Positions 1-64,000 of a stretch of DNA of 64,000 bases are shown here, one piece after another (the first letter of the stretch is position 1; each line of letters starts with the position of its first letter). Source of the DNA: Flavobacteriales bacterium (GTDB lineage: Bacteria > Bacteroidota > Bacteroidia > Flavobacteriales_D > Sanyastnellaceae); contig JAQWTJ010000038.1 in assembly GCA_029242765.1 (NCBI GenBank), forward strand, positions 1-64,000. The letters run 5' to 3'. The notes beneath the pieces are model-generated. The model had not been told where the DNA came from and did not search any database. It saw only the letters and a list, made by a program, of their open reading frames with translations. Both the position numbers and the translations under genes were made by a program.

Positions 1-2879
1 TGTGTGCCGGACTGGCCGCTTGCAAGGCTTCCATCATCAAAATCCCAAGTCGTTGCAGTGAAATTGAAGCTTCCGGCGTCAGAGAAATTGAAGACGTTGC
101 AATTGGGGGACTGCTGGACCATGTTGATGACCGGGGTGAAAGGGTCCGTGTTGCACGGCGGCGGCGGGTCGCAATTGTCAGTTTCGAAAACGAAATAAGG
201 GTCAGAGGTTCCAGTGCACCCGGTCAGGGTGTTGATGGCCTCAACGGTGTAGGCCCAGCTTCCATTGACACCAGCCAGTGGGTGGGTGAAAGAGGAATTG
301 GGGGTTGGAATGCCTTGAGCGCTTCCATTGCAGTACCATTGATAGATTAAATTGGAGTTGGTCGGGGTGACCATGGTGACCAAATGGGGGGCGGTGATGC
401 AAATCACATCCGGATCTCCAGATGTGATGACAGGCTCAGGCCCAGGGACTTCTGCTGCAATATGAGATGCTGTGGCCGCACAACCATTCGCGTCAACTGT
501 TGTCACGGAATAGGTGCCACTAGATGAGATGGTTGTTGTAGCACTATTGGGGGCGCTTCCACCGGGATTCCAAGAAATTGGAGAGAAAGTGCCGCCGGTG
601 ACACTGAGTTCGGCCGTGCCACCAGGGCAGATGGCCTGATCTTGCGAGATGGACGGCACAATCGCCTGATTGATCTGCTCGCTAGGAAAAATGGACTCGG
701 TTTGGCCACAAAGTTCCACGTTGACACTCAGGGTGTTGTTTCCAGTGTAGTTGTTCCACTGGATGGAGGCGATGTCTTCGCCTTGACCGCTCAATACACT
801 ACCGGCCAAGGGGTCTCCAATGGTCCAAGTGATAACGGAAGCGGGATCTGGCGCAGGGGCAATCGCGAACCCAGCAAGATCGTTGGCACAAAAGGGCCCG
901 CCACTTAAAGTATAGGGGCCATTGAAGTCGAAGTGGACGGGCTGGATGTTCACATCAGTGGAGCTGCAGTATGCTGGAGAATTCATGCTCTGGTAGAGCG
1001 TCAACTCATAGGGCCCGGTGGGGTTCCAGTCTACAGATATAGAGGCCCCATTGCTAAGGGTCTGCGTTGTTGTTCCGGTGATGAAGCCGCCTGTGATGGA
1101 CCAGTAGAATGTCGTTCCTGTTTCCGTTGTAACGGCGGTGTAGGTTTCAGTGGCCCCCGGGCAAATGATAGTTTCTCCTTCAATAGAAGGCGCCTCAGGG
1201 ACGTCGGACACCACGACCGGGAGAACGATTTCAGCGTTGCACCATTCCGTGCTGACCAGTGGCGTTGCTGTGACGATATAGAGGCCAGAAGCACCCCATT
1301 CAATCTCAGCATTGTCACCGTTGGGGGTGATGTTTGGCGTGGAAGGAACGACAGTCCAATTGTACCCTGAACCGCCTGAAGCGCCCCATACGGTGGTGGT
1401 CTGGTCTACACAGGCTTGACTCTGTGTGTACATGGTGAATTTAGGCCGCACATTCACATTGAGATGACCGGTTCCTTCACAATCTCCAGGGTCTGCTCCA
1501 GGCAAGCCCCCTAAGAATGAATTGCTATAGGTCACATCGATGGTGCCTTGCGGGCCGCTGCCCCAGAAAATTTGGATGCTGTGGGTGCCTTGCCCGGCAA
1601 TGACCGTTCCACCGTCGACTTGCCATAGGTAATCGGTGTCGGCCCATTTGGGCAGTTCGTATTCTGCAGTCTCATATGCACACACAACAACAGGCCCGAC
1701 GGGCTCTTCTACGGTGGAAATGATGGGGATGATAACCGAGGTGGGTTGATCACACAAGTCGGGGTTGCATCCGCTGACTTGCAAGGTGACGGTGCCAAAC
1801 GGGCCATCGCCCCAGTCGACATTGATTGAATCGGTGAATTCTCCGGTTAGGATGGGCACGATGTTTCCATCGGCATCGGTCACCGTCCAGATGTAAGTTG
1901 CACAGTTCTGGGCATCGGTCCAGTAGCTGCTGTTGTCAAATGCACAAAGCGTAGAAACGCAGTGAATTTCTGGCCCGGGCAGGGGGTCTACAACGACCTC
2001 GTACTCCTGGATGTCTGCGCAGCAACACAGCGGCTTACCCGTGCTGGTGGTGTTTTCTGCATAGGCCGTCAGAGACACCGTGTAGGTGCCGGCCGCAGTG
2101 AACGTATGTGCCGGGTGCTCAAGTGTCGAGGTGGGCGAGCCGTCGCCAAAGTCCCAGAGGTAGCTGTCTGCACCTGAGGACGTGTTATTGAACTGAAAAT
2201 TGGCGCCCAAGCATGGCGATCCCGTAAAGCTGAAATCAGCTTCAGGCGCCTCGAGAATGTCCACGCAGAATTGCAAGTTTTGGACGTGGCCATTGGCGTC
2301 GATGATGTCAACGAAAATGAACCCAGATCCCGATGCCCCCCATTCAATTTGGATCTCGGCATCATGGGCTCCAGGAGAAGAGACGCCCCCTTGGACGGTC
2401 CAGGTATAACTGCTCGAAGGGTTGTACGGGAGGAAAGCTGTGGAAGTTGTAAACTCACAGGCGGCTAGACAGCCCCCTTCTCCATCTCCATTGATGCCAC
2501 CGGTGGCGCCTCCCAGGTCCCCCAGATCTAAGAAGGTGCAATCGGGCTTTCCACACTCAACCGTAACAGTCACCGTTGCAAATTCCACGACGAACGGCCC
2601 CTCAAACAGGTAGTACCTGAATTCGTGTGTGCCACAACAGTCGTCAAGATTTAGCAACTCGAGATTGCCCAAACTATCGATGTGGAAACAATAAGGCCAC
2701 CCTGCTTCGCCGGGCCCAATGGTGAACCCGTTGATTGGGGCATCATTGTCCAGTACGTTGCCTATAACACCTGCTGTAGAAGTGGTATAGAAGTCGTCAA
2801 CAAGAAAAGTGTCTTGCGCTGCAATTGCGGTTGAAAAAGCAAGTAATAGCACGAGAAAGAGGCGGGGAGAAATCTTCAT
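1..2879 (-). CDS. large secreted PKD/Ig-like surface protein (partial, C-terminus off the window)
   Basis: The frame stays open for 959 codons from the ATG at 2879 to the left edge; I checked the leftmost 1.3 kb or so codon by codon for stops. It is missing from the ORF track only because it has no stop inside the window. The N-terminus is a signal peptide (MKISPRLFLVLLLAFSTAIA). The mature part begins with a cadherin-like segment (NVLDNDAPING), followed by many beta-sandwich modules of about 80-100 residues. These include two PKD-type cores, WDFGDGSPTST near residue 242 and WDFDDGS close to the left edge, plus Ig/SprB-like modules with paired cysteines. Such proteins are normally exported by T9SS and act in adhesion or gliding. 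The expected C-terminal sorting domain lies outside the window. The precise function is unknown. Confidence 0.85.
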   Translation of the reverse strand, partial: MKISPRLFLVLLLAFSTAIAAQDTFLVDDFYTTSTAGVIGNVLDNDAPINGFTIGPGEAGWPYCFHIDSLGNLELLNLDDCCGTHEFRYYLFEGPFVVEFATVTVTVECGKPDCTFLDLGDLGGATGGINGDGEGGCLAACEFTTSTAFLPYNPSSSYTWTVQGGVSSPGAHDAEIQIEWGASGSGFIFVDIIDANGHVQNLQFCVDILEAPEADFSFTGSPCLGANFQFNNTSSGADSYLWDFGDGSPTSTLEHPAHTFTAAGTYTVSLTAYAENTTSTGKPLCCCADIQEYEVVVDPLPGPEIHCVSTLCAFDNSSYWTDAQNCATYIWTVTDADGNIVPILTGEFTDSINVDWGDGPFGTVTLQVSGCNPDLCDQPTSVIIPIISTVEEPVGPVVVCAYETAEYELPKWADTDYLWQVDGGTVIAGQGTHSIQIFWGSGPQGTIDVTYSNSFLGGLPGADPGDCEGTGHLNVNVRPKFTMYTQSQACVDQTTTVWGASGGSGYNWTVVPSTPNITPNGDNAEIEWGASGLYIVTATPLVSTEWCNAEIVLPVVVSDVPEAPSIEGETIICPGATETYTAVTTETGTTFYWSITGGFITGTTTQTLSNGASISVDWNPTGPYELTLYQSMNSPAYCSSTDVNIQPVHFDFNGPYTLSGGPFCANDLAGFAIAPAPDPASVITWTIGDPLAGSVLSGQGEDIASIQWNNYTGNNTLSVNVELCGQTESIFPSEQINQAIVPSISQDQAICPGGTAELSVTGGTFSPISWNPGGSAPNSATTTISSSGTYSVTTVDANGCAATASHIAAEVPGPEPVITSGDPDVICITAPHLVTMVTPTNSNLIYQWYCNGSAQGIPTPNSSFTHPLAGVNGSWAYTVEAINTLTGCTGTSDPYFVFETDNCDPPPPCNTDPFTPVINMVQQSPNCNVFNFSDAGSFNFTATTWDFDDGSLASGQSGT

Positions 2880-2920
2880 GGTGAAGCGGGATATTGGAGG
2901 CAAGAGTTGAATCTTCGATG

Positions 2921-2928
2921 TATATTCG
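2921..2928 (+). promoter_or_regulatory. possible -7 box of the tRNA-Val promoter
   Basis: TATATTCG sits 15 bases before the tRNA and differs by one base from the Bacteroidota -7 consensus TAnnTTTG. No convincing -33 TTG is present at the usual spacing. Inferred from sequence only. Confidence 0.35.
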
Positions 2929-2943
2929 CGGTCGCTTTAGGAA

Positions 2944-3021
2944 GGGCAATTAGCTCAGCTGGTTCAGAGCGCTGCCTTGACAGGGCAGAGGTCACTGGTT
3001 CGAGCCCAGTATTGCCCACCA
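2944..3021 (+). tRNA. tRNA-Val (anticodon GAC)
   Basis: A complete cloverleaf of 78 bases can be folded by hand. The acceptor arm is GGGCAAT/ATTGCCC, the D stem GCTC/GAGC, the anticodon stem CTGCC/GGCAG with loop TTGACAG (anticodon GAC, valine), and the T arm ACTGG-TTCGAGC-CCAGT. The 3' CCA is encoded. It is a lone tRNA between the large surface protein (opposite strand) and feoA, and is followed by a terminator. Confidence 0.96.
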
Positions 3022-3035
3022 GTTTCATATCGAAG

Positions 3036-3065
3036 ACGCCCGGAATCCTCTGGGCGTTTTTTTTT
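3036..3065 (+). terminator. Rho-independent terminator after tRNA-Val
   Basis: The stem ACGCCC / GGGCGT, with a loop of about 10 bases, is followed directly by a run of nine T. It begins about 15 bases after the encoded CCA, so it closes the tRNA-Val transcript and separates it from feoA. Confidence 0.8.
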
Positions 3066-3145
3066 GGTGTGAGTTAAGGCGTACGCGTAGAGTAAGATGA
3101 TTGACAATGTAAGGTAGTTTCAATTGTGTGGTTTGTACCGTGGCA

Positions 3146-3159
3146 ATGACTTCTGTCAT
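3146..3159. promoter_or_regulatory. candidate operator upstream of feoA (inverted repeat)
   Basis: ATGACttctGTCAT is a perfect inverted repeat with 5-bp arms. It lies about 70 bp before the feoA start, roughly where a regulator would overlap or sit upstream of the promoter. Iron-uptake genes are usually controlled by Fur or DtxR-type repressors. The repeat is seen; the regulator is a guess. Confidence 0.3.
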
Positions 3160-3226
3160 AATGAATTCGGAACAATACCTTGATTGAGGGATGGTGGATC
3201 CGACCTGCAGGAGCGACATTTGTGGC

Positions 3227-3469
3227 ATGGCACTCAAGCGCATCAGCGAGTTGAAAGCAAATGAATCCGGTCAGATTGAGCGGGTGGATTGCTCGGATGC
3301 GATGGTAGCTCTGATGGAGCTGGGTTGCGCGGTGGGAGAGACCGTAGAGCTTCGGCACGTGGCGCCGCTTGGCGACCCGCTAGCTGTAGCGATGGGAGGC
3401 CAAGTGGTGGCGATGCGCCGGAAGCAGGCCTGCGAGGTGTGGGTGCGGGTGCCGGAGATTAGCTGGTAA
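3227..3469 (+). CDS. feoA: FeoA family ferrous iron transport protein A
   Basis: A small SH3-like basic protein of about 80 residues from the ATG at 3227 (MALKRISELK); the ORF track's upstream ATG at 3191 would add 12 unlikely residues. It shows the FeoA pattern: an N-terminal xLxxL-type strand, a central LGCAVGETVELRHVAPLGDP turn and a final VRVPE strand. FeoA is a cytoplasmic accessory protein that associates with the FeoB permease and supports Fe(II) uptake. Its neighbour feoB is on the opposite strand, and the two stop codons overlap by 11 bp. That is unusual, because feoA and feoB normally form one operon. An inverted repeat upstream may be an operator. Confidence 0.85.
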   Translation: MALKRISELKANESGQIERVDCSDAMVALMELGCAVGETVELRHVAPLGDPLAVAMGGQVVAMRRKQACEVWVRVPEISW

Positions 3470-5516
3470 AACTGAAGGCGGCCCAAGCGGCGAGCCATGC
3501 AACGGCGGTCATGCCGAGGGCTTGAGCGATGGCCCACCCCCAACTTGAGAGTTCACGTCGGACCACCGCAATGGTGCTGGCGCATTGCATTGCGAACATG
3601 TAGAATACGATGAGCGATAGTGCGGTGGCGGGCGTGAGTGTGCCGCTATCGGCGAGCCGAGTTTTGAGGGCCCTGATGCCCGGCTCACTTTCTTCGGCGG
3701 CATAGAGGGTGGCCATTGTGCCGACAAAAACTTCCCGGGCCGCAAACGAGGCGATCAATGCGATGCCCAGCCGACCGTCGTATCCGAGGGGGGCGATGGC
3801 CGGCTCGATGAAGCGGCCGAGTTCGCCTGCCCAAGATGCGTCTGAGCGGGCGGCGATGTGTTCGAGCGATCGTTCTGGGGCGGTTGCGGTCGCGGTTGCA
3901 AATCGGGCATCGACGTGCTCAAAGGCCCCGCTCGGCGCGGTGTTGGCCAGCACCCAAAGGACGATGGAAACCGCGACGATGACGTGGCCCGCTGAGGTGA
4001 TGAAGTCTTTAGATCGTCCGACAATTTGGCGCCCGATGTTCTGCAGTGAAGGCCAACGGTAGGGCGGCCACTCCTGGGTGAACTCGCTTTCTGACCCCTG
4101 TGGCAAGGTGCGGTGCAGCACGAAGGCTAGAGCGAGTCCCGCGAGCAGCCCCGCCCCGTACACGCCGAATAAGAACAGGCCTTGGAGGTTGAAGCCGAAC
4201 CAGTGGGTATCGGGGACGGCGAAGCCCACAAGAAAGACGTAGACGGGCAGGCGAGCCGAACAGGTCATCCAGGGGGTAATCAAGATGGTGAGCAGGCGCT
4301 GGCGACGGCCCGGAATCGCACGCACGGCAATAATGGCCGGCACGGCACAGGCAAAACCGCCCATCAGCGGAACAGTGGAACGACCGTCCAAGCCAAGGGC
4401 CCGCATCCATCGGTCGTTCATGAAGGAGACGCGCGTCATATAGCCCGACTCTTCGAGGGCGGTGACCGCACCAAACAAAATGGCGATTTGAGGCACGAAA
4501 ATCACAACACCCCCAATGCCGGGGATGATGCCTTCGACGAGTAGACGGGTAAGCCACCCTTGCGGCAGGGATTCAGCAGCGAGCTGGGCAAAAGCGGCCA
4601 TTCCGACGTCGATCTGATTCATCGGCCAACCCGACCAGGCGTACACGGCCTGGAACACCATGAAGAACACTGCGGCCAGGATTGCACCGCCCAGCACCGG
4701 GTGGGTCAGCACCTTGTCGAGCGCTCTTGTGGCCGGCTGCTCAAGGACGGGCCCCTCCTCAAAAACTTGTGCAGCTGCTGCGCGCACGGCCTCACTTCGA
4801 CGTGTGGCCTCTGTGAGCTGGTTGTGTGCAGGTGAGCCTATGCGGCCTTTGCGAGCTTGTTTTAGCGCCGAAATTTGAGCTGGGGTGCTGACCCAATTGG
4901 GCAAGGCGCTTGAGTTGATGAGCAGGCTCCGACCGAAATCACTCAAACTCGGGAATGCCTCCTGCATGGCGAGGTGGATTGCTGGTTTATCGGCAGGCGG
5001 AACAACTGACGCGTCGCTGCCCTTGAATTGAGCTATTTTGAAAGCCAGCGCCAGCTTCAAGGCTTCGATACCCGTGCCACGCAATGCGTTCACCCGAAGG
5101 AGCGGCAGGCCCAGCACCTCCTCCAGAGCTTCCGCATTCCACGAAGAACTCTGTGTTTCGTTGACCACCACGAGCATGGGCAGTTCTAGATCGCGCACTT
5201 GAAATGCGAGGTAGAGGTTCCGTTTGAGATTGGCCGCGTCCATCACCATAACAACAGCATCGGGGCGGTGAGGCCCTGTGGGGTTGAGCAGCACGTCGCG
5301 CGTGACCAGTTCGTCCAAGGCTTTGGGGTGCAAGCTGTGCACGCCAGGCGTATCCACAAGTTCAATGCTCACCCCCTCAGGGAGCCCCGAAATCTGCGCC
5401 ACGTGGGGTTCGACGGTGACACCAGGTAGGTTGGCGACCTTCGCCCTTGAGTTGGTCAGGGCGTTGAACAGGGTTGTTTTTCCGCAATTGGGATTGCCGA
5501 CGAGCGCGATTTTCAC
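3459..5516 (-). CDS. feoB: FeoB ferrous iron permease (GTPase)
   Basis: FeoB imports Fe(II) across the inner membrane. The cytosolic N-terminal G domain has G1 GNPNCGKTT near residue 8, the G2 threonine in LPGVTVE, G3 DTPG, and a G4-like NETQ where NxxD is expected. A helical linker follows, then a membrane part with the conserved gate segments GFACAVPA and TPWMTCSARLPVY. I start it at the GTG at 5516 (VKIALVGN...), giving 685 residues, because the ORF-track start at 5726 lies inside the upstream gene and adds a sequence unlike FeoB. It is the last gene of the minus-strand run, about 70 bp after the EnvC-like gene. Its tail overlaps feoA, which points the other way. Confidence 0.93.
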   Translation of the reverse strand: MKIALVGNPNCGKTTLFNALTNSRAKVANLPGVTVEPHVAQISGLPEGVSIELVDTPGVHSLHPKALDELVTRDVLLNPTGPHRPDAVVMVMDAANLKRNLYLAFQVRDLELPMLVVVNETQSSSWNAEALEEVLGLPLLRVNALRGTGIEALKLALAFKIAQFKGSDASVVPPADKPAIHLAMQEAFPSLSDFGRSLLINSSALPNWVSTPAQISALKQARKGRIGSPAHNQLTEATRRSEAVRAAAAQVFEEGPVLEQPATRALDKVLTHPVLGGAILAAVFFMVFQAVYAWSGWPMNQIDVGMAAFAQLAAESLPQGWLTRLLVEGIIPGIGGVVIFVPQIAILFGAVTALEESGYMTRVSFMNDRWMRALGLDGRSTVPLMGGFACAVPAIIAVRAIPGRRQRLLTILITPWMTCSARLPVYVFLVGFAVPDTHWFGFNLQGLFLFGVYGAGLLAGLALAFVLHRTLPQGSESEFTQEWPPYRWPSLQNIGRQIVGRSKDFITSAGHVIVAVSIVLWVLANTAPSGAFEHVDARFATATATAPERSLEHIAARSDASWAGELGRFIEPAIAPLGYDGRLGIALIASFAAREVFVGTMATLYAAEESEPGIRALKTRLADSGTLTPATALSLIVFYMFAMQCASTIAVVRRELSSWGWAIAQALGMTAVAWLAAWAAFSFTS

Positions 5517-5586
5517 CTCGGCAAGATGGGTCTTGTGGCCGCGGCGTGCAATCCCGCGATGAGGGGATATACTCCGGTCTTGAGCG

Positions 5587-6834
5587 TCAGTGTGCGATCC
5601 ACAACAGGGGGTCGCTGGGCGAAGAGCCCCCGGCGTCCCAAATTTCAAAATGGGACGCCGCGCCGTCGCCCAAGTCCAGCACTTGGCCCAGCTTCGCACC
5701 GGTGGCCACGAGGTCGCCCTTTGCAACGACGGGCGCGCGTAAATTGGAGTACACGCTGCGGTGGGAGCCGTGGTCGATCATCACCACCCAGCCCAGACCC
5801 GGGAATTCTGTCACGTTGCTGACTTGCCCGTTGAACACGGCGCGGATTGTGGCATCGGCCGTGGTGGCAATGTCGATTCCATTGTTGCTGACCACGATGC
5901 CCGGGAAGCTTGGGTGAGGGTGCGTTCCGAATGTGCCCACCAATGTCCCTTCGCGAACAGGCCAATTCAACCGCCCCTTGTTGGATACAAATTCAGCAGC
6001 TGTGGCCTGGCCTTCAGGCGTTGCACCATAGCCTCGGCCAGCGGCAGCAGCTTTTCGCGCCGCTTCAATCATGGCGGCGATGGCTTTGTCGAGCTCCTCC
6101 TGCTTCTTTTGAGCGGCGGCGATGTCCTTGTGAAATTCTGATTCCTCGGCGCGCAATCGGCTCAGCGTCCGCTGTTGCGAGCTGCGTTTTCGATTCTGAA
6201 CGGTGCGCTCATTTTGCAACTGACGACTCACCGCGTCAAGTTCATTCTGCTTGCCCTCAAGCCGGTCGTGGCGTTTTTCAATCCGGGCCAATGTGGCCTC
6301 GAGTTCATCGGCTTGTTCCAGCCGCAGCGCCGTGTACGACCGCACCCAGCCCCAGCGGCGCATGGCCATCGTGAAGGACTCGGCGTCGAGCAAGAAGGCC
6401 CATAGATCGTCACTCGCGCTCAACCGTTGCGTGGTGCGCAGCGTCGTTCCAAACTCGGCCCGTAGGCGAGCCAGGCGCAGCTCGAGTGAATCGAGCCCCC
6501 CCGCCTCACTTGCCAAAGCCGCCCCCACAGCGCCCTGCTCTTTGCTCAAGTTCTCGAGCAGTTCATCGCGAAGTTCAATTTCGCGCCGAATCAAAGCCAG
6601 ACTGCGACGGTTCTCTTTTTGATCGGCTTCGCTTTTAGCGATTAGCGACTGTGCCCGTTCGATTTGCTTGTCCAGTTCAGCACGTTCACCCTGCAAGGAT
6701 TGCGTGCTTTGCGCAGGTTGCTGTGTGCTGCTTTGTGCCCAAGATAGAGGGGCAGAAAAAACAACCAGCACGGCCAAGGTGCACCAGTGCTGGCCGCGGA
6801 TAAAGCGGCTAAAACGTGCTGCGAAGCTCCACAT
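5587..6834 (-). CDS. EnvC-like murein hydrolase activator (coiled coil + degenerate LytM/M23 domain)
   Basis: The architecture is a signal peptide (ending LSWAQ), a long coiled coil of about 220 residues rich in Q, E, R and L heptads, and a C-terminal LytM (M23) domain. The LytM catalytic site is degenerate: the first zinc histidine is replaced (NNGID), the YxHL histidine is missing (YSNL), and HxHFE has become ASHFE. It therefore probably activates N-acetylmuramoyl-L-alanine amidases, as EnvC does in E. coli, rather than cutting peptidoglycan itself. I prefer the ATG at 6834; an ATG at 6861 is also open and would lengthen the overlap with the DUF4292 gene from 26 to 53 bp. It is the fourth gene of the envelope operon. 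Confidence 0.88.
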   Translation of the reverse strand: MWSFAARFSRFIRGQHWCTLAVLVVFSAPLSWAQSSTQQPAQSTQSLQGERAELDKQIERAQSLIAKSEADQKENRRSLALIRREIELRDELLENLSKEQGAVGAALASEAGGLDSLELRLARLRAEFGTTLRTTQRLSASDDLWAFLLDAESFTMAMRRWGWVRSYTALRLEQADELEATLARIEKRHDRLEGKQNELDAVSRQLQNERTVQNRKRSSQQRTLSRLRAEESEFHKDIAAAQKKQEELDKAIAAMIEAARKAAAAGRGYGATPEGQATAAEFVSNKGRLNWPVREGTLVGTFGTHPHPSFPGIVVSNNGIDIATTADATIRAVFNGQVSNVTEFPGLGWVVMIDHGSHRSVYSNLRAPVVAKGDLVATGAKLGQVLDLGDGAASHFEIWDAGGSSPSDPLLWIAH

Positions 6835-7735
6835 CGGCGGGCAGTTTGAACGGCATTTCATACGCGCGGCCCGACCTCAGCCGCGTGATTTCAATTTCAA
6901 TTTTCTGCTCCAAATCACCGCTTATGACCATCATCGTCGTCTTTTGAGGGACCAAGCCACCGCCTTCAATCGTGTGTCGGGTGTGAAAAACGTCAATCGA
7001 TTGGCTGTTGTACAGGTCGTCAAATTTACTGTGCACCAAGTACCCTTGCAGCCCGTCGAACCAGTAGCGTTTTATCAGCAAGTCCTCTCCTTCTGAGCGA
7101 TCCAATACGCGCTCGACCACCCGTGCGTCGCGGGCCGTGGTTTCGACGATTTCCAAGTCGGTATCAGGATGAATTTCTTTGTCTTTTGCCCCCACAAGTC
7201 GCATAACGCGACGCTTGTATTTGGTGATCAATACATAGGAAAGCTCGTCAATGCGCGATATGTAATCGTCCCCATCAGCATTGAGCTCCACGGCATGCCC
7301 GAGCAGCACAGATTGCAGCATCTTGAAGTCCACCGGCGCTCCGAAATTGTTTTCTACGGCGGTGTAATCGCCGAGGTAACCGAAGCGATCGCCCGGTACT
7401 TTCGAAAAGAATTTCACAGAATCCTCGGTGAGCATGATGCGTGCAACTTCGACACCTAAGGCCGGGGTGATACTGAGCCAAATCGCTGAATCGCGACGCA
7501 TGCGGACGTTCACCTTGAAACTTTGGTTATCCGATTCGCTGTGCGATGAGACGGCGAGCCGCATTCCGTACCAATCCGCATTGGAGATCGTCGATTCGTA
7601 CCGGTGCATGATTTTCCCGACGCCTTGATTCTTCAGCGGTTTGCCCATACCCAAGCGCCGCACATTGGAACAACCGCTTGCAATCAAAGTGAGAACCAAC
7701 AGGCCCCAAACCCTTATGTTGCGTGCGCGAATCAT
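6809..7735 (-). CDS. DUF4292 family outer-membrane lipoprotein
   Basis: 308 residues with a lipoprotein signal peptide (MIRARNIRVWGLLVLTLIAS-GC). The body matches the Bacteroidota DUF4292 pattern, with the core segment SAIWLSITPALGVEVARIM followed by a predicted curved beta sheet. The family is conserved in this phylum, beside a TPR lipoprotein and an M23/EnvC protein, which is exactly the order here. It starts 8 bp after the TPR gene and overlaps the EnvC-like gene. The biochemical role is not established; a LolB-like lipid-anchored carrier fold is only my inference from the strand pattern. Confidence 0.85.
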   Translation of the reverse strand: MIRARNIRVWGLLVLTLIASGCSNVRRLGMGKPLKNQGVGKIMHRYESTISNADWYGMRLAVSSHSESDNQSFKVNVRMRRDSAIWLSITPALGVEVARIMLTEDSVKFFSKVPGDRFGYLGDYTAVENNFGAPVDFKMLQSVLLGHAVELNADGDDYISRIDELSYVLITKYKRRVMRLVGAKDKEIHPDTDLEIVETTARDARVVERVLDRSEGEDLLIKRYWFDGLQGYLVHSKFDDLYNSQSIDVFHTRHTIEGGGLVPQKTTMMVISGDLEQKIEIEITRLRSGRAYEMPFKLPADVELRSTF

Positions 7736-7743
7736 CGTATTGT

Positions 7744-9540
7744 TCAGTCCTGTATTTCCGCCTTCGCTTTGGCAACCTTGATGGCGATTGTCTCAGCGTC
7801 TGCGCCGTTGGCCATAGCCCGTTCCCACAATTGGACGGCCTCCTCACGGCGACCACAGGCCCGTGCAATGTCGCCGGCGTGGTCGAGTAAGGTGCCTCCG
7901 ACGCGCCTGCCTTGGGCTTCTTCGGTGGCGATGGCGCGCTGAATCCACTGCTCAGCTTCTTCGAATTGGCCTGACTTGAACAGCACCCAAGCATAGGTGT
8001 CTTCGATGGCAGCGTCGCCCGGAATGTTCTCGTTGGCGAATTGGGCCAAGGCCACGGCGCGCTCTAAATTTTCCGACTGCTCGGCCAACGAATAAGCGTA
8101 GTTGTTTTGCAGCCAAGGGGAATCGGGCACCTTTGCAATGCCCGTTTCGTAGCGGTCCCATGCGGCCTGGGATTCACCAAGATTTAAATGAGCGCGAGCG
8201 GCCAACCCACAAAATCCAAGATGCAACTCGCGGTCCTCTAACACCAGCGGCCAACCTGCATCCACCGCTTCAACCACCTGTTCTGACCGGCCCAGTTCTT
8301 CGTGTATCAAGGCGGAGAAGTAGTGAAAGGATGGTAGCATTGGAAAGAGTTCAGTGCCCTTCTCGCTGGACTCTAAAGCTCTTCCCCATTGGTCAGTTTC
8401 GAGAAAAATCACAACGGCCCTCCCCAGTGTTGCAGGGTCGTTCGGCATCAAATCAGCCGCAGTAAGGTAGGCCTCGGCAGCCGCCTTCAACTCTCCTTGG
8501 TTCACCAGATTTTGAGCGAGCATCACGCGCACCTCTGCACTTTTTGGCTTGGCTTCGACCAGAGCCAAAATCAGCGATCGCTGCTGTGACACCAAGGCCG
8601 GCATTCCCGAAGAGGCGAGCAGCCAACGCGAGCAGACTTGTATGGCATTGACATGGTCTTCGTCGTTTAAACGGCCCAATCCAGTGAGCAGAGAGGCGTG
8701 CGCAGAGACGAGTTGTCCGATGTCTATATCGTGGACGGCGCGCAGCATATGCAGGGCGCCGCGTTGTGGGTTGTGAGCAAGGGCGCGGTCAATCGTTTCG
8801 ACCAACTCGACCCCCATCCCCAACGACTCGTAGGTGGAGAGCAGTCGAAACAGCACATCGAGGTCGTCGGGCTGTGCTGCGTGCCGTGCCAGCAATTCAT
8901 CTATTGCATCACGCTGCATTCCAAAGAGTTCATACGTGTTGTTGCGCAACTCTTCCCAAAAAGGATCCGGCCCCATGATCGATTGCATGCGATCGATGGT
9001 GTTCAGCACCTTGTCAGGTTCGCCTGTGGCAGTGTAGGCGGAGATCAACCCTTCAAAGGCGGCGTGATCCTCGGGGGCGTTATCCGCCACCCATTCGTAG
9101 TGCTTGATGGCTGTTTTGTATTGGCCTAAATCCAAGGCCAGATCTGCCAATGCTCTACGGTACCAACGATTCTCTGGCTCGGATTTTACGGCGTTTTCAA
9201 ATCGCCCCCACGCTGCTTCTACGCGGCCCGCCTGCAAATCAAGACGCCCCAATTCGAAGCGCAATGCCGCCACGGTGCTTTCGGACAAGTCGTCGCGCCC
9301 CTTGTTCTCTTCGAGTTCCAGTGCCTTGCTCAAAGCCCCGTAGGCGCGCTCGGGGTCGTTCTTGAGCTTTGCCAATTGGGCGGCATAAAACCCATCCAGC
9401 ACTTCAGGCGAGGTCAACCCGCCGCGCTCCACGTCTGGGCCGGTTGCCGATGTTTGGGTCGCGTGCCGGCCGCTGCTTCCGCAGCCAACAAGGCCCACCG
9501 ACAGTACAATCGCGCTCCATATCGTCCCCGCTTGATTCAT
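7744..9540 (-). CDS. TPR-repeat lipoprotein
   Basis: 598 residues with a lipobox (SVGLVGC), so probably anchored in the outer membrane facing the periplasm. The rest is helical tetratricopeptide repeats; clear ones lie around LGQYKTAIKHYEWVADNAPE, GELKAAAEAYLTAADLMPND and SGQFEEAEQWIQRAIATEEA. It probably acts as a scaffold. Its ATG overlaps the stop of the upstream nucleotidyltransferase gene by 4 bp (ATGA), and the DUF4292 gene follows 8 bp later, so the genes are translationally coupled. No enzymatic domain is visible. Confidence 0.85.
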   Translation of the reverse strand: MNQAGTIWSAIVLSVGLVGCGSSGRHATQTSATGPDVERGGLTSPEVLDGFYAAQLAKLKNDPERAYGALSKALELEENKGRDDLSESTVAALRFELGRLDLQAGRVEAAWGRFENAVKSEPENRWYRRALADLALDLGQYKTAIKHYEWVADNAPEDHAAFEGLISAYTATGEPDKVLNTIDRMQSIMGPDPFWEELRNNTYELFGMQRDAIDELLARHAAQPDDLDVLFRLLSTYESLGMGVELVETIDRALAHNPQRGALHMLRAVHDIDIGQLVSAHASLLTGLGRLNDEDHVNAIQVCSRWLLASSGMPALVSQQRSLILALVEAKPKSAEVRVMLAQNLVNQGELKAAAEAYLTAADLMPNDPATLGRAVVIFLETDQWGRALESSEKGTELFPMLPSFHYFSALIHEELGRSEQVVEAVDAGWPLVLEDRELHLGFCGLAARAHLNLGESQAAWDRYETGIAKVPDSPWLQNNYAYSLAEQSENLERAVALAQFANENIPGDAAIEDTYAWVLFKSGQFEEAEQWIQRAIATEEAQGRRVGGTLLDHAGDIARACGRREEAVQLWERAMANGADAETIAIKVAKAKAEIQD

Positions 9541-10553
9541 GCGTCGTTGACTTTGCTGCCGATTTCACAGTAATCGCCCACCGAAAGCCGGTCGAAAGCG
9601 CGCGAGACTTTAGCGTGGTTCCCTACCATCGACTGCTCGAGGTGCGCCCCCACAATGCATGTGTTCTCACCGACTAAGCAGTCTTTCAAGGTCGACCGCT
9701 CAACGATGCAATCGGCCCCTAAGCTTACGCGAGGACCAACCACCGCATTGCGAATCACCGTGCCCTCCCCAATAGTGCAAGGCGGGATCACCACCGCATC
9801 ATCCAGCACCACTGAAGGGTGAATCTCAGCACGGTCGCCTAGGATTTCCAGAACTTGCGAGTTGGTCTCCACCGTCACTGTTGCGTTGCCGCAATCCATC
9901 CATCGGTCGACAACACCCGGCACAAAGGGCGTGCCTTGCTCGGTCATATCACGCAGGGCATCGGGCAATTGGTATTCCCCCCCGTGGCGCACATCTTCAT
10001 CAATCAAACGCTGAATAGCAAGCCCCAATTTTTCGCCTTCGCAAATGTGATAAATACCGATCATCGCCAAGTTTGAAACGGGGTTTTCAGGCTTTTCAGC
10101 ATACGACTTGATGCGTCCATTTTCATCGAGCACCACCACACCGAATTGCCGCGGATCTTCAATTTCCTTGACAAAAAGCGTACCGCCTTGCGAGCTCAGT
10201 TTGAAGTTGGCCTGAAACAGCGTGTCGGCGAATGCGATGATGACCTCCCCCTCGAGCAATTGCTTTGCGCACCAGATGGCGTGTGCCGTTCCGAGCGGTT
10301 CGGTCTGCTCCACCACGAGGGCTTCTGCACCGAATCGGGCCGCAGTTTTTTCAAGTTTGGCGGTCACTTCACTGCCGAAGTCTCCCACCACGAATGCAAT
10401 TCGCTCGACTTTCTCGGGTGAAAGTTCCACGAGATGCTCCACAAGCCGCTCCACAATGGGCACGCCCGCAATGGGGATGAGTGGCTTGGGGACCGTCAAG
10501 GTGTGGGGGCGCAGACGGCTGCCGCGCCCGGCCATGGGGATGATCAAATTCAT
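9537..10553 (-). CDS. sugar-phosphate nucleotidyltransferase with left-handed beta-helix
   Basis: 338 residues from the ATG at 10553 (MNLIIPMAGRGSRLRP); the ORF-track start 132 bases upstream lies in the preceding gene. The N-terminal Rossmann-like nucleotidyltransferase domain has the signature GRGSRLRPHTLTVPKPLIPI. The C-terminal hexapeptide region (HPSVVLDDAVVIPPCTIGEG) forms a left-handed beta-helix. It transfers a nucleoside monophosphate to a sugar 1-phosphate, supplying precursors for surface polysaccharide. Sugar specificity (glucose or mannose) cannot be decided here. It overlaps the TPR gene by 4 bp and begins 7 bp after the enoyl-CoA hydratase gene. Confidence 0.87.
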   Translation of the reverse strand: MNLIIPMAGRGSRLRPHTLTVPKPLIPIAGVPIVERLVEHLVELSPEKVERIAFVVGDFGSEVTAKLEKTAARFGAEALVVEQTEPLGTAHAIWCAKQLLEGEVIIAFADTLFQANFKLSSQGGTLFVKEIEDPRQFGVVVLDENGRIKSYAEKPENPVSNLAMIGIYHICEGEKLGLAIQRLIDEDVRHGGEYQLPDALRDMTEQGTPFVPGVVDRWMDCGNATVTVETNSQVLEILGDRAEIHPSVVLDDAVVIPPCTIGEGTVIRNAVVGPRVSLGADCIVERSTLKDCLVGENTCIVGAHLEQSMVGNHAKVSRAFDRLSVGDYCEIGSKVNDA

Positions 10554-10560
10554 GCTGGAC

Positions 10561-11355
10561 CTATTTGCCGGGGAAACTCGGTTTGCGCTTTTCCAAGAAG
10601 GCGGCCACGCCTTCTTTGAAGTCTTCCGTTGCAAAAAGCCGGCCGAAAGCCGCAATTTCCACCTCGAAGCCCTCGGTTGTTCCACTGGCGTTCACCGCGT
10701 TGATGGCTTCAGACACGGCTATGGGGCCGTTGCGAGAAATTTTAGCGGCGCATTTCATAGCGGCGTCCATCAATGCCTCTGCCGCCACAACTTGGCTTAC
10801 CAGCCCCGAGTTGAGGGCCTCCTCAGCGCCGACCATGCGAGCGGAGAGCACCATTTCCATGGCACGGCCGCGGCCGATCACGTGAGCGAGGCGCTGTGTT
10901 CCACCGTAGCCAGGAATTAGCCCAAGCGTTACTTCGGGCAGTCCCATCAGCGCGCCCTCACAGGCCAGCCTTACATGGCAGGCCAAGGCGAGCTCCAGCC
11001 CTCCGCCCAGCGCGAAGCCGTTGATTGCAGCCACAAAGGGCACCCGCGAACCGGCAATCGCATTGAACAAGGTTTGTTGCCCCTTGGCGGCCAAGGCCTG
11101 GCCTTGTTCCGCGTTGAAACCTGAAAATTCGGTGATGTCCGCCCCGGCCACAAAGGCCTTTTCGCCGCTGCCGGTCAGCACCACGGCACGGATACCGTTA
11201 TCGTTCTGTAAGCGCTGCACTTCGGCAGCCAATTCCTCAATGCATACACCGTTCAGGGCGTTGAGCTGTTTCGGTCGTTCGATGGTGAGAACGGCAACCT
11301 GGCCGTCGTCGCGGCGAGAAATGTGGGCGTAGCTGGGGGTAGAATGGGCATCCAT
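10561..11355 (-). CDS. enoyl-CoA hydratase/isomerase (crotonase family)
   Basis: 264 residues of the crotonase fold. The oxyanion-hole motifs are visible (AFVAGADI and INGFALGGGLELA), as are both catalytic-type glutamates, one in GGGLELA and one in GLPEVTLGLIPGYGGTQRL. It should hydrate trans-2-enoyl-CoA in fatty acid beta-oxidation or a related acyl-CoA pathway. A TAATTTG box lies 9 bases before the ATG, overlapping the end of the ABC gene, so it may have its own promoter. It is followed after 7 bp by the nucleotidyltransferase, with no obvious metabolic link. Confidence 0.9.
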   Translation of the reverse strand: MDAHSTPSYAHISRRDDGQVAVLTIERPKQLNALNGVCIEELAAEVQRLQNDNGIRAVVLTGSGEKAFVAGADITEFSGFNAEQGQALAAKGQQTLFNAIAGSRVPFVAAINGFALGGGLELALACHVRLACEGALMGLPEVTLGLIPGYGGTQRLAHVIGRGRAMEMVLSARMVGAEEALNSGLVSQVVAAEALMDAAMKCAAKISRNGPIAVSEAINAVNASGTTEGFEVEIAAFGRLFATEDFKEGVAAFLEKRKPSFPGK

Positions 11356-11367
11356 GGCGGCCGCAAA

Positions 11368-12894
11368 TTAAACCACACCTAACCCCGCCGCTGAAATCAG
11401 CCGAATAGTTATAGAATGTTGAGGGTTGGCACAGAGAGCATCCGCCTGGGCGACCTCAACAATGTGCCCTTGGTCCATCACTGCGATGCGGTCACACATG
11501 TAGCGCACGGCCCCCAAATCATGCGAAATGAACAGCAAACTCAGGCCTCTGCGCGTTTTCAAGTCGTTGAGTAAATTCAGCACTTGCGCCTGCACACTCA
11601 CGTCTAGCGCGGCCACCGCTTCGTCGCAAACCAGCACATCGGGTTGAGCTGCTAAGGCGCGGGCAATCACCACTCGCTGACGCTGCCCCCCAGAAAAGGC
11701 GCCAGGCAAACGCTCGGCGGCACCAGTTTCAAGCCCCACCTCTTCCAGTAAATCACAGGCTTGACCCCACGCCTCAGCGCGCCCCATCCCGCGCACCTCC
11801 ATCACTTCGGCCACCGCTCTGCCTACGCTCATGCGCGGATTCAGTGAGGCGAACGGATCTTGAAACACCAGCCCCGCTCGCCCATCAAGGCGCAGGCTCC
11901 CGCGGTCCAACCCCCGCAATCCCAGCACAACCCGGGCCAATGTTGATTTTCCGCAACCACTCTCACCCACCAGCCCCAACGACTCACCGCGCTTCAGCTC
12001 CAAGGTCACCCCATTGAGCGTAGGCTCGGTTGCCCCTGGGTAGGTTAGCGTTGCATCTTCAATTGCCAACACGACGGGGGCCTTGGCAACGGGTGCGACC
12101 AGTTCAATTTGCGCAGATTGGTCCACCACGGCGCCCACCGTGGAAAGCGGGTAGGGGCGCCCTGAACGGGGCACTTGGCTGGCGAGCAACGCGGCCGTGT
12201 AAGGATGCGAGGGCTGCGCCAGAACTTGTTCCATTGCACCGCACTCCACCAGTTCACCTGCACGCATCACGGCCACAATGTCGGCGGCTTCCCGCACCAC
12301 ACTTAAATCGTGCGACACCAGCACAGTGGCCAATCCGCGCTCCTTTGAAATCCGAGCAATCAGTCGCATTATTTCATGGCGCACGGTCGAATCAAGCGCT
12401 GTTGTAGGTTCATCAGCGAGCAGCACCTTCGGGTCGCAGGCCAGGGCCATGGCAATCAAAACGCGTTGTTTCTGTCCGCCAGAGATTTCGTGTGGATACG
12501 CCCGTGCAATGCGCTCGACGTCGACCAACTTGACCTCTTCAAAAAGCGCAAGGACGCGGTCAAAAGCAGCTTTTCGGGACTTTCGTCCCCTTTGGCCGCC
12601 GTGTCGCAAAATCACCTCCTCGACCTGCCTCCCGCAGCGCATTGTCGGGTCAAGACTGGTCATGGGCTCTTGAAAAACCATAGCCACCCCCGGGCCGCGC
12701 GCCAGGTGGTTGACACTTCCTGAAATGACCGAGCCTTTGGGCAACATATCTAAAGCTGCCATGCACAGCAGCGTTTTGCCGCTGCCTGACTCGCCCACAA
12801 TCGCTGTGGTTTGACCCGCGTCCACCGTCAAGCTAACGCTTTGCAGCAGCGCCCGCCCGTCGAGTTCGACACTGAAGTCAGTCCACCGAATCAA
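11368..12894 (-). CDS. ABC transporter ATP-binding protein, two fused NBDs (peptide/nickel type)
   Basis: 508 residues with two complete nucleotide-binding domains. Domain 1 has Walker A GESGSGKT (residues 34-41), signature SGGQKQR and Walker B LLADEPTTALD. Domain 2 has GESGCGKS, SGGQRQR and VLVCDEAVAALD. The arrangement is that of DppD-DppF or OppD-OppF fused in one chain, as in YejF, so it should power an oligopeptide importer. No permease or binding protein is nearby. The start is a TTG at 12894; no ATG fits the beginning of the domain. It begins 15 bp after hpd. Confidence 0.9.
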   Translation of the reverse strand: MIRWTDFSVELDGRALLQSVSLTVDAGQTTAIVGESGSGKTLLCMAALDMLPKGSVISGSVNHLARGPGVAMVFQEPMTSLDPTMRCGRQVEEVILRHGGQRGRKSRKAAFDRVLALFEEVKLVDVERIARAYPHEISGGQKQRVLIAMALACDPKVLLADEPTTALDSTVRHEIMRLIARISKERGLATVLVSHDLSVVREAADIVAVMRAGELVECGAMEQVLAQPSHPYTAALLASQVPRSGRPYPLSTVGAVVDQSAQIELVAPVAKAPVVLAIEDATLTYPGATEPTLNGVTLELKRGESLGLVGESGCGKSTLARVVLGLRGLDRGSLRLDGRAGLVFQDPFASLNPRMSVGRAVAEVMEVRGMGRAEAWGQACDLLEEVGLETGAAERLPGAFSGGQRQRVVIARALAAQPDVLVCDEAVAALDVSVQAQVLNLLNDLKTRRGLSLLFISHDLGAVRYMCDRIAVMDQGHIVEVAQADALCANPQHSITIRLISAAGLGVV

Positions 12895-12909
12895 AGCAAA
12901 AAGTCTCCA

Positions 12910-14046
12910 TTAAAGCGTCCCGCGAAGCTCTTGTTCGCGCTCGATGGATTCAAAGAGGGCCTGAAAATTACCCTTGCCAAAGGACGTCGCCCCCTTGCGT
13001 TGGATAATCTCGAAGAACATCGTCGGGCGGTCCACCACGGGCTTTGTAAACAACTGCAGCAAATAGCCCTCGTCGTCCCGGTCGATCAAAATTCCGTGCT
13101 TTTTCAAAATTGCCAATTCTTCATCGATTTCCCCCACCCGGTCAAGAATGGTGTCATAGTAATTTTCAGGCACGTACAAGAATTCCACGCCGCGTGCTTT
13201 CAAGGCCGAAACGGTGGCTACGATATCGGTGGTCGCCAAGGCTATGTGCTGGCAACCCGCCCCCTCATAGAAGTCGATGTACTCCTCGATTTGGGACTTC
13301 TTTCGGCCTTTTGCAGGCTCGTTAATCGGGAATTTGATGCGCCCGTTCCCATTGCTCATCACCTTGGACATCAATGCGGTGTACTCCGTGGAAATGTCCT
13401 TATCGTCGAATGAAATAATTTGCGCAAAGCCCATGACTTCAGCATAGAATCGGCACCAGGTGTTCATCTGCCCCCAGTCCACGTTGCCCACCATATGGTC
13501 GACATAGAGCAGCCCTGTGTCCTTCACCTGAAAATCGGGGTTCCAATCCATATATCCAGGTAAAAACGTTCCGGTGTAGTTCTGCCGTTCAACAAAGACG
13601 TGCACCGTCTCGCCGTATGTCTTGATTCCGCTCAACACAACCTCGCCGTCGTCGTCCTTGCGCACAACAGGCTCAAAGGCGCTCTCGGCACCACGCGCCA
13701 CGGTTTCTTTCCAGCTCTTGCGCGCATCACCCACCCACAGTGCGATGGACTTCACCCCGTCCCCATGCGCCTTCAAATGTTCGTTGATGTGGCTCTTTGA
13801 ACTTAGTGGCGTGGTCAAGACCAATGTGATTTTTCCTTGCCTCAATACATACGAGACCTCGTCCTTAGCACCGGTTTCTAGTCCGCGGTAGGCCAACGGT
13901 TGAAAGCCCCAGGCGCTCATATAGTAATAGGCGGAATGCTTTGCATTGCCCACGTACAATTCGATATGGTCTGTGCCGAGAATCGGGAGGAAGTCGGCCG
14001 CTTCTGCGATGACTTTTTCAGGATTTGGAAGGGTGGATTCTGCCAT
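12910..14046 (-). CDS. hpd: 4-hydroxyphenylpyruvate dioxygenase
   Basis: This Fe(II) enzyme converts 4-hydroxyphenylpyruvate to homogentisate in tyrosine breakdown. Two vicinal-oxygen-chelate domains are present. The probable iron ligands are visible in VDHMVGNV (His), GCQHIAL (His) and MFFEIIQRKG (Glu). About 378 residues from the ATG at 14046 (MAESTL); the ORF track starts at a GTG five codons earlier. The homogentisate dioxygenase gene lies directly upstream, so the two steps are encoded together. Confidence 0.95.
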   Translation of the reverse strand: MAESTLPNPEKVIAEAADFLPILGTDHIELYVGNAKHSAYYYMSAWGFQPLAYRGLETGAKDEVSYVLRQGKITLVLTTPLSSKSHINEHLKAHGDGVKSIALWVGDARKSWKETVARGAESAFEPVVRKDDDGEVVLSGIKTYGETVHVFVERQNYTGTFLPGYMDWNPDFQVKDTGLLYVDHMVGNVDWGQMNTWCRFYAEVMGFAQIISFDDKDISTEYTALMSKVMSNGNGRIKFPINEPAKGRKKSQIEEYIDFYEGAGCQHIALATTDIVATVSALKARGVEFLYVPENYYDTILDRVGEIDEELAILKKHGILIDRDDEGYLLQLFTKPVVDRPTMFFEIIQRKGATSFGKGNFQALFESIEREQELRGTL

Positions 14047-14067
14047 GATTTCAGTTCTCACGAGGGG

Positions 14068-15240
14068 TTAATGTGCGCCGGGTAGCCAGCTTTTCCCATA
14101 TTCTCCGCCTTCGATATCGAGGGCTTGTTGGGTCAATTGAAGCGGGGCAAAGGTATCGACCATGACAGCTAATTCTTTGGTTTCTTTCTTGCCGATGCTG
14201 CCTTCATACGTGCCGGGGTGTGGCCCGTGTGGAACGCCCGCTGGGTGAAGAGTCAGGTGGCCTGACGCAATATCATTGCGGCTCATAAAGTTGCCTTTCA
14301 CATAGTAGAGCACCTCATCAGAGTCGATGTTAGAATGATTGTAAGGGGCGGGGATGGATAGGGGGTGGTAATCATACATCCGCGGCACAAAACTGCAAAT
14401 CACAAGCCCATCGCACTCAAAGGTTTGGTGAGTGGGTGGAGGCTGGTGAATGCGGCCTGTGATCGGTTCAAAATTGGCAATATTGAAAGCGTACGGGAAG
14501 TGGTACCCATCCCAACCTACCACGTCAAATGGGTGATCGAGGTATACGATGCTGTGCAGCTGCCCGGCCTTGCGGACTTTGATTTCAAACTCGCCTTGCG
14601 CGTCGATGGCCTCGCGATGCACGGGCGTGCGGATGTCGCGCTCGCAAAATGGCGAATGCTCGAGCAATTGGCCGAAGTGATTCCGGTAGCGCTTGGGCGT
14701 GTAGATGGGGTGGCGGCTCTCCACGATCAGTTGCCGATGCGTGCCGCAGTCCTTGTCCAACACGAACTTGTGGATGATCCCGCGCGGAATAACCAAGTAG
14801 TCGCCGGGGCCGAATCTCAGATCGCCGAATATCGATTCGAGGACCCCCGACCCTTCATGAATGAAGACGACCTCGTCGCTGTCGGTGTTCTTATAAAAAT
14901 AGTCGACCGACAGCGAAGTCGGAGACGCCAGCCTCAAGGTGCAATCGCTGTTGAACATCACGGGCACGCGTGCGGCTAAATGGTCCGCCACCGGCGCCAC
15001 ATCAAACCCAACGAGCTTGCGTGCTTCCATGTTATTCTCCACGGCAGCCACAGGGCGGTCGTCCACAGGGTCTTCAACGCGCACCACGCGCGTCGGGGGA
15101 TTCACGTGGTAAAGCAAGGAGCTCATCCCGGCAAACCCCACGGTTCCAAATAACTGCTCGTGGTACAACCCTCCATCGGGCTTGCGAAACTGCACGTGAC
15201 GTTTGTCGGGCACATCGCCCTGGCGCTTGTAAAATGGCAT
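14068..15240 (-). CDS. hmgA: homogentisate 1,2-dioxygenase
   Basis: 390 residues from the ATG at 15240 (MPFYKRQGDVPDKRHVQFRK). It opens the ring of homogentisate to maleylacetoacetate. The cupin metal-site region is visible in VFIHEGSG, GDYLVIPRGIIH and HPAGVPHGPHPG. It lies just before hpd with a gap of about 20 bp. A perfect -7 box (TATATTTG) ends only four bases before the ATG, so its mRNA may be nearly leaderless. No fumarylacetoacetase gene is in the window. Confidence 0.95.
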   Translation of the reverse strand: MPFYKRQGDVPDKRHVQFRKPDGGLYHEQLFGTVGFAGMSSLLYHVNPPTRVVRVEDPVDDRPVAAVENNMEARKLVGFDVAPVADHLAARVPVMFNSDCTLRLASPTSLSVDYFYKNTDSDEVVFIHEGSGVLESIFGDLRFGPGDYLVIPRGIIHKFVLDKDCGTHRQLIVESRHPIYTPKRYRNHFGQLLEHSPFCERDIRTPVHREAIDAQGEFEIKVRKAGQLHSIVYLDHPFDVVGWDGYHFPYAFNIANFEPITGRIHQPPPTHQTFECDGLVICSFVPRMYDYHPLSIPAPYNHSNIDSDEVLYYVKGNFMSRNDIASGHLTLHPAGVPHGPHPGTYEGSIGKKETKELAVMVDTFAPLQLTQQALDIEGGEYGKSWLPGAH

Positions 15241-15244
15241 GGCG

Positions 15245-15252
15245 CAAATATA
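15245..15252 (-). promoter_or_regulatory. -7 promoter box of hmgA
   Basis: On the minus strand TATATTTG matches TAnnTTTG exactly and is followed by C, as at several other genes here. It ends four bases before the hmgA ATG, so hmgA is probably transcribed on its own rather than only from the LytTR gene upstream. Confidence 0.5.
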
Positions 15253-15278
15253 GCCGCCGAGCGACTTGTTCCCCTGAT

Positions 15279-15650
15279 TCAAGCCGACCCCATAAGGCAG
15301 GCCATCACCTCAGGCTTGCGGCGCGTGGCCACGGGTACGCGCGCCCCGTCGCTCAGCACGACAATGCCGGCCCCAATTTTTCGCATCTCCCGGACAAAAG
15401 CCAAGTTCACCAGATGCTTCTGGTGGGTCCGCAAGAACCCGAACGCTCTCAGCTCCCGCTCAAAGGTCATCAAGCTTCGTGTCGCCAGCACGCTCTCACC
15501 GCCCACAAGATGCAGCAACGAATACGAGCCCTCCGACGCGACCCGCACGATTTCGCGGATCGGCAATAAGCGGACCCGATCCACCCCATTGATCGCTATC
15601 CGACCCTGAATATGTCCACATGCACACGCGCTCACACTCGGATGACGCAC
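15279..15650 (-). CDS. stand-alone LytTR DNA-binding protein
   Basis: 123 residues that are almost only a LytTR domain. The pattern is IVRVASEGSYSLLHL, a serine/leucine-rich helix, FLRTHQKHLVNLAFV, and a final DGARVPVATRR strand. LytTR domains bind direct DNA repeats and usually carry a receiver domain in front; none is encoded here. The start is uncertain: GTG at 15650 is the longest option, and there is no ATG. It lies 38 bp upstream of hmgA on the same strand, so a role in controlling tyrosine degradation is possible but unproven. Confidence 0.75.
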   Translation of the reverse strand: MRHPSVSACACGHIQGRIAINGVDRVRLLPIREIVRVASEGSYSLLHLVGGESVLATRSLMTFERELRAFGFLRTHQKHLVNLAFVREMRKIGAGIVVLSDGARVPVATRRKPEVMACLMGSA

Positions 15651-15746
15651 GCCTCATTCAACCTATTGCTTGACGCTCTCAAATTTCACGCAAATTGTAA
15701 AATAGCGACACCGTGTTCCCCGCCACGCCGTAACGCTCCCACAACG

Positions 15747-16832
15747 TCAGTCCGGATTGTCGAAAATTCGTGCAAACCACGGCACGCGACCGTTTTTATC
15801 CGGCGTAAAGCGCAGCGCGACTTTCTCGCCAACGCGCAACGGTCGGTCCGCACTTTCCCCATGTCGCTTGACCAATACATCCAGCTTTACTCCGTGCATA
15901 GCGCTCACTTTGCGTAAAGTCTCCCCCGCGGTTGCTACATGCCAATGCCGGGCGCCCCGCCGCCTTTTCGGCTGCACATAAATGCGGTCCCCTGTCTTCA
16001 ATGTCGAATTGCTCTGGAGGTCGTTGTACTTTCTCAGCTGCCAAGCCATCATGTCCAGCTCAGCGGCCAACTTTTTGAAGGTGTCGCCCGTCCCGGCCCG
16101 CACCCACACCACGTTGTTGTTGCTCAAACCCCAGTCGCGCGTCCCGAGCACCAGCCCAGCCGCCGCCACTGATTCGGCAACCGCCGCCTTCTCTTCGGCC
16201 TTCTCGCCGTTATTCACCACGGATTCTTCGAGCCCCTCGTCCGAAACGTCTGCAGGGGAATCCGGCACTTTGCCCTTCTTTATCCAGCGCACGCCCTCCT
16301 TGTCGTAGGCCTCTAAATCATGGTTTTCTATCAATTCAATCAGGAGCTTAGCATAGGCCGGATTGGTGGCGTAACCGCACTTTTTCAAGCCGCGCGCCCA
16401 CCCTTTGTAGTCCGTGATTTTCAATTCGAACAACTTCTCGTAGCGCTTGCGCTTGAGGAATAAACTGTGGTCTTGGTACGAGGCACCGGGGTTCTCATAC
16501 ACACGAAAACACTCCCCTTTTTCATCGTCGTCGTGGTATGTTCTCGCGCCCTCCCACCCGGCATGGCACTTGATGCCGAAATGATTGTTGCTCTTACGCG
16601 CCAATTCGCTATCCCCCGACCCGCTCTCCAAAAGCCCTTGTGCCAAGGTGATGCTTGCAGGAATCCGGTACAAGACCATTTGACGAATCGCCTCGTCGTG
16701 CCAACGCTCGATGTAGCCGTCACGCGCGCTCCCCTCCACAATTGCACTCTCGTGCATGCTTGCGGCTTGCAAAGGGCTAAAAAACAGACCCGCCACAAAG
16801 ACGAGGGTCGAAAAAATCACACGTTTGAACAT
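15747..16832 (-). CDS. N-acetylglucosaminidase (GH73) with LysM repeats
   Basis: 361 residues. A signal peptide (MFKRVIFSTLVFVAGLFFSPLQA) is followed by a glucosaminidase domain with ITLAQGLLESGSGDS, where the Glu is the likely catalytic acid, and KSNNHFGIKCH. The C-terminal half has two LysM modules: one around RAGTGDTFKKLAAELDM, and one around HVATAGETLRKVSAMHG. It should cleave the glycan backbone of peptidoglycan in the periplasm and bind it through LysM, acting in wall remodelling. Flanked by genes on the same strand but with gaps of about 70-100 bp. Confidence 0.9.
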   Translation of the reverse strand: MFKRVIFSTLVFVAGLFFSPLQAASMHESAIVEGSARDGYIERWHDEAIRQMVLYRIPASITLAQGLLESGSGDSELARKSNNHFGIKCHAGWEGARTYHDDDEKGECFRVYENPGASYQDHSLFLKRKRYEKLFELKITDYKGWARGLKKCGYATNPAYAKLLIELIENHDLEAYDKEGVRWIKKGKVPDSPADVSDEGLEESVVNNGEKAEEKAAVAESVAAAGLVLGTRDWGLSNNNVVWVRAGTGDTFKKLAAELDMMAWQLRKYNDLQSNSTLKTGDRIYVQPKRRRGARHWHVATAGETLRKVSAMHGVKLDVLVKRHGESADRPLRVGEKVALRFTPDKNGRVPWFARIFDNPD

Positions 16833-16902
16833 GAGCTACGAAGCTAACGTCGGTGGGGCGGTGTCCGTGTGTGCGCCACGCCAAATGCGAACAGTTGGCT
16901 GT

Positions 16903-17889
16903 TCAGCTCCGGCGTCGAATCGTGAAGTCGACCAATTTGATCATCGCCGCACGCGCCTCTGAGGCGGGAAAATTTTCAAGTGCGGCCACGGCCAAATCGC
17001 GGTAACGGGCCATTTCGGCCTCGGCATATTCAATGCCGGGCCCACCGATCACCGTTTGCATTACGTGTTCCACGTGTCGCGTGGACTGGTGGCGGTACTT
17101 GATGGTGCGGATGAGTTTGCGCCGCTTGCTGGAGGGCATTTGGGCCAATGTGTGGATTAGAGGCAGCGTCATCTTCCGTTCGCGGATATCACCGCCGCGC
17201 GGCTTCCCCGTGATGGTGCTTGGCTCATAGTCTAGAAGGTCGTCCTTGATTTGAAAAGCAATCCCGACGTGCTCTCCTATTTGCCGCATGGCCTCGACGG
17301 TCTGTTCATCTGCTTCGCCGGAAGCTGTGCTGGAGGCCGCGCCAGCAGCGCAACAAGCGGCGATGAGTGAGGCGGTTTTTCGCCGGATGATGTCGAAGTA
17401 GATGTCTTCAGTGATGTCGAGCCGGCGTGCCTTTTCGATTTGCAACAACTCGCCCTCGCTCATTTCCTGCACCGCCCGCGAGGTGATATGCAACAGGTCG
17501 ACACCGTCCTTTTCGATGGATATCAGCAGTCCACGAGAGAGCAAGTAATCACCGATTAGGACGGCCACTTTTGTCTTCCACAAGGCGTTGATCGAGAAGA
17601 AACCGCGCCGCTTTTCCGACTCGTCAACCACGTCATCGTGCACCAAAGTGGCTGTATGCAGGAGTTCAATCAGGGTGGCTGCCGTGTGGCTGCGTTCCGA
17701 AGTTTTACCTACAACAGCTGCCGACAAGTAAACGAACAAAGGCCGGATTTGCTTGCCCTTGCGCCGCACGATGTAACGCATGATGCGATCGACCAGCGGC
17801 ACGGTGGTGCGCATTGCATCTTTGAAATGCAACTGGAATTCTCGCATTTCTCGTTCCACCGGCTGGCGAATGGCCTTGAGCTCTGACAT
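16903..17889 (-). CDS. polyprenyl (trans-isoprenyl) diphosphate synthase
   Basis: 328 residues from the ATG at 17889 (MSELKAIRQP). The ORF-track start 258 bases further out lies inside yicC. It carries the GKQIRP substrate motif (45-50), the first aspartate-rich motif DDVVD (85-89) and a second, DDLLD. It condenses isopentenyl diphosphate units into a long chain, probably for the menaquinone side chain. A TATTTTCG box ends four bases before the ATG. It is divergent from yicC, with 76 bp between them. Confidence 0.9.
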   Translation of the reverse strand: MSELKAIRQPVEREMREFQLHFKDAMRTTVPLVDRIMRYIVRRKGKQIRPLFVYLSAAVVGKTSERSHTAATLIELLHTATLVHDDVVDESEKRRGFFSINALWKTKVAVLIGDYLLSRGLLISIEKDGVDLLHITSRAVQEMSEGELLQIEKARRLDITEDIYFDIIRRKTASLIAACCAAGAASSTASGEADEQTVEAMRQIGEHVGIAFQIKDDLLDYEPSTITGKPRGGDIRERKMTLPLIHTLAQMPSSKRRKLIRTIKYRHQSTRHVEHVMQTVIGGPGIEYAEAEMARYRDLAVAALENFPASEARAAMIKLVDFTIRRRS

Positions 17890-17893
17890 GGGG

Positions 17894-17901
17894 CGAAAAT
17901 A
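17894..17901 (-). promoter_or_regulatory. possible -7 box of the polyprenyl synthase gene
   Basis: TATTTTCG on the minus strand, one base off TAnnTTTG, ends four bases before the chosen ATG. If real, the transcript would be nearly leaderless. Confidence 0.35.
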
Positions 17902-17939
17902 CCCCCGAACTGCGGCGGGAGTGGTGCCGAACTGCGCCG

Positions 17940-17947
17940 TATTTTTG
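17940..17947 (+). promoter_or_regulatory. -7 promoter box of yicC
   Basis: TATTTTTG matches TAnnTTTG exactly and is followed by C. It lies 18 bases before the yicC ATG, which supports the start chosen there over the longer ORF. No clear -33 TTG. Confidence 0.45.
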
Positions 17948-17965
17948 CCCAAAGCACAAAAAAGA

Positions 17966-18838
17966 ATGACGCAGTCCATGACAGGGTTTGGAAAGGCCGA
18001 GGGCCAAATCGGACCGCGCGTGTTCGCCATCGAAATTCGAACACTCAACAGCAAGCAGTTGGACTTGAATGTGCGCATGCCTGGGTTTTTGCGAGAACGA
18101 GAAATGGTCGTTCGTAAACAAGCGACAGTGGCTATCGGGCGAGGCAAGGCTGAACTTTTCGTTGGTTATGAGTCGGTTGGAATGGACGGTGCGCCTCAAA
18201 TTGATGCCGGCCGGGTTGCCCATTATGTGGGCCAGTTGCGAGAGATCGCCCAGGCAAATGACCAAGCTGCTGACGAATTGCTGCCAGCTGTTTTGCGGCT
18301 CCCCGACGTGGTGACACCTGTGCGCGAGGCGCTGGACGACGACGGCTCGGCTGCTTTCCACGCCCTTGTCGCTGAAGCGCTTGAAAAACTTGAAGCTTTC
18401 AGAGAGAAGGAAGGCGCCACATTGGCTGAAGATTTGCGAATTCAAATTGCGGCCATCACCGAGCTCGAAGCCCTTCTGGATGGGCCTATTGCGGCCCGTA
18501 TTGACCGCCTTCGCGCCCGCATCAAGGACAACTTGGCTTCGGTGATTGACCCCGGTGCCATCGACAACAATCGCTTGGAGCAGGAGCTGATCTACTACAT
18601 CGAGAAACTCGACGTCCATGAGGAGCGCGTGCGACTCCATGCCCATCTGAAGCATTTTCTCGAAGTGCTTGATGCGCCGGGCACGAAGGGAAAAAAACTA
18701 GGGTTCATCGCACAGGAAATAGGACGAGAGGTGAACACATTGGGCTCCAAAGCAAACGACGCTGGCATGCAGCACACGGTTGTTGAGATGAAGGATGCGC
18801 TGGAAAAAATCAAGGAACAAGTTCTCAATGTCAAGTGA
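17966..18838 (+). CDS. yicC: YicC family endoribonuclease
   Basis: 290 residues from the ATG at 17966 (MTQSMTGFGKAEGQ); a second ATG four codons on would also fit the usual YicC start. The N-terminal half has the typical IEIRTLNSKQLDLNVRMP segment. The C-terminal DUF1732 part ends FIAQEIGREVNTLGSKANDA, the most conserved part of the family. YicC proteins are described as RNA endoribonucleases. It overlaps gmk by 11 bp; yicC-gmk-nadD form one operon. Confidence 0.93.
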   Translation: MTQSMTGFGKAEGQIGPRVFAIEIRTLNSKQLDLNVRMPGFLREREMVVRKQATVAIGRGKAELFVGYESVGMDGAPQIDAGRVAHYVGQLREIAQANDQAADELLPAVLRLPDVVTPVREALDDDGSAAFHALVAEALEKLEAFREKEGATLAEDLRIQIAAITELEALLDGPIAARIDRLRARIKDNLASVIDPGAIDNNRLEQELIYYIEKLDVHEERVRLHAHLKHFLEVLDAPGTKGKKLGFIAQEIGREVNTLGSKANDAGMQHTVVEMKDALEKIKEQVLNVK

Positions 18839-19451
18839 TCAAGCGGTCCCCACGCCGTCCGATTTCGTCGGCAAAGGCATCGTCTTCAGTGCGCCTTCGG
18901 GAGCCGGAAAGACAACGCTTGTTCGGCGCTTGCTAGCAGAACGGGATGATTTACGCTTCAGCATTTCGGCCACCAACCGTCCCCAGCGCGGCACCGAACA
19001 GCACGGAGTGGACTACTACTTCTTGTCAACTGAAGAATTCAAGGAAAAAGCACGGGCTCGGGGTTTTCTTGAGTGGGAGGAGGTCTACGATTTCAGATTT
19101 TACGGGACGCCACACGGGGAGGTGGAGAGAATTTGGGCCTCTGGCCATCACGTTCTGTTTGACCTCGACGTCAAGGGAGGCGTTCGTGTCAAGAAGAAGA
19201 TGGGCAAAAACGTCTTGAGCATTTTCGTCAAACCCCCGTCGCTCAAAGTCTTGCGCGAAAGGCTTGAGGCTCGCGGGACAGATGACCCCCAGGAAATTGA
19301 TCACCGCATGGAGAAAGCCGAAAGCGAATTGACCTATGCAGACCAATTCGATTGGGTGTTGAACAACGATGATCTCGAAGTGGCCGTAGCTGAAGTGATT
19401 GAGCGCGTAAACGCTTTCGCCCCTCGCCCCACTAAGTCAGCCACCCCATGA
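18828..19451 (+). CDS. gmk: guanylate kinase
   Basis: 207 residues from the ATG at 18828 (MSSDQAVPTP); the ORF track begins at an earlier codon inside yicC. The P-loop is SAPSGAGKTTL. The GMP-binding region has the SISATNRPQRGTEQHGVDYYF pattern, followed by LEWEEVYDFRFYGT and DLDVKGG. It phosphorylates GMP to GDP. The gene overlaps yicC upstream by 11 bp and nadD downstream by 4 bp. Confidence 0.96.
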   Translation: MSSDQAVPTPSDFVGKGIVFSAPSGAGKTTLVRRLLAERDDLRFSISATNRPQRGTEQHGVDYYFLSTEEFKEKARARGFLEWEEVYDFRFYGTPHGEVERIWASGHHVLFDLDVKGGVRVKKKMGKNVLSIFVKPPSLKVLRERLEARGTDDPQEIDHRMEKAESELTYADQFDWVLNNDDLEVAVAEVIERVNAFAPRPTKSATP

Positions 19452-20050
19452 GAATCGGGCTTTACTTCGGATCGTTCAATCCGATTCATACGGGCCACTT
19501 GATTATCGCCCAACACATGTGTGCGCATCAACACCTCGAGTCGGTGTGGTTTGTGGTGACCCCCCAAAACCCGATGAAATCCTCAACGGTTATGCTGGCC
19601 GATCAGGATCGTTTGGAGATGGTGCGTCGCTCAGTTGCGGACAATCCACTCTTTGAGACCAGTGACGTGGAGTTTGGGCTGCCCCGCCCCAACTTCACTG
19701 CAAACACTATGGATTTACTCTCTCGTCGGCACCCCGAACACGATTTCTATATCATCATCGGGGGGGACAATTTACGAAACCTGCAGCATTGGGCGCGTTG
19801 GAAATCGCTGGTTGACAACTACGTGTTTCTGGTTTACCCCCGGGCCTATATCGACGGTGAGCAGCAGGTCCCTGAAGGCACAATCAGCGCCGATGGCGAA
19901 CGCATCATTCAGACGTCGGCCCCATTGATTAGCATATCCTCAACATACTTGCGTGAGACCTTCTCTCGGGGCGACTCTGCACGCTATTTGCTTCCCGATC
20001 CAGCGCGCCTCTACATTGAGGAACGCAGCTTGTACGGCTGGGCCAAATAG
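19448..20050 (+). CDS. nadD: nicotinate-nucleotide adenylyltransferase
   Basis: 200 residues. The nucleotidyltransferase motifs are clear: GSFNPIHTGH at the N-terminus and ISSTYLRE near the C-terminus. It adenylates nicotinate mononucleotide to deamido-NAD. It starts in the ATGA that contains the gmk stop and ends facing pth. A hairpin (CAACCTG/CAGGTTG) lies just beyond the stop. Confidence 0.96.
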   Translation: MRIGLYFGSFNPIHTGHLIIAQHMCAHQHLESVWFVVTPQNPMKSSTVMLADQDRLEMVRRSVADNPLFETSDVEFGLPRPNFTANTMDLLSRRHPEHDFYIIIGGDNLRNLQHWARWKSLVDNYVFLVYPRAYIDGEQQVPEGTISADGERIIQTSAPLISISSTYLRETFSRGDSARYLLPDPARLYIEERSLYGWAK

Positions 20051-20060
20051 ATCGAGCAAT

Positions 20061-20083
20061 CAACCTGCGTAACTCACAGGTTG
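20061..20083. terminator. hairpin between convergent nadD and pth
   Basis: Perfect 7-bp arms CAACCTG and CAGGTTG are separated by nine bases. It sits exactly where two convergent genes meet and overlaps the last codons of pth. There is no T-run on either side, so it would be a weak or bidirectional transcription stop at best. Confidence 0.35.
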
Positions 20084-20637
20084 TTAAAGTTCGACATGGT
20101 TTGGGCGAGCCCGTGAAACACGTAGCTCTGGATCAGCTCAACACTTTGCGCCAAGCGGTCTTTCAACGCCTCCTGTTCCTCGTCTGAAAAGTCGCTCAAT
20201 ACGTGGTCGCTCTGCCGACCGGCCGAAAACTCTGCGCCCACTCCAAATTTCAGCCGAGCATACGCCGCTGAGCCGAGCACCTTTTCAATGTCGCGTAAGC
20301 CGTTGTGTCCCCCGTGACTCCCCTTGCCCCGGATACGTAGAGTACCGAAGGGCAGATGAATGTCGTCACTGACCACCAATACACGCTCGAGCGGAATTTT
20401 AGAGGTGTCCATCCAATACCGCACAGCATTCCCGCTGAGGTTCATGAACGTCGCAGGCTTGAGTAGAATTAAATTTTGACCTCGATAACGCATTTCAGCC
20501 ACGTCGCCGAGTCGGTTTGTTTTAAAATCCGACCCGGACGCCGTGGCCAATGCGTCTAAAATCATGAACCCTACATTGTGTCGAGTTCGTCCATATTCAA
20601 CCCCTGGATTGCCCAGGCCCGCGATGAGATACTTCAC
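20074..20637 (-). CDS. pth: peptidyl-tRNA hydrolase
   Basis: 187 residues beginning at a GTG (MKYLIAGLGNPG when initiated). It has the Pth signature GLGNPGVEYGRTRHNVGF with the catalytic histidine in RHNVG, and GKGSHGGHNGLRDIE. It releases tRNA from stalled peptidyl-tRNAs. It is the last gene of prs-rplY-pth, 15 bp after rplY. Confidence 0.96.
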   Translation of the reverse strand: MKYLIAGLGNPGVEYGRTRHNVGFMILDALATASGSDFKTNRLGDVAEMRYRGQNLILLKPATFMNLSGNAVRYWMDTSKIPLERVLVVSDDIHLPFGTLRIRGKGSHGGHNGLRDIEKVLGSAAYARLKFGVGAEFSAGRQSDHVLSDFSDEEQEALKDRLAQSVELIQSYVFHGLAQTMSNFNNL

Positions 20638-20652
20638 GCTGACGCGTTGAGT

Positions 20653-21306
20653 TTACTTCTTATCGCCTTCGCCGCCTTCGCTACCTTCAGCGCCTTCGCT
20701 ACCTTCAGTGCCTTCGTCGCCTTCAGCACCCTCAACACCTTCCGCATTTTCTTCGGCCATAGCTGCACGCGTACGGCGTATGGCGATTACAACAGAGTCG
20801 TCGTTCAAAGGAATCGTGCAACCATCCACGCTAAGGTCGCTCACGCGAAGCGAGTCGCCTATTGCCAATTCGGTGATGTCCCCTTCGATGGAGTCTGGGA
20901 TTAGATCGGCGAGCCCCACCACTGGCAAGCGCCGGAAGATGGCATACAAACGCCCACCGTCTGAAACACCGACACTCTTGCCCACAGGGTGCACGGGGAT
21001 TTCCACGCGCACGGGCTTGTCGGCAAAGACCCGAAGTAGATCCACGTGCGTAATGCGGTCCGTGACAGGATGGAACTGCACGTCTTGGATGATGCAATCC
21101 ACAGTTTGATCGCCGAGTTCAAACGCCAGACGGTAGGTGTCCGGATTGAAAACAATCTTGTTTATAGCGTTTTCTTCTATGTGGAAGTGGAGTTGATCCT
21201 TGCCGCCGTACAATACGCCGGGGACACGCATTGCTGCACGCAATGCTTTTGCATCCTTCTTCCCTACGTTCTCTCGAGGAGAACCGCTCAATGATGCTGA
21301 CTTCAT
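20653..21306 (-). CDS. rplY: 50S ribosomal protein L25 (CTC/TL5 type)
   Basis: 217 residues. The N-terminal 5S-rRNA-binding domain (REN.GKKDAKALRAAMRVPGVLYGG) and the second CTC domain (ETPVHPVGK-type segment, here RVEIPVHPVGKSVG) are both present. The last 29 residues are a low-complexity acidic tail made of EGx triplets, unusual in its regularity. The gene lies between prs (12 bp upstream) and pth (15 bp downstream), a common bacterial order. Confidence 0.94.
   Translation of the reverse strand: MKSASLSGSPRENVGKKDAKALRAAMRVPGVLYGGKDQLHFHIEENAINKIVFNPDTYRLAFELGDQTVDCIIQDVQFHPVTDRITHVDLLRVFADKPVRVEIPVHPVGKSVGVSDGGRLYAIFRRLPVVGLADLIPDSIEGDITELAIGDSLRVSDLSVDGCTIPLNDDSVVIAIRRTRAAMAEENAEGVEGAEGDEGTEGSEGAEGSEGGEGDKK
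20662..20742 (-). repeat. nine 9-bp repeats encoding the EGx tail of L25
   Basis: Nine consecutive nonamers encode Glu-Gly-X (EGV, EGA, EGD, EGT, EGS, EGA, EGS, EGG, EGD). Such slippage-prone coding repeats often vary in number between strains. The tail is acidic and probably unstructured. Confidence 0.85.
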
Positions 21307-21318
21307 AGTCTTATGGTT

Positions 21319-22266
21319 TTATGATATTAAAAAATGAGGGCTAATGCTCTTGTTGTTTACGAGGCTATTAAGGACCGACCCAAAGAGGTCCGCTACGCCC
21401 AACACGTGAATTTTATCGTGGGGCTTATCGTTGTTGAGTGGAATGCTGTCGGTGACAATCAATTCACTCAAAGCTGATTCGGCAATCCGCTCGTAGGCGG
21501 GGCCGCTCAATACGGGGTGTGTGCACACGGCGCGTACGCTGCGGGCCCCATGTTCGAGCATCAAATCGGCTGCTTTTGCTAATGTGCCGCCTGTGTCACA
21601 AATGTCGTCTACAAGGAATACGTCCTTGCCGGTAACATCGCCGATTAGGCGCATGCTGTCCACCTTGTTTGCAACCTTTCGCTGCTTGTAACAGATGGCC
21701 ATGTCCACGCCGAGGTATTTAGCGTATGCGTTGGCCCGCTTGGTGCCGCCCGTATCCGGGGTGGCGATGAGCATGTTCTCACGGTCGAAGTTTTCTTCCA
21801 TGTAGGGCAGAAACAAGGTGCTGCCGTACAGGTGGTCGACCGGCACTTCGAAAAACCCTTGAATCTGGTCGGCGTGGAGGTCCATCGTGATGATGCGCTG
21901 TACGCCTGCCGCGGTTAGCATATTGGCCACGAGCTTGGCGCCGATGGCTACACGCGGAGCATCTTTTCGGTCTTGGCGCGCAAACCCGAGGTAGGGAATC
22001 ACGGCGATGATGCGCTTCGCGGAGGCCCGCTTAGCAGCGTCTACAATCAACAAGAGCTCGAGTAAATTGTCGGCCGGGGCAAAGGTCGATTGGACAATCA
22101 CCACTTCTTTGCCGCGCACCGTTTCTTCAATGGTGACGCGGAATTCGCCGTCTGAGAAGTTTGTACGAACCACATCGCCAAGCGGTGCACCGAATGAATC
22201 GGCGATGCGTTGGCCGAGCTCTTTGGAGGCAGATCCGGCTAAAATTCGGATGGAATTATCGTACAT
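21319..22266 (-). CDS. prs: ribose-phosphate pyrophosphokinase
   Basis: 315 residues, normal family length. It makes PRPP from ribose 5-phosphate and ATP. Motifs visible: NFSDGEFRVTIEETVRGKEV, ARQDRK (ATP binding), DLHADQIQGFF and the PRPP loop DDICDTGGTL. First gene of prs-rplY-pth, with a good -7 box upstream. Divergent from the histidine kinase. Confidence 0.97.
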   Translation of the reverse strand: MYDNSIRILAGSASKELGQRIADSFGAPLGDVVRTNFSDGEFRVTIEETVRGKEVVIVQSTFAPADNLLELLLIVDAAKRASAKRIIAVIPYLGFARQDRKDAPRVAIGAKLVANMLTAAGVQRIITMDLHADQIQGFFEVPVDHLYGSTLFLPYMEENFDRENMLIATPDTGGTKRANAYAKYLGVDMAICYKQRKVANKVDSMRLIGDVTGKDVFLVDDICDTGGTLAKAADLMLEHGARSVRAVCTHPVLSGPAYERIAESALSELIVTDSIPLNNDKPHDKIHVLGVADLFGSVLNSLVNNKSISPHFLIS

Positions 22267-22297
22267 GACGCGGGGCTTGACGTGCGAAAATGGGGTG

Positions 22298-22305
22298 CAA
22301 ATATA
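22298..22305 (-). promoter_or_regulatory. -7 promoter box of prs
   Basis: TATATTTG on the minus strand, followed by C, is a perfect TAnnTTTG box about 32 bases before the prs ATG. It lies inside the N-terminal codons of the longest histidine-kinase ORF, which argues mildly for a later kinase start. Confidence 0.5.
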
Positions 22306-22322
22306 CTGCGTATTTTCACGGC

Positions 22323-23681
22323 GTGAATCGCTACCGCACCAACCTACTTATTGCCGCCATGATCATGGTCTTTGTCGGGCTGGTGGTCCTCCAATTTTCA
22401 TGGGTCCGTTCGACGATTATCACTCGGGACCAAATCTTCACTGAAAGTGTGGGATCGGTGCTCCAGAGCATGGAAGAGGTCTTTGCTAGGGCCAATTTCA
22501 CACTGCCCCACGCCTCGGGTTCTGCGAGCCCGGACGACCCGCTAGCCGCACTTCCAGCAACGGGTGCTGCAGCGACAGTTCATCGAGACAGCTTGAGAAA
22601 CGCCCCGCCCGTCATTTCGCGCATGGCAAAAATGCAGGTCATCGACTCCATGCTCACAATCGCGTTTGCAGCCCAAGGGGTGGAGGGTGTTTACCGCACG
22701 GCGGTCTTCGACCGCTTCGGACGCCCGATTTTTGTGCGCGAGGCGGACGACTCATCAATTTCAGAGTTCCTCAATCAGGGTTTTCGCATCCATTTGGGCC
22801 AAAATGTCAAACCCGACGATCTGCAAATCTTATACGTGTGGTTTCCTCACCAGACGTTCGACCGCGTGGCGGGGCTGTGGTTGCAGCTCGTGCTGACCGT
22901 ATTGCTGATGGCCGTGATGGTCTTTTTGACGTTGTATACGGCCACGGGGCTGCGCAAGGCACAGAGGCTCAACAAGCTGAAAGCAGACTTGATCAACAAC
23001 ATGACCCATGAACTCAAGACGCCCATCTCGACCATCGGGCTGGCGGCGGAGGCACTCAGCGATCATAGCATTGCGTCCCACCAGGACGACCGTCAATACT
23101 ACTTGCGCATGATTCGCGATGAAAATCGCCGGCTGACCGTCCTTGTTGAGAACGTGCTGAATGCCGCGGCGCTTGATCAAGGCGTCTTGCAATTGGTCTT
23201 GGAACCCATCAATATGCACGACCTTCTGAGCGAGGTGGTGAAGAAGCAGGCCATCTCGATTCACAAGCGAGGCGGACGGGTCCAACAGAAGTTTTCAGCG
23301 GAGCAGCCGATTATTGAAGGCGACCATACCCACTGGACAAACGTTGTGTTTAATTTGGTTGACAACGCCATGAAATATGGTGGGGATAAGCCAATTTTGC
23401 TGCTCGAAACGTGGAATGATGGCAACCGCTTACACGTCAGCTTCAAGGACAATGGCGTGGGCATTAGCAAGGAGCACCTGTCGAAGATTTTCGATAAATT
23501 GTTCCGGGTCCCGACCGGCCTTTTGCATGATGTGAAGGGATTTGGGATTGGGCTGAGTTATGTGAAATCTGTGGTGGAGCAGCACGGTGCCAACATCGAC
23601 GTGACGAGTAAAATTGGTGTGGGAAGTACGTTTGTACTGACCGTTCCGTTAAAGAACTTGAAACCAACTAAGCATGAGTAA
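22323..23681 (+). CDS. sensor histidine kinase (RprX-like)
   Basis: About 452 residues from the GTG at 22323 (the ORF track uses ATG 22290, equally open). One N-terminal membrane helix (LLIAAMIMVFVGLVVLQFSW), a periplasmic sensor region of about 150 residues, then a second helix (LWLQLVLTVLLMAVMVFLTLY). The HisKA box is MTHELKTPIS with the phosphorylated His. The ATPase domain has N box NLVDNAMKYGG, G1 DNGVGIS and G2 GFGIGLSYV. It overlaps the response regulator by 8 bp and surely partners with it. The signal sensed is unknown. Confidence 0.92.
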   Translation: MNRYRTNLLIAAMIMVFVGLVVLQFSWVRSTIITRDQIFTESVGSVLQSMEEVFARANFTLPHASGSASPDDPLAALPATGAAATVHRDSLRNAPPVISRMAKMQVIDSMLTIAFAAQGVEGVYRTAVFDRFGRPIFVREADDSSISEFLNQGFRIHLGQNVKPDDLQILYVWFPHQTFDRVAGLWLQLVLTVLLMAVMVFLTLYTATGLRKAQRLNKLKADLINNMTHELKTPISTIGLAAEALSDHSIASHQDDRQYYLRMIRDENRRLTVLVENVLNAAALDQGVLQLVLEPINMHDLLSEVVKKQAISIHKRGGRVQQKFSAEQPIIEGDHTHWTNVVFNLVDNAMKYGGDKPILLLETWNDGNRLHVSFKDNGVGISKEHLSKIFDKLFRVPTGLLHDVKGFGIGLSYVKSVVEQHGANIDVTSKIGVGSTFVLTVPLKNLKPTKHE

Positions 23682-24369
23682 ATTACGCGACATCCTATTG
23701 TGCGAGGACGACCCGAATTTGGGCAAGCTCCTGAGCGCATACTTGACCCGAAAGGGCTACAACACAACGTGGGCGCAGGACGGCGCAGATGGCATGCGAA
23801 AATTTCGCGTAGGTTCCTTCGATTTTGTGATTCTCGACGTGAACATGCCAGTGAAGGACGGGTTCCAAGTGGCGCGCGAGATTCGCGGGCTCGACCGCCA
23901 CGTGCCCATCTTGTTTTTAACGGCGCGCAGTCAGCGTGAGGACACACTCAAGGGCTTTGAATCGGGCGCCGACGACTACATGGCCAAGCCCTTTTCGATG
24001 GAAGAGTTGCTCGCTCGCATCGAGGCGATTATGCGCCGCTCGGCGGCCTTGCCAGAGCCGGACGAAGAGATCGGGATCAAACCCATCGGCGCCTACAATT
24101 ACGATTACAACCGGCAGACGCTGACCCACGGCGAAGCGACACAGCGACTGACCACCAAGGAGAACGAGCTGCTGTATTTGCTGGTCCAAGCGTCCAATGG
24201 GCTTCTCGAGCGCGATTATGCCCTGAACGCGGTATGGGGCGAGGCGAACTACTTCAATGGCCGCAGCATGGACGTGTACATCGCCAAACTCCGCAAGCAC
24301 TTCAGTGGAGATTCCCGTGTGGAAATCCTCAACGTTCACGGTAAGGGCTTTAAATTGCTGACCCACTGA
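23674..24369 (+). CDS. OmpR/PhoB-family response regulator (RprY-like)
   Basis: 231 residues. The receiver domain has acidic pocket E11/D12, phospho-acceptor D55 (ILDVNMP), T83 and K105 (AKPF). A C-terminal winged helix follows (LTTKENELLYLLVQ ... MDVYIAKLRKHF ... VHGKGFKL). It binds DNA after phosphorylation by the kinase encoded just upstream, with which it overlaps by 8 bp. Target genes are not evident from the sequence. Confidence 0.95.
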   Translation: MSKLRDILLCEDDPNLGKLLSAYLTRKGYNTTWAQDGADGMRKFRVGSFDFVILDVNMPVKDGFQVAREIRGLDRHVPILFLTARSQREDTLKGFESGADDYMAKPFSMEELLARIEAIMRRSAALPEPDEEIGIKPIGAYNYDYNRQTLTHGEATQRLTTKENELLYLLVQASNGLLERDYALNAVWGEANYFNGRSMDVYIAKLRKHFSGDSRVEILNVHGKGFKLLTH

Positions 24370-24408
24370 CGCGCTGGTTGATCCATTCGCTGACCCAATT
24401 TTTTCGCT

Positions 24409-26466
24409 GTGATACCCAAAGAAACCGTTGACGCCATTTTTCAAGCCGTCGTTATCGAGGAGGTGGTGGGCGACTTTGTGCAGCTGAAGAAGAGCGGTTC
24501 GACTTTCCGTGGGCTCAGCCCGTTTACCAGTGAGAAGACGCCGTCGTTTTACGTCGTGCCGTCCAAGGGGATTTTCAAGGACTTCAGCTCGGGAAAAGGG
24601 GGCAGCGCTGTCAATTTCTTGATGGAGCATGAGAAATTGTCCTACCCAGAGGCGCTCAAGTGGCTGGCCAATAAATACGGGATTGAAATCGTCGAGCGCG
24701 AGCAGACAGCCGAAGAGGTTGCCGCGCAGACTGAACGCGAGAGCTTGGCGGCCGTTTCGACTTTTGCTCAGAAGTGGTTTACATCCCAATTGTGGGAGAG
24801 TGACCAGGGCAAGAGTGTGGGCCTGAGCTACTTCCGTGGTCGCGAATTTTCGGACACGGCGCTGCAGGATTATTTAATCGGCTATGCCCCAGAGGGCGAT
24901 CGCTCCCGGCCGGGGCTGTTTGCAGAGGCGGCAATTGCGGCAGGTTACGACAAGAAGTGGCTGCTAGCTGCTGGCCTGTGCAAGGCGCGGGATGACGGCT
25001 CGCTTTGGGACTTTTTCGGCGGCCGCGTGATCTTCCCGATTCGGGATGTGACGGGGCGGACCGTCGGCTTTGGCGGGCGCACATTGCGCAGCGACAAGAA
25101 GATAGCCAAGTACTTCAATTCGCCCGAGAGCCCGCTCTACGACAAGAGCCGAGTGCTGTACGGCATCCATCTGGCGCGGCACGCCATCATCCGTGAGGAC
25201 CGCTGCATTTTGGTTGAGGGCTACACCGATGTGATGGCCATGCGCCAGGCGGGCGTGGAGAATGTGGTTTCGTCGTCAGGCACAGCTCTTTCCTCATCCC
25301 AAGTCCGCTTGATCAAGCGCTTCTCTCAACAGGTGACGATGTTGTTCGATGGCGACCCGGCCGGTTTGCGCGCTGCAGTGCGCGGGGTGGATATCGTGCT
25401 GCGTGAAGGGCTCGACGTGAAGGTGGCGGTGCTGCCCGACGGCGAGGATCCGGACACCTTTGCAAAGGCCCGTACCGCTGAGCAACTGCAAAATTGGCTG
25501 GCTGACCACGCCACAGATTTCATTCGATTCAAAACGGACTTGCTTTCGGCCGAAGCGGGCCAGGACCCTATGGCACGCGCTGACTTAGCGCGCAGCGTGG
25601 TGGCGAGCATTGCCGCCGTACCCGACGCACTCAAGCGGAGCGTGTTGCTGCAGGAGAGCGCCGCCCGGCTCGGCCTCAAAGAAGACGTCCTCATCGAAGA
25701 AATGCGGCGCATGGCGGTCGAGCAAGCCGCCCAATCACGCCGCGATGCTGAGCGTGCCGAGCGTGCCGCCGGGCGCTCTTCGCGCTCCGGATCAACTTCT
25801 GCTCCTGTCGATTCCGACATGACCGGCGCTCCGCCCCCGGACGAGGCACTGGACCTTGCCGGCGGTCGGGGAACGGCACCCTTCAGCGGGCCTCGCCTTG
25901 CAGGTGAAGTCGGTCGCCCTGCGCGCGAAAAGGACCTGCTCCGCCTATTGCTCATGTACGGCAAGGATCTCGTCGAAGTCCCCACCGACGACGGCCCAGT
26001 CAAGATGACACTCGCCGCGTGTTTGTTTGAAGAGCTTGAGACCCTTCAAATTGAGATTGGTCACCTGACAGTCCACAAGGTGCTGGCCTTGTATCGGGAT
26101 GAAACTTCCGATGAAGGGGATTGGAATGCGGACATATTGACTCAGCACGCGGATATGGAAATTGCCAAGTTGACGGCCGACCTGCTCGTTTCCCCGCATG
26201 AGCTGAGTCACAATTGGTCTGAGCGGCACGGCATTTTTCCTGCGCTTGAGAGCGACAGCTTGATCGAGGCGCTGCAGTCGTCTTTGCACCGTCTGCTTAT
26301 GGACGAAGCACGTGATCAAGGCGACCAGATTTCTAAAGCGCTTGAGGCTGCAGAAGCGGAAGGCAACACGGCGAACACCACCGAATTGCTACGCAATAAA
26401 ATCGAGATCCAAAAGCACATTCAACAGCTCAGCCGGCATTTTGGCAGCACCATTCTGGGCGGCTGA
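24409..26466 (+). CDS. dnaG: DNA primase, zinc-ligand-free type
   Basis: 685 residues from a GTG (MIPKETVDAIFQA). It synthesises RNA primers at the replication fork. The catalytic TOPRIM motifs are intact (EGYTDVMA and DGDPAG). The N-terminal CHC2-type fold is recognisable (GLSPFTSEKTPSF and GIFKDFSSGKGG), but all four expected zinc ligands are replaced (S37, T40, D58, S61). I recall the same pattern in other flavobacterial primases. Part of the C-terminal region (about residues 440-500) is Ala/Arg/Ser/Gly-rich and looks like a linker before the helicase-binding domain. It is convergent with recJ, 54 bp apart. Confidence 0.94.
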   Translation: MIPKETVDAIFQAVVIEEVVGDFVQLKKSGSTFRGLSPFTSEKTPSFYVVPSKGIFKDFSSGKGGSAVNFLMEHEKLSYPEALKWLANKYGIEIVEREQTAEEVAAQTERESLAAVSTFAQKWFTSQLWESDQGKSVGLSYFRGREFSDTALQDYLIGYAPEGDRSRPGLFAEAAIAAGYDKKWLLAAGLCKARDDGSLWDFFGGRVIFPIRDVTGRTVGFGGRTLRSDKKIAKYFNSPESPLYDKSRVLYGIHLARHAIIREDRCILVEGYTDVMAMRQAGVENVVSSSGTALSSSQVRLIKRFSQQVTMLFDGDPAGLRAAVRGVDIVLREGLDVKVAVLPDGEDPDTFAKARTAEQLQNWLADHATDFIRFKTDLLSAEAGQDPMARADLARSVVASIAAVPDALKRSVLLQESAARLGLKEDVLIEEMRRMAVEQAAQSRRDAERAERAAGRSSRSGSTSAPVDSDMTGAPPPDEALDLAGGRGTAPFSGPRLAGEVGRPAREKDLLRLLLMYGKDLVEVPTDDGPVKMTLAACLFEELETLQIEIGHLTVHKVLALYRDETSDEGDWNADILTQHADMEIAKLTADLLVSPHELSHNWSERHGIFPALESDSLIEALQSSLHRLLMDEARDQGDQISKALEAAEAEGNTANTTELLRNKIEIQKHIQQLSRHFGSTILGG

Positions 26467-26520
26467 CCGCCTTGTTCATTCGGGCGTACCGTAGGCTAAG
26501 GTCAGATTGAATGAAGGAGC

Positions 26521-28272
26521 TTACTCCTCGGACTCGGGCCACCAGGCCTCGATGGCCACGCGCGGTTTGACCTCACCACGGTAGGTTTCGCTTTGCACGT
26601 TGAATACAGCTGTGAACCGCTCACAGTTATTCCAGCGCTGAAAGTCTTCGCCGAAATTGAAGGCGATCGCTTCGACAGGGTAGGTGGTGGTGTCGCTCCC
26701 GAGGCCGACACGCAGATGCCGCTCTTCTTTTCCGACAAGGCGCAATTTGAATGCATGCCGGAGGTTGCGGGCTAGAAAAACAGGAGCCCTGGCACCGGGC
26801 CCGTAAGGTTCGAATTGGCGCAAATTCTGGAGAACCGAGGGCTTGAGATCTGCGAGGTCGACCTCCATGTCGTAGAACTTCGGCTCGAGTTGGGGCCCTT
26901 GTTTAAGCTGTTCAGCTACAGCCCGGTCGAGGGCTTCGGCGAAGACGATTTCGCGGCCGGGTTTGATGGTCAGACCGGCGGCCATGGAATGGCCGCCAAA
27001 TTGGTCTAAATGCTCACCACATGCCCGAAGCGCCTCATGGATGTCAACGCCTACAACCGAGCGGGCACTCCCAACCAAGACACGTTGATCATCGGACACA
27101 TCGAGGTCCTTGTCGTCGGAAATGACCACCGACGGACGGTGGCGATGCTCGATCAATCGACTGGCCACAATGCCGATAACGCCGCGATGCCAACCTTTGC
27201 CCCACACGATGTTCAGATGCGGATACTTGTCGTGGCTTTCAAGTTGCCTCAGGGCAGACTCTGTCACTTCTGCGTCGAACTGCCGCCGCAAATCGTTGCG
27301 ACGATCCAGGTCGGCCGCCATCTTATTGCAACTTGAATTGTCATGTGAAATCAACAAATCCACAGCTTCCATAGCGTGGCCTATTCGACCGGCGGCGTTG
27401 ATTCGTGGCGAAATGCGGAAAAGGATGTCGCGGGCGGTAATCAGGTCGGGGGAGCAATGTGCCGTGCGAATGAGCGCGCTGATGCCAGGCCGGACTTTTT
27501 CCTTGATGCGCTCCATGCCGTGGTAGAGCATCACGCGATTTTCACCGGTGACCTCCACCAGGTCTGCTGCGATACTCAAGGCTACCAAGTCCAGCCCGTC
27601 GTAAGCTGACACGTCGGGCAGACCGCGTTGTTCTACAAGGGCTTGGGTTAGTTTAAACCCCACCCCGCAGCCGCTCAGGTGCTTGAAAGGGTATGGGCAA
27701 TCCTCTTGTTTTGGATTTAAAATGGCGCAGGCCGGCGGCAATTCGGGGCCCGGAAGGTGGTGGTCACAGACGATGGTGTCGATGCCGCGGGAGCGTGCCT
27801 CGCCAATCAATTCGCATGCACGGATGCCGCAATCGAGCATAATAATCAAGGTGCACCCCGTTTTTTCAGCGTAGTCTATACCCTTCCTGCTCAGGCCGTA
27901 TCCCTCTTTGTAGCGGTCGGGGATGTACGGTTCAACGTGAAATCCGTTGTTGCGCAAAAATTCACTCATCAGCGAAACGGAGGTGGCGCCATCCACGTCA
28001 TAATCGCCATACACAACAATGCGCTCGCCGTTTTGGTCGGCCTCTTGGATGCGTTCGACGGCTAAATCCATGTCCTTCATCAGCCACGGGTCGAGCAAAT
28101 CTTCGAGGCGAGGACGTAAAAACCGATCCTCTTGTTCAGGGGTATGCATCCCGCGTAATTGCAGAAGCCGTGCAACCACTGAGGTTGAGCCTGCGTTGTC
28201 TTGGGGTGAATTGGCCTCACGATTGCGAAGCGTCCAAACGGATGTAGCAGATGTGTGGAGGGATTCCTTCAA
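26521..28272 (-). CDS. recJ: single-stranded-DNA-specific exonuclease RecJ
   Basis: 583 residues from a TTG at 28272; the next ATG would remove conserved N-terminal sequence. DHH-family motifs are clear: GDYDVDGATS, MLDCGI, CDHHLPG and, for DHHA1, WHRGVIGIVASRL and GGHSMAAGL. It is a 5'-3' exonuclease on single-stranded DNA in recombination and mismatch repair. Convergent with dnaG and divergent from the lipoprotein gene at 28306. Confidence 0.94.
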   Translation of the reverse strand: MKESLHTSATSVWTLRNREANSPQDNAGSTSVVARLLQLRGMHTPEQEDRFLRPRLEDLLDPWLMKDMDLAVERIQEADQNGERIVVYGDYDVDGATSVSLMSEFLRNNGFHVEPYIPDRYKEGYGLSRKGIDYAEKTGCTLIIMLDCGIRACELIGEARSRGIDTIVCDHHLPGPELPPACAILNPKQEDCPYPFKHLSGCGVGFKLTQALVEQRGLPDVSAYDGLDLVALSIAADLVEVTGENRVMLYHGMERIKEKVRPGISALIRTAHCSPDLITARDILFRISPRINAAGRIGHAMEAVDLLISHDNSSCNKMAADLDRRNDLRRQFDAEVTESALRQLESHDKYPHLNIVWGKGWHRGVIGIVASRLIEHRHRPSVVISDDKDLDVSDDQRVLVGSARSVVGVDIHEALRACGEHLDQFGGHSMAAGLTIKPGREIVFAEALDRAVAEQLKQGPQLEPKFYDMEVDLADLKPSVLQNLRQFEPYGPGARAPVFLARNLRHAFKLRLVGKEERHLRVGLGSDTTTYPVEAIAFNFGEDFQRWNNCERFTAVFNVQSETYRGEVKPRVAIEAWWPESEE

Positions 28273-28305
28273 GGCCTTAATTTGCGAACTGTGAAATGTA
28301 AAACA

Positions 28306-29277
28306 ATGCGAGCGATTCTCTCACTGTCAGTGCGCGCCACTTTAGGCCTTGCTGTCTTGGCGTTTACGATTGGAATGTCATCCTGCCTGAATGACGACAA
28401 CAAGATTCCACCCAATTGTTTCGACGGTATTCTCAACAACGGTGAGGATTTGATCGATTGTGGCGGTCCGATATGTGCACCCTGCGACCCCTGCGAAAAT
28501 GGCGTTTGGGACCCTTTGCTCGGCGAGCAATGGGTGGATTGTGGCGGTGAATGCGCCCCCTGTGACTTGGCGTTCAACGGCCAAATGGATCCAGGCGAAA
28601 CGGGCATTGATTGCGGCGGAACGACCGGCATTGCCTGCGGAGAACTTTGCGGAGACGGTTTGCTTAACGGCAATGAGATCGACGTGGATTGCGGTGGACT
28701 CGACTGCGATGCGTGCCCCACTTGTACGGACGACGAGATGAATGGCGATGAGATTGGCATCGATTGCGGCGGCCCTGATTGCGCGCCGTGTCCGACCACG
28801 GGCGACTGCACCAACGGCCTGCTCGACGGCGATGAACTCTACATTGACTGCGGCGGCAGCACTTGCCCCGATTGCGAGGGCATAATAACGTGGAAGGCAA
28901 CCGGCACGGATTATGCGGCTGATTTTTCGACCAGCTGCACATTGGCGGGCGGAACACTCACCATCAACGGGGTGTCGATCACCACGGATGAGCTGTCCAT
29001 AGCTCTAGAAGAGCCAGACCTTGTGGGCTGGCAAGATGGTGTGAGCATCACGTGCAATACGAATTCAGCCCCAGGCAGTGTGGCGACTTACGCCTCGGCC
29101 AGCGGAGGCAACTTCTCGACCAATGTCGCAGGGGCCAACTTCACCGTCGATATCACGTACATCCTAGCGGAATCTGGGGGCATCGTGGTTGGCACATTCT
29201 CGGGCAGTTTGCTTGGCGTGGGCGGATCGGGCGGCATCACGCTATCGCAAGGCACGTTCATCTTACCGATCGATTAA
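28306..29277 (+). CDS. lipoprotein with six NGxxxxxxDCGG cysteine repeats
   Basis: 323 residues from the ATG at 28306; the ORF-track start is 51 bases earlier and lacks a signal sequence. The signal peptide ends GMSSC, with Cys27 as the probable lipidation site. Residues 36 to about 190 contain six cysteine-rich repeats of the form CxNGxxxxxExxxDCGGxxCxxC, known from Bacteroidota surface proteins and probably disulfide- or metal-stabilised. The C-terminal 130 residues are a Ser/Thr/Gly-rich beta-sandwich-like domain. Function unknown; probably exposed on the outer membrane. Convergent with the OmpA-like gene across a C9 tract. Confidence 0.85.
   Translation: MRAILSLSVRATLGLAVLAFTIGMSSCLNDDNKIPPNCFDGILNNGEDLIDCGGPICAPCDPCENGVWDPLLGEQWVDCGGECAPCDLAFNGQMDPGETGIDCGGTTGIACGELCGDGLLNGNEIDVDCGGLDCDACPTCTDDEMNGDEIGIDCGGPDCAPCPTTGDCTNGLLDGDELYIDCGGSTCPDCEGIITWKATGTDYAADFSTSCTLAGGTLTINGVSITTDELSIALEEPDLVGWQDGVSITCNTNSAPGSVATYASASGGNFSTNVAGANFTVDITYILAESGGIVVGTFSGSLLGVGGSGGITLSQGTFILPID
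28417..28881 (+). repeat. coding repeats of the DCGG module (six copies)
   Basis: The DCGG core recurs six times (LIDCGGPIC, WVDCGGEC, GIDCGGTTG, DVDCGGLDC, GIDCGGPDC, YIDCGGSTC) at intervals of about 24-32 residues. Nearly every unit also has an NG turn before it. Confidence 0.85.
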
Positions 29278-29280
29278 CCG

Positions 29281-29289
29281 CCCCCCCCC
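29281..29289. repeat. homopolymer tract C9
   Basis: Nine consecutive C lie between the stop codons of two convergent genes. No gene would be shifted by a change in length, so a phase-variation role is unlikely; it may mark a slippage or assembly-error site. Confidence 0.8.
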
Positions 29290-29299
29290 GGCCGGAACT

Positions 29300-30298
29300 T
29301 CAGTCTTCGAGCAAGTCGTACAATTGATCGAGCTTGGGCGCGAGGATGACCTCGATTCGGCGGTTGCGATCACGCGCCTCGGGATCGGCACTCACAGGAT
29401 GAAACTCACTGCGGCCCGATGCGCTTAGAAGCGTAGGGCTGATTGAGCTGTTGTTGGTGAGGATTTCTACGACAGCCGTTGCGCGCAATACACTCAACTC
29501 CCAGTTGTTCTTCGGCGAAACCGTGGAGGCGAAGGCGACGTCATCGGTGTGCCCCTCAACCACGACTTCAAAGTCGGTTTCTGATTCGATGGCGTGGGCC
29601 AGGTCAACCAGGGCCTGGCGACCTTCGATGTCGACTTGGGTGGACCCGGAGGGGAAGAGCAATTTAGCCGCCAAACTCACGTACACCTTGCCGTCGCGTT
29701 CTTCCACGCTCAGCCCTTTGTCGCGGAAACCAAACAAGGCACCGGCCAAGCGTTCTTTCAGCAGGCGACTTGCCCGGCTTTGCGCATCGACAAGGGCTTG
29801 CAGTTCGTTGACGCGCACTTCGCGCTGGCGCAAATCGCGTTCGAGTCGAAACAGCGAGTCCTCCTGAATTTGTAGCGCTTCGCGCATGGATTGCAGCTCG
29901 ACGAGCAGGGTGCGGTTCTCTTCAGAAACCTCGGACCGCAGGCGGTCACTGCGCTGGGTTAGCAGCTCGTTCAATTCATTCAGTTTGTCGTATTGGCTGC
30001 GCAGCCGGCGAAGCGAAGTTCCCATCGAGGTGGTGTCCATCACCAAATTGCCCATCCGCTTTTCCAAGGATTGAATCTGTGAGGATTGCTCTTCGTCTCT
30101 CAGAGCCAATTCTTGGTTCCGCTTGGCCAGGTCTTCGTTTTCGACGATTAGGCCGTCATGACCGGACCGCAATTCGTCGTACTGCCGGGCGGTGACGCAG
30201 CCCGTGAGGGCGGCGGCCAGGGAGACGGCGGCCAGAAAAAGGACGGCAGCCGATGCGCCGGCGCGGGCGGCTGAGGGGGTGGAGTGACGCTGAATCAT
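29300..30298 (-). CDS. OmpA-family lipoprotein with coiled coil
   Basis: 332 residues. The lipoprotein signal ends SLAAALTGC. Residues 45-190 form a long coiled coil (repeated E/L/R/Q heptads). The C-terminal OmpA/MotB domain binds peptidoglycan: LLFPSGSTQVDIEGRQAL, VEGHTDD and RNRRIEVIL. It probably tethers the outer membrane to the cell wall. The ATG overlaps the stop of the aldehyde dehydrogenase gene by 4 bp (ATGA), so the two are translated together. Confidence 0.9.
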   Translation of the reverse strand: MIQRHSTPSAARAGASAAVLFLAAVSLAAALTGCVTARQYDELRSGHDGLIVENEDLAKRNQELALRDEEQSSQIQSLEKRMGNLVMDTTSMGTSLRRLRSQYDKLNELNELLTQRSDRLRSEVSEENRTLLVELQSMREALQIQEDSLFRLERDLRQREVRVNELQALVDAQSRASRLLKERLAGALFGFRDKGLSVEERDGKVYVSLAAKLLFPSGSTQVDIEGRQALVDLAHAIESETDFEVVVEGHTDDVAFASTVSPKNNWELSVLRATAVVEILTNNSSISPTLLSASGRSEFHPVSADPEARDRNRRIEVILAPKLDQLYDLLED

Positions 30299-31746
30299 AG
30301 TCCGATGCAGATGTTTTGTTGTTCGGTAAAGAAACGCATGGATTCGAAGCCGCCCTCACGGCCCACACCACTGCTGCGTGTCCCTCCGAAGGGCGTTCGT
30401 AAATCACGCACGAGCCAGCAATTGAGCCAGACCATACCGGTATCGAGAGCCGCAGCGACGCGATGCGCGCGCTTCAGATCGGCGGTCCAGACCGACGCGG
30501 CAAGGCCATATTGACCGTCGTTGGCCAGTGCGATGGCATCGGCTTCAGCACGAAATGGCTGCAGCGTTGCGACCGGGCCGAAGATCTCTTCTTGGTTGGT
30601 GCGACAACCGGGCCCCAGGCCCTCGATTAAGGTGGGCTGCACGAAGAAGCCTCCTGCAATTCGATCTTCGGTTGGCACGTGGGCCTGCCCGCCACAAAGC
30701 ACACGGCCGCCCTCCTGGCGCGCCATCTCGATGGCGGCCAATATTTTGTCGCGATGCCCTTCTGAAACGACTGCCCCCATGCGCGTTCCGGACTCGAGCG
30801 GGTCGCCGATTTTCATGGCCTCCACCTTTGCAACGAGTCGCTCTTTGAACGCATCGTAAACCTCTTCGGCCACCAAAATGCGAGAACCACAGAGGCAGAT
30901 TTGGCCCTGATTGGCAAAAGCCGCTCGCGCGGCCCCGGAAACTGCAGCGTCGAGGTCGGCATCACCGAAAATCACCGTTGCGTTTTTCCCACCGAGCTCA
31001 AGTGAGGTTTTCTTGAAAGTGGCTCCAGCACGCGCTGCAATTCGCGCCCCTGTTGCCGTGCCGCCCGTGAATGAAATCGCCTTCACATCCGGATGATCAA
31101 CCAAGGCCTCGCCCGCCTCCGGCCCCAACCCATGAACCACATTGAACACCCCGTCGGGCACTCCAGCCTGGCGGAAGTATTTCGAAAAAAGGTAGGCCGT
31201 CATCGGCGTCACCTCGCTGGGTTTGGCCACTACACAATTGCCTGCCGCAAGCGCCGGGGCAATCTTCCACGTCAACAAGTACAAAGGCAGATTCCACGGC
31301 GAAATGCAGCCCACCACGCCCAGCGGTTTGCGCAAGGTGTAATGCACTGTACCGTCGCCCATGGCGTGCGAAGAGCTTGAAAAATGTTCGCAAGCCGAGG
31401 CGTAAAACCGCATGTTTTGCTCAGCGCGCGGAATGTCCACAGCGCTAGCCAAAGCAACGGGTTTACCGTTGTCGCGTGCTTCAGCCTCAGCCAAAGTCGC
31501 GGCATTCGCCTCGATCAAATCGGCTACGCGCATCATCGCAGCACGCCGATCGGCCGGCTCCCAGGCCCGCCATTCATCAAAAGCTGCCGAAGCCGCCTGC
31601 ACGGCGGCCTGCACATCTGCGGCTCCAGAACGCGGAATCCTACTGTAAACACGGCCTGTTGCAGGCTCCACATTGTCCACCCATTCCCCCGATGAGGGGG
31701 GCTGAAATGCCCCCCCAATCAAATTCAACAAATCTCTTTGTGCCAT
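30295..31746 (-). CDS. NAD(P)-dependent aldehyde dehydrogenase
   Basis: 483 residues from the ATG at 31746 (MAQRDLLNLIGGAF); the longer ORF would read through the tRNA-Gln gene on the other strand. ALDH signatures are intact: SPWNLPLYLLTWK, SFTGGTATG, the general-base Glu in LELGGKN, the catalytic Cys in NQGQICLC, and EEIFGPV. The sequence resembles 2-hydroxymuconic-semialdehyde-type dehydrogenases, but the substrate is unproven. It overlaps the OmpA-like gene by 4 bp. Confidence 0.92.
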   Translation of the reverse strand: MAQRDLLNLIGGAFQPPSSGEWVDNVEPATGRVYSRIPRSGAADVQAAVQAASAAFDEWRAWEPADRRAAMMRVADLIEANAATLAEAEARDNGKPVALASAVDIPRAEQNMRFYASACEHFSSSSHAMGDGTVHYTLRKPLGVVGCISPWNLPLYLLTWKIAPALAAGNCVVAKPSEVTPMTAYLFSKYFRQAGVPDGVFNVVHGLGPEAGEALVDHPDVKAISFTGGTATGARIAARAGATFKKTSLELGGKNATVIFGDADLDAAVSGAARAAFANQGQICLCGSRILVAEEVYDAFKERLVAKVEAMKIGDPLESGTRMGAVVSEGHRDKILAAIEMARQEGGRVLCGGQAHVPTEDRIAGGFFVQPTLIEGLGPGCRTNQEEIFGPVATLQPFRAEADAIALANDGQYGLAASVWTADLKRAHRVAAALDTGMVWLNCWLVRDLRTPFGGTRSSGVGREGGFESMRFFTEQQNICIGL

Positions 31747-31772
31747 TGGGCAAAGAACGTAAATCCTTGTTG

Positions 31773-31780
31773 TACTTTTG
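31773..31780 (+). promoter_or_regulatory. -7 promoter box of tRNA-Gln
   Basis: TACTTTTG is an exact TAnnTTTG box, followed by C, 18 bases before the tRNA. A TTG lies 24 bases further upstream, slightly beyond the usual spacing. Confidence 0.5.
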
Positions 31781-31797
31781 CCGTCCGCTGTCGCGGA

Positions 31798-31871
31798 TGC
31801 CCTATGGTGTAAAGGTAGCACACCGGTTTTTGGTACCGATAGTCCAGGTTCGAATCCTGGTAGGGCAACCA
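31798..31871 (+). tRNA. tRNA-Gln (anticodon TTG)
   Basis: A 74-base cloverleaf can be folded. Acceptor TGCCCTA/TAGGGCA, D arm GTG-TAAAGGTAG-CAC, anticodon loop TTTTGGT (anticodon TTG, glutamine), T arm CCAGG-TTCGAAT-CCTGG, encoded CCA. The outermost pair of the anticodon stem is a C-A mismatch. It lies divergent from the aldehyde dehydrogenase gene. Confidence 0.94.
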
Positions 31872-31906
31872 CACAGCCAAAGCGACTTCAACTCGCCCTC
31901 TTTTGT

Positions 31907-33058
31907 TTATTCGCCTCCTCCCAACAGCTGCTCCACGGCAGCTTCCAGCGCGACGATGCGCACGAGCAAACTGTCGTTGGCTGTCCACAGGCTGTCGTTG
32001 CTAACGCTCAAGGCGTCGATCGCGTTTAGCACGACCACTCCGCCGGCGGTCACCCCGCCCGAGACTTCAAGTGACCCATCGTCATGGACGACCAATGCAT
32101 TGCTCACATCGTCGATCCCGACCCCATTGCCTACCACAAAAAGTGAGCCAGAGGTAAGGGGGACATTGTACTTGCCCACCACCGTTTGGTAGGGGACGTC
32201 AGCTACGGTGTAGTATCCTGCAGCGCTAGATGCGTAGGCGGTGGCGTCGGTTTGATAGCCCTCAGCGTGCGAGGCAAATCCGCTCGCTACGGTGGTGTGG
32301 CCTTCAGAGTGGGAGGCGTCGGCTGTGGCTGAAGTGCCCTCGCCTTCGGCGTGTGAACAGGTGGCTGATGACAAGGTGTTGCGGCCTTCACTGTGCGAGA
32401 AGTAGCCTATGGCTTCCGTGTTGTAACCCTCGGCGTGTGCCGAACTTTGTGTGGCGCTTGTGGCGTACCCTTCGGCGTGGCTGTAGTTGCCTTCGGCCTT
32501 GGACCCGTAACCCTCAGCGTGTGCTGTGGTGGCCGTTGCGTCGGTGAACATGCCCTCGGCGTGTGAGGCTGTGCCCGAGGCTTCGGTGTTTTCGCCTGAG
32601 GATGACGAACAGGTGCCCGAGGCGATCGTGCCTCTGTTTTGCGCGTGCGAGTAGGCGCCGCCAGCTTCCGTCCCGCTTCCCGAGGCGTGTCCATAAGATC
32701 CCAATGCAACAGAACCTGCTCCTTGGGCGAATTCACCTGACACCCGCATATCGCCTTCAACCCACGTAGCCGTGTAGACGTTGATGCCCAAGGTGTACGT
32801 TGAATCTTGGATGGCCGACAATCCCAAGTTGATGCGGGCTGAGTCGGCGTCGGCCGCACCGGTGCCGCCGTTTTCAATTTCGATTACGCCGGTTACCTGG
32901 TAGTAGCTGCCGTAAACGCCAAGCATTTCTAAGATGTCGGTTGACCCGATGAGTTCATTGCCGTCCGCGTCCGGATTCCAAGGGAATTGGCCTGAGGCAG
33001 AGGGACAGATAAAGAGTACGAGCAAAGCGAGCACGACGGGAGTGCGGAGTGATTTCAT
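31907..33058 (-). CDS. secreted protein with dockerin-like motif and twelve YadA-head-like repeats
   Basis: 383 residues from the ATG at 33058 (MKSLRTPVVLALLVLFICPSASG is a signal peptide). Directly after the signal comes a calcium-loop, dockerin-like motif (DADGNELIGSTDILEMLGVYG). Residues 121-288 are twelve repeats of exactly 14 residues with the consensus xxSHAEGxxTxAxx, the pattern of the YadA/Hep-Hag head and some phage tail fibres. The C-terminus is a short coiled coil (LLVRIVALEAAVEQLL). No membrane anchor and no T9SS sorting domain is present. It may form a trimeric beta-roll. Function unknown; adjacent to the giant surface protein on the same strand. Confidence 0.82.
   Translation of the reverse strand: MKSLRTPVVLALLVLFICPSASGQFPWNPDADGNELIGSTDILEMLGVYGSYYQVTGVIEIENGGTGAADADSARINLGLSAIQDSTYTLGINVYTATWVEGDMRVSGEFAQGAGSVALGSYGHASGSGTEAGGAYSHAQNRGTIASGTCSSSSGENTEASGTASHAEGMFTDATATTAHAEGYGSKAEGNYSHAEGYATSATQSSAHAEGYNTEAIGYFSHSEGRNTLSSATCSHAEGEGTSATADASHSEGHTTVASGFASHAEGYQTDATAYASSAAGYYTVADVPYQTVVGKYNVPLTSGSLFVVGNGVGIDDVSNALVVHDDGSLEVSGGVTAGGVVVLNAIDALSVSNDSLWTANDSLLVRIVALEAAVEQLLGGGE
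32195..32698 (-). repeat. twelve 42-bp coding repeats (YadA-head type)
   Basis: Twelve contiguous units of exactly 14 codons were counted by hand, from SYGHASGSGTEAGG to YASSAAGYYTVADV. SHAEG or a variant falls at the same place in nearly every unit, while the flanking residues vary. Confidence 0.9.
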
Positions 33059-33116
33059 GGTGAAGTGAAAGGTACAACGGGATGGATAAAGGGTTTGCTC
33101 TGTGCGGTTTAGTATA

Positions 33117-33390
33117 TTATTTCTGTATGACAAGTCTTTTTGTGATTTGATGCCCAGCGCCGCTGACGCGAACTTGATAAACGCCCGAAGGCAAGTCCTC
33201 GACCCAGATGTCGAGCAAATAGGTGTGGCCGGGTTCGGCCGACCCGCTGTACAGAGCTTCTGTACTGCGTCCGTCCATGCCTATCAGGTCGATGTTGACG
33301 CGCATGAGACGGTCGACTTCGAATCCGATGCGCGTGGTGCTGGATGCGGGGTTCGGGCTGAGTGAGGCCATGCGCACGGGCACGGTTTGC
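33117..33390 (-). other. T9SS type A C-terminal sorting domain of the giant protein
   Basis: The last 80-90 residues have the standard form: SLSPNPASSTTRIGFEV, then VNIDLIGMDGR, LPSGVYQVRVSG and a basic end KRLVIQK. In known systems this signal directs passage through the T9SS translocon and is removed on export. Confidence 0.88.
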
Positions 33391-36300
33391 CCGTCGGAAA
33401 GTTCGGAATTGTCAGCCGTTGAGAAGCCAGCGTCGGGCTCCACGGGCGCTACACCTGCGTCCTCGCAGTCGCCGCCGTTGACTTCCACGCTGTGTTCAAA
33501 CGCAGCCACATTGCCAGAGCAATCTGTTGCCGTGTGCGTGTAACTCACTGTGTAGGGGAGCGCGCAATCCAACTCACCGAACAAGTCACCGCTGCCGTTG
33601 ATCGGCTCACCGTCAAATGTGCCCTCGTAGAAGAACCATCCGCTGTAGCCGTAGGCGTCGTTCATATTGTTGGCAGCAACGCCCACTTGGAATCCATAGA
33701 ATAAGTTGGCCGGTTGATGGCTAAGCGTCATCTCACTACCGGCATATTCGCCCCATCCGCTCAGCGTTCCGCTGCTCAAAATCCAGTACATCCAGTCTTC
33801 ATGTAAATCGGGTAAATCCTCGCAGTCTTGCTTGAAGTCCGTCTCGAAAGGCTGGGTGTCCCAAGCATTCCAATCCATTCCGCCGGTGAGTAAGACCTCG
33901 ATATCGAAGCCCGCTGCCGGGTTTTCTAGGCTGGCCACAGTTTGCGTAATCGTCCATGATCCGTCGGCCATTTGGCTGACTATGCCTTCGCCCACGCTCA
34001 CATAAAATTCATCGCCGGCGAAGTTGAACATCCGCATGTCGTGCGGGTCGTAGCCGGTGCAGGTCATGCCGCCTTCCCACGCTTCGGGCGTTGCAGTAGC
34101 GCAGAATTGGGTGACGCTGTCGTTCGGGGCAAATCCACCTTCAAAGCTTGCACTCCAGGCCAATTCCACCTCGCCTCCGCAACCGTCTTCAGCTGCCGTT
34201 TCACAGAACCCAGGGAACTCAGGGGTCTCTCCCGTATAGTCTTCGCCACAGTAGGTTGTCAACGCGCCATCAGCCAGATCACAGGTCGACGTCCACGCAG
34301 GCGCTGTCGTGTCGTTGACCGTGATGGTGACGGTTTGCACTGCGGAGTTGCCACAGCCGTCCGTCGCCGAGAAGCCATACGCCACGACGCTATTGCCACA
34401 ACCGTCTGATGACAAGGTGTCGATCCAGGCCGCCAGCACAGGCTCGGCATCGCATCCGTCTGTGGCCGTGGCCACAAGCTGTGGCACATCAGCCGCACAG
34501 ACCACGCTCATATCTCCGAAATTCAGGCTCAACTCAGGCGCCGTTATATCCTCCACGCTCAGCACTTGTGTCCAGTCGCTTGTGTTTCCGGCGCAGTCGC
34601 TCGCTTGCCAAACACGCGTCACCGTCCAGCTCTGCGGGCAATCGCCCTCGGAACTCGTCTCGCCTACAAATTCAATCGTTACCGCCCCGCTGCAATTGTC
34701 TGTTGCTTCCAAAGCCTCCAAACCAGCGGGTTCGGGCACCTCGTCGCAAGCCACCACCGCATCGGCGGGTCCGCTTATAAACTGAGGCGCAACTTCGTCC
34801 GTCACCTCGATCAATTGCACATGCGTCACCGCATTGGCCGAACAATCTTCAGCCGTCCAAACACGCGTGATTGTGAACTCGCTTGGGCAATCTCCAAGGC
34901 CGCTGGTGTCGGCAGAAAAGCTCACAGCCACCGCTCCGGAACACGCATCGGAAGCAGTCAACACCTCCACCACAGGCACCGCGTCACAGCTTACCGTTAA
35001 GTCCTCGGGCAAGCCCTCCACAAAGGCGGGTCCCACCGTATCCACCACGTTAATCGTTTGGGAGGCGCTGGCTGTATTGCCACAATTATCTTCAGCCGTC
35101 CACGTCCGCACCACGGTCATCACACCATCGCAGGATCCCGGCTCTACAGCGTCGGTGTACTCGACCTCAACATTGCCATCGCACAGGTCTTCAGCCGCAG
35201 CCTCCCCCGTGAATTCTGGCGCAACATCATCTCCGCACTGCAATGTCAAATCGGTCGGAACTTCTGTAAATACTGGAGCAGTCGTGTCAATCAATGTGAT
35301 GTTCTGTATCATCTCAGTGCTGTTTCCACAACCGTCGGTGGCGGTGTACGTCACCAAGTAAGAGGCCACGCACGAACCGCTGAACGGCATCAGGTCGTCC
35401 ATCACAATATCCACTTCTCCACCGCAGGGGTCGTAGGCCGTCACGTACACGGCACTTTCGTCCCACAATTCGCATGACAATTCTATTTCCATGGCGCCCT
35501 CAAATACAGGGGCACTGTCGTCAATTACATTCACGACTTGCTCGTGCTGCACGGCATTGCCGGCGCAGTCGATAGCACTCCAAGAGCGCGTAATTACCTC
35601 CGTGTCGCCGCAGTCTCCTGGGGTGGACCATTGGTAGAATACAATTTCTGCAGTGGGGTCGCAGAGCTCGAAGATGGCCATTTCGGCCGGTTCGGGGATG
35701 GACAAGCAGCTCACCGTTGTATCGGCTGGCAGGGCCGTAGTGAACACCGGCGCCACCGTGTCGATCACCGTCACAACTTGCGCGTGCGAAATCCCATTTC
35801 CACATGCATCGCTCACCATCCAGCTGCGCAACAGCGTGTACTCGCCGGCGCACTCGCCGCCTATGGTCTCTTCATCAAAGAGCACTTCAATGTCCGCATC
35901 GCAGCCGTCCACAGCCTCTAAAATGTCAGCTGCAGGCACGCTGCCGCAAGCCACGGTAGTATCTGCAGGCAGCGTCTCGATTTCAACCGTCCAAACGGGG
36001 GCAATCGTGTCGCTTACACTGACCAGTTGTGCGCAGGAGATGCTTGTAAAATTGTCACACATATCCATTGCCGTGGCAGTGAACGTCCGGATGAAGCTGT
36101 AGCTACCGGCGCAGTCAGCACTGACCAATTCGTCGTAATAGCTGTAGCTTGTTTCAAGGTCCTCGTCGCAGTTGTCGCTATAAATCACCAGCGCCTCACC
36201 AAGGGTTGCCACGGTAGTATCTGCAAAACAATTCGCATCGGCATAGAGCGCCAAATCGTCGGGGCAGACCAGCGTAATTATAGGTGCCACCGTGTCGATT

Positions 36301-39300
36301 ACGTTGATGATTTGTGTGTAGTGGCTTGAATTACCGCAGTTGTCATAGGCGTCGTACTCACGCAACCATGTGCCAGCGCACGAGGCGCTCACAGGGTAGG
36401 CTGCGGTGATGACAATCTGCACATTGCTATCGCAGCCGTCGCTTGCGGTCAAGGCGTAGACACTGTCCGGGCTGAAAATGTCGCAGGCCACAAAGGTGTT
36501 GAACTCGCCTTCAAAGACGGGCGCCGTGATGTCTAGAGCGGTGATGGTCTGCACGCAGCTGACCGTGTCACCGAGGTTGCCACAGCCGTCCACCGACGTG
36601 GCGTAGAAGGTGCGTTCGAAGGTGAAGCTGCCCTGGTCGCCGCCGTCCTCGCCCTCACAGAGCATGGTCGAATCACTGTCTTGGTACCACCATGAAGTGC
36701 CCGTTGCTGGGTCGCAGGCATCCAATGCGCTCACAGCCGGCGAGCCGAGGGCGTCGTAGCTCAAGTCGGCGCTGCAATTTGCGTCGAGTGAAACCGTCGT
36801 GTCCGGTGGGCAAACCACTGAAGTCACAGGCCCTGTTATATCGATTACCGTGATGGTCATATCACAGCTGGTCGTGTCAGTGTTTCCGCAATGGTCTGTG
36901 GCCACCGCTGTAAACGTGCGCACCAAGGTGTACTCGCCAATGCATCCAGGCAACGGCAATCCGTCTTCGAATGTGATTTCAATCGCCGGCTCATCGACCC
37001 CGCAATTGTCCGTAGCTGAGACTTCGGCCCAACCCAGAAGGTCCACACTGAGGTCGGTCATGCAGTCGGCATCGACCACCAGCACCGTGTCGGCAAGGCA
37101 TTCGATGGACACCACAGGGGGCGTCTCGTCATAGAGTTCAAGGTATTGTTCGAAAGACCCTGCGTTTCCACAGTCATCAGTGAAAGTGTACTCGCGCAAT
37201 ACGAGTCCAAAGGGCTGCACGCATCCGCCAGAAAACGGCGTATCCGTCCAAATCAAGTCCACTTCACCACCGCAGCCGTCCTCGACGGAAATCAAAGCGG
37301 GTGCGCTGTTGTCGCTTGTGTATTCCTCGCAAGCCAGGGTATACGGAGTCACCCCGTCAACAACATACGGTGCGTTGAGGTCCACGACGGTCACGGTCTG
37401 TTGCACGGGCAAGGTGTTGCCGCAGTCGTCCACAAAGGTGTAGGTTCGGTCGACTTTGAAGCTGCCCGCACACTCTACGGCGTAGACGCTGTCCTCGACC
37501 CAGCTGAAGGCCACGTCCGAGTCGGTGTTGTCCGAGGCGGTCCATTCCGTGTACGCCGTGCTAGGATCGTATACTTCGCAGGTCACCACCGAGTCGGTCA
37601 AGGTCGCCACAGGGGCCACCGTATCTAACAGGTTCACCAGCTGATCGCACGAGCTGCTGTTGCCACATTCGTCCGTTACGGTGAAGGTCCGCGTGAAGGT
37701 CAAAGTGCCTTCGGGTGTAAGGTCGTCTCCATCGCAGGCCACCACAAAGTCGCTGTCGATATGGTCGATGACCAAGGCTTCGAGTCCGGCACAATTATCA
37801 CTCACCTCCGGCATACCCAAGGCCACCGTTGTTGTGTCATCGTTGGGGTTCTCGTCGAGATAAATTTCAATGTCGGCCGGGCATTCAATGCCAGGGGCCG
37901 TCGTGTCGATTAGCACCACTTCTTGGTCGAAGGTTGCGCTGTTTCCGCAGTCGTCAGTGATGGTCCAGCTGCGCATCCATGTGCCGGGGCATGACCCTGT
38001 GCCCTCGACGGCTACCGCAGAAACGCTGACCGCCACGTCGTCGTCGCAGCTGTCACCGAAATCCAATGCAACCAAGCTTGGATCCGTCGGATCGTAGAGC
38101 AGTTCACAAGAAACCGTCACCGAGCTGTCTGCATCGATGAACACCGGTGCCGTTTGGTCGAGCACTTCGACGGTCTGCACACATGTAATGGTATCGCCCA
38201 CGTTGCCACAGTCGTCCATAGCATACGCGTAAAACGTCCGCTCAAAAGTGTAGCTTCCTTGGGTCTGGGCGTCGTCCCCGGTGCACGAATATGCAGCCGG
38301 TCCGTCGATGTGGAAAAGGGACACGTCCGGCGCGCTGTCGCAGCCGTCTTCGGCCGCTCCTGAAGCGTCGCCTAATGCGTCCAGGCTCAAGTTCACCTCG
38401 CAAGCAGCATCGAGCACCACGGTCGTGTCAACCGGGCAGTCGATGGACACCATCTCGGGGGCTGTCACGTCCAAGACTGTGATGAGCACGGAGCAGGTTT
38501 CAGTCGCTGTATTGCCGCAGTGATCAAGCGATGAGGCCGTCCAAGTGCGCGTCACTTCAAAGGATCCCTCCCCGGTTTCACAAAGCCAATTGGGTTCAGA
38601 ATCCACCACATCCACCTCCAGAGAGGGGGCCGCGTCGCAATTGTCGCTCACGCTGACTTGCACAGGCGCCAGCGCGGATTCACTCCAGTCCGCCTCGCAA
38701 AATGCATCGAGAAGTACGGTCGTATCGGGTGGGCACACCAACGAAATCTCAGGTGAAACACTATCGATCAGTGCTATGAATTGGCTCTCGAGCGCGGTGT
38801 TGCCACAGGCGTCCACCACGGTGTACACCACGTTGAAAGTGGGAGCGGGCGTTACGCAGCCACCGGACATGCCGTAGCACGTGGCGTAGGCCGTGTCAAT
38901 CACGCAGTTGTCGGCGTAAGTCAGGATGCCGTACTCGACGAGTTGGTCGATATCGCAGACCCATTGGTCGCAGGCTAGTTCGGCTTCCACATCGCTCAAA
39001 CCAATACTAGGGGCGATGATGTCCTGTACATACAAATACTGTGTTCCGCTGGCTTCGCTGACGTTGCCGCACGAGTCGGAGACAGTCACGGTCCAAACGC
39101 GTTCGGTGGTGAAGCATCCGCTGGAGACGCTGTCCACAGTGAAATCTTCGTAGACCAATTCAGTCCCATTCAGCACGCAATTGTCGCTTGCCTCAAATGT
39201 GGCATATCCCGTCATATCGGGGTCATTGAACACACCGCACAACGCGTTGACATTCAACGTCACGTCGCCTGGAATTTCGATGCTCACCTGGGGGGCAATA

Positions 39301-42300
39301 CTGTCGACAATTTGCAGCGTCTGCGTGCAGTAGGCGATATTGCCAAAGAGGTCTTCTGCCTGCCACCGGCGCTCAAGTGTGTAACAGCTCGTGGCGTCGA
39401 ATGCGACTTCGAACTCGCCCAAATATGAAATTTCCGGGCTCCCGGCATCGTCGCAATTGTCCTGGGCTTCGACCCAGCCCAACACGGGCAAGTCCTCCCC
39501 GCAAGCCAGTACAGTATCGCTGGGGCATGCCGTGAAGACGGGTGCCGTCGTGTCGAGGCGGCAAACTTGTTGCTCGTAGGTGTAGACGCCACAGCTGTCG
39601 CCAAAGACCGTGTAAATATTTGTCAGACAAGCCTCAGGCCCTTCGTTGGGCACGTCAGTCAACGTCACGTCGGCAATTACATCGCCCATCGAGCCCATCA
39701 CAGGCGTCCCGCCAATTTGTCCGCTCCAGTTGAACCAGCCGCCTATGCCCGTGTTGCAGTTGTGGTCATTGGCACTTTCACCCACTTGGAAACCGAAGTA
39801 CTGGGAAACAGGAGCGTGGCCCACGTGCAGCAAGCTGCCTTCGTATTCGCCAAGGCCGTGCAGATAGCTTTGGTCGCCCTGCAAGATGTAAATCGTCCAA
39901 TCCTCGAACGGGATAGAGTCGCAAGCGAAAAGGTGCTTGTATCCGCGCCCCAGATCGCCCCAGGTTCCGCCGTCCATACCGTCTTCAAAGACGTAGAACA
40001 CTTGCCAGCGCTGGTTGGGGTTGAGTTCGTTGGCGATTTCGCCTTCGAGCACGGCCGTTCCGTTGTCGTATTGTGTGAAGCTCAGCCCATCACCCACCTC
40101 CAAGAAGAAGTCTGATGCGGCAAAGCCCAGCATGGCCAATCCGTAGATTCGGATCACTGCATCAGGGCCATTGCCCATGGCCGTGGTGGCCGTTCCAATG
40201 GTGTAGCCCTCGAGATTGGGCGCAGAGTAGCAACCCCAATCTAGGGTGTCTTCCGTGCAGTTGTTCACCACGGTGATGTCGTCGCAGCCCAGCCCCTCAA
40301 AGTCCTCCAAGCATTCGAGCGTATAGTCCTCGATGCCCGGTGTGATCACCAAGCATTCCGGATCGCAAGGGTCGAGCCCCAGCGTATTGCCATTGCAGTC
40401 GAAGCCCGCCTCAGCGTACTCACAGCTGCCGTCGTCATCGCTCGCCTCATCGTTGTAGTTGCAAGCCTCAGTGTCGGTGCAACCTTCAATTTCATCGCCG
40501 TCGCATACCCCGTCGCCATCGGCGTCTTCCAAGCACGCGCCGTCGCAGTCGTATCCGGCCTCAGCGTACGTGCATTCGCCGCTGTCAATGGATGCTTCCA
40601 CATTAAAGTTGCAGGCCAATTCATCCATGCACCCAGCACAACTTGTGTACTCACAGCTCGCGTCGTCGTCGGTCGCCGCCTCATCAAAGTTGCACGCTGC
40701 GGTGTCGGTGCAACCTTCAATTTCATCGCCGTCGCATACCCCGTCGCCATCGGCATCATTTAAGCACGCGCCGTCGCAGTCGTATCCAGCTTCAGCGTAT
40801 GTGCATTCACCGTTGTCAATGGATGCTTCCATATTAAAGTTGCAGGCCAATTCATCCATGCACCCTTCACAACTTGCGTACTCACAGCTCGCGTCGTCGT
40901 CGGTTGCTGATTCATCAAAGTTGCACGCCGCGCTGTCAGTGCAGCCCAAGATTTCATCTTCGTCGCATACCCCATCGGCATCGGCATCATTTAAGCACGC
41001 GCCGTCGCAGTCGTATCCGACCTCGGCGTATTGGCATCCGCCGCCATCGATTGTTGCTTCAAGGTCGAAGTTGCATGCGCCGGGATCTATACAACCTGCA
41101 CAGCTTTCATATTCGCATGAGCCGTCATCCAAGGCGGCCTCGCTGTCGTAGTTGCAGGCCAGTGCGTCCATGCACCCAGCGCAGCTGGTAAATTCGCAGT
41201 CGCCGCTGTCCAAAGTCGCCGTCTCGTCAAAATTGCACGCCAGCGCATCCATACAACCGGCACAGCTTTCAAAGTCACACGTCCCGTCGTTATCCGTCGC
41301 CGTTGCGTTGTAGTTGCAAGCCTCGATTTCCGTGCAGCCTTCAATCTCGTCTTCGTCGCAAATTCCGTCTCCATCAGCGTCTTCCAAACACGCACCGTCG
41401 CAATCATAACCGACGTCCGCATAGGTGCAGTCTTCGTTGTCCAGGTTGGCAGTATTGTCGAAATTACAGGCGGATTCATCCATGCACCCCCACAGAGGAT
41501 TGCACAGGGCGTCGAAGGCCAATGGCGTCTCATAGCTTCCCCAAGACTCGCCTTCTGAGGAAATCTGAACTTCCCATAATACAAGGCATTCATTGCACGT
41601 GGCGGGGTTGAAAATACTGAACTCCACCGTCTCGCCGGCCTCCGCATACACAGATATATTCACGTAAGCAGTGCCCTCAAACATAAAGGGCTCGGCCACT
41701 CCACGGGTCTGCCCGTCGACGCGAGCCAGCACCCAAATATCATTGGAAGTCGCCCCGTCAAAGCTCACCGTTGCGATGAAAGTCGCAGGAATGATGGGCA
41801 ACACTTCAGCTGTCAAATCCGGCTCCAAACAAGGGTCGTCTCCGTCGCAAATTCCATCCCCGTCGGCGTCCTCGAGGCAGTCGCCCTGGCAGTCGTACCC
41901 CACCTCAGCGAACGTGCAGCTTCCGTCATCTATCGTGGCAATTGCATCGAAGTTGCAGGCCTGTGTATCGGTGCAGCCCGTCAATGATCCGGCGCACAAG
42001 GCGTCGATGGCCGCCGGTTCAGCAAAGCTCCCCAGCTCGGCGCCGAGCGACCAAACGGTGGTGGTGGCTCCCGCCGCCTCGCAGTCCTCACAAGTCGCCT
42101 CGCGGAATACAGAAAAACTCACCTGGTCGCCCGTTTCGGCGTAGATAGCCAAGTTCACGAAGGCCTCACCCTCGAACTCAAATGTTTGGCCTGCTCCCCG
42201 AACCTGTCCGTCCACGCGGGCTATTACGGTGGCGTCAAAGGCCGGCTGACTATCGTAGCTCACCTGAGCGATCATTGTCGCTGGAATAATTGGCAGCACT

Positions 42301-43493
42301 TCGGCGTCGGTGCTTGGGCCCAAGCACGGGTCCACGTCGTCGCACACCCCGTCACCATCTTCGTCGGCGAAGCAATCGCCACCACAAACACCTAACACGT
42401 CTTCGCTTGCACAGGAGCCGTCGTCATCTGTGGCGCTGTTGTCGTAGTTGCAGGCTAGCACGTCGGTGCAACCTTCAATCTCGTCTTCGTCGCAAATCTC
42501 GTCTTCGTCCGCATCGTTCAAGCACACTCCGTCGCAATCGTAGCCCATCTCGGCAAACGTGCAAGTCCCGTTGTCGTCTGTGGCGCTGCCGTCGAAGTTG
42601 CAGGCCAGTACATCGGTGCAACCCGCGATTTCGTCTTCGTCGCATATGTCATCGTCATCTGCGTCATTGAAGCACACGCCGTCGCAGTCCACAGCTGTGC
42701 TTCCATACATATCCATAGGGTACTCGCAAGTGCCGTCATCTTCAGTAGCATCTAGATTGAAGTTGCACGCCTGATTGTCCGTGCAGCCTGGCGTGGATTC
42801 ATCGGGGCCGAAGAAGAAGGTGTCGCGAAATTCAGTGGTGCCCAATCCGTTGATGAACACTTGGGTGTAGAGTTGGCCGCTGATATCTCCGTCGGTCGTG
42901 AATTGACCCACCAAGATGCGGAGGGCGGCTCCTGGCACGCCGTTGGAATCGCCGTTGAGCGCGTACCATGCGCCGCCGATGGGGTCGTCGATGGCGATGC
43001 TAGCACCGGCCGTCCCGAAACCGGGGTCGAACACCGTAGCCCAAGGGTTGCCGGTGCTTTGAACTGTTGAAATGTTGGCTTCTCCAGCTGCGGCATTGGC
43101 GGGCCCCTCAAGCCCGATAGTGACATAGCTGTCGTATTGAAGATCCGGGTAAACCGGGAAGAGCAAGGGGTTTGAATTGCTGGCCGTGAGTCCTCCGATC
43201 GCGGCGTGATGGAATGCAGTGGTGGTGTAGACGTACGTCGGGTTGAGCACGTCACCTGAAATGGATGACAGGAAATCGTCTTCATTGACAAGCTCGATGT
43301 AGAGTCGGTAACAAGCGTAACCGGTGAGGTCGACCGTTCCGGTCACCCCGACCAATAGGCCAATGTCAGCTGAAACAGTGTCCACAGACAACTCATAGCC
43401 CTCAGGGGCCGTGTTGCTGTTAATGTACTGCGCACTGACCGTTGGGACGATGCACAAGAGCATCATGATCCCAGTGAGGAATAGGCGTTGCAT
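33117..43493 (-). CDS. giant modular T9SS surface protein (3458 aa)
   Basis: Start at the ATG at 43493 (MQRLFLTGIMMLLCIVPTVSAQ, signal peptide), 64 codons inside the ORF-track start. Order of parts: N-terminal beta domain (to about 235); about 237-1040 with 14 repeats of the form GCTDxxACNFDxxATxDDGSC alternating with calcium-loop segments (DADGDGVCDEDEI) and two copies of a VLPIIPAT... beta module; an aromatic-rich domain (about 1105-1280); about 21 HYR-like modules (about 1311-3081), each opening with DxxAPxF and containing DNCGN-type turns; a second copy of the aromatic-rich domain (about 3150-3310); and a T9SS type A sorting domain (LSPNPASSTTRIGF ... GVYQVRVSG ... KRLVIQK). It is probably a cell-surface fibre or adhesin exported by T9SS. 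A promoter with a 21-bp direct repeat lies upstream. Confidence 0.92.
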   Translation of the reverse strand: MQRLFLTGIMMLLCIVPTVSAQYINSNTAPEGYELSVDTVSADIGLLVGVTGTVDLTGYACYRLYIELVNEDDFLSSISGDVLNPTYVYTTTAFHHAAIGGLTASNSNPLLFPVYPDLQYDSYVTIGLEGPANAAAGEANISTVQSTGNPWATVFDPGFGTAGASIAIDDPIGGAWYALNGDSNGVPGAALRILVGQFTTDGDISGQLYTQVFINGLGTTEFRDTFFFGPDESTPGCTDNQACNFNLDATEDDGTCEYPMDMYGSTAVDCDGVCFNDADDDDICDEDEIAGCTDVLACNFDGSATDDNGTCTFAEMGYDCDGVCLNDADEDEICDEDEIEGCTDVLACNYDNSATDDDGSCASEDVLGVCGGDCFADEDGDGVCDDVDPCLGPSTDAEVLPIIPATMIAQVSYDSQPAFDATVIARVDGQVRGAGQTFEFEGEAFVNLAIYAETGDQVSFSVFREATCEDCEAAGATTTVWSLGAELGSFAEPAAIDALCAGSLTGCTDTQACNFDAIATIDDGSCTFAEVGYDCQGDCLEDADGDGICDGDDPCLEPDLTAEVLPIIPATFIATVSFDGATSNDIWVLARVDGQTRGVAEPFMFEGTAYVNISVYAEAGETVEFSIFNPATCNECLVLWEVQISSEGESWGSYETPLAFDALCNPLWGCMDESACNFDNTANLDNEDCTYADVGYDCDGACLEDADGDGICDEDEIEGCTEIEACNYNATATDNDGTCDFESCAGCMDALACNFDETATLDSGDCEFTSCAGCMDALACNYDSEAALDDGSCEYESCAGCIDPGACNFDLEATIDGGGCQYAEVGYDCDGACLNDADADGVCDEDEILGCTDSAACNFDESATDDDASCEYASCEGCMDELACNFNMEASIDNGECTYAEAGYDCDGACLNDADGDGVCDGDEIEGCTDTAACNFDEAATDDDASCEYTSCAGCMDELACNFNVEASIDSGECTYAEAGYDCDGACLEDADGDGVCDGDEIEGCTDTEACNYNDEASDDDGSCEYAEAGFDCNGNTLGLDPCDPECLVITPGIEDYTLECLEDFEGLGCDDITVVNNCTEDTLDWGCYSAPNLEGYTIGTATTAMGNGPDAVIRIYGLAMLGFAASDFFLEVGDGLSFTQYDNGTAVLEGEIANELNPNQRWQVFYVFEDGMDGGTWGDLGRGYKHLFACDSIPFEDWTIYILQGDQSYLHGLGEYEGSLLHVGHAPVSQYFGFQVGESANDHNCNTGIGGWFNWSGQIGGTPVMGSMGDVIADVTLTDVPNEGPEACLTNIYTVFGDSCGVYTYEQQVCRLDTTAPVFTACPSDTVLACGEDLPVLGWVEAQDNCDDAGSPEISYLGEFEVAFDATSCYTLERRWQAEDLFGNIAYCTQTLQIVDSIAPQVSIEIPGDVTLNVNALCGVFNDPDMTGYATFEASDNCVLNGTELVYEDFTVDSVSSGCFTTERVWTVTVSDSCGNVSEASGTQYLYVQDIIAPSIGLSDVEAELACDQWVCDIDQLVEYGILTYADNCVIDTAYATCYGMSGGCVTPAPTFNVVYTVVDACGNTALESQFIALIDSVSPEISLVCPPDTTVLLDAFCEADWSESALAPVQVSVSDNCDAAPSLEVDVVDSEPNWLCETGEGSFEVTRTWTASSLDHCGNTATETCSVLITVLDVTAPEMVSIDCPVDTTVVLDAACEVNLSLDALGDASGAAEDGCDSAPDVSLFHIDGPAAYSCTGDDAQTQGSYTFERTFYAYAMDDCGNVGDTITCVQTVEVLDQTAPVFIDADSSVTVSCELLYDPTDPSLVALDFGDSCDDDVAVSVSAVAVEGTGSCPGTWMRSWTITDDCGNSATFDQEVVLIDTTAPGIECPADIEIYLDENPNDDTTTVALGMPEVSDNCAGLEALVIDHIDSDFVVACDGDDLTPEGTLTFTRTFTVTDECGNSSSCDQLVNLLDTVAPVATLTDSVVTCEVYDPSTAYTEWTASDNTDSDVAFSWVEDSVYAVECAGSFKVDRTYTFVDDCGNTLPVQQTVTVVDLNAPYVVDGVTPYTLACEEYTSDNSAPALISVEDGCGGEVDLIWTDTPFSGGCVQPFGLVLREYTFTDDCGNAGSFEQYLELYDETPPVVSIECLADTVLVVDADCMTDLSVDLLGWAEVSATDNCGVDEPAIEITFEDGLPLPGCIGEYTLVRTFTAVATDHCGNTDTTSCDMTITVIDITGPVTSVVCPPDTTVSLDANCSADLSYDALGSPAVSALDACDPATGTSWWYQDSDSTMLCEGEDGGDQGSFTFERTFYATSVDGCGNLGDTVSCVQTITALDITAPVFEGEFNTFVACDIFSPDSVYALTASDGCDSNVQIVITAAYPVSASCAGTWLREYDAYDNCGNSSHYTQIINVIDTVAPIITLVCPDDLALYADANCFADTTVATLGEALVIYSDNCDEDLETSYSYYDELVSADCAGSYSFIRTFTATAMDMCDNFTSISCAQLVSVSDTIAPVWTVEIETLPADTTVACGSVPAADILEAVDGCDADIEVLFDEETIGGECAGEYTLLRSWMVSDACGNGISHAQVVTVIDTVAPVFTTALPADTTVSCLSIPEPAEMAIFELCDPTAEIVFYQWSTPGDCGDTEVITRSWSAIDCAGNAVQHEQVVNVIDDSAPVFEGAMEIELSCELWDESAVYVTAYDPCGGEVDIVMDDLMPFSGSCVASYLVTYTATDGCGNSTEMIQNITLIDTTAPVFTEVPTDLTLQCGDDVAPEFTGEAAAEDLCDGNVEVEYTDAVEPGSCDGVMTVVRTWTAEDNCGNTASASQTINVVDTVGPAFVEGLPEDLTVSCDAVPVVEVLTASDACSGAVAVSFSADTSGLGDCPSEFTITRVWTAEDCSANAVTHVQLIEVTDEVAPQFISGPADAVVACDEVPEPAGLEALEATDNCSGAVTIEFVGETSSEGDCPQSWTVTRVWQASDCAGNTSDWTQVLSVEDITAPELSLNFGDMSVVCAADVPQLVATATDGCDAEPVLAAWIDTLSSDGCGNSVVAYGFSATDGCGNSAVQTVTITVNDTTAPAWTSTCDLADGALTTYCGEDYTGETPEFPGFCETAAEDGCGGEVELAWSASFEGGFAPNDSVTQFCATATPEAWEGGMTCTGYDPHDMRMFNFAGDEFYVSVGEGIVSQMADGSWTITQTVASLENPAAGFDIEVLLTGGMDWNAWDTQPFETDFKQDCEDLPDLHEDWMYWILSSGTLSGWGEYAGSEMTLSHQPANLFYGFQVGVAANNMNDAYGYSGWFFYEGTFDGEPINGSGDLFGELDCALPYTVSYTHTATDCSGNVAAFEHSVEVNGGDCEDAGVAPVEPDAGFSTADNSELSDGQTVPVRMASLSPNPASSTTRIGFEVDRLMRVNIDLIGMDGRSTEALYSGSAEPGHTYLLDIWVEDLPSGVYQVRVSGAGHQITKRLVIQK
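33565..34045 (-). repeat. C-terminal copy of a duplicated aromatic-rich domain
   Basis: This copy reads GDEFYVSVGEGI ... DWMYWILSSGTLSGWGEYAG ... LFYGFQVGVAANNMND ... GWFFYEG. It matches, in order, the copy encoded at 39.66-40.18 kb. I do not recognise the domain. Confidence 0.7.
34245..39560 (-). repeat. about 21 HYR/Ig-like coding repeats
   Basis: I counted 21 module starts of the type D(T/S/I)(V/T)APxF followed by a strand ending in a cysteine. Each is about 75-95 residues and holds the turn DxCGNxxxxxQxxxVxD. HYR modules belong to the Ig-like superfamily and usually mediate adhesion. Confidence 0.85.
39655..40175 (-). repeat. N-terminal copy of the duplicated aromatic-rich domain
   Basis: This copy reads SDFFLEVGDGLSF ... 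EDWTIYILQGD ... LHGLGEYEGSLLHVGHAP ... YFGFQVGESANDHN ... GWFNWSG. It parallels the copy at 33.57-34.05 kb and lies between the calcium-loop region and the HYR array. Confidence 0.7.
40385..42792 (-). repeat. 14 CTDxxACNF calcium/cysteine coding repeats
   Basis: Fourteen units of C(T/M/I)DxxACN(F/Y)xxxAxxDDGxC were counted, with DADGDGxCDxDEI loops between most of them, as in thrombospondin type 3 repeats. Aspartate loops suggest calcium binding; paired cysteines suggest disulfides. Confidence 0.85.
40471..40932 (-). repeat. tandem duplication, two 231-bp units
   Basis: Units 40471-40701 and 40702-40932 are in frame (77 codons). I count 18 mismatches in 231 positions, about 92% identity. A third, more diverged partial unit follows. 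This is the most recently duplicated part of the giant gene. Confidence 0.88.
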
Positions 43494-43541
43494 TGCAGTG
43501 ATATAGGTGGGCTCAGGTGAGATATGCATGGATAAGCTCTG

Positions 43542-43572
43542 CAAAGATGGTGAATAATGCTCGATAAAACAA
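43542..43572 (-). promoter_or_regulatory. promoter of the giant surface protein gene
   Basis: On the minus strand, TTG (43572-43570) is followed after 20 bases by CATCTTTG (43549-43542), a one-mismatch match to the Bacteroidota -33/-7 pattern TTG-N(19-21)-TAnnTTTG. The predicted start lies about 40 bases before the ATG. Confidence 0.5.
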
Positions 43573-43586
43573 GCATAATGCTCGAT
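43554..43586. promoter_or_regulatory. direct repeat (two 12-bp copies, 21-bp period) flanking the -33 box
   Basis: ATAATGCTCGAT occurs at 43554-43565 and again at 43575-43586, identical in all 12 bases. The period of 21 bp equals two helical turns, placing both copies on one face of the DNA. The -33 TTG lies between them. This is the geometry of a dimeric regulator site (LytTR or OmpR-type proteins use such repeats). Confidence 0.55.
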
Positions 43587-43724
43587 GAAGGTGTCATTGG
43601 CGTCGACGAACGAGCTAAACCGCACAATGCATCCCCGCGCAATGCCGCTTAGAATGCGGGACGCGCAGCTTGAGCCCCAGTTCAAGGACTTTTCAAAAAA
43701 CTTACAGAAAAGCTATCGCGGCGA

Positions 43725-46469
43725 TCAGACCACAATGTTGACGATTCGCCCGGGGACGACGATCACCTTTTTGGGCCTGTTGCCCTCAAGCTGAGCGGCA
43801 GCTCGTGCATCGCCCAGCGCAGCCGCCTCAACATCGGACGGCGACATATCGGCCGCCACCATCAACTCAAAACGCACCTTGCCGTTGAACGACACCGGGT
43901 AGGTTACCTCAGCCTCCACCAAATGAGCGGCATCGAAAACCGGCCACGGCGCGTCGCACACGCTACCCTTCTTGCCGAGTAGCGACCACAAATCCTCAGC
44001 AAGATGCGGGGCATACGGCGAGAGTAAGACGGCCAACGGCTCGAGCAGTTCGCGCTGATGGGCGTCTTGTGCTGTGAGCTCGTTCACTCCGATCATCATC
44101 GCAGAAACCACCGTATTCCAGCTCAAGCGGTCCAGATCTTTTGACACTTTTTTGATGGTCTTGTGCACGGTGCGCAGGCCGTCAGCGGCAGGTGCGGAAT
44201 CCACCACGAGGCAGGCGCCATCTTGATCGCGGTACAGCCGCGCGAGTTTGCGTAGGAAATTGTGCACCCCGCTGATGCCTTTTGTGTCCCAGGGTTTGGC
44301 CTGCTCCAGAGGCCCCAAGAACATTTCGTAACAGCGCAGCGTGTCCGCTCCATAGCGCTCAACCAAGTCGTCGGGGTTTTCCACATTGAACTTCGACTTG
44401 GACATCTTCTCGACTTCAGACCCGCAGCGGTAGCTACCGTCTTCACTCAGCTCAAACGTCGCATTGGCATACTCGGGGCGCCAATTCTTGAAGGCCTCGG
44501 TGTCCAACACATCGCCGTCCACAAGTGACACGTCCACATGCAAGCGCTGGGTCTTGAACTCTTTCCTCCGGTCAAAACTCACAAAACACGGCCCGCCTTC
44601 GATGCGGTAGACAAAGCTGCTCCGCCCCAAAATCATCCCCTGATTGACCAACTTTTTGAACGGCTCATGAAAGCCAATCAAGCCCCTGTCAAACAAAAAC
44701 TTTGTCCAGAAACGACTGTAGAGCAAATGGCCTGTGCCGTGTTCGGCACCGCCGATGTACAGGTCGACTTGGCCCCAGTAGTCGCTCTTGCTGCGATCGC
44801 AAAAGGCCGCGTTGTTCGCAGGGTCCATGTAGCGCAAGAAATACCAACTGCTGCCCGCCCAACCTGGCATGGTGTTGTACTCCATGCGTTCGCCTGTGGG
44901 CACACTCCACCGGGTGGCTCTGGCCAGGGGCGGGTCGCCGTCGGCTGTCGGCAAGTATTCATCTACTTCAGGCAGGACCACTTGGCCATCTTCTACAAGC
45001 TGTGGAATCCCGTCTTTGTATCGAATAGGGAAGGGTTCACCCCAATAGCGTTGCCGGCTGAACACGGCATCGCGCAGGCGATAATTCACTCGGGCTTCGG
45101 CCGCCCCCTTTTCTTCGAGCAGCTCAATTGCTATGGCCATTGCATCCTTTGCCGCCAATCCATCCAGCGCCCCACTGTTCATGAGTACGGCTGATTTGTC
45201 CACGGTTGCACCTTCACCGGTGTCGTGCCCCTCAAAGATGGCTGGAATCGGAAGATTAAAGTGCTGAGCAAAAGCCCAGTCCCGGTCATCGCCAGCGGGC
45301 ACAGCCATCACAGCCCCTGTTCCATACCCGGCCAGCACGTAATCTGCCGCCCAAACCGGCAGCTGCTCCCCGCTGATCGGTGAGACGGCATAAGCCCCAG
45401 TGAACACCCCGCTGATTCCCCGCTCCCCGCTCATTCGCTCGCGCTCGGAAGCCGCCCCCGCCTGCTCGCAGTACGCCTCCACCTTTTTGCGCATTTCCTC
45501 GGTGGTAATCTGCTTCACCAGGTCGTGCTCGGGCGCAAGCACAATAAAACTCGCCCCGTAAATCGTGTCGGGCCGCGTCGAAAAGACTTCAATTTTCAAG
45601 GGGTTGCCGGCTTCCCTCGTGCCGGCCACCTCAAAGCGGATGCTCGCGCCGGTTGACTTCCCAATCCAATTGCGCTGAATTTCCACAATCGAGCTGGGCC
45701 AATCCACCGTGTCTAAGTCGTCAATCAAGCGGTCAGCATACGCCGTGATGCGCATGATCCACTGGCGCATGGTCTTCTGTTCCACGGCGTGCCCGCCGCG
45801 CTCGCTTCGTCCGCCCGAAATTTCGTCGTTTGCCAAGACGGTGCCCAACGCCGGGCACCAATTGACCTGAGAATCTGCCAAATAGGCAAGTCGGTGCTCC
45901 ATCAGCACGGTGCTCTTCTGCCCCTCGTCCATCGTCGCCCATGCCTTGTCCTCACGCTCAAAGCGTGCGACCAGCTCAGCGATCGGGCGGGCACCTCCGG
46001 CCTCCACATCATACCAACTCTGGTAGAGCAGCCCGAAAATCCACTGGGTCCATTTGTAGTATGCGGGGTCGCTGGTGCGCACCTCCCGCGACCAGTCGAA
46101 GCTGAAGCCCAACAAGTCCATTTGCTGGCGGTAGCGCGCAATGTTCGTCTCCGTGGTCACCGCCGGGTGCTGACCCGTTTGGATTGCGTACTGCTCGGCG
46201 GGCAGCCCGAAGCTGTCGTATCCCATAGGGTGCAGCACATTGTAGCCCTGATGCCGCTTGTAGCGCGCAATCACATCCGATGCGATGTAGCCCAACGGAT
46301 GCCCCACATGCAGCCCAGCCCCTGAAGGGTAGGGGAACATATCTAAGGCGTAAAACTTCTTTTTCGGCGTGCCATCAGGGGCCAAAGCGCCTTCGGTCAC
46401 ACGGTAGGTCTCGTCTTCATTCCAACGCTTGCGTTGGGCCGTTTCAATCGAGAGAAAATCGTATTCCAT
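43725..46469 (-). CDS. leuS: leucyl-tRNA synthetase
   Basis: 914 residues from the ATG at 46469 (MEYDFLSIE); the ORF-track start 30 bases upstream falls just beside the predicted -7 box. Class I signatures: HIGH-type GLHVGHPLGY near the N-terminus and KMSKSKFNV in the last third. The CP1 editing domain lies between them (STRPDTIYGASF). Charges tRNA-Leu. About 230 bp of regulatory sequence separates it from the giant surface protein gene. Confidence 0.97.
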   Translation of the reverse strand: MEYDFLSIETAQRKRWNEDETYRVTEGALAPDGTPKKKFYALDMFPYPSGAGLHVGHPLGYIASDVIARYKRHQGYNVLHPMGYDSFGLPAEQYAIQTGQHPAVTTETNIARYRQQMDLLGFSFDWSREVRTSDPAYYKWTQWIFGLLYQSWYDVEAGGARPIAELVARFEREDKAWATMDEGQKSTVLMEHRLAYLADSQVNWCPALGTVLANDEISGGRSERGGHAVEQKTMRQWIMRITAYADRLIDDLDTVDWPSSIVEIQRNWIGKSTGASIRFEVAGTREAGNPLKIEVFSTRPDTIYGASFIVLAPEHDLVKQITTEEMRKKVEAYCEQAGAASERERMSGERGISGVFTGAYAVSPISGEQLPVWAADYVLAGYGTGAVMAVPAGDDRDWAFAQHFNLPIPAIFEGHDTGEGATVDKSAVLMNSGALDGLAAKDAMAIAIELLEEKGAAEARVNYRLRDAVFSRQRYWGEPFPIRYKDGIPQLVEDGQVVLPEVDEYLPTADGDPPLARATRWSVPTGERMEYNTMPGWAGSSWYFLRYMDPANNAAFCDRSKSDYWGQVDLYIGGAEHGTGHLLYSRFWTKFLFDRGLIGFHEPFKKLVNQGMILGRSSFVYRIEGGPCFVSFDRRKEFKTQRLHVDVSLVDGDVLDTEAFKNWRPEYANATFELSEDGSYRCGSEVEKMSKSKFNVENPDDLVERYGADTLRCYEMFLGPLEQAKPWDTKGISGVHNFLRKLARLYRDQDGACLVVDSAPAADGLRTVHKTIKKVSKDLDRLSWNTVVSAMMIGVNELTAQDAHQRELLEPLAVLLSPYAPHLAEDLWSLLGKKGSVCDAPWPVFDAAHLVEAEVTYPVSFNGKVRFELMVAADMSPSDVEAAALGDARAAAQLEGNRPKKVIVVPGRIVNIVV

Positions 46470-46496
46470 GGCGCTGGGAGTCTTGCCGAAGCGCCG

Positions 46497-46504
46497 CAAA
46501 TTTA
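46497..46504 (-). promoter_or_regulatory. -7 promoter box of leuS
   Basis: TAAATTTG on the minus strand, followed by C, is an exact TAnnTTTG box 27 bases before the leuS ATG. It supports the ATG at 46469 as the start. Confidence 0.5.
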
Positions 46505-46508
46505 CCCC

Positions 46509-47915
46509 TTACTCAGGACAAGCCGAACCGAATTCTCCAAGGATCGTCAGCACGTCTACCACCGTGGTCATGTCGTCCCCGTCGAGATCGCCCTCACAGC
46601 CGCTCGAGCACCCGAAATCACCTAAAATGATCAGGACATCCACCACGGTCATGTAGCCGTCACCGTTTAAGTCAGCAGGGCAAGGCGGCGGCGGGGGGTC
46701 CAGCGTTGGCCGCAAAATGTACAGCCCGTTTTCGATGTGGCTGACGATTACGTTGCCCGAAGCGAAATAGGGGTAGTTGCTCCACGTCCCGTTGAAAGCG
46801 GGGGCATTGCTCGTGGGGTACACGTCGAAGTAGGCCACTTCCTCGAGGTTTCCATTGGCTATATCATCGAGGTCCAAAATGCGCAATCCTGCGCGGTAAT
46901 TCGATTGGTAGCAACGCCCCTGATGCGTGTAGAGGTTGTGATCAATAGCGGAGGTGGTGCCGGTGAACGTGCCCAATAGCGTCGGCGCATCGAGATCCTG
47001 TACGTCCCAAATGAAGGTCTTTGTGTTGCCGCCGAAGTAGTACTCGTCGAGCTCGTCGTTGGACAAGAAGTACCGATGATCCTCGGTGAGCCACCCTTGG
47101 TGAGTGTACGCTGAGCCGCTGTACCCTGGGCTGGATAACTCCACGGCATCGTTGGGGCTTGAGACGTCGACTATGGTGACCGTATTTTCATTACAGGCGA
47201 AGGCGATCTCTTTGCCAATATGCTGGCTGTCTGGTCCGGAATAAGTCACCACTTGCGCGTCATGCGTGTAGCCGTCTTCAGAGAAAGTGCCGATGGTCAC
47301 CGGGTTGGTGGGGTTGGCCAAGTCAATGATGTGGAGTCCACCGGATGCGGTGCTGCCTCCCACGGAAAAGGCGTGGCCTGTGGTTTCGTTGATCACCAGG
47401 TTGTGTGCAGAGCCAAATCCGCTGAAGTGGCCGTCTTCGGTGAAGGTTTCGGGCGGGAAGGACACGTTGCGAAGACGCGTCAAGTCGAAGATCTGCATCC
47501 CGTGGCCGCCCGCCTCTGACACGATGTAGGCGTAGTTGTTGTGCACTTTGATGTCACGCCAGATAGAATTGCTGGTGTGCGTGGGCAATTGGCCTAAGTA
47601 CAACGGGTTGATTGGATCGGTGATGTCGATAAACGACGTGCCGGCCTCGCGACCGATGATGGCGTATTCGCTGTCGTCAAGCGGGTCGGTCCAGCCCCAG
47701 ATGTCGCTCATCTCGCCCCCGCCAATATTGCTGGGAGACATGTGGGCCATCAGGTCGACCTCGTTGCACGGATAACCCGCGGCCAAACCGTTGATGCAAG
47801 GGGATTGAGCCGAAAGGGAATAGGAAGAAAGTGCAAGGCAAGTAGCCGCGTAGAGGGGGAAGTAGAGTGCTTTCAAAGCGAAAAATTTGCGGCTTGAGCA
47901 AAGCGCATTCGGCAA
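46509..47915 (-). CDS. choice-of-anchor B family secreted protein with C-terminal dockerin-like repeats
   Basis: Up to 468 residues. The start is not an ATG: TTG at 47915, or TTG at 47876, which gives a compact signal peptide (LKALYFPLYAATCLALSSYSLSAQ). The body is a beta-propeller of LVIVD-type blades typical of the choice-of-anchor B family (GREAGTSFIDITDPINP, SEAGGHGMQIFDLTRLR, YTHQGWLTEDHRYFL). The C-terminus carries two dockerin-like calcium loops (DLNGDGYMTVVDVLIILGDFG and DLDGDDMTTVVDVLTILGEFG) instead of a T9SS sorting domain. Probably an extracellular protein; the role is unknown. It is divergent from the polysaccharide deacetylase. Confidence 0.85.
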   Translation of the reverse strand: MPNALCSSRKFFALKALYFPLYAATCLALSSYSLSAQSPCINGLAAGYPCNEVDLMAHMSPSNIGGGEMSDIWGWTDPLDDSEYAIIGREAGTSFIDITDPINPLYLGQLPTHTSNSIWRDIKVHNNYAYIVSEAGGHGMQIFDLTRLRNVSFPPETFTEDGHFSGFGSAHNLVINETTGHAFSVGGSTASGGLHIIDLANPTNPVTIGTFSEDGYTHDAQVVTYSGPDSQHIGKEIAFACNENTVTIVDVSSPNDAVELSSPGYSGSAYTHQGWLTEDHRYFLSNDELDEYYFGGNTKTFIWDVQDLDAPTLLGTFTGTTSAIDHNLYTHQGRCYQSNYRAGLRILDLDDIANGNLEEVAYFDVYPTSNAPAFNGTWSNYPYFASGNVIVSHIENGLYILRPTLDPPPPPCPADLNGDGYMTVVDVLIILGDFGCSSGCEGDLDGDDMTTVVDVLTILGEFGSACPE

Positions 47916-47953
47916 GACAGAACGAAAAGTTAAGCAAAATCTTTGTGACAGCG

Positions 47954-48595
47954 ATGTCTATCTGCAAATTTGCGGCCGTGTATTTGTCTAAGACCCCGGC
48001 TTTGATGCCGGCAATTTTTTCGGACTTTATGTGGAGAGGGCTCCCTGAGGTGGATGGTGTGGGGCAAGTTTATTTGACGTTTGATGACGGTCCTCACGAG
48101 CAGTGGACGCCGTGGGTGATGGACCAGCTGGAGGCACACAACGGGCTAGGGACGTTTTTTCTGGTCGGTGAAAACGTGGACCGCCACCCGGAATTGTATG
48201 CGCAAATTCTTGAGCGCGGCCACCGTGTTGGCGGCCATACCCAATCGCACACCAACGGTTGGGAAGCTTCAAACATCACCTACCTGCGTTCTTATTTGCA
48301 ATGTCAGGAGAAGGTTGAAAGCGACTTGTTCCGTCCCCCCTTCGGCCGCATCAGCACAGCGCAGGCCCGCGCAGTTTCTACGAGATCTAAGATTGTGATG
48401 TGGGATGTGCTAACGGGTGATTTCGACCATTCGAGGTCGCCTAAATCATGCGTGGATTCGACATTGGCCGCGGTTGAGCCGGGCTCCATTGTGGTGATGC
48501 ACGACAGTGAAAAGGCCGCACCACGCCTCCGAGAAGTCTTGCCAGCCCTGCTCAACCGTTTGGATGAAAAGGGCTGGTCTGCCGCGTCTTTGTAA
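47954..48595 (+). CDS. polysaccharide deacetylase (NodB homology)
   Basis: 213 residues from the ATG at 47954. NodB motifs: TFDDGP (catalytic Asp and metal Asp), HTQSH (metal histidines) and RPPFGR. The final VVMHDSEKA segment supplies the last conserved His. It removes acetyl groups from a polysaccharide such as peptidoglycan or chitin-like polymers. No obvious signal peptide, so it may be cytoplasmic or exported in another way. A weak -7 box (AATCTTTG) ends 8 bases before the ATG. Confidence 0.88.
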   Translation: MSICKFAAVYLSKTPALMPAIFSDFMWRGLPEVDGVGQVYLTFDDGPHEQWTPWVMDQLEAHNGLGTFFLVGENVDRHPELYAQILERGHRVGGHTQSHTNGWEASNITYLRSYLQCQEKVESDLFRPPFGRISTAQARAVSTRSKIVMWDVLTGDFDHSRSPKSCVDSTLAAVEPGSIVVMHDSEKAAPRLREVLPALLNRLDEKGWSAASL

Positions 48596-48666
48596 GCCGC
48601 TTCCCACGTGATCTTACGGCAACCCTCCTACGTCCTGTCAGAATCTATAGGGCGAAATTGCACCCT

Positions 48667-49077
48667 ATGCCATTACCACTTCATGTACTGTACATTGACG
48701 ACGACGAGGTCGCCTTGGTTACGGCCCAACTTCAGCTCATGCGCGACGGTATTCAAGCTGAAACTACAGCCTACCCCCTTGAGGGGATTTCGATTCTAGC
48801 ATCCCAAGACATCGATTTGGTGGTCATCGATGTGATGATGCCTGCAATCGACGGTTTAGATTTTGTGCGCCTGATGCGGTCGCTTGATCTGCATCATCCT
48901 GTGGTGTTCCTCACTTCAGCTGACATCGTCGAAATCAAAGACGAAATTTACGGATTGGGTGCACTCGGGGTGCTCAGTAAATCGGAGCGAAAGGGCCGGC
49001 TTAGTGAAAGATTGCGGGCATTGTACAAGTCGGCGTCACCTCAGCTCTCGCTGGGCTCCACCGTCTCGGCCTTCTGA
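48667..49077 (+). CDS. single-domain response regulator (receiver only)
   Basis: 136 residues from the ATG at 48667; the ORF track begins at a TTG three codons earlier. The receiver fold is complete: acidic pocket D11/D12, phosphorylation site D55 (VVIDVMMP), T83 (FLTSAD) and K105 (LSKSE). No output domain follows, so it acts by protein contact, as CheY or Spo0F do. No kinase is beside it. Its last 37 bases overlap the tail of the convergent DUF349 gene. Confidence 0.88.
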   Translation: MPLPLHVLYIDDDEVALVTAQLQLMRDGIQAETTAYPLEGISILASQDIDLVVIDVMMPAIDGLDFVRLMRSLDLHHPVVFLTSADIVEIKDEIYGLGALGVLSKSERKGRLSERLRALYKSASPQLSLGSTVSAF

Positions 49078-50819
49078 CGGGCATTGCGCAGCATTTGCAA
49101 CTTGCGCTTGATTTCCTCGATTTCACGGTGCTCCTTGTCGATTTTCTTTTGAAAATCAGCGAGCATGGACTCTGCGCCCTTGCCCGTGAAAAAGCCCATG
49201 TTGTTTTCGAACTGGTTGATATGCGTTTGCAGACGATTGATTTTATCGCGCAAGGCCCGCTCTTCTTTTTGTGCCATTTGTTCAGAGCCTGCGCCCGTTA
49301 CTAAGGACTCGGCCCGCTGCTTGTACGCGTCCACTGAACGTTCCGAGCGGTTGGCCCCCAAGGCGTCGTATTTCACATCCAAGGCTGCACGGTATCGGTC
49401 CACCACCTTGTCAAATTCGCGCCGGGGCACGTGCCCCGATTCATTCCAACGCGTAGAGAACACTTTTAAGGCCCCCAGGTCATCCTCGTGTTTACCCGTG
49501 AGAGTGTATGCCTCGATTTCCTTAATCAGCACTTGCTTCGCTTTGAGGTTGCCCTCATACGCCTTGTCCTGCTCTGCAAAGTGGTTCTTCTTCCCTTTGA
49601 AGAACTTGTCGCAAACCTTTCGGAACTCGCGCCATAAACGCTGGTCCTCCCGGCCGGCTGGACCCACGTCCTTCCACTGCTTTTGCAGCTGAATCAACTG
49701 ATGGCTCGCCTCCTTCCAGTCGGTGCTGCTGCCCAGCTCAGTTGCTTCTTTTATCAGTTCGCGCTTGCGGTCGCGATTGTCCTTTTGCTCCTTACGGATA
49801 TCGGCAAAGGCCACGTTACGCTTTTCAAAGAACGAGTCGCACAGGCCGCGGAAGTCGGCCCACGCCTTTTGGTCGTCCGCACGTCCCGCGAAGCCGACTG
49901 TTTTCCATTCCTGCTGCAAGGCTTTCACTTCCTCTGCAGCCGGGGTGAAGACTTCTGGGGTTTCCAAGTCGCGCGTCAGAATGTCGCGCAGCGTGTTGAT
50001 TATGACTTGCTTGGCGTCGAAGTTTGCTTTGTAGCCTTCGCGCAATGAGTCGTAATGCGACTTGACTTTGTCGAGGGCGGACCGCGTCAGGCCGAAGAAC
50101 AAGTCGCCGATCTCTTCATACGTGTCGCGAGGGGTTGGGCCGATGTCGAGCCACTGCTTTTGTAGCGAGCGTGCGAGCATCTCCTTCTCTTTCAAATCCG
50201 TGACTTCAACCAGAGTTTTTGCGCGCTCAATAAGGGCCTCCTTGAGTTTGAGGTTCACCTTTAGGTCGTTGTCCGCAAGCTGCTTGTAGATGTTGATGTT
50301 GTAGAAAAAAGAATCGCGAAGGCGGTGCCACTCGTCGTTGAGCGCCGTATGCTGGTCACCCGGCACATTGCCCACCTCCTTCCACTGTTCACTCAGTGTA
50401 TTGAAGGTGTTAAACGCTTTTCCGATGTTCTCCTCCTCCTTGATCAGCGTGTCAAGCTCTGTTACAAAGCCCTTCTTCTTTTCATAATTGTCCTTTTGTT
50501 CCAATGCAATGGCGTCTCGCCATACCTTTTCCCGTGCTTTGAACGACTTGTGGAACTCGTCATTTTTCGCGTCTTCTTCGTCGGGTGCATACGTGAAGCG
50601 AAGCGGCTCACCAACTTCGTCGACTTGGTCAGGGCCAAGGGCCTCAAAGGCCTTGCGCTGGGTCGAAACCTCCTTCTCGCGCTCGTCTCGGTAGACCGAG
50701 AAGGCGGTGCGCACATCCACACGGATGGCTTCGATTTCCGGGTTCTCGAGGAGTCCGGCGATGCGCAGATTGATTTCAGCTTTCATCGTAGTCGGGTGCT
50801 GGGGTACATTGCCGTCCAT
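49041..50819 (-). CDS. DUF349 domain-containing protein
   Basis: About 592 residues from the ATG at 50819 (MDGNVPQHP); an ATG at 50786 (MKAEINLR) is a good alternative. The protein is built of several DUF349 helical repeats, recognised by the recurrent LxxxWKDVGPxxR pattern (SLQKQWLDIGPTPRD, ALQQEWKTVGFAGR, QLQKQWKDVGPAGR, VFSTRWNESGHVPR). The C-terminus is a coiled coil (EIEEIKRKLQMLRNARQ). Cytoplasmic; function not established. Its start overlaps the recX start on the other strand at a shared CCATGG. Confidence 0.88.
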   Translation of the reverse strand: MDGNVPQHPTTMKAEINLRIAGLLENPEIEAIRVDVRTAFSVYRDEREKEVSTQRKAFEALGPDQVDEVGEPLRFTYAPDEEDAKNDEFHKSFKAREKVWRDAIALEQKDNYEKKKGFVTELDTLIKEEENIGKAFNTFNTLSEQWKEVGNVPGDQHTALNDEWHRLRDSFFYNINIYKQLADNDLKVNLKLKEALIERAKTLVEVTDLKEKEMLARSLQKQWLDIGPTPRDTYEEIGDLFFGLTRSALDKVKSHYDSLREGYKANFDAKQVIINTLRDILTRDLETPEVFTPAAEEVKALQQEWKTVGFAGRADDQKAWADFRGLCDSFFEKRNVAFADIRKEQKDNRDRKRELIKEATELGSSTDWKEASHQLIQLQKQWKDVGPAGREDQRLWREFRKVCDKFFKGKKNHFAEQDKAYEGNLKAKQVLIKEIEAYTLTGKHEDDLGALKVFSTRWNESGHVPRREFDKVVDRYRAALDVKYDALGANRSERSVDAYKQRAESLVTGAGSEQMAQKEERALRDKINRLQTHINQFENNMGFFTGKGAESMLADFQKKIDKEHREIEEIKRKLQMLRNARQKAETVEPSES

Positions 50820-51276
50820 GGAAAAGGACTGGGTTGGATTCGCGAAGATACGGAATTGGTGTGCTTTACGTGAGCGAAGTGCGGCCGATGTGCGTAGAAA
50901 ATTGTTTGCGTTAAAATCTGATTTGCAACTGTCTGCCGTCTTGGATCGACTGCACGAGGAGGATTTTCTCAACGAGCCCCGATTTGCTGAGGACTTTGCC
51001 CGGGGAAAACTGCGCATCAAACGCTGGGGTCCCGCGAAGATCAAGGCCGCACTTCTGGCGAATCACAGCCTGGACTCAAGCGCAGCGCAAGCCGCTGTTG
51101 ACACTTTGGAGCCTGACGACTTGAGGGAGGCGGTAGACGCTGCATTGGCCGCCCGTCGCCGCGTACGGCCCGGCCATGAACCGGAACAGCTCATCCGCCA
51201 TGTATGCCAGCGCGGCTTTGCCTACGCCGAGGCGCGTGATGCGGTCGCACGAAGTACCTTTACATCTCCATGTTGA
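50818..51276 (+). CDS. recX: RecX family regulatory protein
   Basis: 152 residues from the ATG at 50818 (MEKDWVGFAKIRNWCALRER). It shows the RecX three-helix repeats: RSAADVRRKL, LHEEDFLNEPRFAEDFARGKLRIKRWGPAKIKAAL, and RHVCQRGFAYAEARDAV. RecX binds and restrains RecA filaments. No recA is nearby. It overlaps prfB by 7 bp downstream. Its start codon overlaps that of the DUF349 gene in the palindrome CCATGG, leaving no room for separate leaders. Confidence 0.85.
   Translation: MEKDWVGFAKIRNWCALRERSAADVRRKLFALKSDLQLSAVLDRLHEEDFLNEPRFAEDFARGKLRIKRWGPAKIKAALLANHSLDSSAAQAAVDTLEPDDLREAVDAALAARRRVRPGHEPEQLIRHVCQRGFAYAEARDAVARSTFTSPC
50843..50850 (-). promoter_or_regulatory. possible -7 box of the DUF349 gene, inside recX
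   Basis: TATCTTCG on the minus strand, one base off TAnnTTTG and identical to the box before ileS, lies about 24 bases before the ATG at 50819. It falls within recX codons. Confidence 0.35.
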
Positions 51277-52373
51277 ATGCTGACCATATCGTTCAGGCGC
51301 TCAAGCGCCTCGAAGGACTCAAGACCTACTTGGCCATCGACCAGAAATTGATCGAGATTCAGGAGGATGAGAAGCTCACCCAGGACCCTGATTTTTGGAA
51401 TGATTCAAAGGCGGCTGAATTGGTGATGAAGAAGATTCGGGGCAAGAAAGCTTGGGTCGAAGGGTACCAATCCTGCGAATCAAACCTTGAGGACTTGCAG
51501 GTGCTGTTTGACTTTTTTAAAGAGGGGGAGAGCACCGAGGCCGAGGTGGATGCGCTGCACAAGACGATTGTCAATCAGATCGAGGCGATGGAGTTCAAGC
51601 AAATGCTTTCGGACGAGGCCGATTCGCTCAATGCGGTGGTGCAGATTACGGCTGGAGCGGGAGGGACGGAGAGCTGCGACTGGGCCTCTATGCTTCTTAG
51701 AATGTATGTGATGTATGCGGAAAAGGCCGGCTTCAAGGTGAGTGAGTTGAACCGCCAAGACGGTGACGTGGCGGGTGTCAAGCAGGTCACCATGGAGATA
51801 GAAGGCGACTTTGCATTCGGGATGCTCAAAGGCGAGAACGGCGTGCACCGCTTGGTGCGCATCAGTCCCTATGATTCAAATGCCCGGCGCCACACATCGT
51901 TTGTGTCGGTGTACGTGTACCCGCTAGTGGACGATTCGATTGAGATAGAAATCAATCAAGCTGACATTTCCTGGGACACCTTCCGTTCAGGTGGTGCAGG
52001 CGGCCAAAACGTGAACAAGGTGGAAACGGGCGTGCGGGTTCGACACAAGCCATCGGGCATTATCATTGAGAATACAGAAACGCGATCCCAATTGGGCAAC
52101 CGTGAGAAGGCGCTCCAGCTATTGAAATCCCAGCTCTACGAACTGGAGATGGCGAAAAAGAACGCCGCGCGCGATGAAATCGAGGCGGGGAAGAAGAAAA
52201 TAGAGTGGGGCTCGCAAATCCGCTCCTATGTCATGCAGCCCTACAAGATGGTCAAGGACGTGCGCACGCAGTACGAGACGTCGAACGTTGATGCCATCAT
52301 GAACGGGGAAATTGAGGATATGCTTCGAGCCTACTTGATGGCGCAGGGCAGTGAACAAACGATGGCTGATTGA
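51270..52373 (+). CDS. prfB: peptide chain release factor 2
   Basis: 367 residues in one uninterrupted frame. It ends translation at UGA and UAA. The catalytic GGQ is in [15 protein letters not shown]. The codon-recognition tripeptide normally SPF in RF2 appears as SPY ([15 protein letters not shown]). There is no in-frame TGA near codon 22, where many bacteria have the autoregulatory +1 frameshift (here TAC TTG GCC), so that control is absent. It overlaps recX by 7 bp. Confidence 0.96.
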
Positions 52374-52405
52374 AGCCAATATCTAAACATTCTACACGAA
52401 TTCAG

Positions 52406-53800
52406 ATGGAGTATCGCATCGAAAAAGACACCTTAGGCGAAGTCCGAGTGCCGGCTGACAAGTACTGGGGCGCGCAAACTGAGCGCAGCCGAAACAATTT
52501 CCCGATCGGCCCGGGGGGCTCGATGCCCATAGAGATTGTCCACGCCTTCGGCCATTTGAAAATGGCGGCGGCGCGGGCGAATTGTGATGCGGGCGTGCTC
52601 TCGGCTGAAAAGCGCGACCAAATTGTGGCCGTGTGCAAGGAGATCATCGCCGGCGAGCTTGACGATTGCTTCCCGCTGGTGATTTGGCAGACGGGCAGCG
52701 GCACCCAGTCGAATATGAATGTGAATGAAGTGGTGGCCGGCCGGGCGCATGTGTTGGCTGGGGGTGTTCTGGGTGCAGGCGAGCAGCCGATCCATCCGAA
52801 CGACGATGTGAATATGAGTCAATCCTCGAATGACACCTTTCCGACGGCCATGCACATTGCCGCCTACACGACGATTGTTGAGACGACTTTGCCGGGGGTG
52901 CAGCGTTTGCGCAAAGCGCTCGGCGATCAGGCTGCCGCCATGGGCGACGTAGTTAAGATCGGACGCACCCACTTGATGGACGCAACGCCCTTGACCTTGG
53001 GGCAGGTCTTCGGCGGTTATGTTGCCCAGCTTGACCACGGGATGCGTGCGGTCCAGGCGACCCTCGGCCATCTTGCGGAACTGGCCTTGGGCGGTACGGC
53101 TGTGGGCACCGGCATCAACACACCGGAAGGCTACGCTGAAAAAGCGGCCCAGTATATGGCGGCCTCCACGGGCCACCCGTTGGTCACAGCGCCCAACAAG
53201 TTTGAAGCGCTCGCCGCCCACGATGCGGTCGTTGAGGCGCACGGCGCCCTCAAACAGCTCGCCGTCGCGCTCAACAAGATCGCCAACGACATCCGGCTGA
53301 TGGGCTCCGGCCCGCGCTCGGGCATTGGCGAACTGAATTTGCCAGCCAATGAACCGGGCTCGTCCATTATGCCGGGCAAGGTGAACCCAACCCAATGCGA
53401 AGCGCTTACGATGGTGTGCGCCCAAGTGATGGGCAACGATGTGGCGATATCTGTGGGCGGCGCCCAGGGCCACTTTGAACTGAACGTATTCAAGCCGATG
53501 ATGGCGCGTAATATTCTTGAATCGGCACGACTCATTGGCGATGCATGCGACTCGTTTGCACAGCGCTGCGTGGAAGGCATCACGCCGAATTTGGAACGTA
53601 TCGGGCAGCTTGTGAACGACTCTTTGATGTTGGTGACAGCTTTAAATCCGCATATCGGCTACTACAAGGCGGCCGCCATTGCACAGAAAGCTCACGAGGA
53701 GGGGACAACCTTGAAGGAGGCGGCGCTTGCCTTGGGGCATTTGACCGAGAAGGAGTACGACAGCTGGGTTGTGGCTGCCGATATGTGCGGCGAGCGCTAG
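52406..53800 (+). CDS. fumC: class II fumarate hydratase
   Basis: 464 residues from the ATG at 52406 ([22 protein letters not shown]). Family signature [16 protein letters not shown] is present, with [11 protein letters not shown] and the [18 protein letters not shown] segment. It interconverts fumarate and malate in the TCA cycle. It starts 32 bp after prfB. Convergent with the mannose-1-phosphate guanylyltransferase gene. The long ORF on the opposite strand (346 aa) is a shadow. Confidence 0.96.
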
Positions 53801-53822
53801 TACAACCGCGCCTACACGCGCA

Positions 53823-54932
53823 CTACGCCTTGCCGCGCGACTTCATTTCAACGGCGACCGATTTCACCCATTGCTCTTGATCGCGGGGGCAGATCAAAAG
53901 AGCGTCGCCGGAGTCGACTACGATGAAGTTGTCCAGCCCGCGCACCACGACTGTTTTTCCGTCGGGAGCAGCAATGATGTTGCCCGTGGAATCCTCAAGC
54001 AACAGCCCGTCTTCGCTTACCCCGCACAGGGCATTGGCTGAATCATCGCGGTCGAGTTGATGGTAAAGCGAAGCCCATGTGCCGAGATCGGACCATCCAA
54101 AATCACCGAGCACCAACCCTGCATTGTCGACCTTTTCCATAACGCCGAAGTCGATGGAGATGTTCTCGCAAGCCTCGTAAATATCGGCCACAGCCTCCGC
54201 CTCACGGGCGGTTCCAAAGTCGCTAGAACGGGCAGAAAAAAGGGCGTCCATAGCGGGCAAATGCGCTGCAAAAGCCGCCTGAATGTCGGAGAGATTCCAG
54301 CAGAAGATTCCAGCGTTCCAAGCGAAGTCGCCTGAAGCGATGAACCGCTCAGCATTCGACCGATTGGGTTTTTCTACAAAGCGAGTGACCGCCCGCAGGC
54401 GCGGGTCGTCTGAACACCCGGGCGATGACTTGTCCAATGCACGGTGCTCAATGTAGCCATAGCCTGTATCGGGGCGTGTGGGCGCAATACCCACACTGAC
54501 CAACTGGCCTGCCGATGCGGCCAGTCCAAGCGCGGCGGTTATCACTGAACGGAAACCGTCCTCGTCTTCGATCAGGTGGTCGGCTGAAGCGACGACGATT
54601 TGAGCGTTGGCATTTCGTGCAGCGACGACGGAATTGGCATAATGCAAGCAAGGGGCCGTGTTGCGCATGCGCGGCTCGCAAAGGATGTTCGCCGCGGGCA
54701 AGTCGGGCAGGGCCGAGGCGACGTCGCGGCGATATCGTTCGTTTGTGACGACCAGGATGCGATCGGCGGCGGTCAAGGGCAGCACACGGTCGTAAGTCAT
54801 CTGAATCAAGGAGCGGCCGCAGCCTAGAATGTCCATGAACTGCTTGGGCCGGGCGTCGCGACTCATCGGCCAGAAGCGCGTGCCCACGCCGCCGGCCATG
54901 ATCACCACAAAAGTGTGCTCAGGATTTGTCAT
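53823..54932 (-). CDS. mannose-1-phosphate guanylyltransferase
   Basis: 369 residues. Nucleotidyltransferase signature at the N-terminus (MAGGVGTRFWPMSR then RPKQF), with TRPDTGYGYIE and RFVEKPNR further on. The VMEKVDNAGLVLGDFGWSDLGTW segment is characteristic of GDP-mannose pyrophosphorylases. It makes GDP-mannose for surface polysaccharides. Shorter than the bifunctional ManC type: no isomerase domain. It is the second gene of a unit with the small lipoprotein, overlapping it by 4 bp (ATGA). Confidence 0.92.
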   Translation of the reverse strand: MTNPEHTFVVIMAGGVGTRFWPMSRDARPKQFMDILGCGRSLIQMTYDRVLPLTAADRILVVTNERYRRDVASALPDLPAANILCEPRMRNTAPCLHYANSVVAARNANAQIVVASADHLIEDEDGFRSVITAALGLAASAGQLVSVGIAPTRPDTGYGYIEHRALDKSSPGCSDDPRLRAVTRFVEKPNRSNAERFIASGDFAWNAGIFCWNLSDIQAAFAAHLPAMDALFSARSSDFGTAREAEAVADIYEACENISIDFGVMEKVDNAGLVLGDFGWSDLGTWASLYHQLDRDDSANALCGVSEDGLLLEDSTGNIIAAPDGKTVVVRGLDNFIVVDSGDALLICPRDQEQWVKSVAVEMKSRGKA

Positions 54933-55135
54933 GTGGCGGTGAAGGTAGCTTCAGCCATCGGGTCGTTGCGCCAGAACGGACAGGATTCACACTTTTGTCG
55001 CTTGCTTCGTTTTTGTTTGGGCTTGTGCGGCCCTTGCATGCTGCGCCGGGCGGCGCACGAGCTCAGAAGCGAGACACATATCACGCCCAGAACGAGCAGG
55101 CGAAGAGCGGTGAATAAGGAACGGGCAAGTTTCAT
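54929..55135 (-). CDS. small lipoprotein with a basic CxxC tail
   Basis: 68 residues. Signal with lipobox SLLSSC (Cys27), then a Lys/Arg/Gln-rich stretch (HKPKQKRSKRQK) and CESCPFWR. The overlap of 4 bp with the guanylyltransferase gene and a good promoter box upstream support that it is real. The function is not recognised. The clustered cysteines could bind metal or form a disulfide. Confidence 0.65.
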   Translation of the reverse strand: MKLARSLFTALRLLVLGVICVSLLSSCAARRSMQGPHKPKQKRSKRQKCESCPFWRNDPMAEATFTAT

Positions 55136-55156
55136 ACCGTATGAGGCCTATGCGAA

Positions 55157-55921
55157 ATGCAAAGGTATACCTTAGCTAACGTGACATCGTTGCTGTTTCA
55201 TATCGGACGCTATTTCGCCTTTTTAGTGGCGGCGTTCCGCCGCCCGCGCAAGGTGCGCGTGTTCGGCCGAGCATTGGCTGCTGAACTGGAGATGATTGGC
55301 CTGCAAAGCTTGGGCATTGTGGTGTTGCTCTCCCTGTTTATGGGCGCGGTAATTGCCATCCAAACAGCACACCAGATTGGCGGCTGGATTCCGGCTTACA
55401 CCATTGGTTTCGCCGTGCGACAAACGATGATTCTCGAGTTTGCTCCCACCATCATCCCGGTCATCCTTTCGGGAAAAGTGGGGTCGAATATTGCATCGCA
55501 AATCGGCACCATGCGTGTGAGCGAGCAAATTGACGCACTGGAAGTGATGGGCGTAGCTGCGATTTCGCATCTGGCCCTTCCAAAAATTCTGGCTGGCGTC
55601 ATCATCTTTCCGTTCTTGGTGATCATCGCTATGGTTTTAGGCATTGGAGCGGGCGCGTGGATTTCAGTGGCTGCCGACCTGAGTAGCATGTCAGACTTTC
55701 AGTACGGCATGCAGATTGATTTCGCGCAATACGATGTTATGTACGCCTTGTTTAAGACCACCGTTTTTGCCGCCATTATTACGAGTGTATCGGCTTACCA
55801 CGGGTTTTATACTTCGGGGGGCGCACTGGAAGTGGGCCGCTCTAGCACGAAGGCTGTCGTCTACAGCGTCGTCCTGATTATGATTACCAACTTGGTCATC
55901 ACCCAACTTCTGTTGACATGA
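55157..55921 (+). CDS. MlaE-family ABC transporter permease
   Basis: 254 residues of the MlaE/YrbE fold, with five or so membrane helices. The conserved segment EFAPTIIPVILSGKVGSNIASQIG is followed by MRVSEQIDALEVMGV, which is diagnostic. With the ATPase encoded next (4-bp overlap) it should move phospholipids between the membranes to maintain outer-membrane asymmetry. The start may instead be GTG 55181 (VTSLLFHIGRYF), since a palindrome and a reverse promoter cover the first codons. No MCE-domain (MlaD) gene follows. Confidence 0.9.
   Translation: MQRYTLANVTSLLFHIGRYFAFLVAAFRRPRKVRVFGRALAAELEMIGLQSLGIVVLLSLFMGAVIAIQTAHQIGGWIPAYTIGFAVRQTMILEFAPTIIPVILSGKVGSNIASQIGTMRVSEQIDALEVMGVAAISHLALPKILAGVIIFPFLVIIAMVLGIGAGAWISVAADLSSMSDFQYGMQIDFAQYDVMYALFKTTVFAAIITSVSAYHGFYTSGGALEVGRSSTKAVVYSVVLIMITNLVITQLLLT
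55160..55173. promoter_or_regulatory. -7 box of the small lipoprotein gene within a 12-bp palindrome
   Basis: On the minus strand TACCTTTG (55160-55167) is an exact TAnnTTTG box followed by C, 25 bases before the lipoprotein ATG. It is part of the perfect palindrome AAGGTATACCTT (55162-55173). The region also covers the first codons of the MlaE gene. Confidence 0.45.
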
Positions 55922-56691
55922 TCTGCGCGACCGACGTCCACAAGGCCTTTGGGGAGAAGGTGGTGCTCAACGGTGTATCCGCGGACTTCAAACCCGGTCA
56001 GGTGAATTTCATTATCGGCCGTTCAGGGTCTGGGAAATCAGTGCTCACCAAGTGTCTGGTAGGCTTGCTTGAGGTTGACCGCGGGTTGGTGACGTATTCC
56101 GGCCCCTCAGGCGATAGAGATTTTACAGCAATGCGTCCGCGCGAGCGGGAGGCGGTGCGCCATGAAATCGGGATGCTCTTTCAGGGCGGCGCATTGTTTG
56201 ACTCGATGACGGTCCGTGAAAATGTGATGTTTCCATTGACGATGTTCGCCAACTTAGACCCCGTTCAGATGGAGCGCCGCGTGCAGGAGTGTCTCCAGCG
56301 TGTCGAGCTCGGGGATTCAGGCCAATTTTTCCCCGCTGAAATCTCCGGGGGCATGCAAAAGCGCGTCGCACTGGCTCGCTCCATCGTTATGCGCCCACGC
56401 TTCTTGTTTTGCGATGAGCCCAATTCAGGCTTGGACCCCCAGACGGCTATTGTCATCGACACGCTCATTCGAGAGCTTACCCATGAATACGAGACGACCA
56501 CCGTGGTGGTGTCCCACGATATGAATAGCGTCATCGAAATCGGTGAGCACATTCACTTCGTTCACGACGGGGACATCCCTTGGACGGGCGACAGTGCGGC
56601 CATTTTGAGAGCCGAACTTCCCGCGCTCGAGGAATTCGTGTACGCCTCCGACTTGATGAAGGACGTGCGAAAAAAAATGCTCGGCTTGTGA
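55918..56691 (+). CDS. MlaF-family ABC transporter ATP-binding protein
   Basis: 257 residues. Walker A GRSGSGKS, signature ISGGMQKR (the Mla type, with M after GG), Walker B FLFCDEPNSGLDP, and the switch histidine in VVVSHDMNSV. It powers the MlaE permease encoded just upstream, overlapping it by 4 bp. The last bases of the gene (GTGA) also contain the start of the deiodinase-like gene. Confidence 0.92.
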   Translation: MICATDVHKAFGEKVVLNGVSADFKPGQVNFIIGRSGSGKSVLTKCLVGLLEVDRGLVTYSGPSGDRDFTAMRPREREAVRHEIGMLFQGGALFDSMTVRENVMFPLTMFANLDPVQMERRVQECLQRVELGDSGQFFPAEISGGMQKRVALARSIVMRPRFLFCDEPNSGLDPQTAIVIDTLIRELTHEYETTTVVVSHDMNSVIEIGEHIHFVHDGDIPWTGDSAAILRAELPALEEFVYASDLMKDVRKKMLGL

Positions 56692-57380
56692 AAGGCTTCC
56701 AACGTCACGCCCCCCACCGCTTCAGCCATAACGAAATGCGCGCTCGACTGGCGGACTTTGAGCAGTCCCTGGAAAGCCGTCGCAGCGTCCGGAACTTCAG
56801 TTCGGACCCCGTCCCCATGGACATCATCGAGTCAGCTATTCGCATCGCATCGTCGGCTCCTTCGGGCGCGCACAAGCAGCCCTGGACGTTTTGTGTGGTG
56901 ACCGACCCGGTCCTCAAGTCGGCCATCCGCAAAGCGGCCGAGGCCGAAGAGCGCATCTCTTATGGAGGCCGCATGTCGAAGCGCTGGCTTGACGACCTGA
57001 AATTTGTGGGCACCGACCACAATAAACCCTTCATTGAGGACGCGCCAGCGCTGATTATCGTGTTCAAGCGTGTCTTTGAATGGGTTGATGGGGAGGGTGC
57101 TGATCGGCAGAAAGCGCCGAACTATTACGTGCCAGAAAGCGTCGGCATCGCCACAGGCTTCTTGCTCGTGGCTTTGCAGCAGGCCGGGCTGTCCGCCTTG
57201 ACCCACACGCCCTCTCCAATGAACTTTTTGGGCGAGCTTCTTCGGCGCCCGGACAACGAGCGCGCTTTTTTGAATATCCCGGTGGGATGGCCAGCTGAAG
57301 GGGCAGAAGTGCCTATAATTCACCGTAAATCTATGGATACGGTTCTGGCCCAATACTCCGAAATTGACAATGAGAAGTGA
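56688..57380 (+). CDS. nitroreductase-superfamily protein resembling iodotyrosine deiodinase
   Basis: 230 residues from the GTG at 56688, which overlaps the stop of the MlaF gene (GTGA). FMN-binding residues typical of the superfamily: RRSVRNFS (31-38) and SAPSGAHKQPWTF. The region E88-x3-Y92, then K113 21 residues on, matches the substrate triad (Glu, Tyr, Lys) I recall for mammalian iodotyrosine deiodinase. Also conserved are RM..RW..DL, YYVPESVGIA and the THTPSP segment. It may reductively dehalogenate halotyrosines using FMN, but other nitroreductase substrates cannot be excluded. Tyrosine catabolism genes lie 41 kb away. Confidence 0.8.
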   Translation: MKGFQRHAPHRFSHNEMRARLADFEQSLESRRSVRNFSSDPVPMDIIESAIRIASSAPSGAHKQPWTFCVVTDPVLKSAIRKAAEAEERISYGGRMSKRWLDDLKFVGTDHNKPFIEDAPALIIVFKRVFEWVDGEGADRQKAPNYYVPESVGIATGFLLVALQQAGLSALTHTPSPMNFLGELLRRPDNERAFLNIPVGWPAEGAEVPIIHRKSMDTVLAQYSEIDNEK

Positions 57381-57439
57381 TTAATTGGTTGAATGTAAGA
57401 GGATTACGGCTTATACACGAACATTCCAAGGGTGTGTGC

Positions 57440-57466
57440 TTGTTGGCGTGGAATGCGTTTACTTTG
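57440..57466 (+). promoter_or_regulatory. promoter of acpP
   Basis: TTG at 57440-57442 is followed after 17 bases by TACTTTG, close to the Bacteroidota -33/-7 pattern, and then by C. It would start transcription about 25 bases before the acpP ATG. Confidence 0.45.
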
Positions 57467-57498
57467 CAGCGCAATTGGCAAAAAAATTGAGTAGCGCT

Positions 57499-57732
57499 AT
57501 GTCTAGTATTCGTGAAAAAGTAACAGCAATCATCGTCGACAAACTCGGCGTCGATGCATCAGAGATTAACGACGAGGCCGGCTTCACCAATGATTTGGGA
57601 GCAGATTCTCTTGACACCGTTGAGTTGATCATGGAATTCGAGAAGGAATTCAACATCGCTATTCCGGATGATCAGGCTGAGAAGATTGGCACGGTTGGAC
57701 AGGCCGTCGAGTACATCGAGGCGACCGTCTAA
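57499..57732 (+). CDS. acpP: acyl carrier protein
   Basis: 77 residues from the ATG at 57499 ([17 protein letters not shown]); the ORF track adds 38 upstream codons that include the promoter. The phosphopantetheine attachment serine is S37 in [12 protein letters not shown]. It carries growing fatty acid chains. It heads the acpP-fabF-rnc block; fabF follows after 12 bp. Confidence 0.97.
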
Positions 57733-57744
57733 TTCAGCCCTGAG

Positions 57745-58992
57745 GTGGAGCTGAAGCGGGTCGTTATCACGGGTGCCGGGTGCTTGACACCTCTGGGCAA
57801 CGATGTAGCGACATTTTTTGAGGCGCTCAAGAATGGTGAAAGTGGCGCAGGCCCGATCACACATTTTGATGCCACCCATTTCAAAACCCAGTTCGCATGT
57901 GAGCTGAAGGGGTACGACCCACTGGACCACTTCGATCGGAAGACGGCCCGGAAGCTCGATCCTTTTGCTCAGTATGCAATGGTAGCAGCCCGCCAGGCTG
58001 TGAGCCACGCTGGCCTTGACGCAGAGGGCATTGACCTGGATCGCGTGGGCGTAATTTGGGGCAGTGGCATCGGCGGGCTGTTCACCTTTCAAGAAGAGGT
58101 GCGCAACTACGCCAATGGTGACGGTACGCCTCGCTTCAACCCTTTCTTTATCCCGAAAATGATTGGAGACATTGCTGCGGGGCAAATTTCCATCGAATTC
58201 GGGTTCCGCGGTCCGAATTACGGCTGTGTTTCGGCGTGCGCAAGTGCGACGAATGCTGTCATCGATGCGTTCACAACCATCCGCATGGGCAAGGCCGATG
58301 CGATTGTAACGGGCGGATCTGAGGCGGCTTGCGTGGAGGCCGGCATCGGGGGCTTCGGTGCGATGAAGGCACTGTCCACACGCAACGATGATCCGCAAGG
58401 GGCTTCGCGTCCTTTTGACGTGACGCGCGATGGCTTTGTTTTGGGCGAAGGTTCGGGTGCCATGGTGCTCGAGTCACTTGAGCATGCTCAAGCGCGCGGA
58501 GCAAACATTTTGTGCGAGGTTATGGGTGGCGGCGCTTCGGGTGACGCGCACCATTTAACAGCACCCCACCCGGAGGGCACAGGCGCCATTCGTGTGATGC
58601 GGGCCACATTGGAAGATGCGGATATGCAGCCCGATGAAGTGGATTATATCAACGTGCACGGCACCTCGACACCACTTGGCGATTTGGCAGAAGTCAAAGC
58701 AATCGAGGAGGTCTTCGGCGACCACGCCTACAAGTTGAGCATCTCGAGCACCAAATCCATGACGGGCCATTTGCTGGGAGCGGCTGGCGCGGTGGAACTG
58801 CTCGCCTGCGTCTTGTCTTTGCAGGAGCAGATTATCCCACCGACAATCAATTCGAGCGAGCCGGACCCTGCGCTGAATCTCGAATTGGACTTCACGTTCA
58901 ACACGGCCAAAAAGCGCGAAGTGCGCGCGGCTCTCTCGAACACCTTCGGCTTTGGCGGTCACAACGCTTGTGTGATCATTCGTAAATTTTGA
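57745..58992 (+). CDS. fabF: beta-ketoacyl-ACP synthase II
   Basis: 415 residues from a GTG (MELKRVVITGAGCLTPLGND). It elongates fatty acids on ACP. The catalytic triad is visible: Cys in SACASATNA, His in NVHGTSTPLGD and His in TGHLLGAAG. It lies 12 bp after acpP and its stop codon shares one base with the rnc start. Confidence 0.97.
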   Translation: MELKRVVITGAGCLTPLGNDVATFFEALKNGESGAGPITHFDATHFKTQFACELKGYDPLDHFDRKTARKLDPFAQYAMVAARQAVSHAGLDAEGIDLDRVGVIWGSGIGGLFTFQEEVRNYANGDGTPRFNPFFIPKMIGDIAAGQISIEFGFRGPNYGCVSACASATNAVIDAFTTIRMGKADAIVTGGSEAACVEAGIGGFGAMKALSTRNDDPQGASRPFDVTRDGFVLGEGSGAMVLESLEHAQARGANILCEVMGGGASGDAHHLTAPHPEGTGAIRVMRATLEDADMQPDEVDYINVHGTSTPLGDLAEVKAIEEVFGDHAYKLSISSTKSMTGHLLGAAGAVELLACVLSLQEQIIPPTINSSEPDPALNLELDFTFNTAKKREVRAALSNTFGFGGHNACVIIRKF

Positions 58993-59699
58993 TGCGCCTT
59001 TTTAAAAAGGTCAGCCAGCGCGAAACGGAAGTTCGGGCCTATATCAAGCAGCATTTTGGGGTTCGTGTCAAGCGCATTGAGAATTATATGGAAGCCCTAC
59101 GCCACAGCAGTTCGCTTGAGGTACAAGGCGGTGGAGTGAGCAATGAACGCCTGGAGTTTTTAGGCGACGCAGTGCTGGATATGATCGTGGTGGACGACCT
59201 CTACCACCGCTTCCCCGATGAAGACGAAGGGGGGCTTACACAGATGAAATCGCGGGTGGTCAGCCGCACCACTTTAAATGGGTTGGGCAAGGCCATTGAA
59301 TTGGTCGAAATGATGGACTTGCAGATGGGCAGCAATGAGGTCCATGCGAGTATTTATGGCAATGCTTTTGAAGCCGTTGTGGGTGCGGTGTATCTGGATT
59401 TGGGATACAAGCAAACCAGAGCAAGTGTCAACCGATTATTTGAGGAATATGACATACAGGGCCGCATTCACCAGACGGTGGACTTCAAGAGCAAGCTCTA
59501 TGAGTGGTGCCAAAAGCGCCGCAAGAGCATTGAGTTTGAAGTGGTCCGGACCTTTCATCAAAGCGGCCAGAACAAGTATGAAATGCAGGTGCGCATAGCG
59601 GGCAAGGTGCGCGGGAAAGCTGTGGGGACGTCAAAGAAGTTGGCAGAACAAGGTGCCGCGCGCATCGCCTGTGAGCATATCTTCGGTCCGCAGAACTGA
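58992..59699 (+). CDS. rnc: ribonuclease III
   Basis: 235 residues from the ATG at 58992 (MRLFKKVSQ). It cleaves double-stranded RNA in rRNA processing. The catalytic signature NERLEFLGDAVLDMIV and the downstream Glu in FEAVVGAVYLD are present. A double-stranded-RNA-binding domain follows (DFKSKLYEWCQKR ... KKLAEQGAARIA). Third gene of the acpP cluster. Confidence 0.96.
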   Translation: MRLFKKVSQRETEVRAYIKQHFGVRVKRIENYMEALRHSSSLEVQGGGVSNERLEFLGDAVLDMIVVDDLYHRFPDEDEGGLTQMKSRVVSRTTLNGLGKAIELVEMMDLQMGSNEVHASIYGNAFEAVVGAVYLDLGYKQTRASVNRLFEEYDIQGRIHQTVDFKSKLYEWCQKRRKSIEFEVVRTFHQSGQNKYEMQVRIAGKVRGKAVGTSKKLAEQGAARIACEHIFGPQN

Positions 59700-59712
59700 T
59701 GCCCCGACCCCT

Positions 59713-60126
59713 ATGGCGACCACTTTGCGTCTAGATATTGAGGAGGAATACACCTTCAAAGTAATCGGCGTGACGTGCGCAGATGAAGGGGCTAGGTTTT
59801 GTGGAAATGTGAATCGCAGCCTCGGGATTGACCTGGCTTACCACGGTGAAATTGAGGCAGAGAATCGCGCGGGCCGTACCACACATGCCATTTGGAGGCA
59901 TGAAGACCTCAGGGAATGGACCCTGGATGTGGTGTGGAATCGCATGGCCGACGGGGCAATGATCCCCGTGCTCCAGCATTTCGATTTTCTTGTTCGCGTG
60001 GAATCCCATTTCGGTGACCACGGGCAAGAGCTGTTGAAGTCATTGCGGTTGGTTCGAAACGTGACCTCGTGCTTTGCAGTTGAACTCGAAAAATTGCCGG
60101 CGGCTCACCACCTTGATTTCGATTGA
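59713..60126 (+). CDS. IPExxxVDY family protein
   Basis: 137 residues from the ATG at 59713 (MATTLRLDIEEEYTFKVIGV). A short Bacteroidota-specific protein that habitually sits between rnc and pyk, as here. The name motif survives only loosely as IPVLQHFDF. A pattern of alternating strands (YTFKVIGVTCADE) is visible. Function unknown. The identification rests mainly on position and length, plus the N-terminal pattern. Confidence 0.75.
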   Translation: MATTLRLDIEEEYTFKVIGVTCADEGARFCGNVNRSLGIDLAYHGEIEAENRAGRTTHAIWRHEDLREWTLDVVWNRMADGAMIPVLQHFDFLVRVESHFGDHGQELLKSLRLVRNVTSCFAVELEKLPAAHHLDFD

Positions 60127-60161
60127 AATTGGGATGGGAATGATATGATAAAGAGAGAATA

Positions 60162-61577
60162 ATGAGAGCCACTAAAATTGTTGCAACGGTCGGTCCGGCC
60201 TCTTCATCCCTGGAAGTGATTCGAGAGATGGTGAAGGAGGGGGTCAATGTGATGCGCCTGAATTTCTCACATGGCGTGTACGATGACCATGCGGCGGTGG
60301 TCAATGCCGTTCGAAAGGTGGACGCTGAGCTCGGCACCAACACGGCGCTGCTTGCCGATTTGCAAGGCCCGAAGATTCGGGTTGGAGCCATGACTGAAGG
60401 TGCTTTGCTTGTGGACGGTGCTGAGTTTGAGTTTCGCGTGGGCGAAGGCGAAGGCTGTGCCGAATATGCGTACACCACTTATCCTGATTTTGCGGGCGAC
60501 GTTAAGCCGGGCGAGCCGGTGCTGCTGGACGATGGAAAACTGCGGCTTGAAGTGTTGTCAACCGACGGGAAAAAGAAGGTGACATGCCGCGTAATCCACG
60601 GGGGATTGCTGTCTTCTCGCAAGGGCATCAATTTACCCAACACCGAGATTTCACTTCCGAGTTTAACCGAGAAGGACTGCGAGGATTTAGACTTTGCTCT
60701 GAGTATAGATGTGGATTGGATCGGGCTGAGTTTTGTGCGATCGGCGCAGGACATCACCGACTTGCGCGCTATCATCAATGGCCAGCAAAAGCACGCGCGG
60801 ATTGTCGCGAAGATTGAGAAGCTCGAGGCGGTGGAACAGCTGCAGCAAATCGTTCATCAGACCGACGCGGTAATGGTGGCCCGGGGTGATTTGGGCGTGG
60901 AGGTGCCTATGGAGCGCGTGCCTCTGATTCAGAAGCGCATCATCGAATTGTGCTTGCGGGGGAGCAAGCCGGTCATTGTGGCCACGCAGATGATGGAGTC
61001 GATGATTGAGAACATCGCACCCACCCGAGCCGAAGTCAACGATGTAGCCAATGCCGTGCTCGATGGCGCCGATGCGGTGATGCTCAGCGGTGAAACTTCG
61101 GTGGGACAGCACCCCGTCGAGGTGATACGCGCCATGCGATCGATTATCGAAGAGGTTGAGAAAGAGGATCATATTTACTACTCAGAGAGGCCACCGGCGG
61201 AGAGTGAATCGGAACGCTTCATCTCGGACCACATCTGTTACAACGCCTGTCGATTGGCAAAAAGAACGGGTGCACGAGCGATCATCACTATGTCCTACTC
61301 GGGCTACACGGCCTACAAGGTTTCCGGCCAACGTCCGCGCTGCCCCATCATCGTGTTCACCGGGAACAAGGCGATCTTGGGACAAGTTTCATTGGCCTGG
61401 GGTGTAACGGCTTACCCCTACACGAAGATGATTTCCACCGATCACACGATTTCGGACGTGAAGCGCATTTTGTATCGAGATGGGCGGGTGGTGGACGGCG
61501 ACCTCATCATCCATATTGCGTCCATGCCCATTGGCGAATCCGGCATGACGAACATGCTCAAGCTCGACCGAATCTGA
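60162..61577 (+). CDS. pyk: pyruvate kinase
   Basis: 471 residues. It converts phosphoenolpyruvate and ADP to pyruvate and ATP. Signatures: TKIVATVGPASS, NVMRLNFSHG, DLQGPKIRVG, AKIEKLEAVEQL, VARGDLGVEVP and TQMMESMI with the C-terminal regulatory domain complete. It starts 35 bp after the IPExxxVDY gene and closes the conserved cluster. Confidence 0.97.
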   Translation: MRATKIVATVGPASSSLEVIREMVKEGVNVMRLNFSHGVYDDHAAVVNAVRKVDAELGTNTALLADLQGPKIRVGAMTEGALLVDGAEFEFRVGEGEGCAEYAYTTYPDFAGDVKPGEPVLLDDGKLRLEVLSTDGKKKVTCRVIHGGLLSSRKGINLPNTEISLPSLTEKDCEDLDFALSIDVDWIGLSFVRSAQDITDLRAIINGQQKHARIVAKIEKLEAVEQLQQIVHQTDAVMVARGDLGVEVPMERVPLIQKRIIELCLRGSKPVIVATQMMESMIENIAPTRAEVNDVANAVLDGADAVMLSGETSVGQHPVEVIRAMRSIIEEVEKEDHIYYSERPPAESESERFISDHICYNACRLAKRTGARAIITMSYSGYTAYKVSGQRPRCPIIVFTGNKAILGQVSLAWGVTAYPYTKMISTDHTISDVKRILYRDGRVVDGDLIIHIASMPIGESGMTNMLKLDRI

Positions 61578-61616
61578 CGCCGAAAACGGTGTGAAAAGTG
61601 GCGTGAAAAGCGGGCT

Positions 61617-61624
61617 TATCTTCG
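61617..61624 (+). promoter_or_regulatory. possible -7 box of ileS
   Basis: TATCTTCG, one base off TAnnTTTG and identical to the box before the DUF349 gene, lies 30 bases before the ileS ATG in the 77-bp gap after pyk. No clear -33 TTG. Confidence 0.35.
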
Positions 61625-61654
61625 CGCAAGTTTCAATTGCTTTGAACGCGTAGT

Positions 61655-64000
61655 ATGGCACATGAATTTCCCAGCCGGGGCTCCTTGAATCTTCCCGAAG
61701 TTATGCGCGATGTCCAGGCGCAGTGGGACGCCGAGGACGTGTTTCGTCGCAGCGTAAGCGAGCGACCCAAGGAAAACAGCTTCGTTTTCTATGAGGGCCC
61801 CCCATCGGCCAACGGCCAGCCCGGCATCCACCACGTGATGGGCCGCGCAATCAAGGATATTTTTTGCCGGTTTCAAACGCTCCAAGGCAAGCGGGTTGAA
61901 CGCAAGGCGGGCTGGGATACGCACGGCTTGCCTGTGGAGTTGAGTGTTGAGAAAGAGTTGGGCATCACCAAGGAGGACATCGGCACCAAGCTCTCGGTTG
62001 AGGATTACAACGCCGCTTGCCGCAAGACCGTGATGCGTTACACGGACCGCTGGAATGCGTTGACCCGGGAGATGGGCTATTGGGTGGATATGGAGTCGCC
62101 CTACATCACGTACGAGAGCAAGTACATCGAGTCGGTATGGTGGCTTTTAGCCCAATTGTATAAGCGCGATTACATTTATAAGGGCTACACGATTCAACCC
62201 TTTAGCCCCAAGGCGGGCACGGGTTTGAGCACGCACGAATTGAACCAACCGGGGGCCTACCAAGACGTGACGGACACAACCGTGATTGCGCAGTTTCGCT
62301 TGGTCGGAACGAGTGCAGAGCGGCTTCTGGGTCTGGATGGCGTTGCGACGGGCGTGTCGGACAGCGGACTCACGGGGCCGGTCGACTTGCTGGCCTGGAC
62401 CACCACGCCGTGGACGCTGCCGTCGAACACGGCATTGACTGTGGGCGCGAAGATTGACTATGTGGTGGTGGCCACGTGCAATCGCTACACTCAGGAGGCC
62501 GGCCTTGTGGTGCTGGCCGAGGCGTTGTACTCAAAGCAATTCGAGGAAAAAAACGCACCGCAGGGAGAGATCGTCGGGCGTGTGAAGGGGGCTGATTTGG
62601 TCGGCCTTCGGTACGAACAGTTGATCGATTGGGCGCAGCCGATGGGTTCGCCCGAGGCGCCCGCTGAGGCCGCGTTTCAAGTCATCGCTGGAGATTTTGT
62701 GACGACCGAAGATGGAACGGGAATCGTGCACACGGCGCCGACCTTTGGTGCGGATGATGCGCGGGTGGCTGCGGCTGCGGGCGTGCCGCCGATGTTGGTT
62801 GCTGATGACGTGGCCGCTGCACCGGGGTCTAGCGCAGGTTCTGGCGGGGGGATGCCGTTGGTGGACCGCAGGGGCCGCTTCATCGGGTGCTGTGGGCCGA
62901 TGGCCGGGCGGTATGTAAGGAACGAGTATTACGATGAGGGCCAAGCTCCTGATCGCTCTGTTGATGTGGAGATTGCGATTGAATTGAAGACGCGCGGCCG
63001 GGCTTTCAAAGTCGAGAAGTACACCCACAGTTATCCGCATTGTTGGAGGACGGACAAGCCCATTTTGTACTACCCTATGGACAGCTGGTTTGTCCGGGCG
63101 ACGGCGGCCAAGGAGCGTATGATGGAGTTGAACAAGACCATCTTGTGGAAGCCAGCATCAACGGGAACGGGCCGCTTTGGTAAATGGCTGGAAAACCTGA
63201 ATGATTGGAATTTGAGCCGCTCACGATTCTGGGGGATCCCTATTCCAATTTGGCGGACCGAGGATGGCGATGAAGCCCTATGCATCGAGTCTGTGGAACA
63301 ATTGAAGGCGGCGTGCGATGAAGCGGTGCTGGCCGGTGTGATGGCTCAGAACCCACTGGCGGACTTTGCACCGGGCGATATGTCGGCTGAGAATTACGAA
63401 GGGGTTGACTTGCACAAGCACCGTATGGACGACATCGTCCTGGTTTCAAGCGATGGTCGTCCGATGAAGCGCGAGGCAGATTTGATTGACGTGTGGTTCG
63501 ATTCAGGGAGCATGCCATACGCTCAAGGCCACTATCCTTTTGAGTCGCCCGAACGCATTGACCAAGGCACGGCTTTTCCAGCAGACTTTATTGCTGAGGG
63601 TGTGGATCAAACGCGGGGCTGGTTTTACACCTTGCACGCCATTGCTGTGATGGTGTTCGACAGCGTGGCGTACAAATCGGTGGTGTCCAATGGTCTGGTG
63701 CTGGACAAGCACGGTGTCAAGATGTCGAAGCGCCTAGGCAATACGGTGGATCCTTTTGAGACAATTGGCAAGTATGGCGCGGATGCAACCCGGTGGTATA
63801 TGGTGACCAATGCCCAACCTTGGGACAACTTGCGTTTTGACATTGAAGGCATCGGGGAGGTGCAGCGCAAGTTCTTCGGGACGCTGCACAACACGTATGC
63901 CTTCTTTGCTATGTATGCTCAGATTGATGAGTTCCAACCCCATGTTGACAAGGGCAATTCGGGCCCTATAAGCGTCGCAGATCGACCGGAAATTGACCGT
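61655..64000 (+). CDS. ileS: isoleucyl-tRNA synthetase (partial, C-terminus off the window)
   Basis: The open frame runs 782 codons from the ATG at 61655 to the right edge; it is not in the ORF track because it has no stop. The HIGH-type motif is PPSANGQPGIHHVMG and the KMSKS-type motif is KMSKRLGNTVDPFE. CP1 editing-domain sequence lies between (DLLAWTTTPWTLPSNTAL). The GIHH form and KMSKR resemble the eukaryote-like IleRS group that, as I recall, Bacteroidota use. Confidence 0.95.
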   Translation, partial: MAHEFPSRGSLNLPEVMRDVQAQWDAEDVFRRSVSERPKENSFVFYEGPPSANGQPGIHHVMGRAIKDIFCRFQTLQGKRVERKAGWDTHGLPVELSVEKELGITKEDIGTKLSVEDYNAACRKTVMRYTDRWNALTREMGYWVDMESPYITYESKYIESVWWLLAQLYKRDYIYKGYTIQPFSPKAGTGLSTHELNQPGAYQDVTDTTVIAQFRLVGTSAERLLGLDGVATGVSDSGLTGPVDLLAWTTTPWTLPSNTALTVGAKIDYVVVATCNRYTQEAGLVVLAEALYSKQFEEKNAPQGEIVGRVKGADLVGLRYEQLIDWAQPMGSPEAPAEAAFQVIAGDFVTTEDGTGIVHTAPTFGADDARVAAAAGVPPMLVADDVAAAPGSSAGSGGGMPLVDRRGRFIGCCGPMAGRYVRNEYYDEGQAPDRSVDVEIAIELKTRGRAFKVEKYTHSYPHCWRTDKPILYYPMDSWFVRATAAKERMMELNKTILWKPASTGTGRFGKWLENLNDWNLSRSRFWGIPIPIWRTEDGDEALCIESVEQLKAACDEAVLAGVMAQNPLADFAPGDMSAENYEGVDLHKHRMDDIVLVSSDGRPMKREADLIDVWFDSGSMPYAQGHYPFESPERIDQGTAFPADFIAEGVDQTRGWFYTLHAIAVMVFDSVAYKSVVSNGLVLDKHGVKMSKRLGNTVDPFETIGKYGADATRWYMVTNAQPWDNLRFDIEGIGEVQRKFFGTLHNTYAFFAMYAQIDEFQPHVDKGNSGPISVADRPEIDR

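Follow-up and report, generated by a model that had tools for sequence, protein, structure and literature searches.

The window, a stretch of 64,000 nucleotides from a Flavobacteriales bacterium, carries a gene of the iodotyrosine deiodinase (IYD) family directly behind genes for an mlaE-like permease and an mlaF-like ATPase, and ahead of acpP and a fabF-like gene. The features of this locus are:

55157-55921, + strand: mlaE-like lipid ABC permease (PF02405, E=9.6e-60)
55918-56691, + strand: mlaF-like ABC ATPase (PF00005, E=6.7e-30; the MlaF model NF008809 matches below its cut-off, among other ABC ATPases)
56688-56691, + strand: GTGA, the start/stop overlap between mlaF and the IYD gene
56688-57380, + strand: IYD family gene, 230 codons without interruption, GTG first (230 aa)
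56949-57026, + strand: active-site lid segment, with E88 (56949-56951), Y92 (56961-56963), RMSKRWLDDL (56970-56999, residues 95-104) and K113 (57024-57026)
57201-57218, + strand: THTPSP motif (residues 172-177), whose T174 corresponds to T173 in the Haliscomenobacter enzyme
57460-57467, + strand: TACTTTGC, a promoter-like element of the TA(C/A)TTTG type before acpP, from the comparison of family loci
57499-57732, + strand: acpP, acyl carrier protein, 73-97% identical to the gene in relatives, where most have it at the same position
57745-58992, + strand: fabF-like beta-ketoacyl-ACP synthase, a conserved neighbour that about 40 of 106 loci have as the second gene after IYD

The initial annotation of this DNA had likened the product to an iodotyrosine deiodinase from the spacing of three residues and two short motifs. 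E88, Y92 and K113 indeed stand where they were placed, with the tyrosine at +4 from the glutamate and the lysine at +21 from the tyrosine; the motif given as RM..RW..DL corresponds to RMSKRWLDDL, and THTPSP is found as described.

Kinship with iodotyrosine deiodinases

The product of 56688-57380 is, with strong support, a clear bacterial relative of thyroid iodotyrosine deiodinase, an assignment that rests on sequence, lid residues, tree position and modelled fold. A phmmer search against the PDB returned the IYD of Haliscomenobacter hydrossis as best match (5ko7, E=1.9e-74), followed by the mammalian (mouse and human) enzymes (E=6e-52 to 1e-48) and the IYD 6pz0 (E=2.5e-25). The six best distinct sequences are all IYDs, and the first nitroreductase outside the family appears only at 6e-11. 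By alignment, the window protein is 55% identical to the Haliscomenobacter enzyme, 46% to that of mouse and 44% to that of human, whereas identity to nitroreductases (E. coli NfsA, NfsB and YdjA, together with paralogues from the window genome and related genomes) ranges from 17 to 25%.

Inspection of the active site leads to the same assignment. The triad E88/Y92/K113 corresponds to E91/Y95/K116 of 5ko7 and also matches the mouse and human proteins; together with R95, M96, W100, T174 and P175 it is unvarying in 100 of 100 IYD-family rows, while the complete E-Y-K triad occurs in none of the 12 nitroreductases aligned. At the level of sequence, the comparison bears out a deiodinase-type lid. 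Residues R31, R32, R35, T174, R213 and K214, among them the arginines for the FMN phosphate and the Ser/Thr position near flavin N5, are kept as in solved IYDs, and the window protein is predicted to bind FMN. All catalytic and lid residues that could be checked are present.

General family models place the protein more broadly. Pfam assigns it to the broad nitroreductase family only, and every curated NCBIfam match lies under its cut-off and comes from another subfamily, the nearest, BluB and FbiB, being far below. These names, together with a nitroreductase paralogue encoded in the same genome, would suit a plain nitroreductase or flavin reductase whose resemblance to the deiodinase lid is superficial. 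Given the low identity to such enzymes, the E-Y-K lid found in none of their aligned rows, and a tree and fold that both place the protein among IYDs, we regard this explanation as extremely improbable.

In two phylogenetic trees the window protein lies inside the bacterial IYDs, with supports of 96/85 and 99/95 in the first and 96/87 and 100/99 in the second, and not with plain nitroreductases, the grouping that would have spoken against the initial annotation. Support is moderate for the branch that parts all IYDs from the nitroreductases (79/88 and 82/75 in the two trees), and an AU test with the window protein forced to the nitroreductase side gave a p-AU of 0.066, which is not rejected at 5%. 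Both results follow from the remoteness of the nitroreductase outgroups, which makes the root within the IYD family unsure; we read the AU result as doubt over this root and not over the kinship with IYDs.

The AlphaFold model of the protein (pLDDT 88.9) has as its closest fold 5ko8, the Haliscomenobacter IYD in complex with FMN and mono-iodotyrosine (TM 0.88/0.93, rmsd 2.0). Structural matches 1 to 25 are all IYDs, after which values fall from about 1e-17 to 1e-12, to FbiB and nitroreductases. The lid region is modelled as helices 74-94 and 98-107, and the comparison with substrate-bound 5ko8 was made at the level of the whole chain.

IYDs have been reported 'from mammals to bacteria' (review, PMC13078365). 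Bacterial IYDs are already known biochemically, and the window gene is a further member of this known kind of enzyme. It shares its lid and THTPSP motif with the Haliscomenobacter IYD (5ko7, 5ko8, 5krd), to which the identity extends across 214 residues, although the latter falls in another clade of bacterial IYDs. From mammalian IYD/DEHAL1 (4ttc, 3gfd, 3gh8), with its identical lid triad, the window protein differs in having THTPSP in place of TTTPLN and in beginning near the catalytic domain, whereas mammalian IYD carries a membrane anchor. The minimal IYD 6pz0, which we believe to come from Thermotoga neapolitana, is shorter (chain of 192 residues) and 29% identical, with a fold similarity of TM 0.72/0.89. 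BluB, the C-terminal domain of FbiB, and NfsA/NfsB have the fold family and the RRS FMN-binding start in common with the window protein, but the nitroreductase-superfamily members compared lack the E-Y-K lid.

Gene order, overlap and loss

The proposal that the gene is coupled to a lipid-transport operon came from its position. The GTG start of the IYD gene and the TGA stop of mlaF together form GTGA, and ATGA, GTGA or TTGA stands at this junction in most loci of the same genus. Since NTGA recurs at the same place in most of these relatives, the overlap is not a matter of chance. In some other members of the bacterial family the junction is a short gap, and within this family the gene order mlaE-mlaF-IYD-acpP-fabF-rnc-pyk is kept. 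Among the loci examined, the overlap with mlaF is confined to this family and is unlike the situation of the Haliscomenobacter IYD.

The end of the putative transcription unit can be approached through the region before acpP. An element of the TA(C/A)TTTG type, which we take to resemble the Bacteroidetes -7 box, lies about 29-40 nt ahead of acpP in 17 of the 19 family loci compared. This conservation points to separate transcription of acpP from a start of its own, in which case IYD would be the last gene of an mlaE-mlaF-IYD unit.

Outside the family the surroundings change. Among other Flavobacteriales and other families of the class, IYD adjoins a divergent purN, in many cases with acpP-fabF downstream and without mlaEF, and in further Bacteroidota its neighbours vary widely and are unrelated genes. 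A Pfam scan of 40 flanking proteins from outside the clade revealed no family in more than two of them. Linkage of IYD to mlaEF was accordingly not steady across lineages and was found in this family only.

Neither is the gene itself steadily kept. It is patchy in the class, with 80 of 296 genomes (about 27%) carrying it, and common in other classes too, as a phylum-wide sample with IYD in 89 of 297 genomes indicates; among 60 near relatives, 37 have an IYD match below 1e-40. Almost all carriers have a single strong copy, as for a dedicated enzyme. Three genomes are instructive at the level of the locus. In G033 mlaE-mlaF-acpP is intact and IYD is missing. In G013 (L169, G013:C10:9200-13000) a C-terminal remnant corresponding to residues 173-223 of the query is all that is left of IYD between mlaF and acpP, and in G049 (L170, G049:C3:448500-451500) the copy lying between purN and acpP is broken across reading frames. 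The decayed copies in G013 and G049, still in place, are losses of the gene. Taken together, these three loci indicate that mlaEF can do without IYD and IYD without mlaEF, and sites at which the gene is intact, decayed or absent offer concrete material for a physiological test.

The overlap stands as real and kept in the clade, while the wider claim of coupling to lipid transport does not extend beyond it, as mlaEF and IYD each occur alone. The mlaF-adjacent arrangement is clade-specific and needed by neither partner. An envelope role, in which IYD would serve as functional partner to the MlaEF transporter or to fatty-acid synthesis, could draw on the retention of the overlap throughout the genus and in much of the family, and on acpP-fabF lying downstream in many Flavobacteriales families. 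We consider it very unlikely in view of the loss or decay of IYD in the three genomes described, the unrelated neighbours in many Bacteroidota, and the promoter-like element of acpP itself. In addition, mlaD is absent beside the mlaEF pair of the window (55157-56691), and the sole MlaD-family match of the genome lies on another contig (G000:C28:5706-5945). A more specific version, in which the overlap reflects a dehalogenase made together with a lipid transporter and acting on oxidant-halogenated tyrosines or tyrosine-like groups in the envelope, appears to us highly unlikely.

Two observations on IYD loci elsewhere may be added. In some loci of the Saprospiraceae type (L046, L058, L078, L087, L104) IYD is preceded by a short-chain dehydrogenase and followed by a TANGO2-like gene, flanks that point to no obvious common pathway. 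A 606-aa IYD 'fusion' in L222 was set aside, since its upstream open frame appears to be spurious.

Proposed function and substrate

We propose a soluble, FMN-dependent bacterial IYD, acting as an accessory enzyme, as the product of the gene, which would be third in a likely mlaE-mlaF-IYD unit, and assign this reading as a whole a probability of about 0.88. IYD chemistry relies on reduced FMN and one-electron steps: the lid closes on the zwitterion of the substrate, halide is lost and tyrosine is the product. By homology, the window protein would work as a homodimer in which reduced FMN stacks on the halotyrosine, E88, Y92 and K113 hold the substrate by its zwitterionic amino-acid end and shut the site, and the side chain of T174 tunes flavin N5 for one-electron steps. 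The halogen would then depart as iodide or bromide to leave tyrosine, and judged from its sequence the protein should be capable of deiodination. In the window's bacterial family IYD would be co-transcribed as the third gene of the unit, joined to mlaF by the 4-base overlap, with acpP probably served by its own promoter.

In bacteria, the physiological substrate may be something other than iodotyrosine. An enzyme with IYD fold and lid could act mainly on another bacterial substrate and accept iodotyrosine as merely one of several; candidates are nitrotyrosine, tyrosines brominated or chlorinated through the action of oxidants, or a different phenolic amino acid. This alternative, which is compatible with membership in the IYD family, seems to us a serious one, at somewhat less than even odds. 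It agrees with the known ability of IYDs to debrominate, with the patchy occurrence in the class, which fits an optional clean-up role, and with the loci examined, where no gene for iodine metabolism or tyrosine catabolism recurs beside bacterial IYDs. Against it stand the invariant zwitterion lid and the crystallization of the nearest characterised enzyme with mono-iodotyrosine; from these two we infer that an ortho-halogenated amino acid is still the best guess for the natural substrate.

A link to tyrosine catabolism had been suggested by two genes that lie outside the IYD locus:

12910-14061, - strand: hpd, 4-hydroxyphenylpyruvate dioxygenase (TIGR01263 above cut-off, E=2.7e-135)
14068-15282, - strand: hmgA-like gene, homogentisate dioxygenase (TIGR01015 below cut-off, E=1.5e-17; PF20510 HgmA_N)

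Both genes are in the same genome, as the initial annotation had stated, and even on the same contig, about 42 kb from IYD, with hmgA sub-threshold for TIGR01015 and recognized through HgmA_N. The further argument, that tyrosine released by the enzyme feeds into this pathway, proved weak. A gene for hpd was found in 59 of 60 relatives, with IYD present or absent, and neither hpd nor hmgA occurred in any of 160 IYD loci (flanks of about 1.5-5 kb). At class level, hpd is present in 79 of 80 genomes with IYD and 184 of 216 without, an association (Fisher p=3e-4) that is confounded by phylogeny and probably also by aerobic lifestyle. Since the two genes share these backgrounds, the association tells us no more than that the tyrosine would be usable by most carriers. 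With hpd present in almost every relative and never next to IYD in these loci, tyrosine catabolism was dropped as evidence.

For the deiodinase proposed here, one copy per genome in nearly all carriers, an invariant lid, repeated loss and the lack of a stable neighbour argue for a self-contained step of salvage or detoxification in bacterial IYDs rather than for a pathway enzyme. The window IYD would play an accessory part in salvage or clean-up; the gene has been lost several times, and its neighbours would indicate where it sits and not a common pathway.

Apart from the IYD locus, the window contains three open frames rich in repeats. The frame at 28255-29277 (+ strand) encodes 340 aa with repeated NGDExxxDCGGxxCxxC-type units and has no Pfam match. 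A Pfam match is also lacking for the 408-aa product of 31907-33133 (- strand), whose many S-H-A-E-G type repeats are like the head repeats of trimeric adhesins. The third, at 33117-43685 (- strand), is a frame of 3522 aa in which GCxDxxACN(Y/F) units recur alongside numerous cysteine-rich repeats, the product of which is probably secreted.
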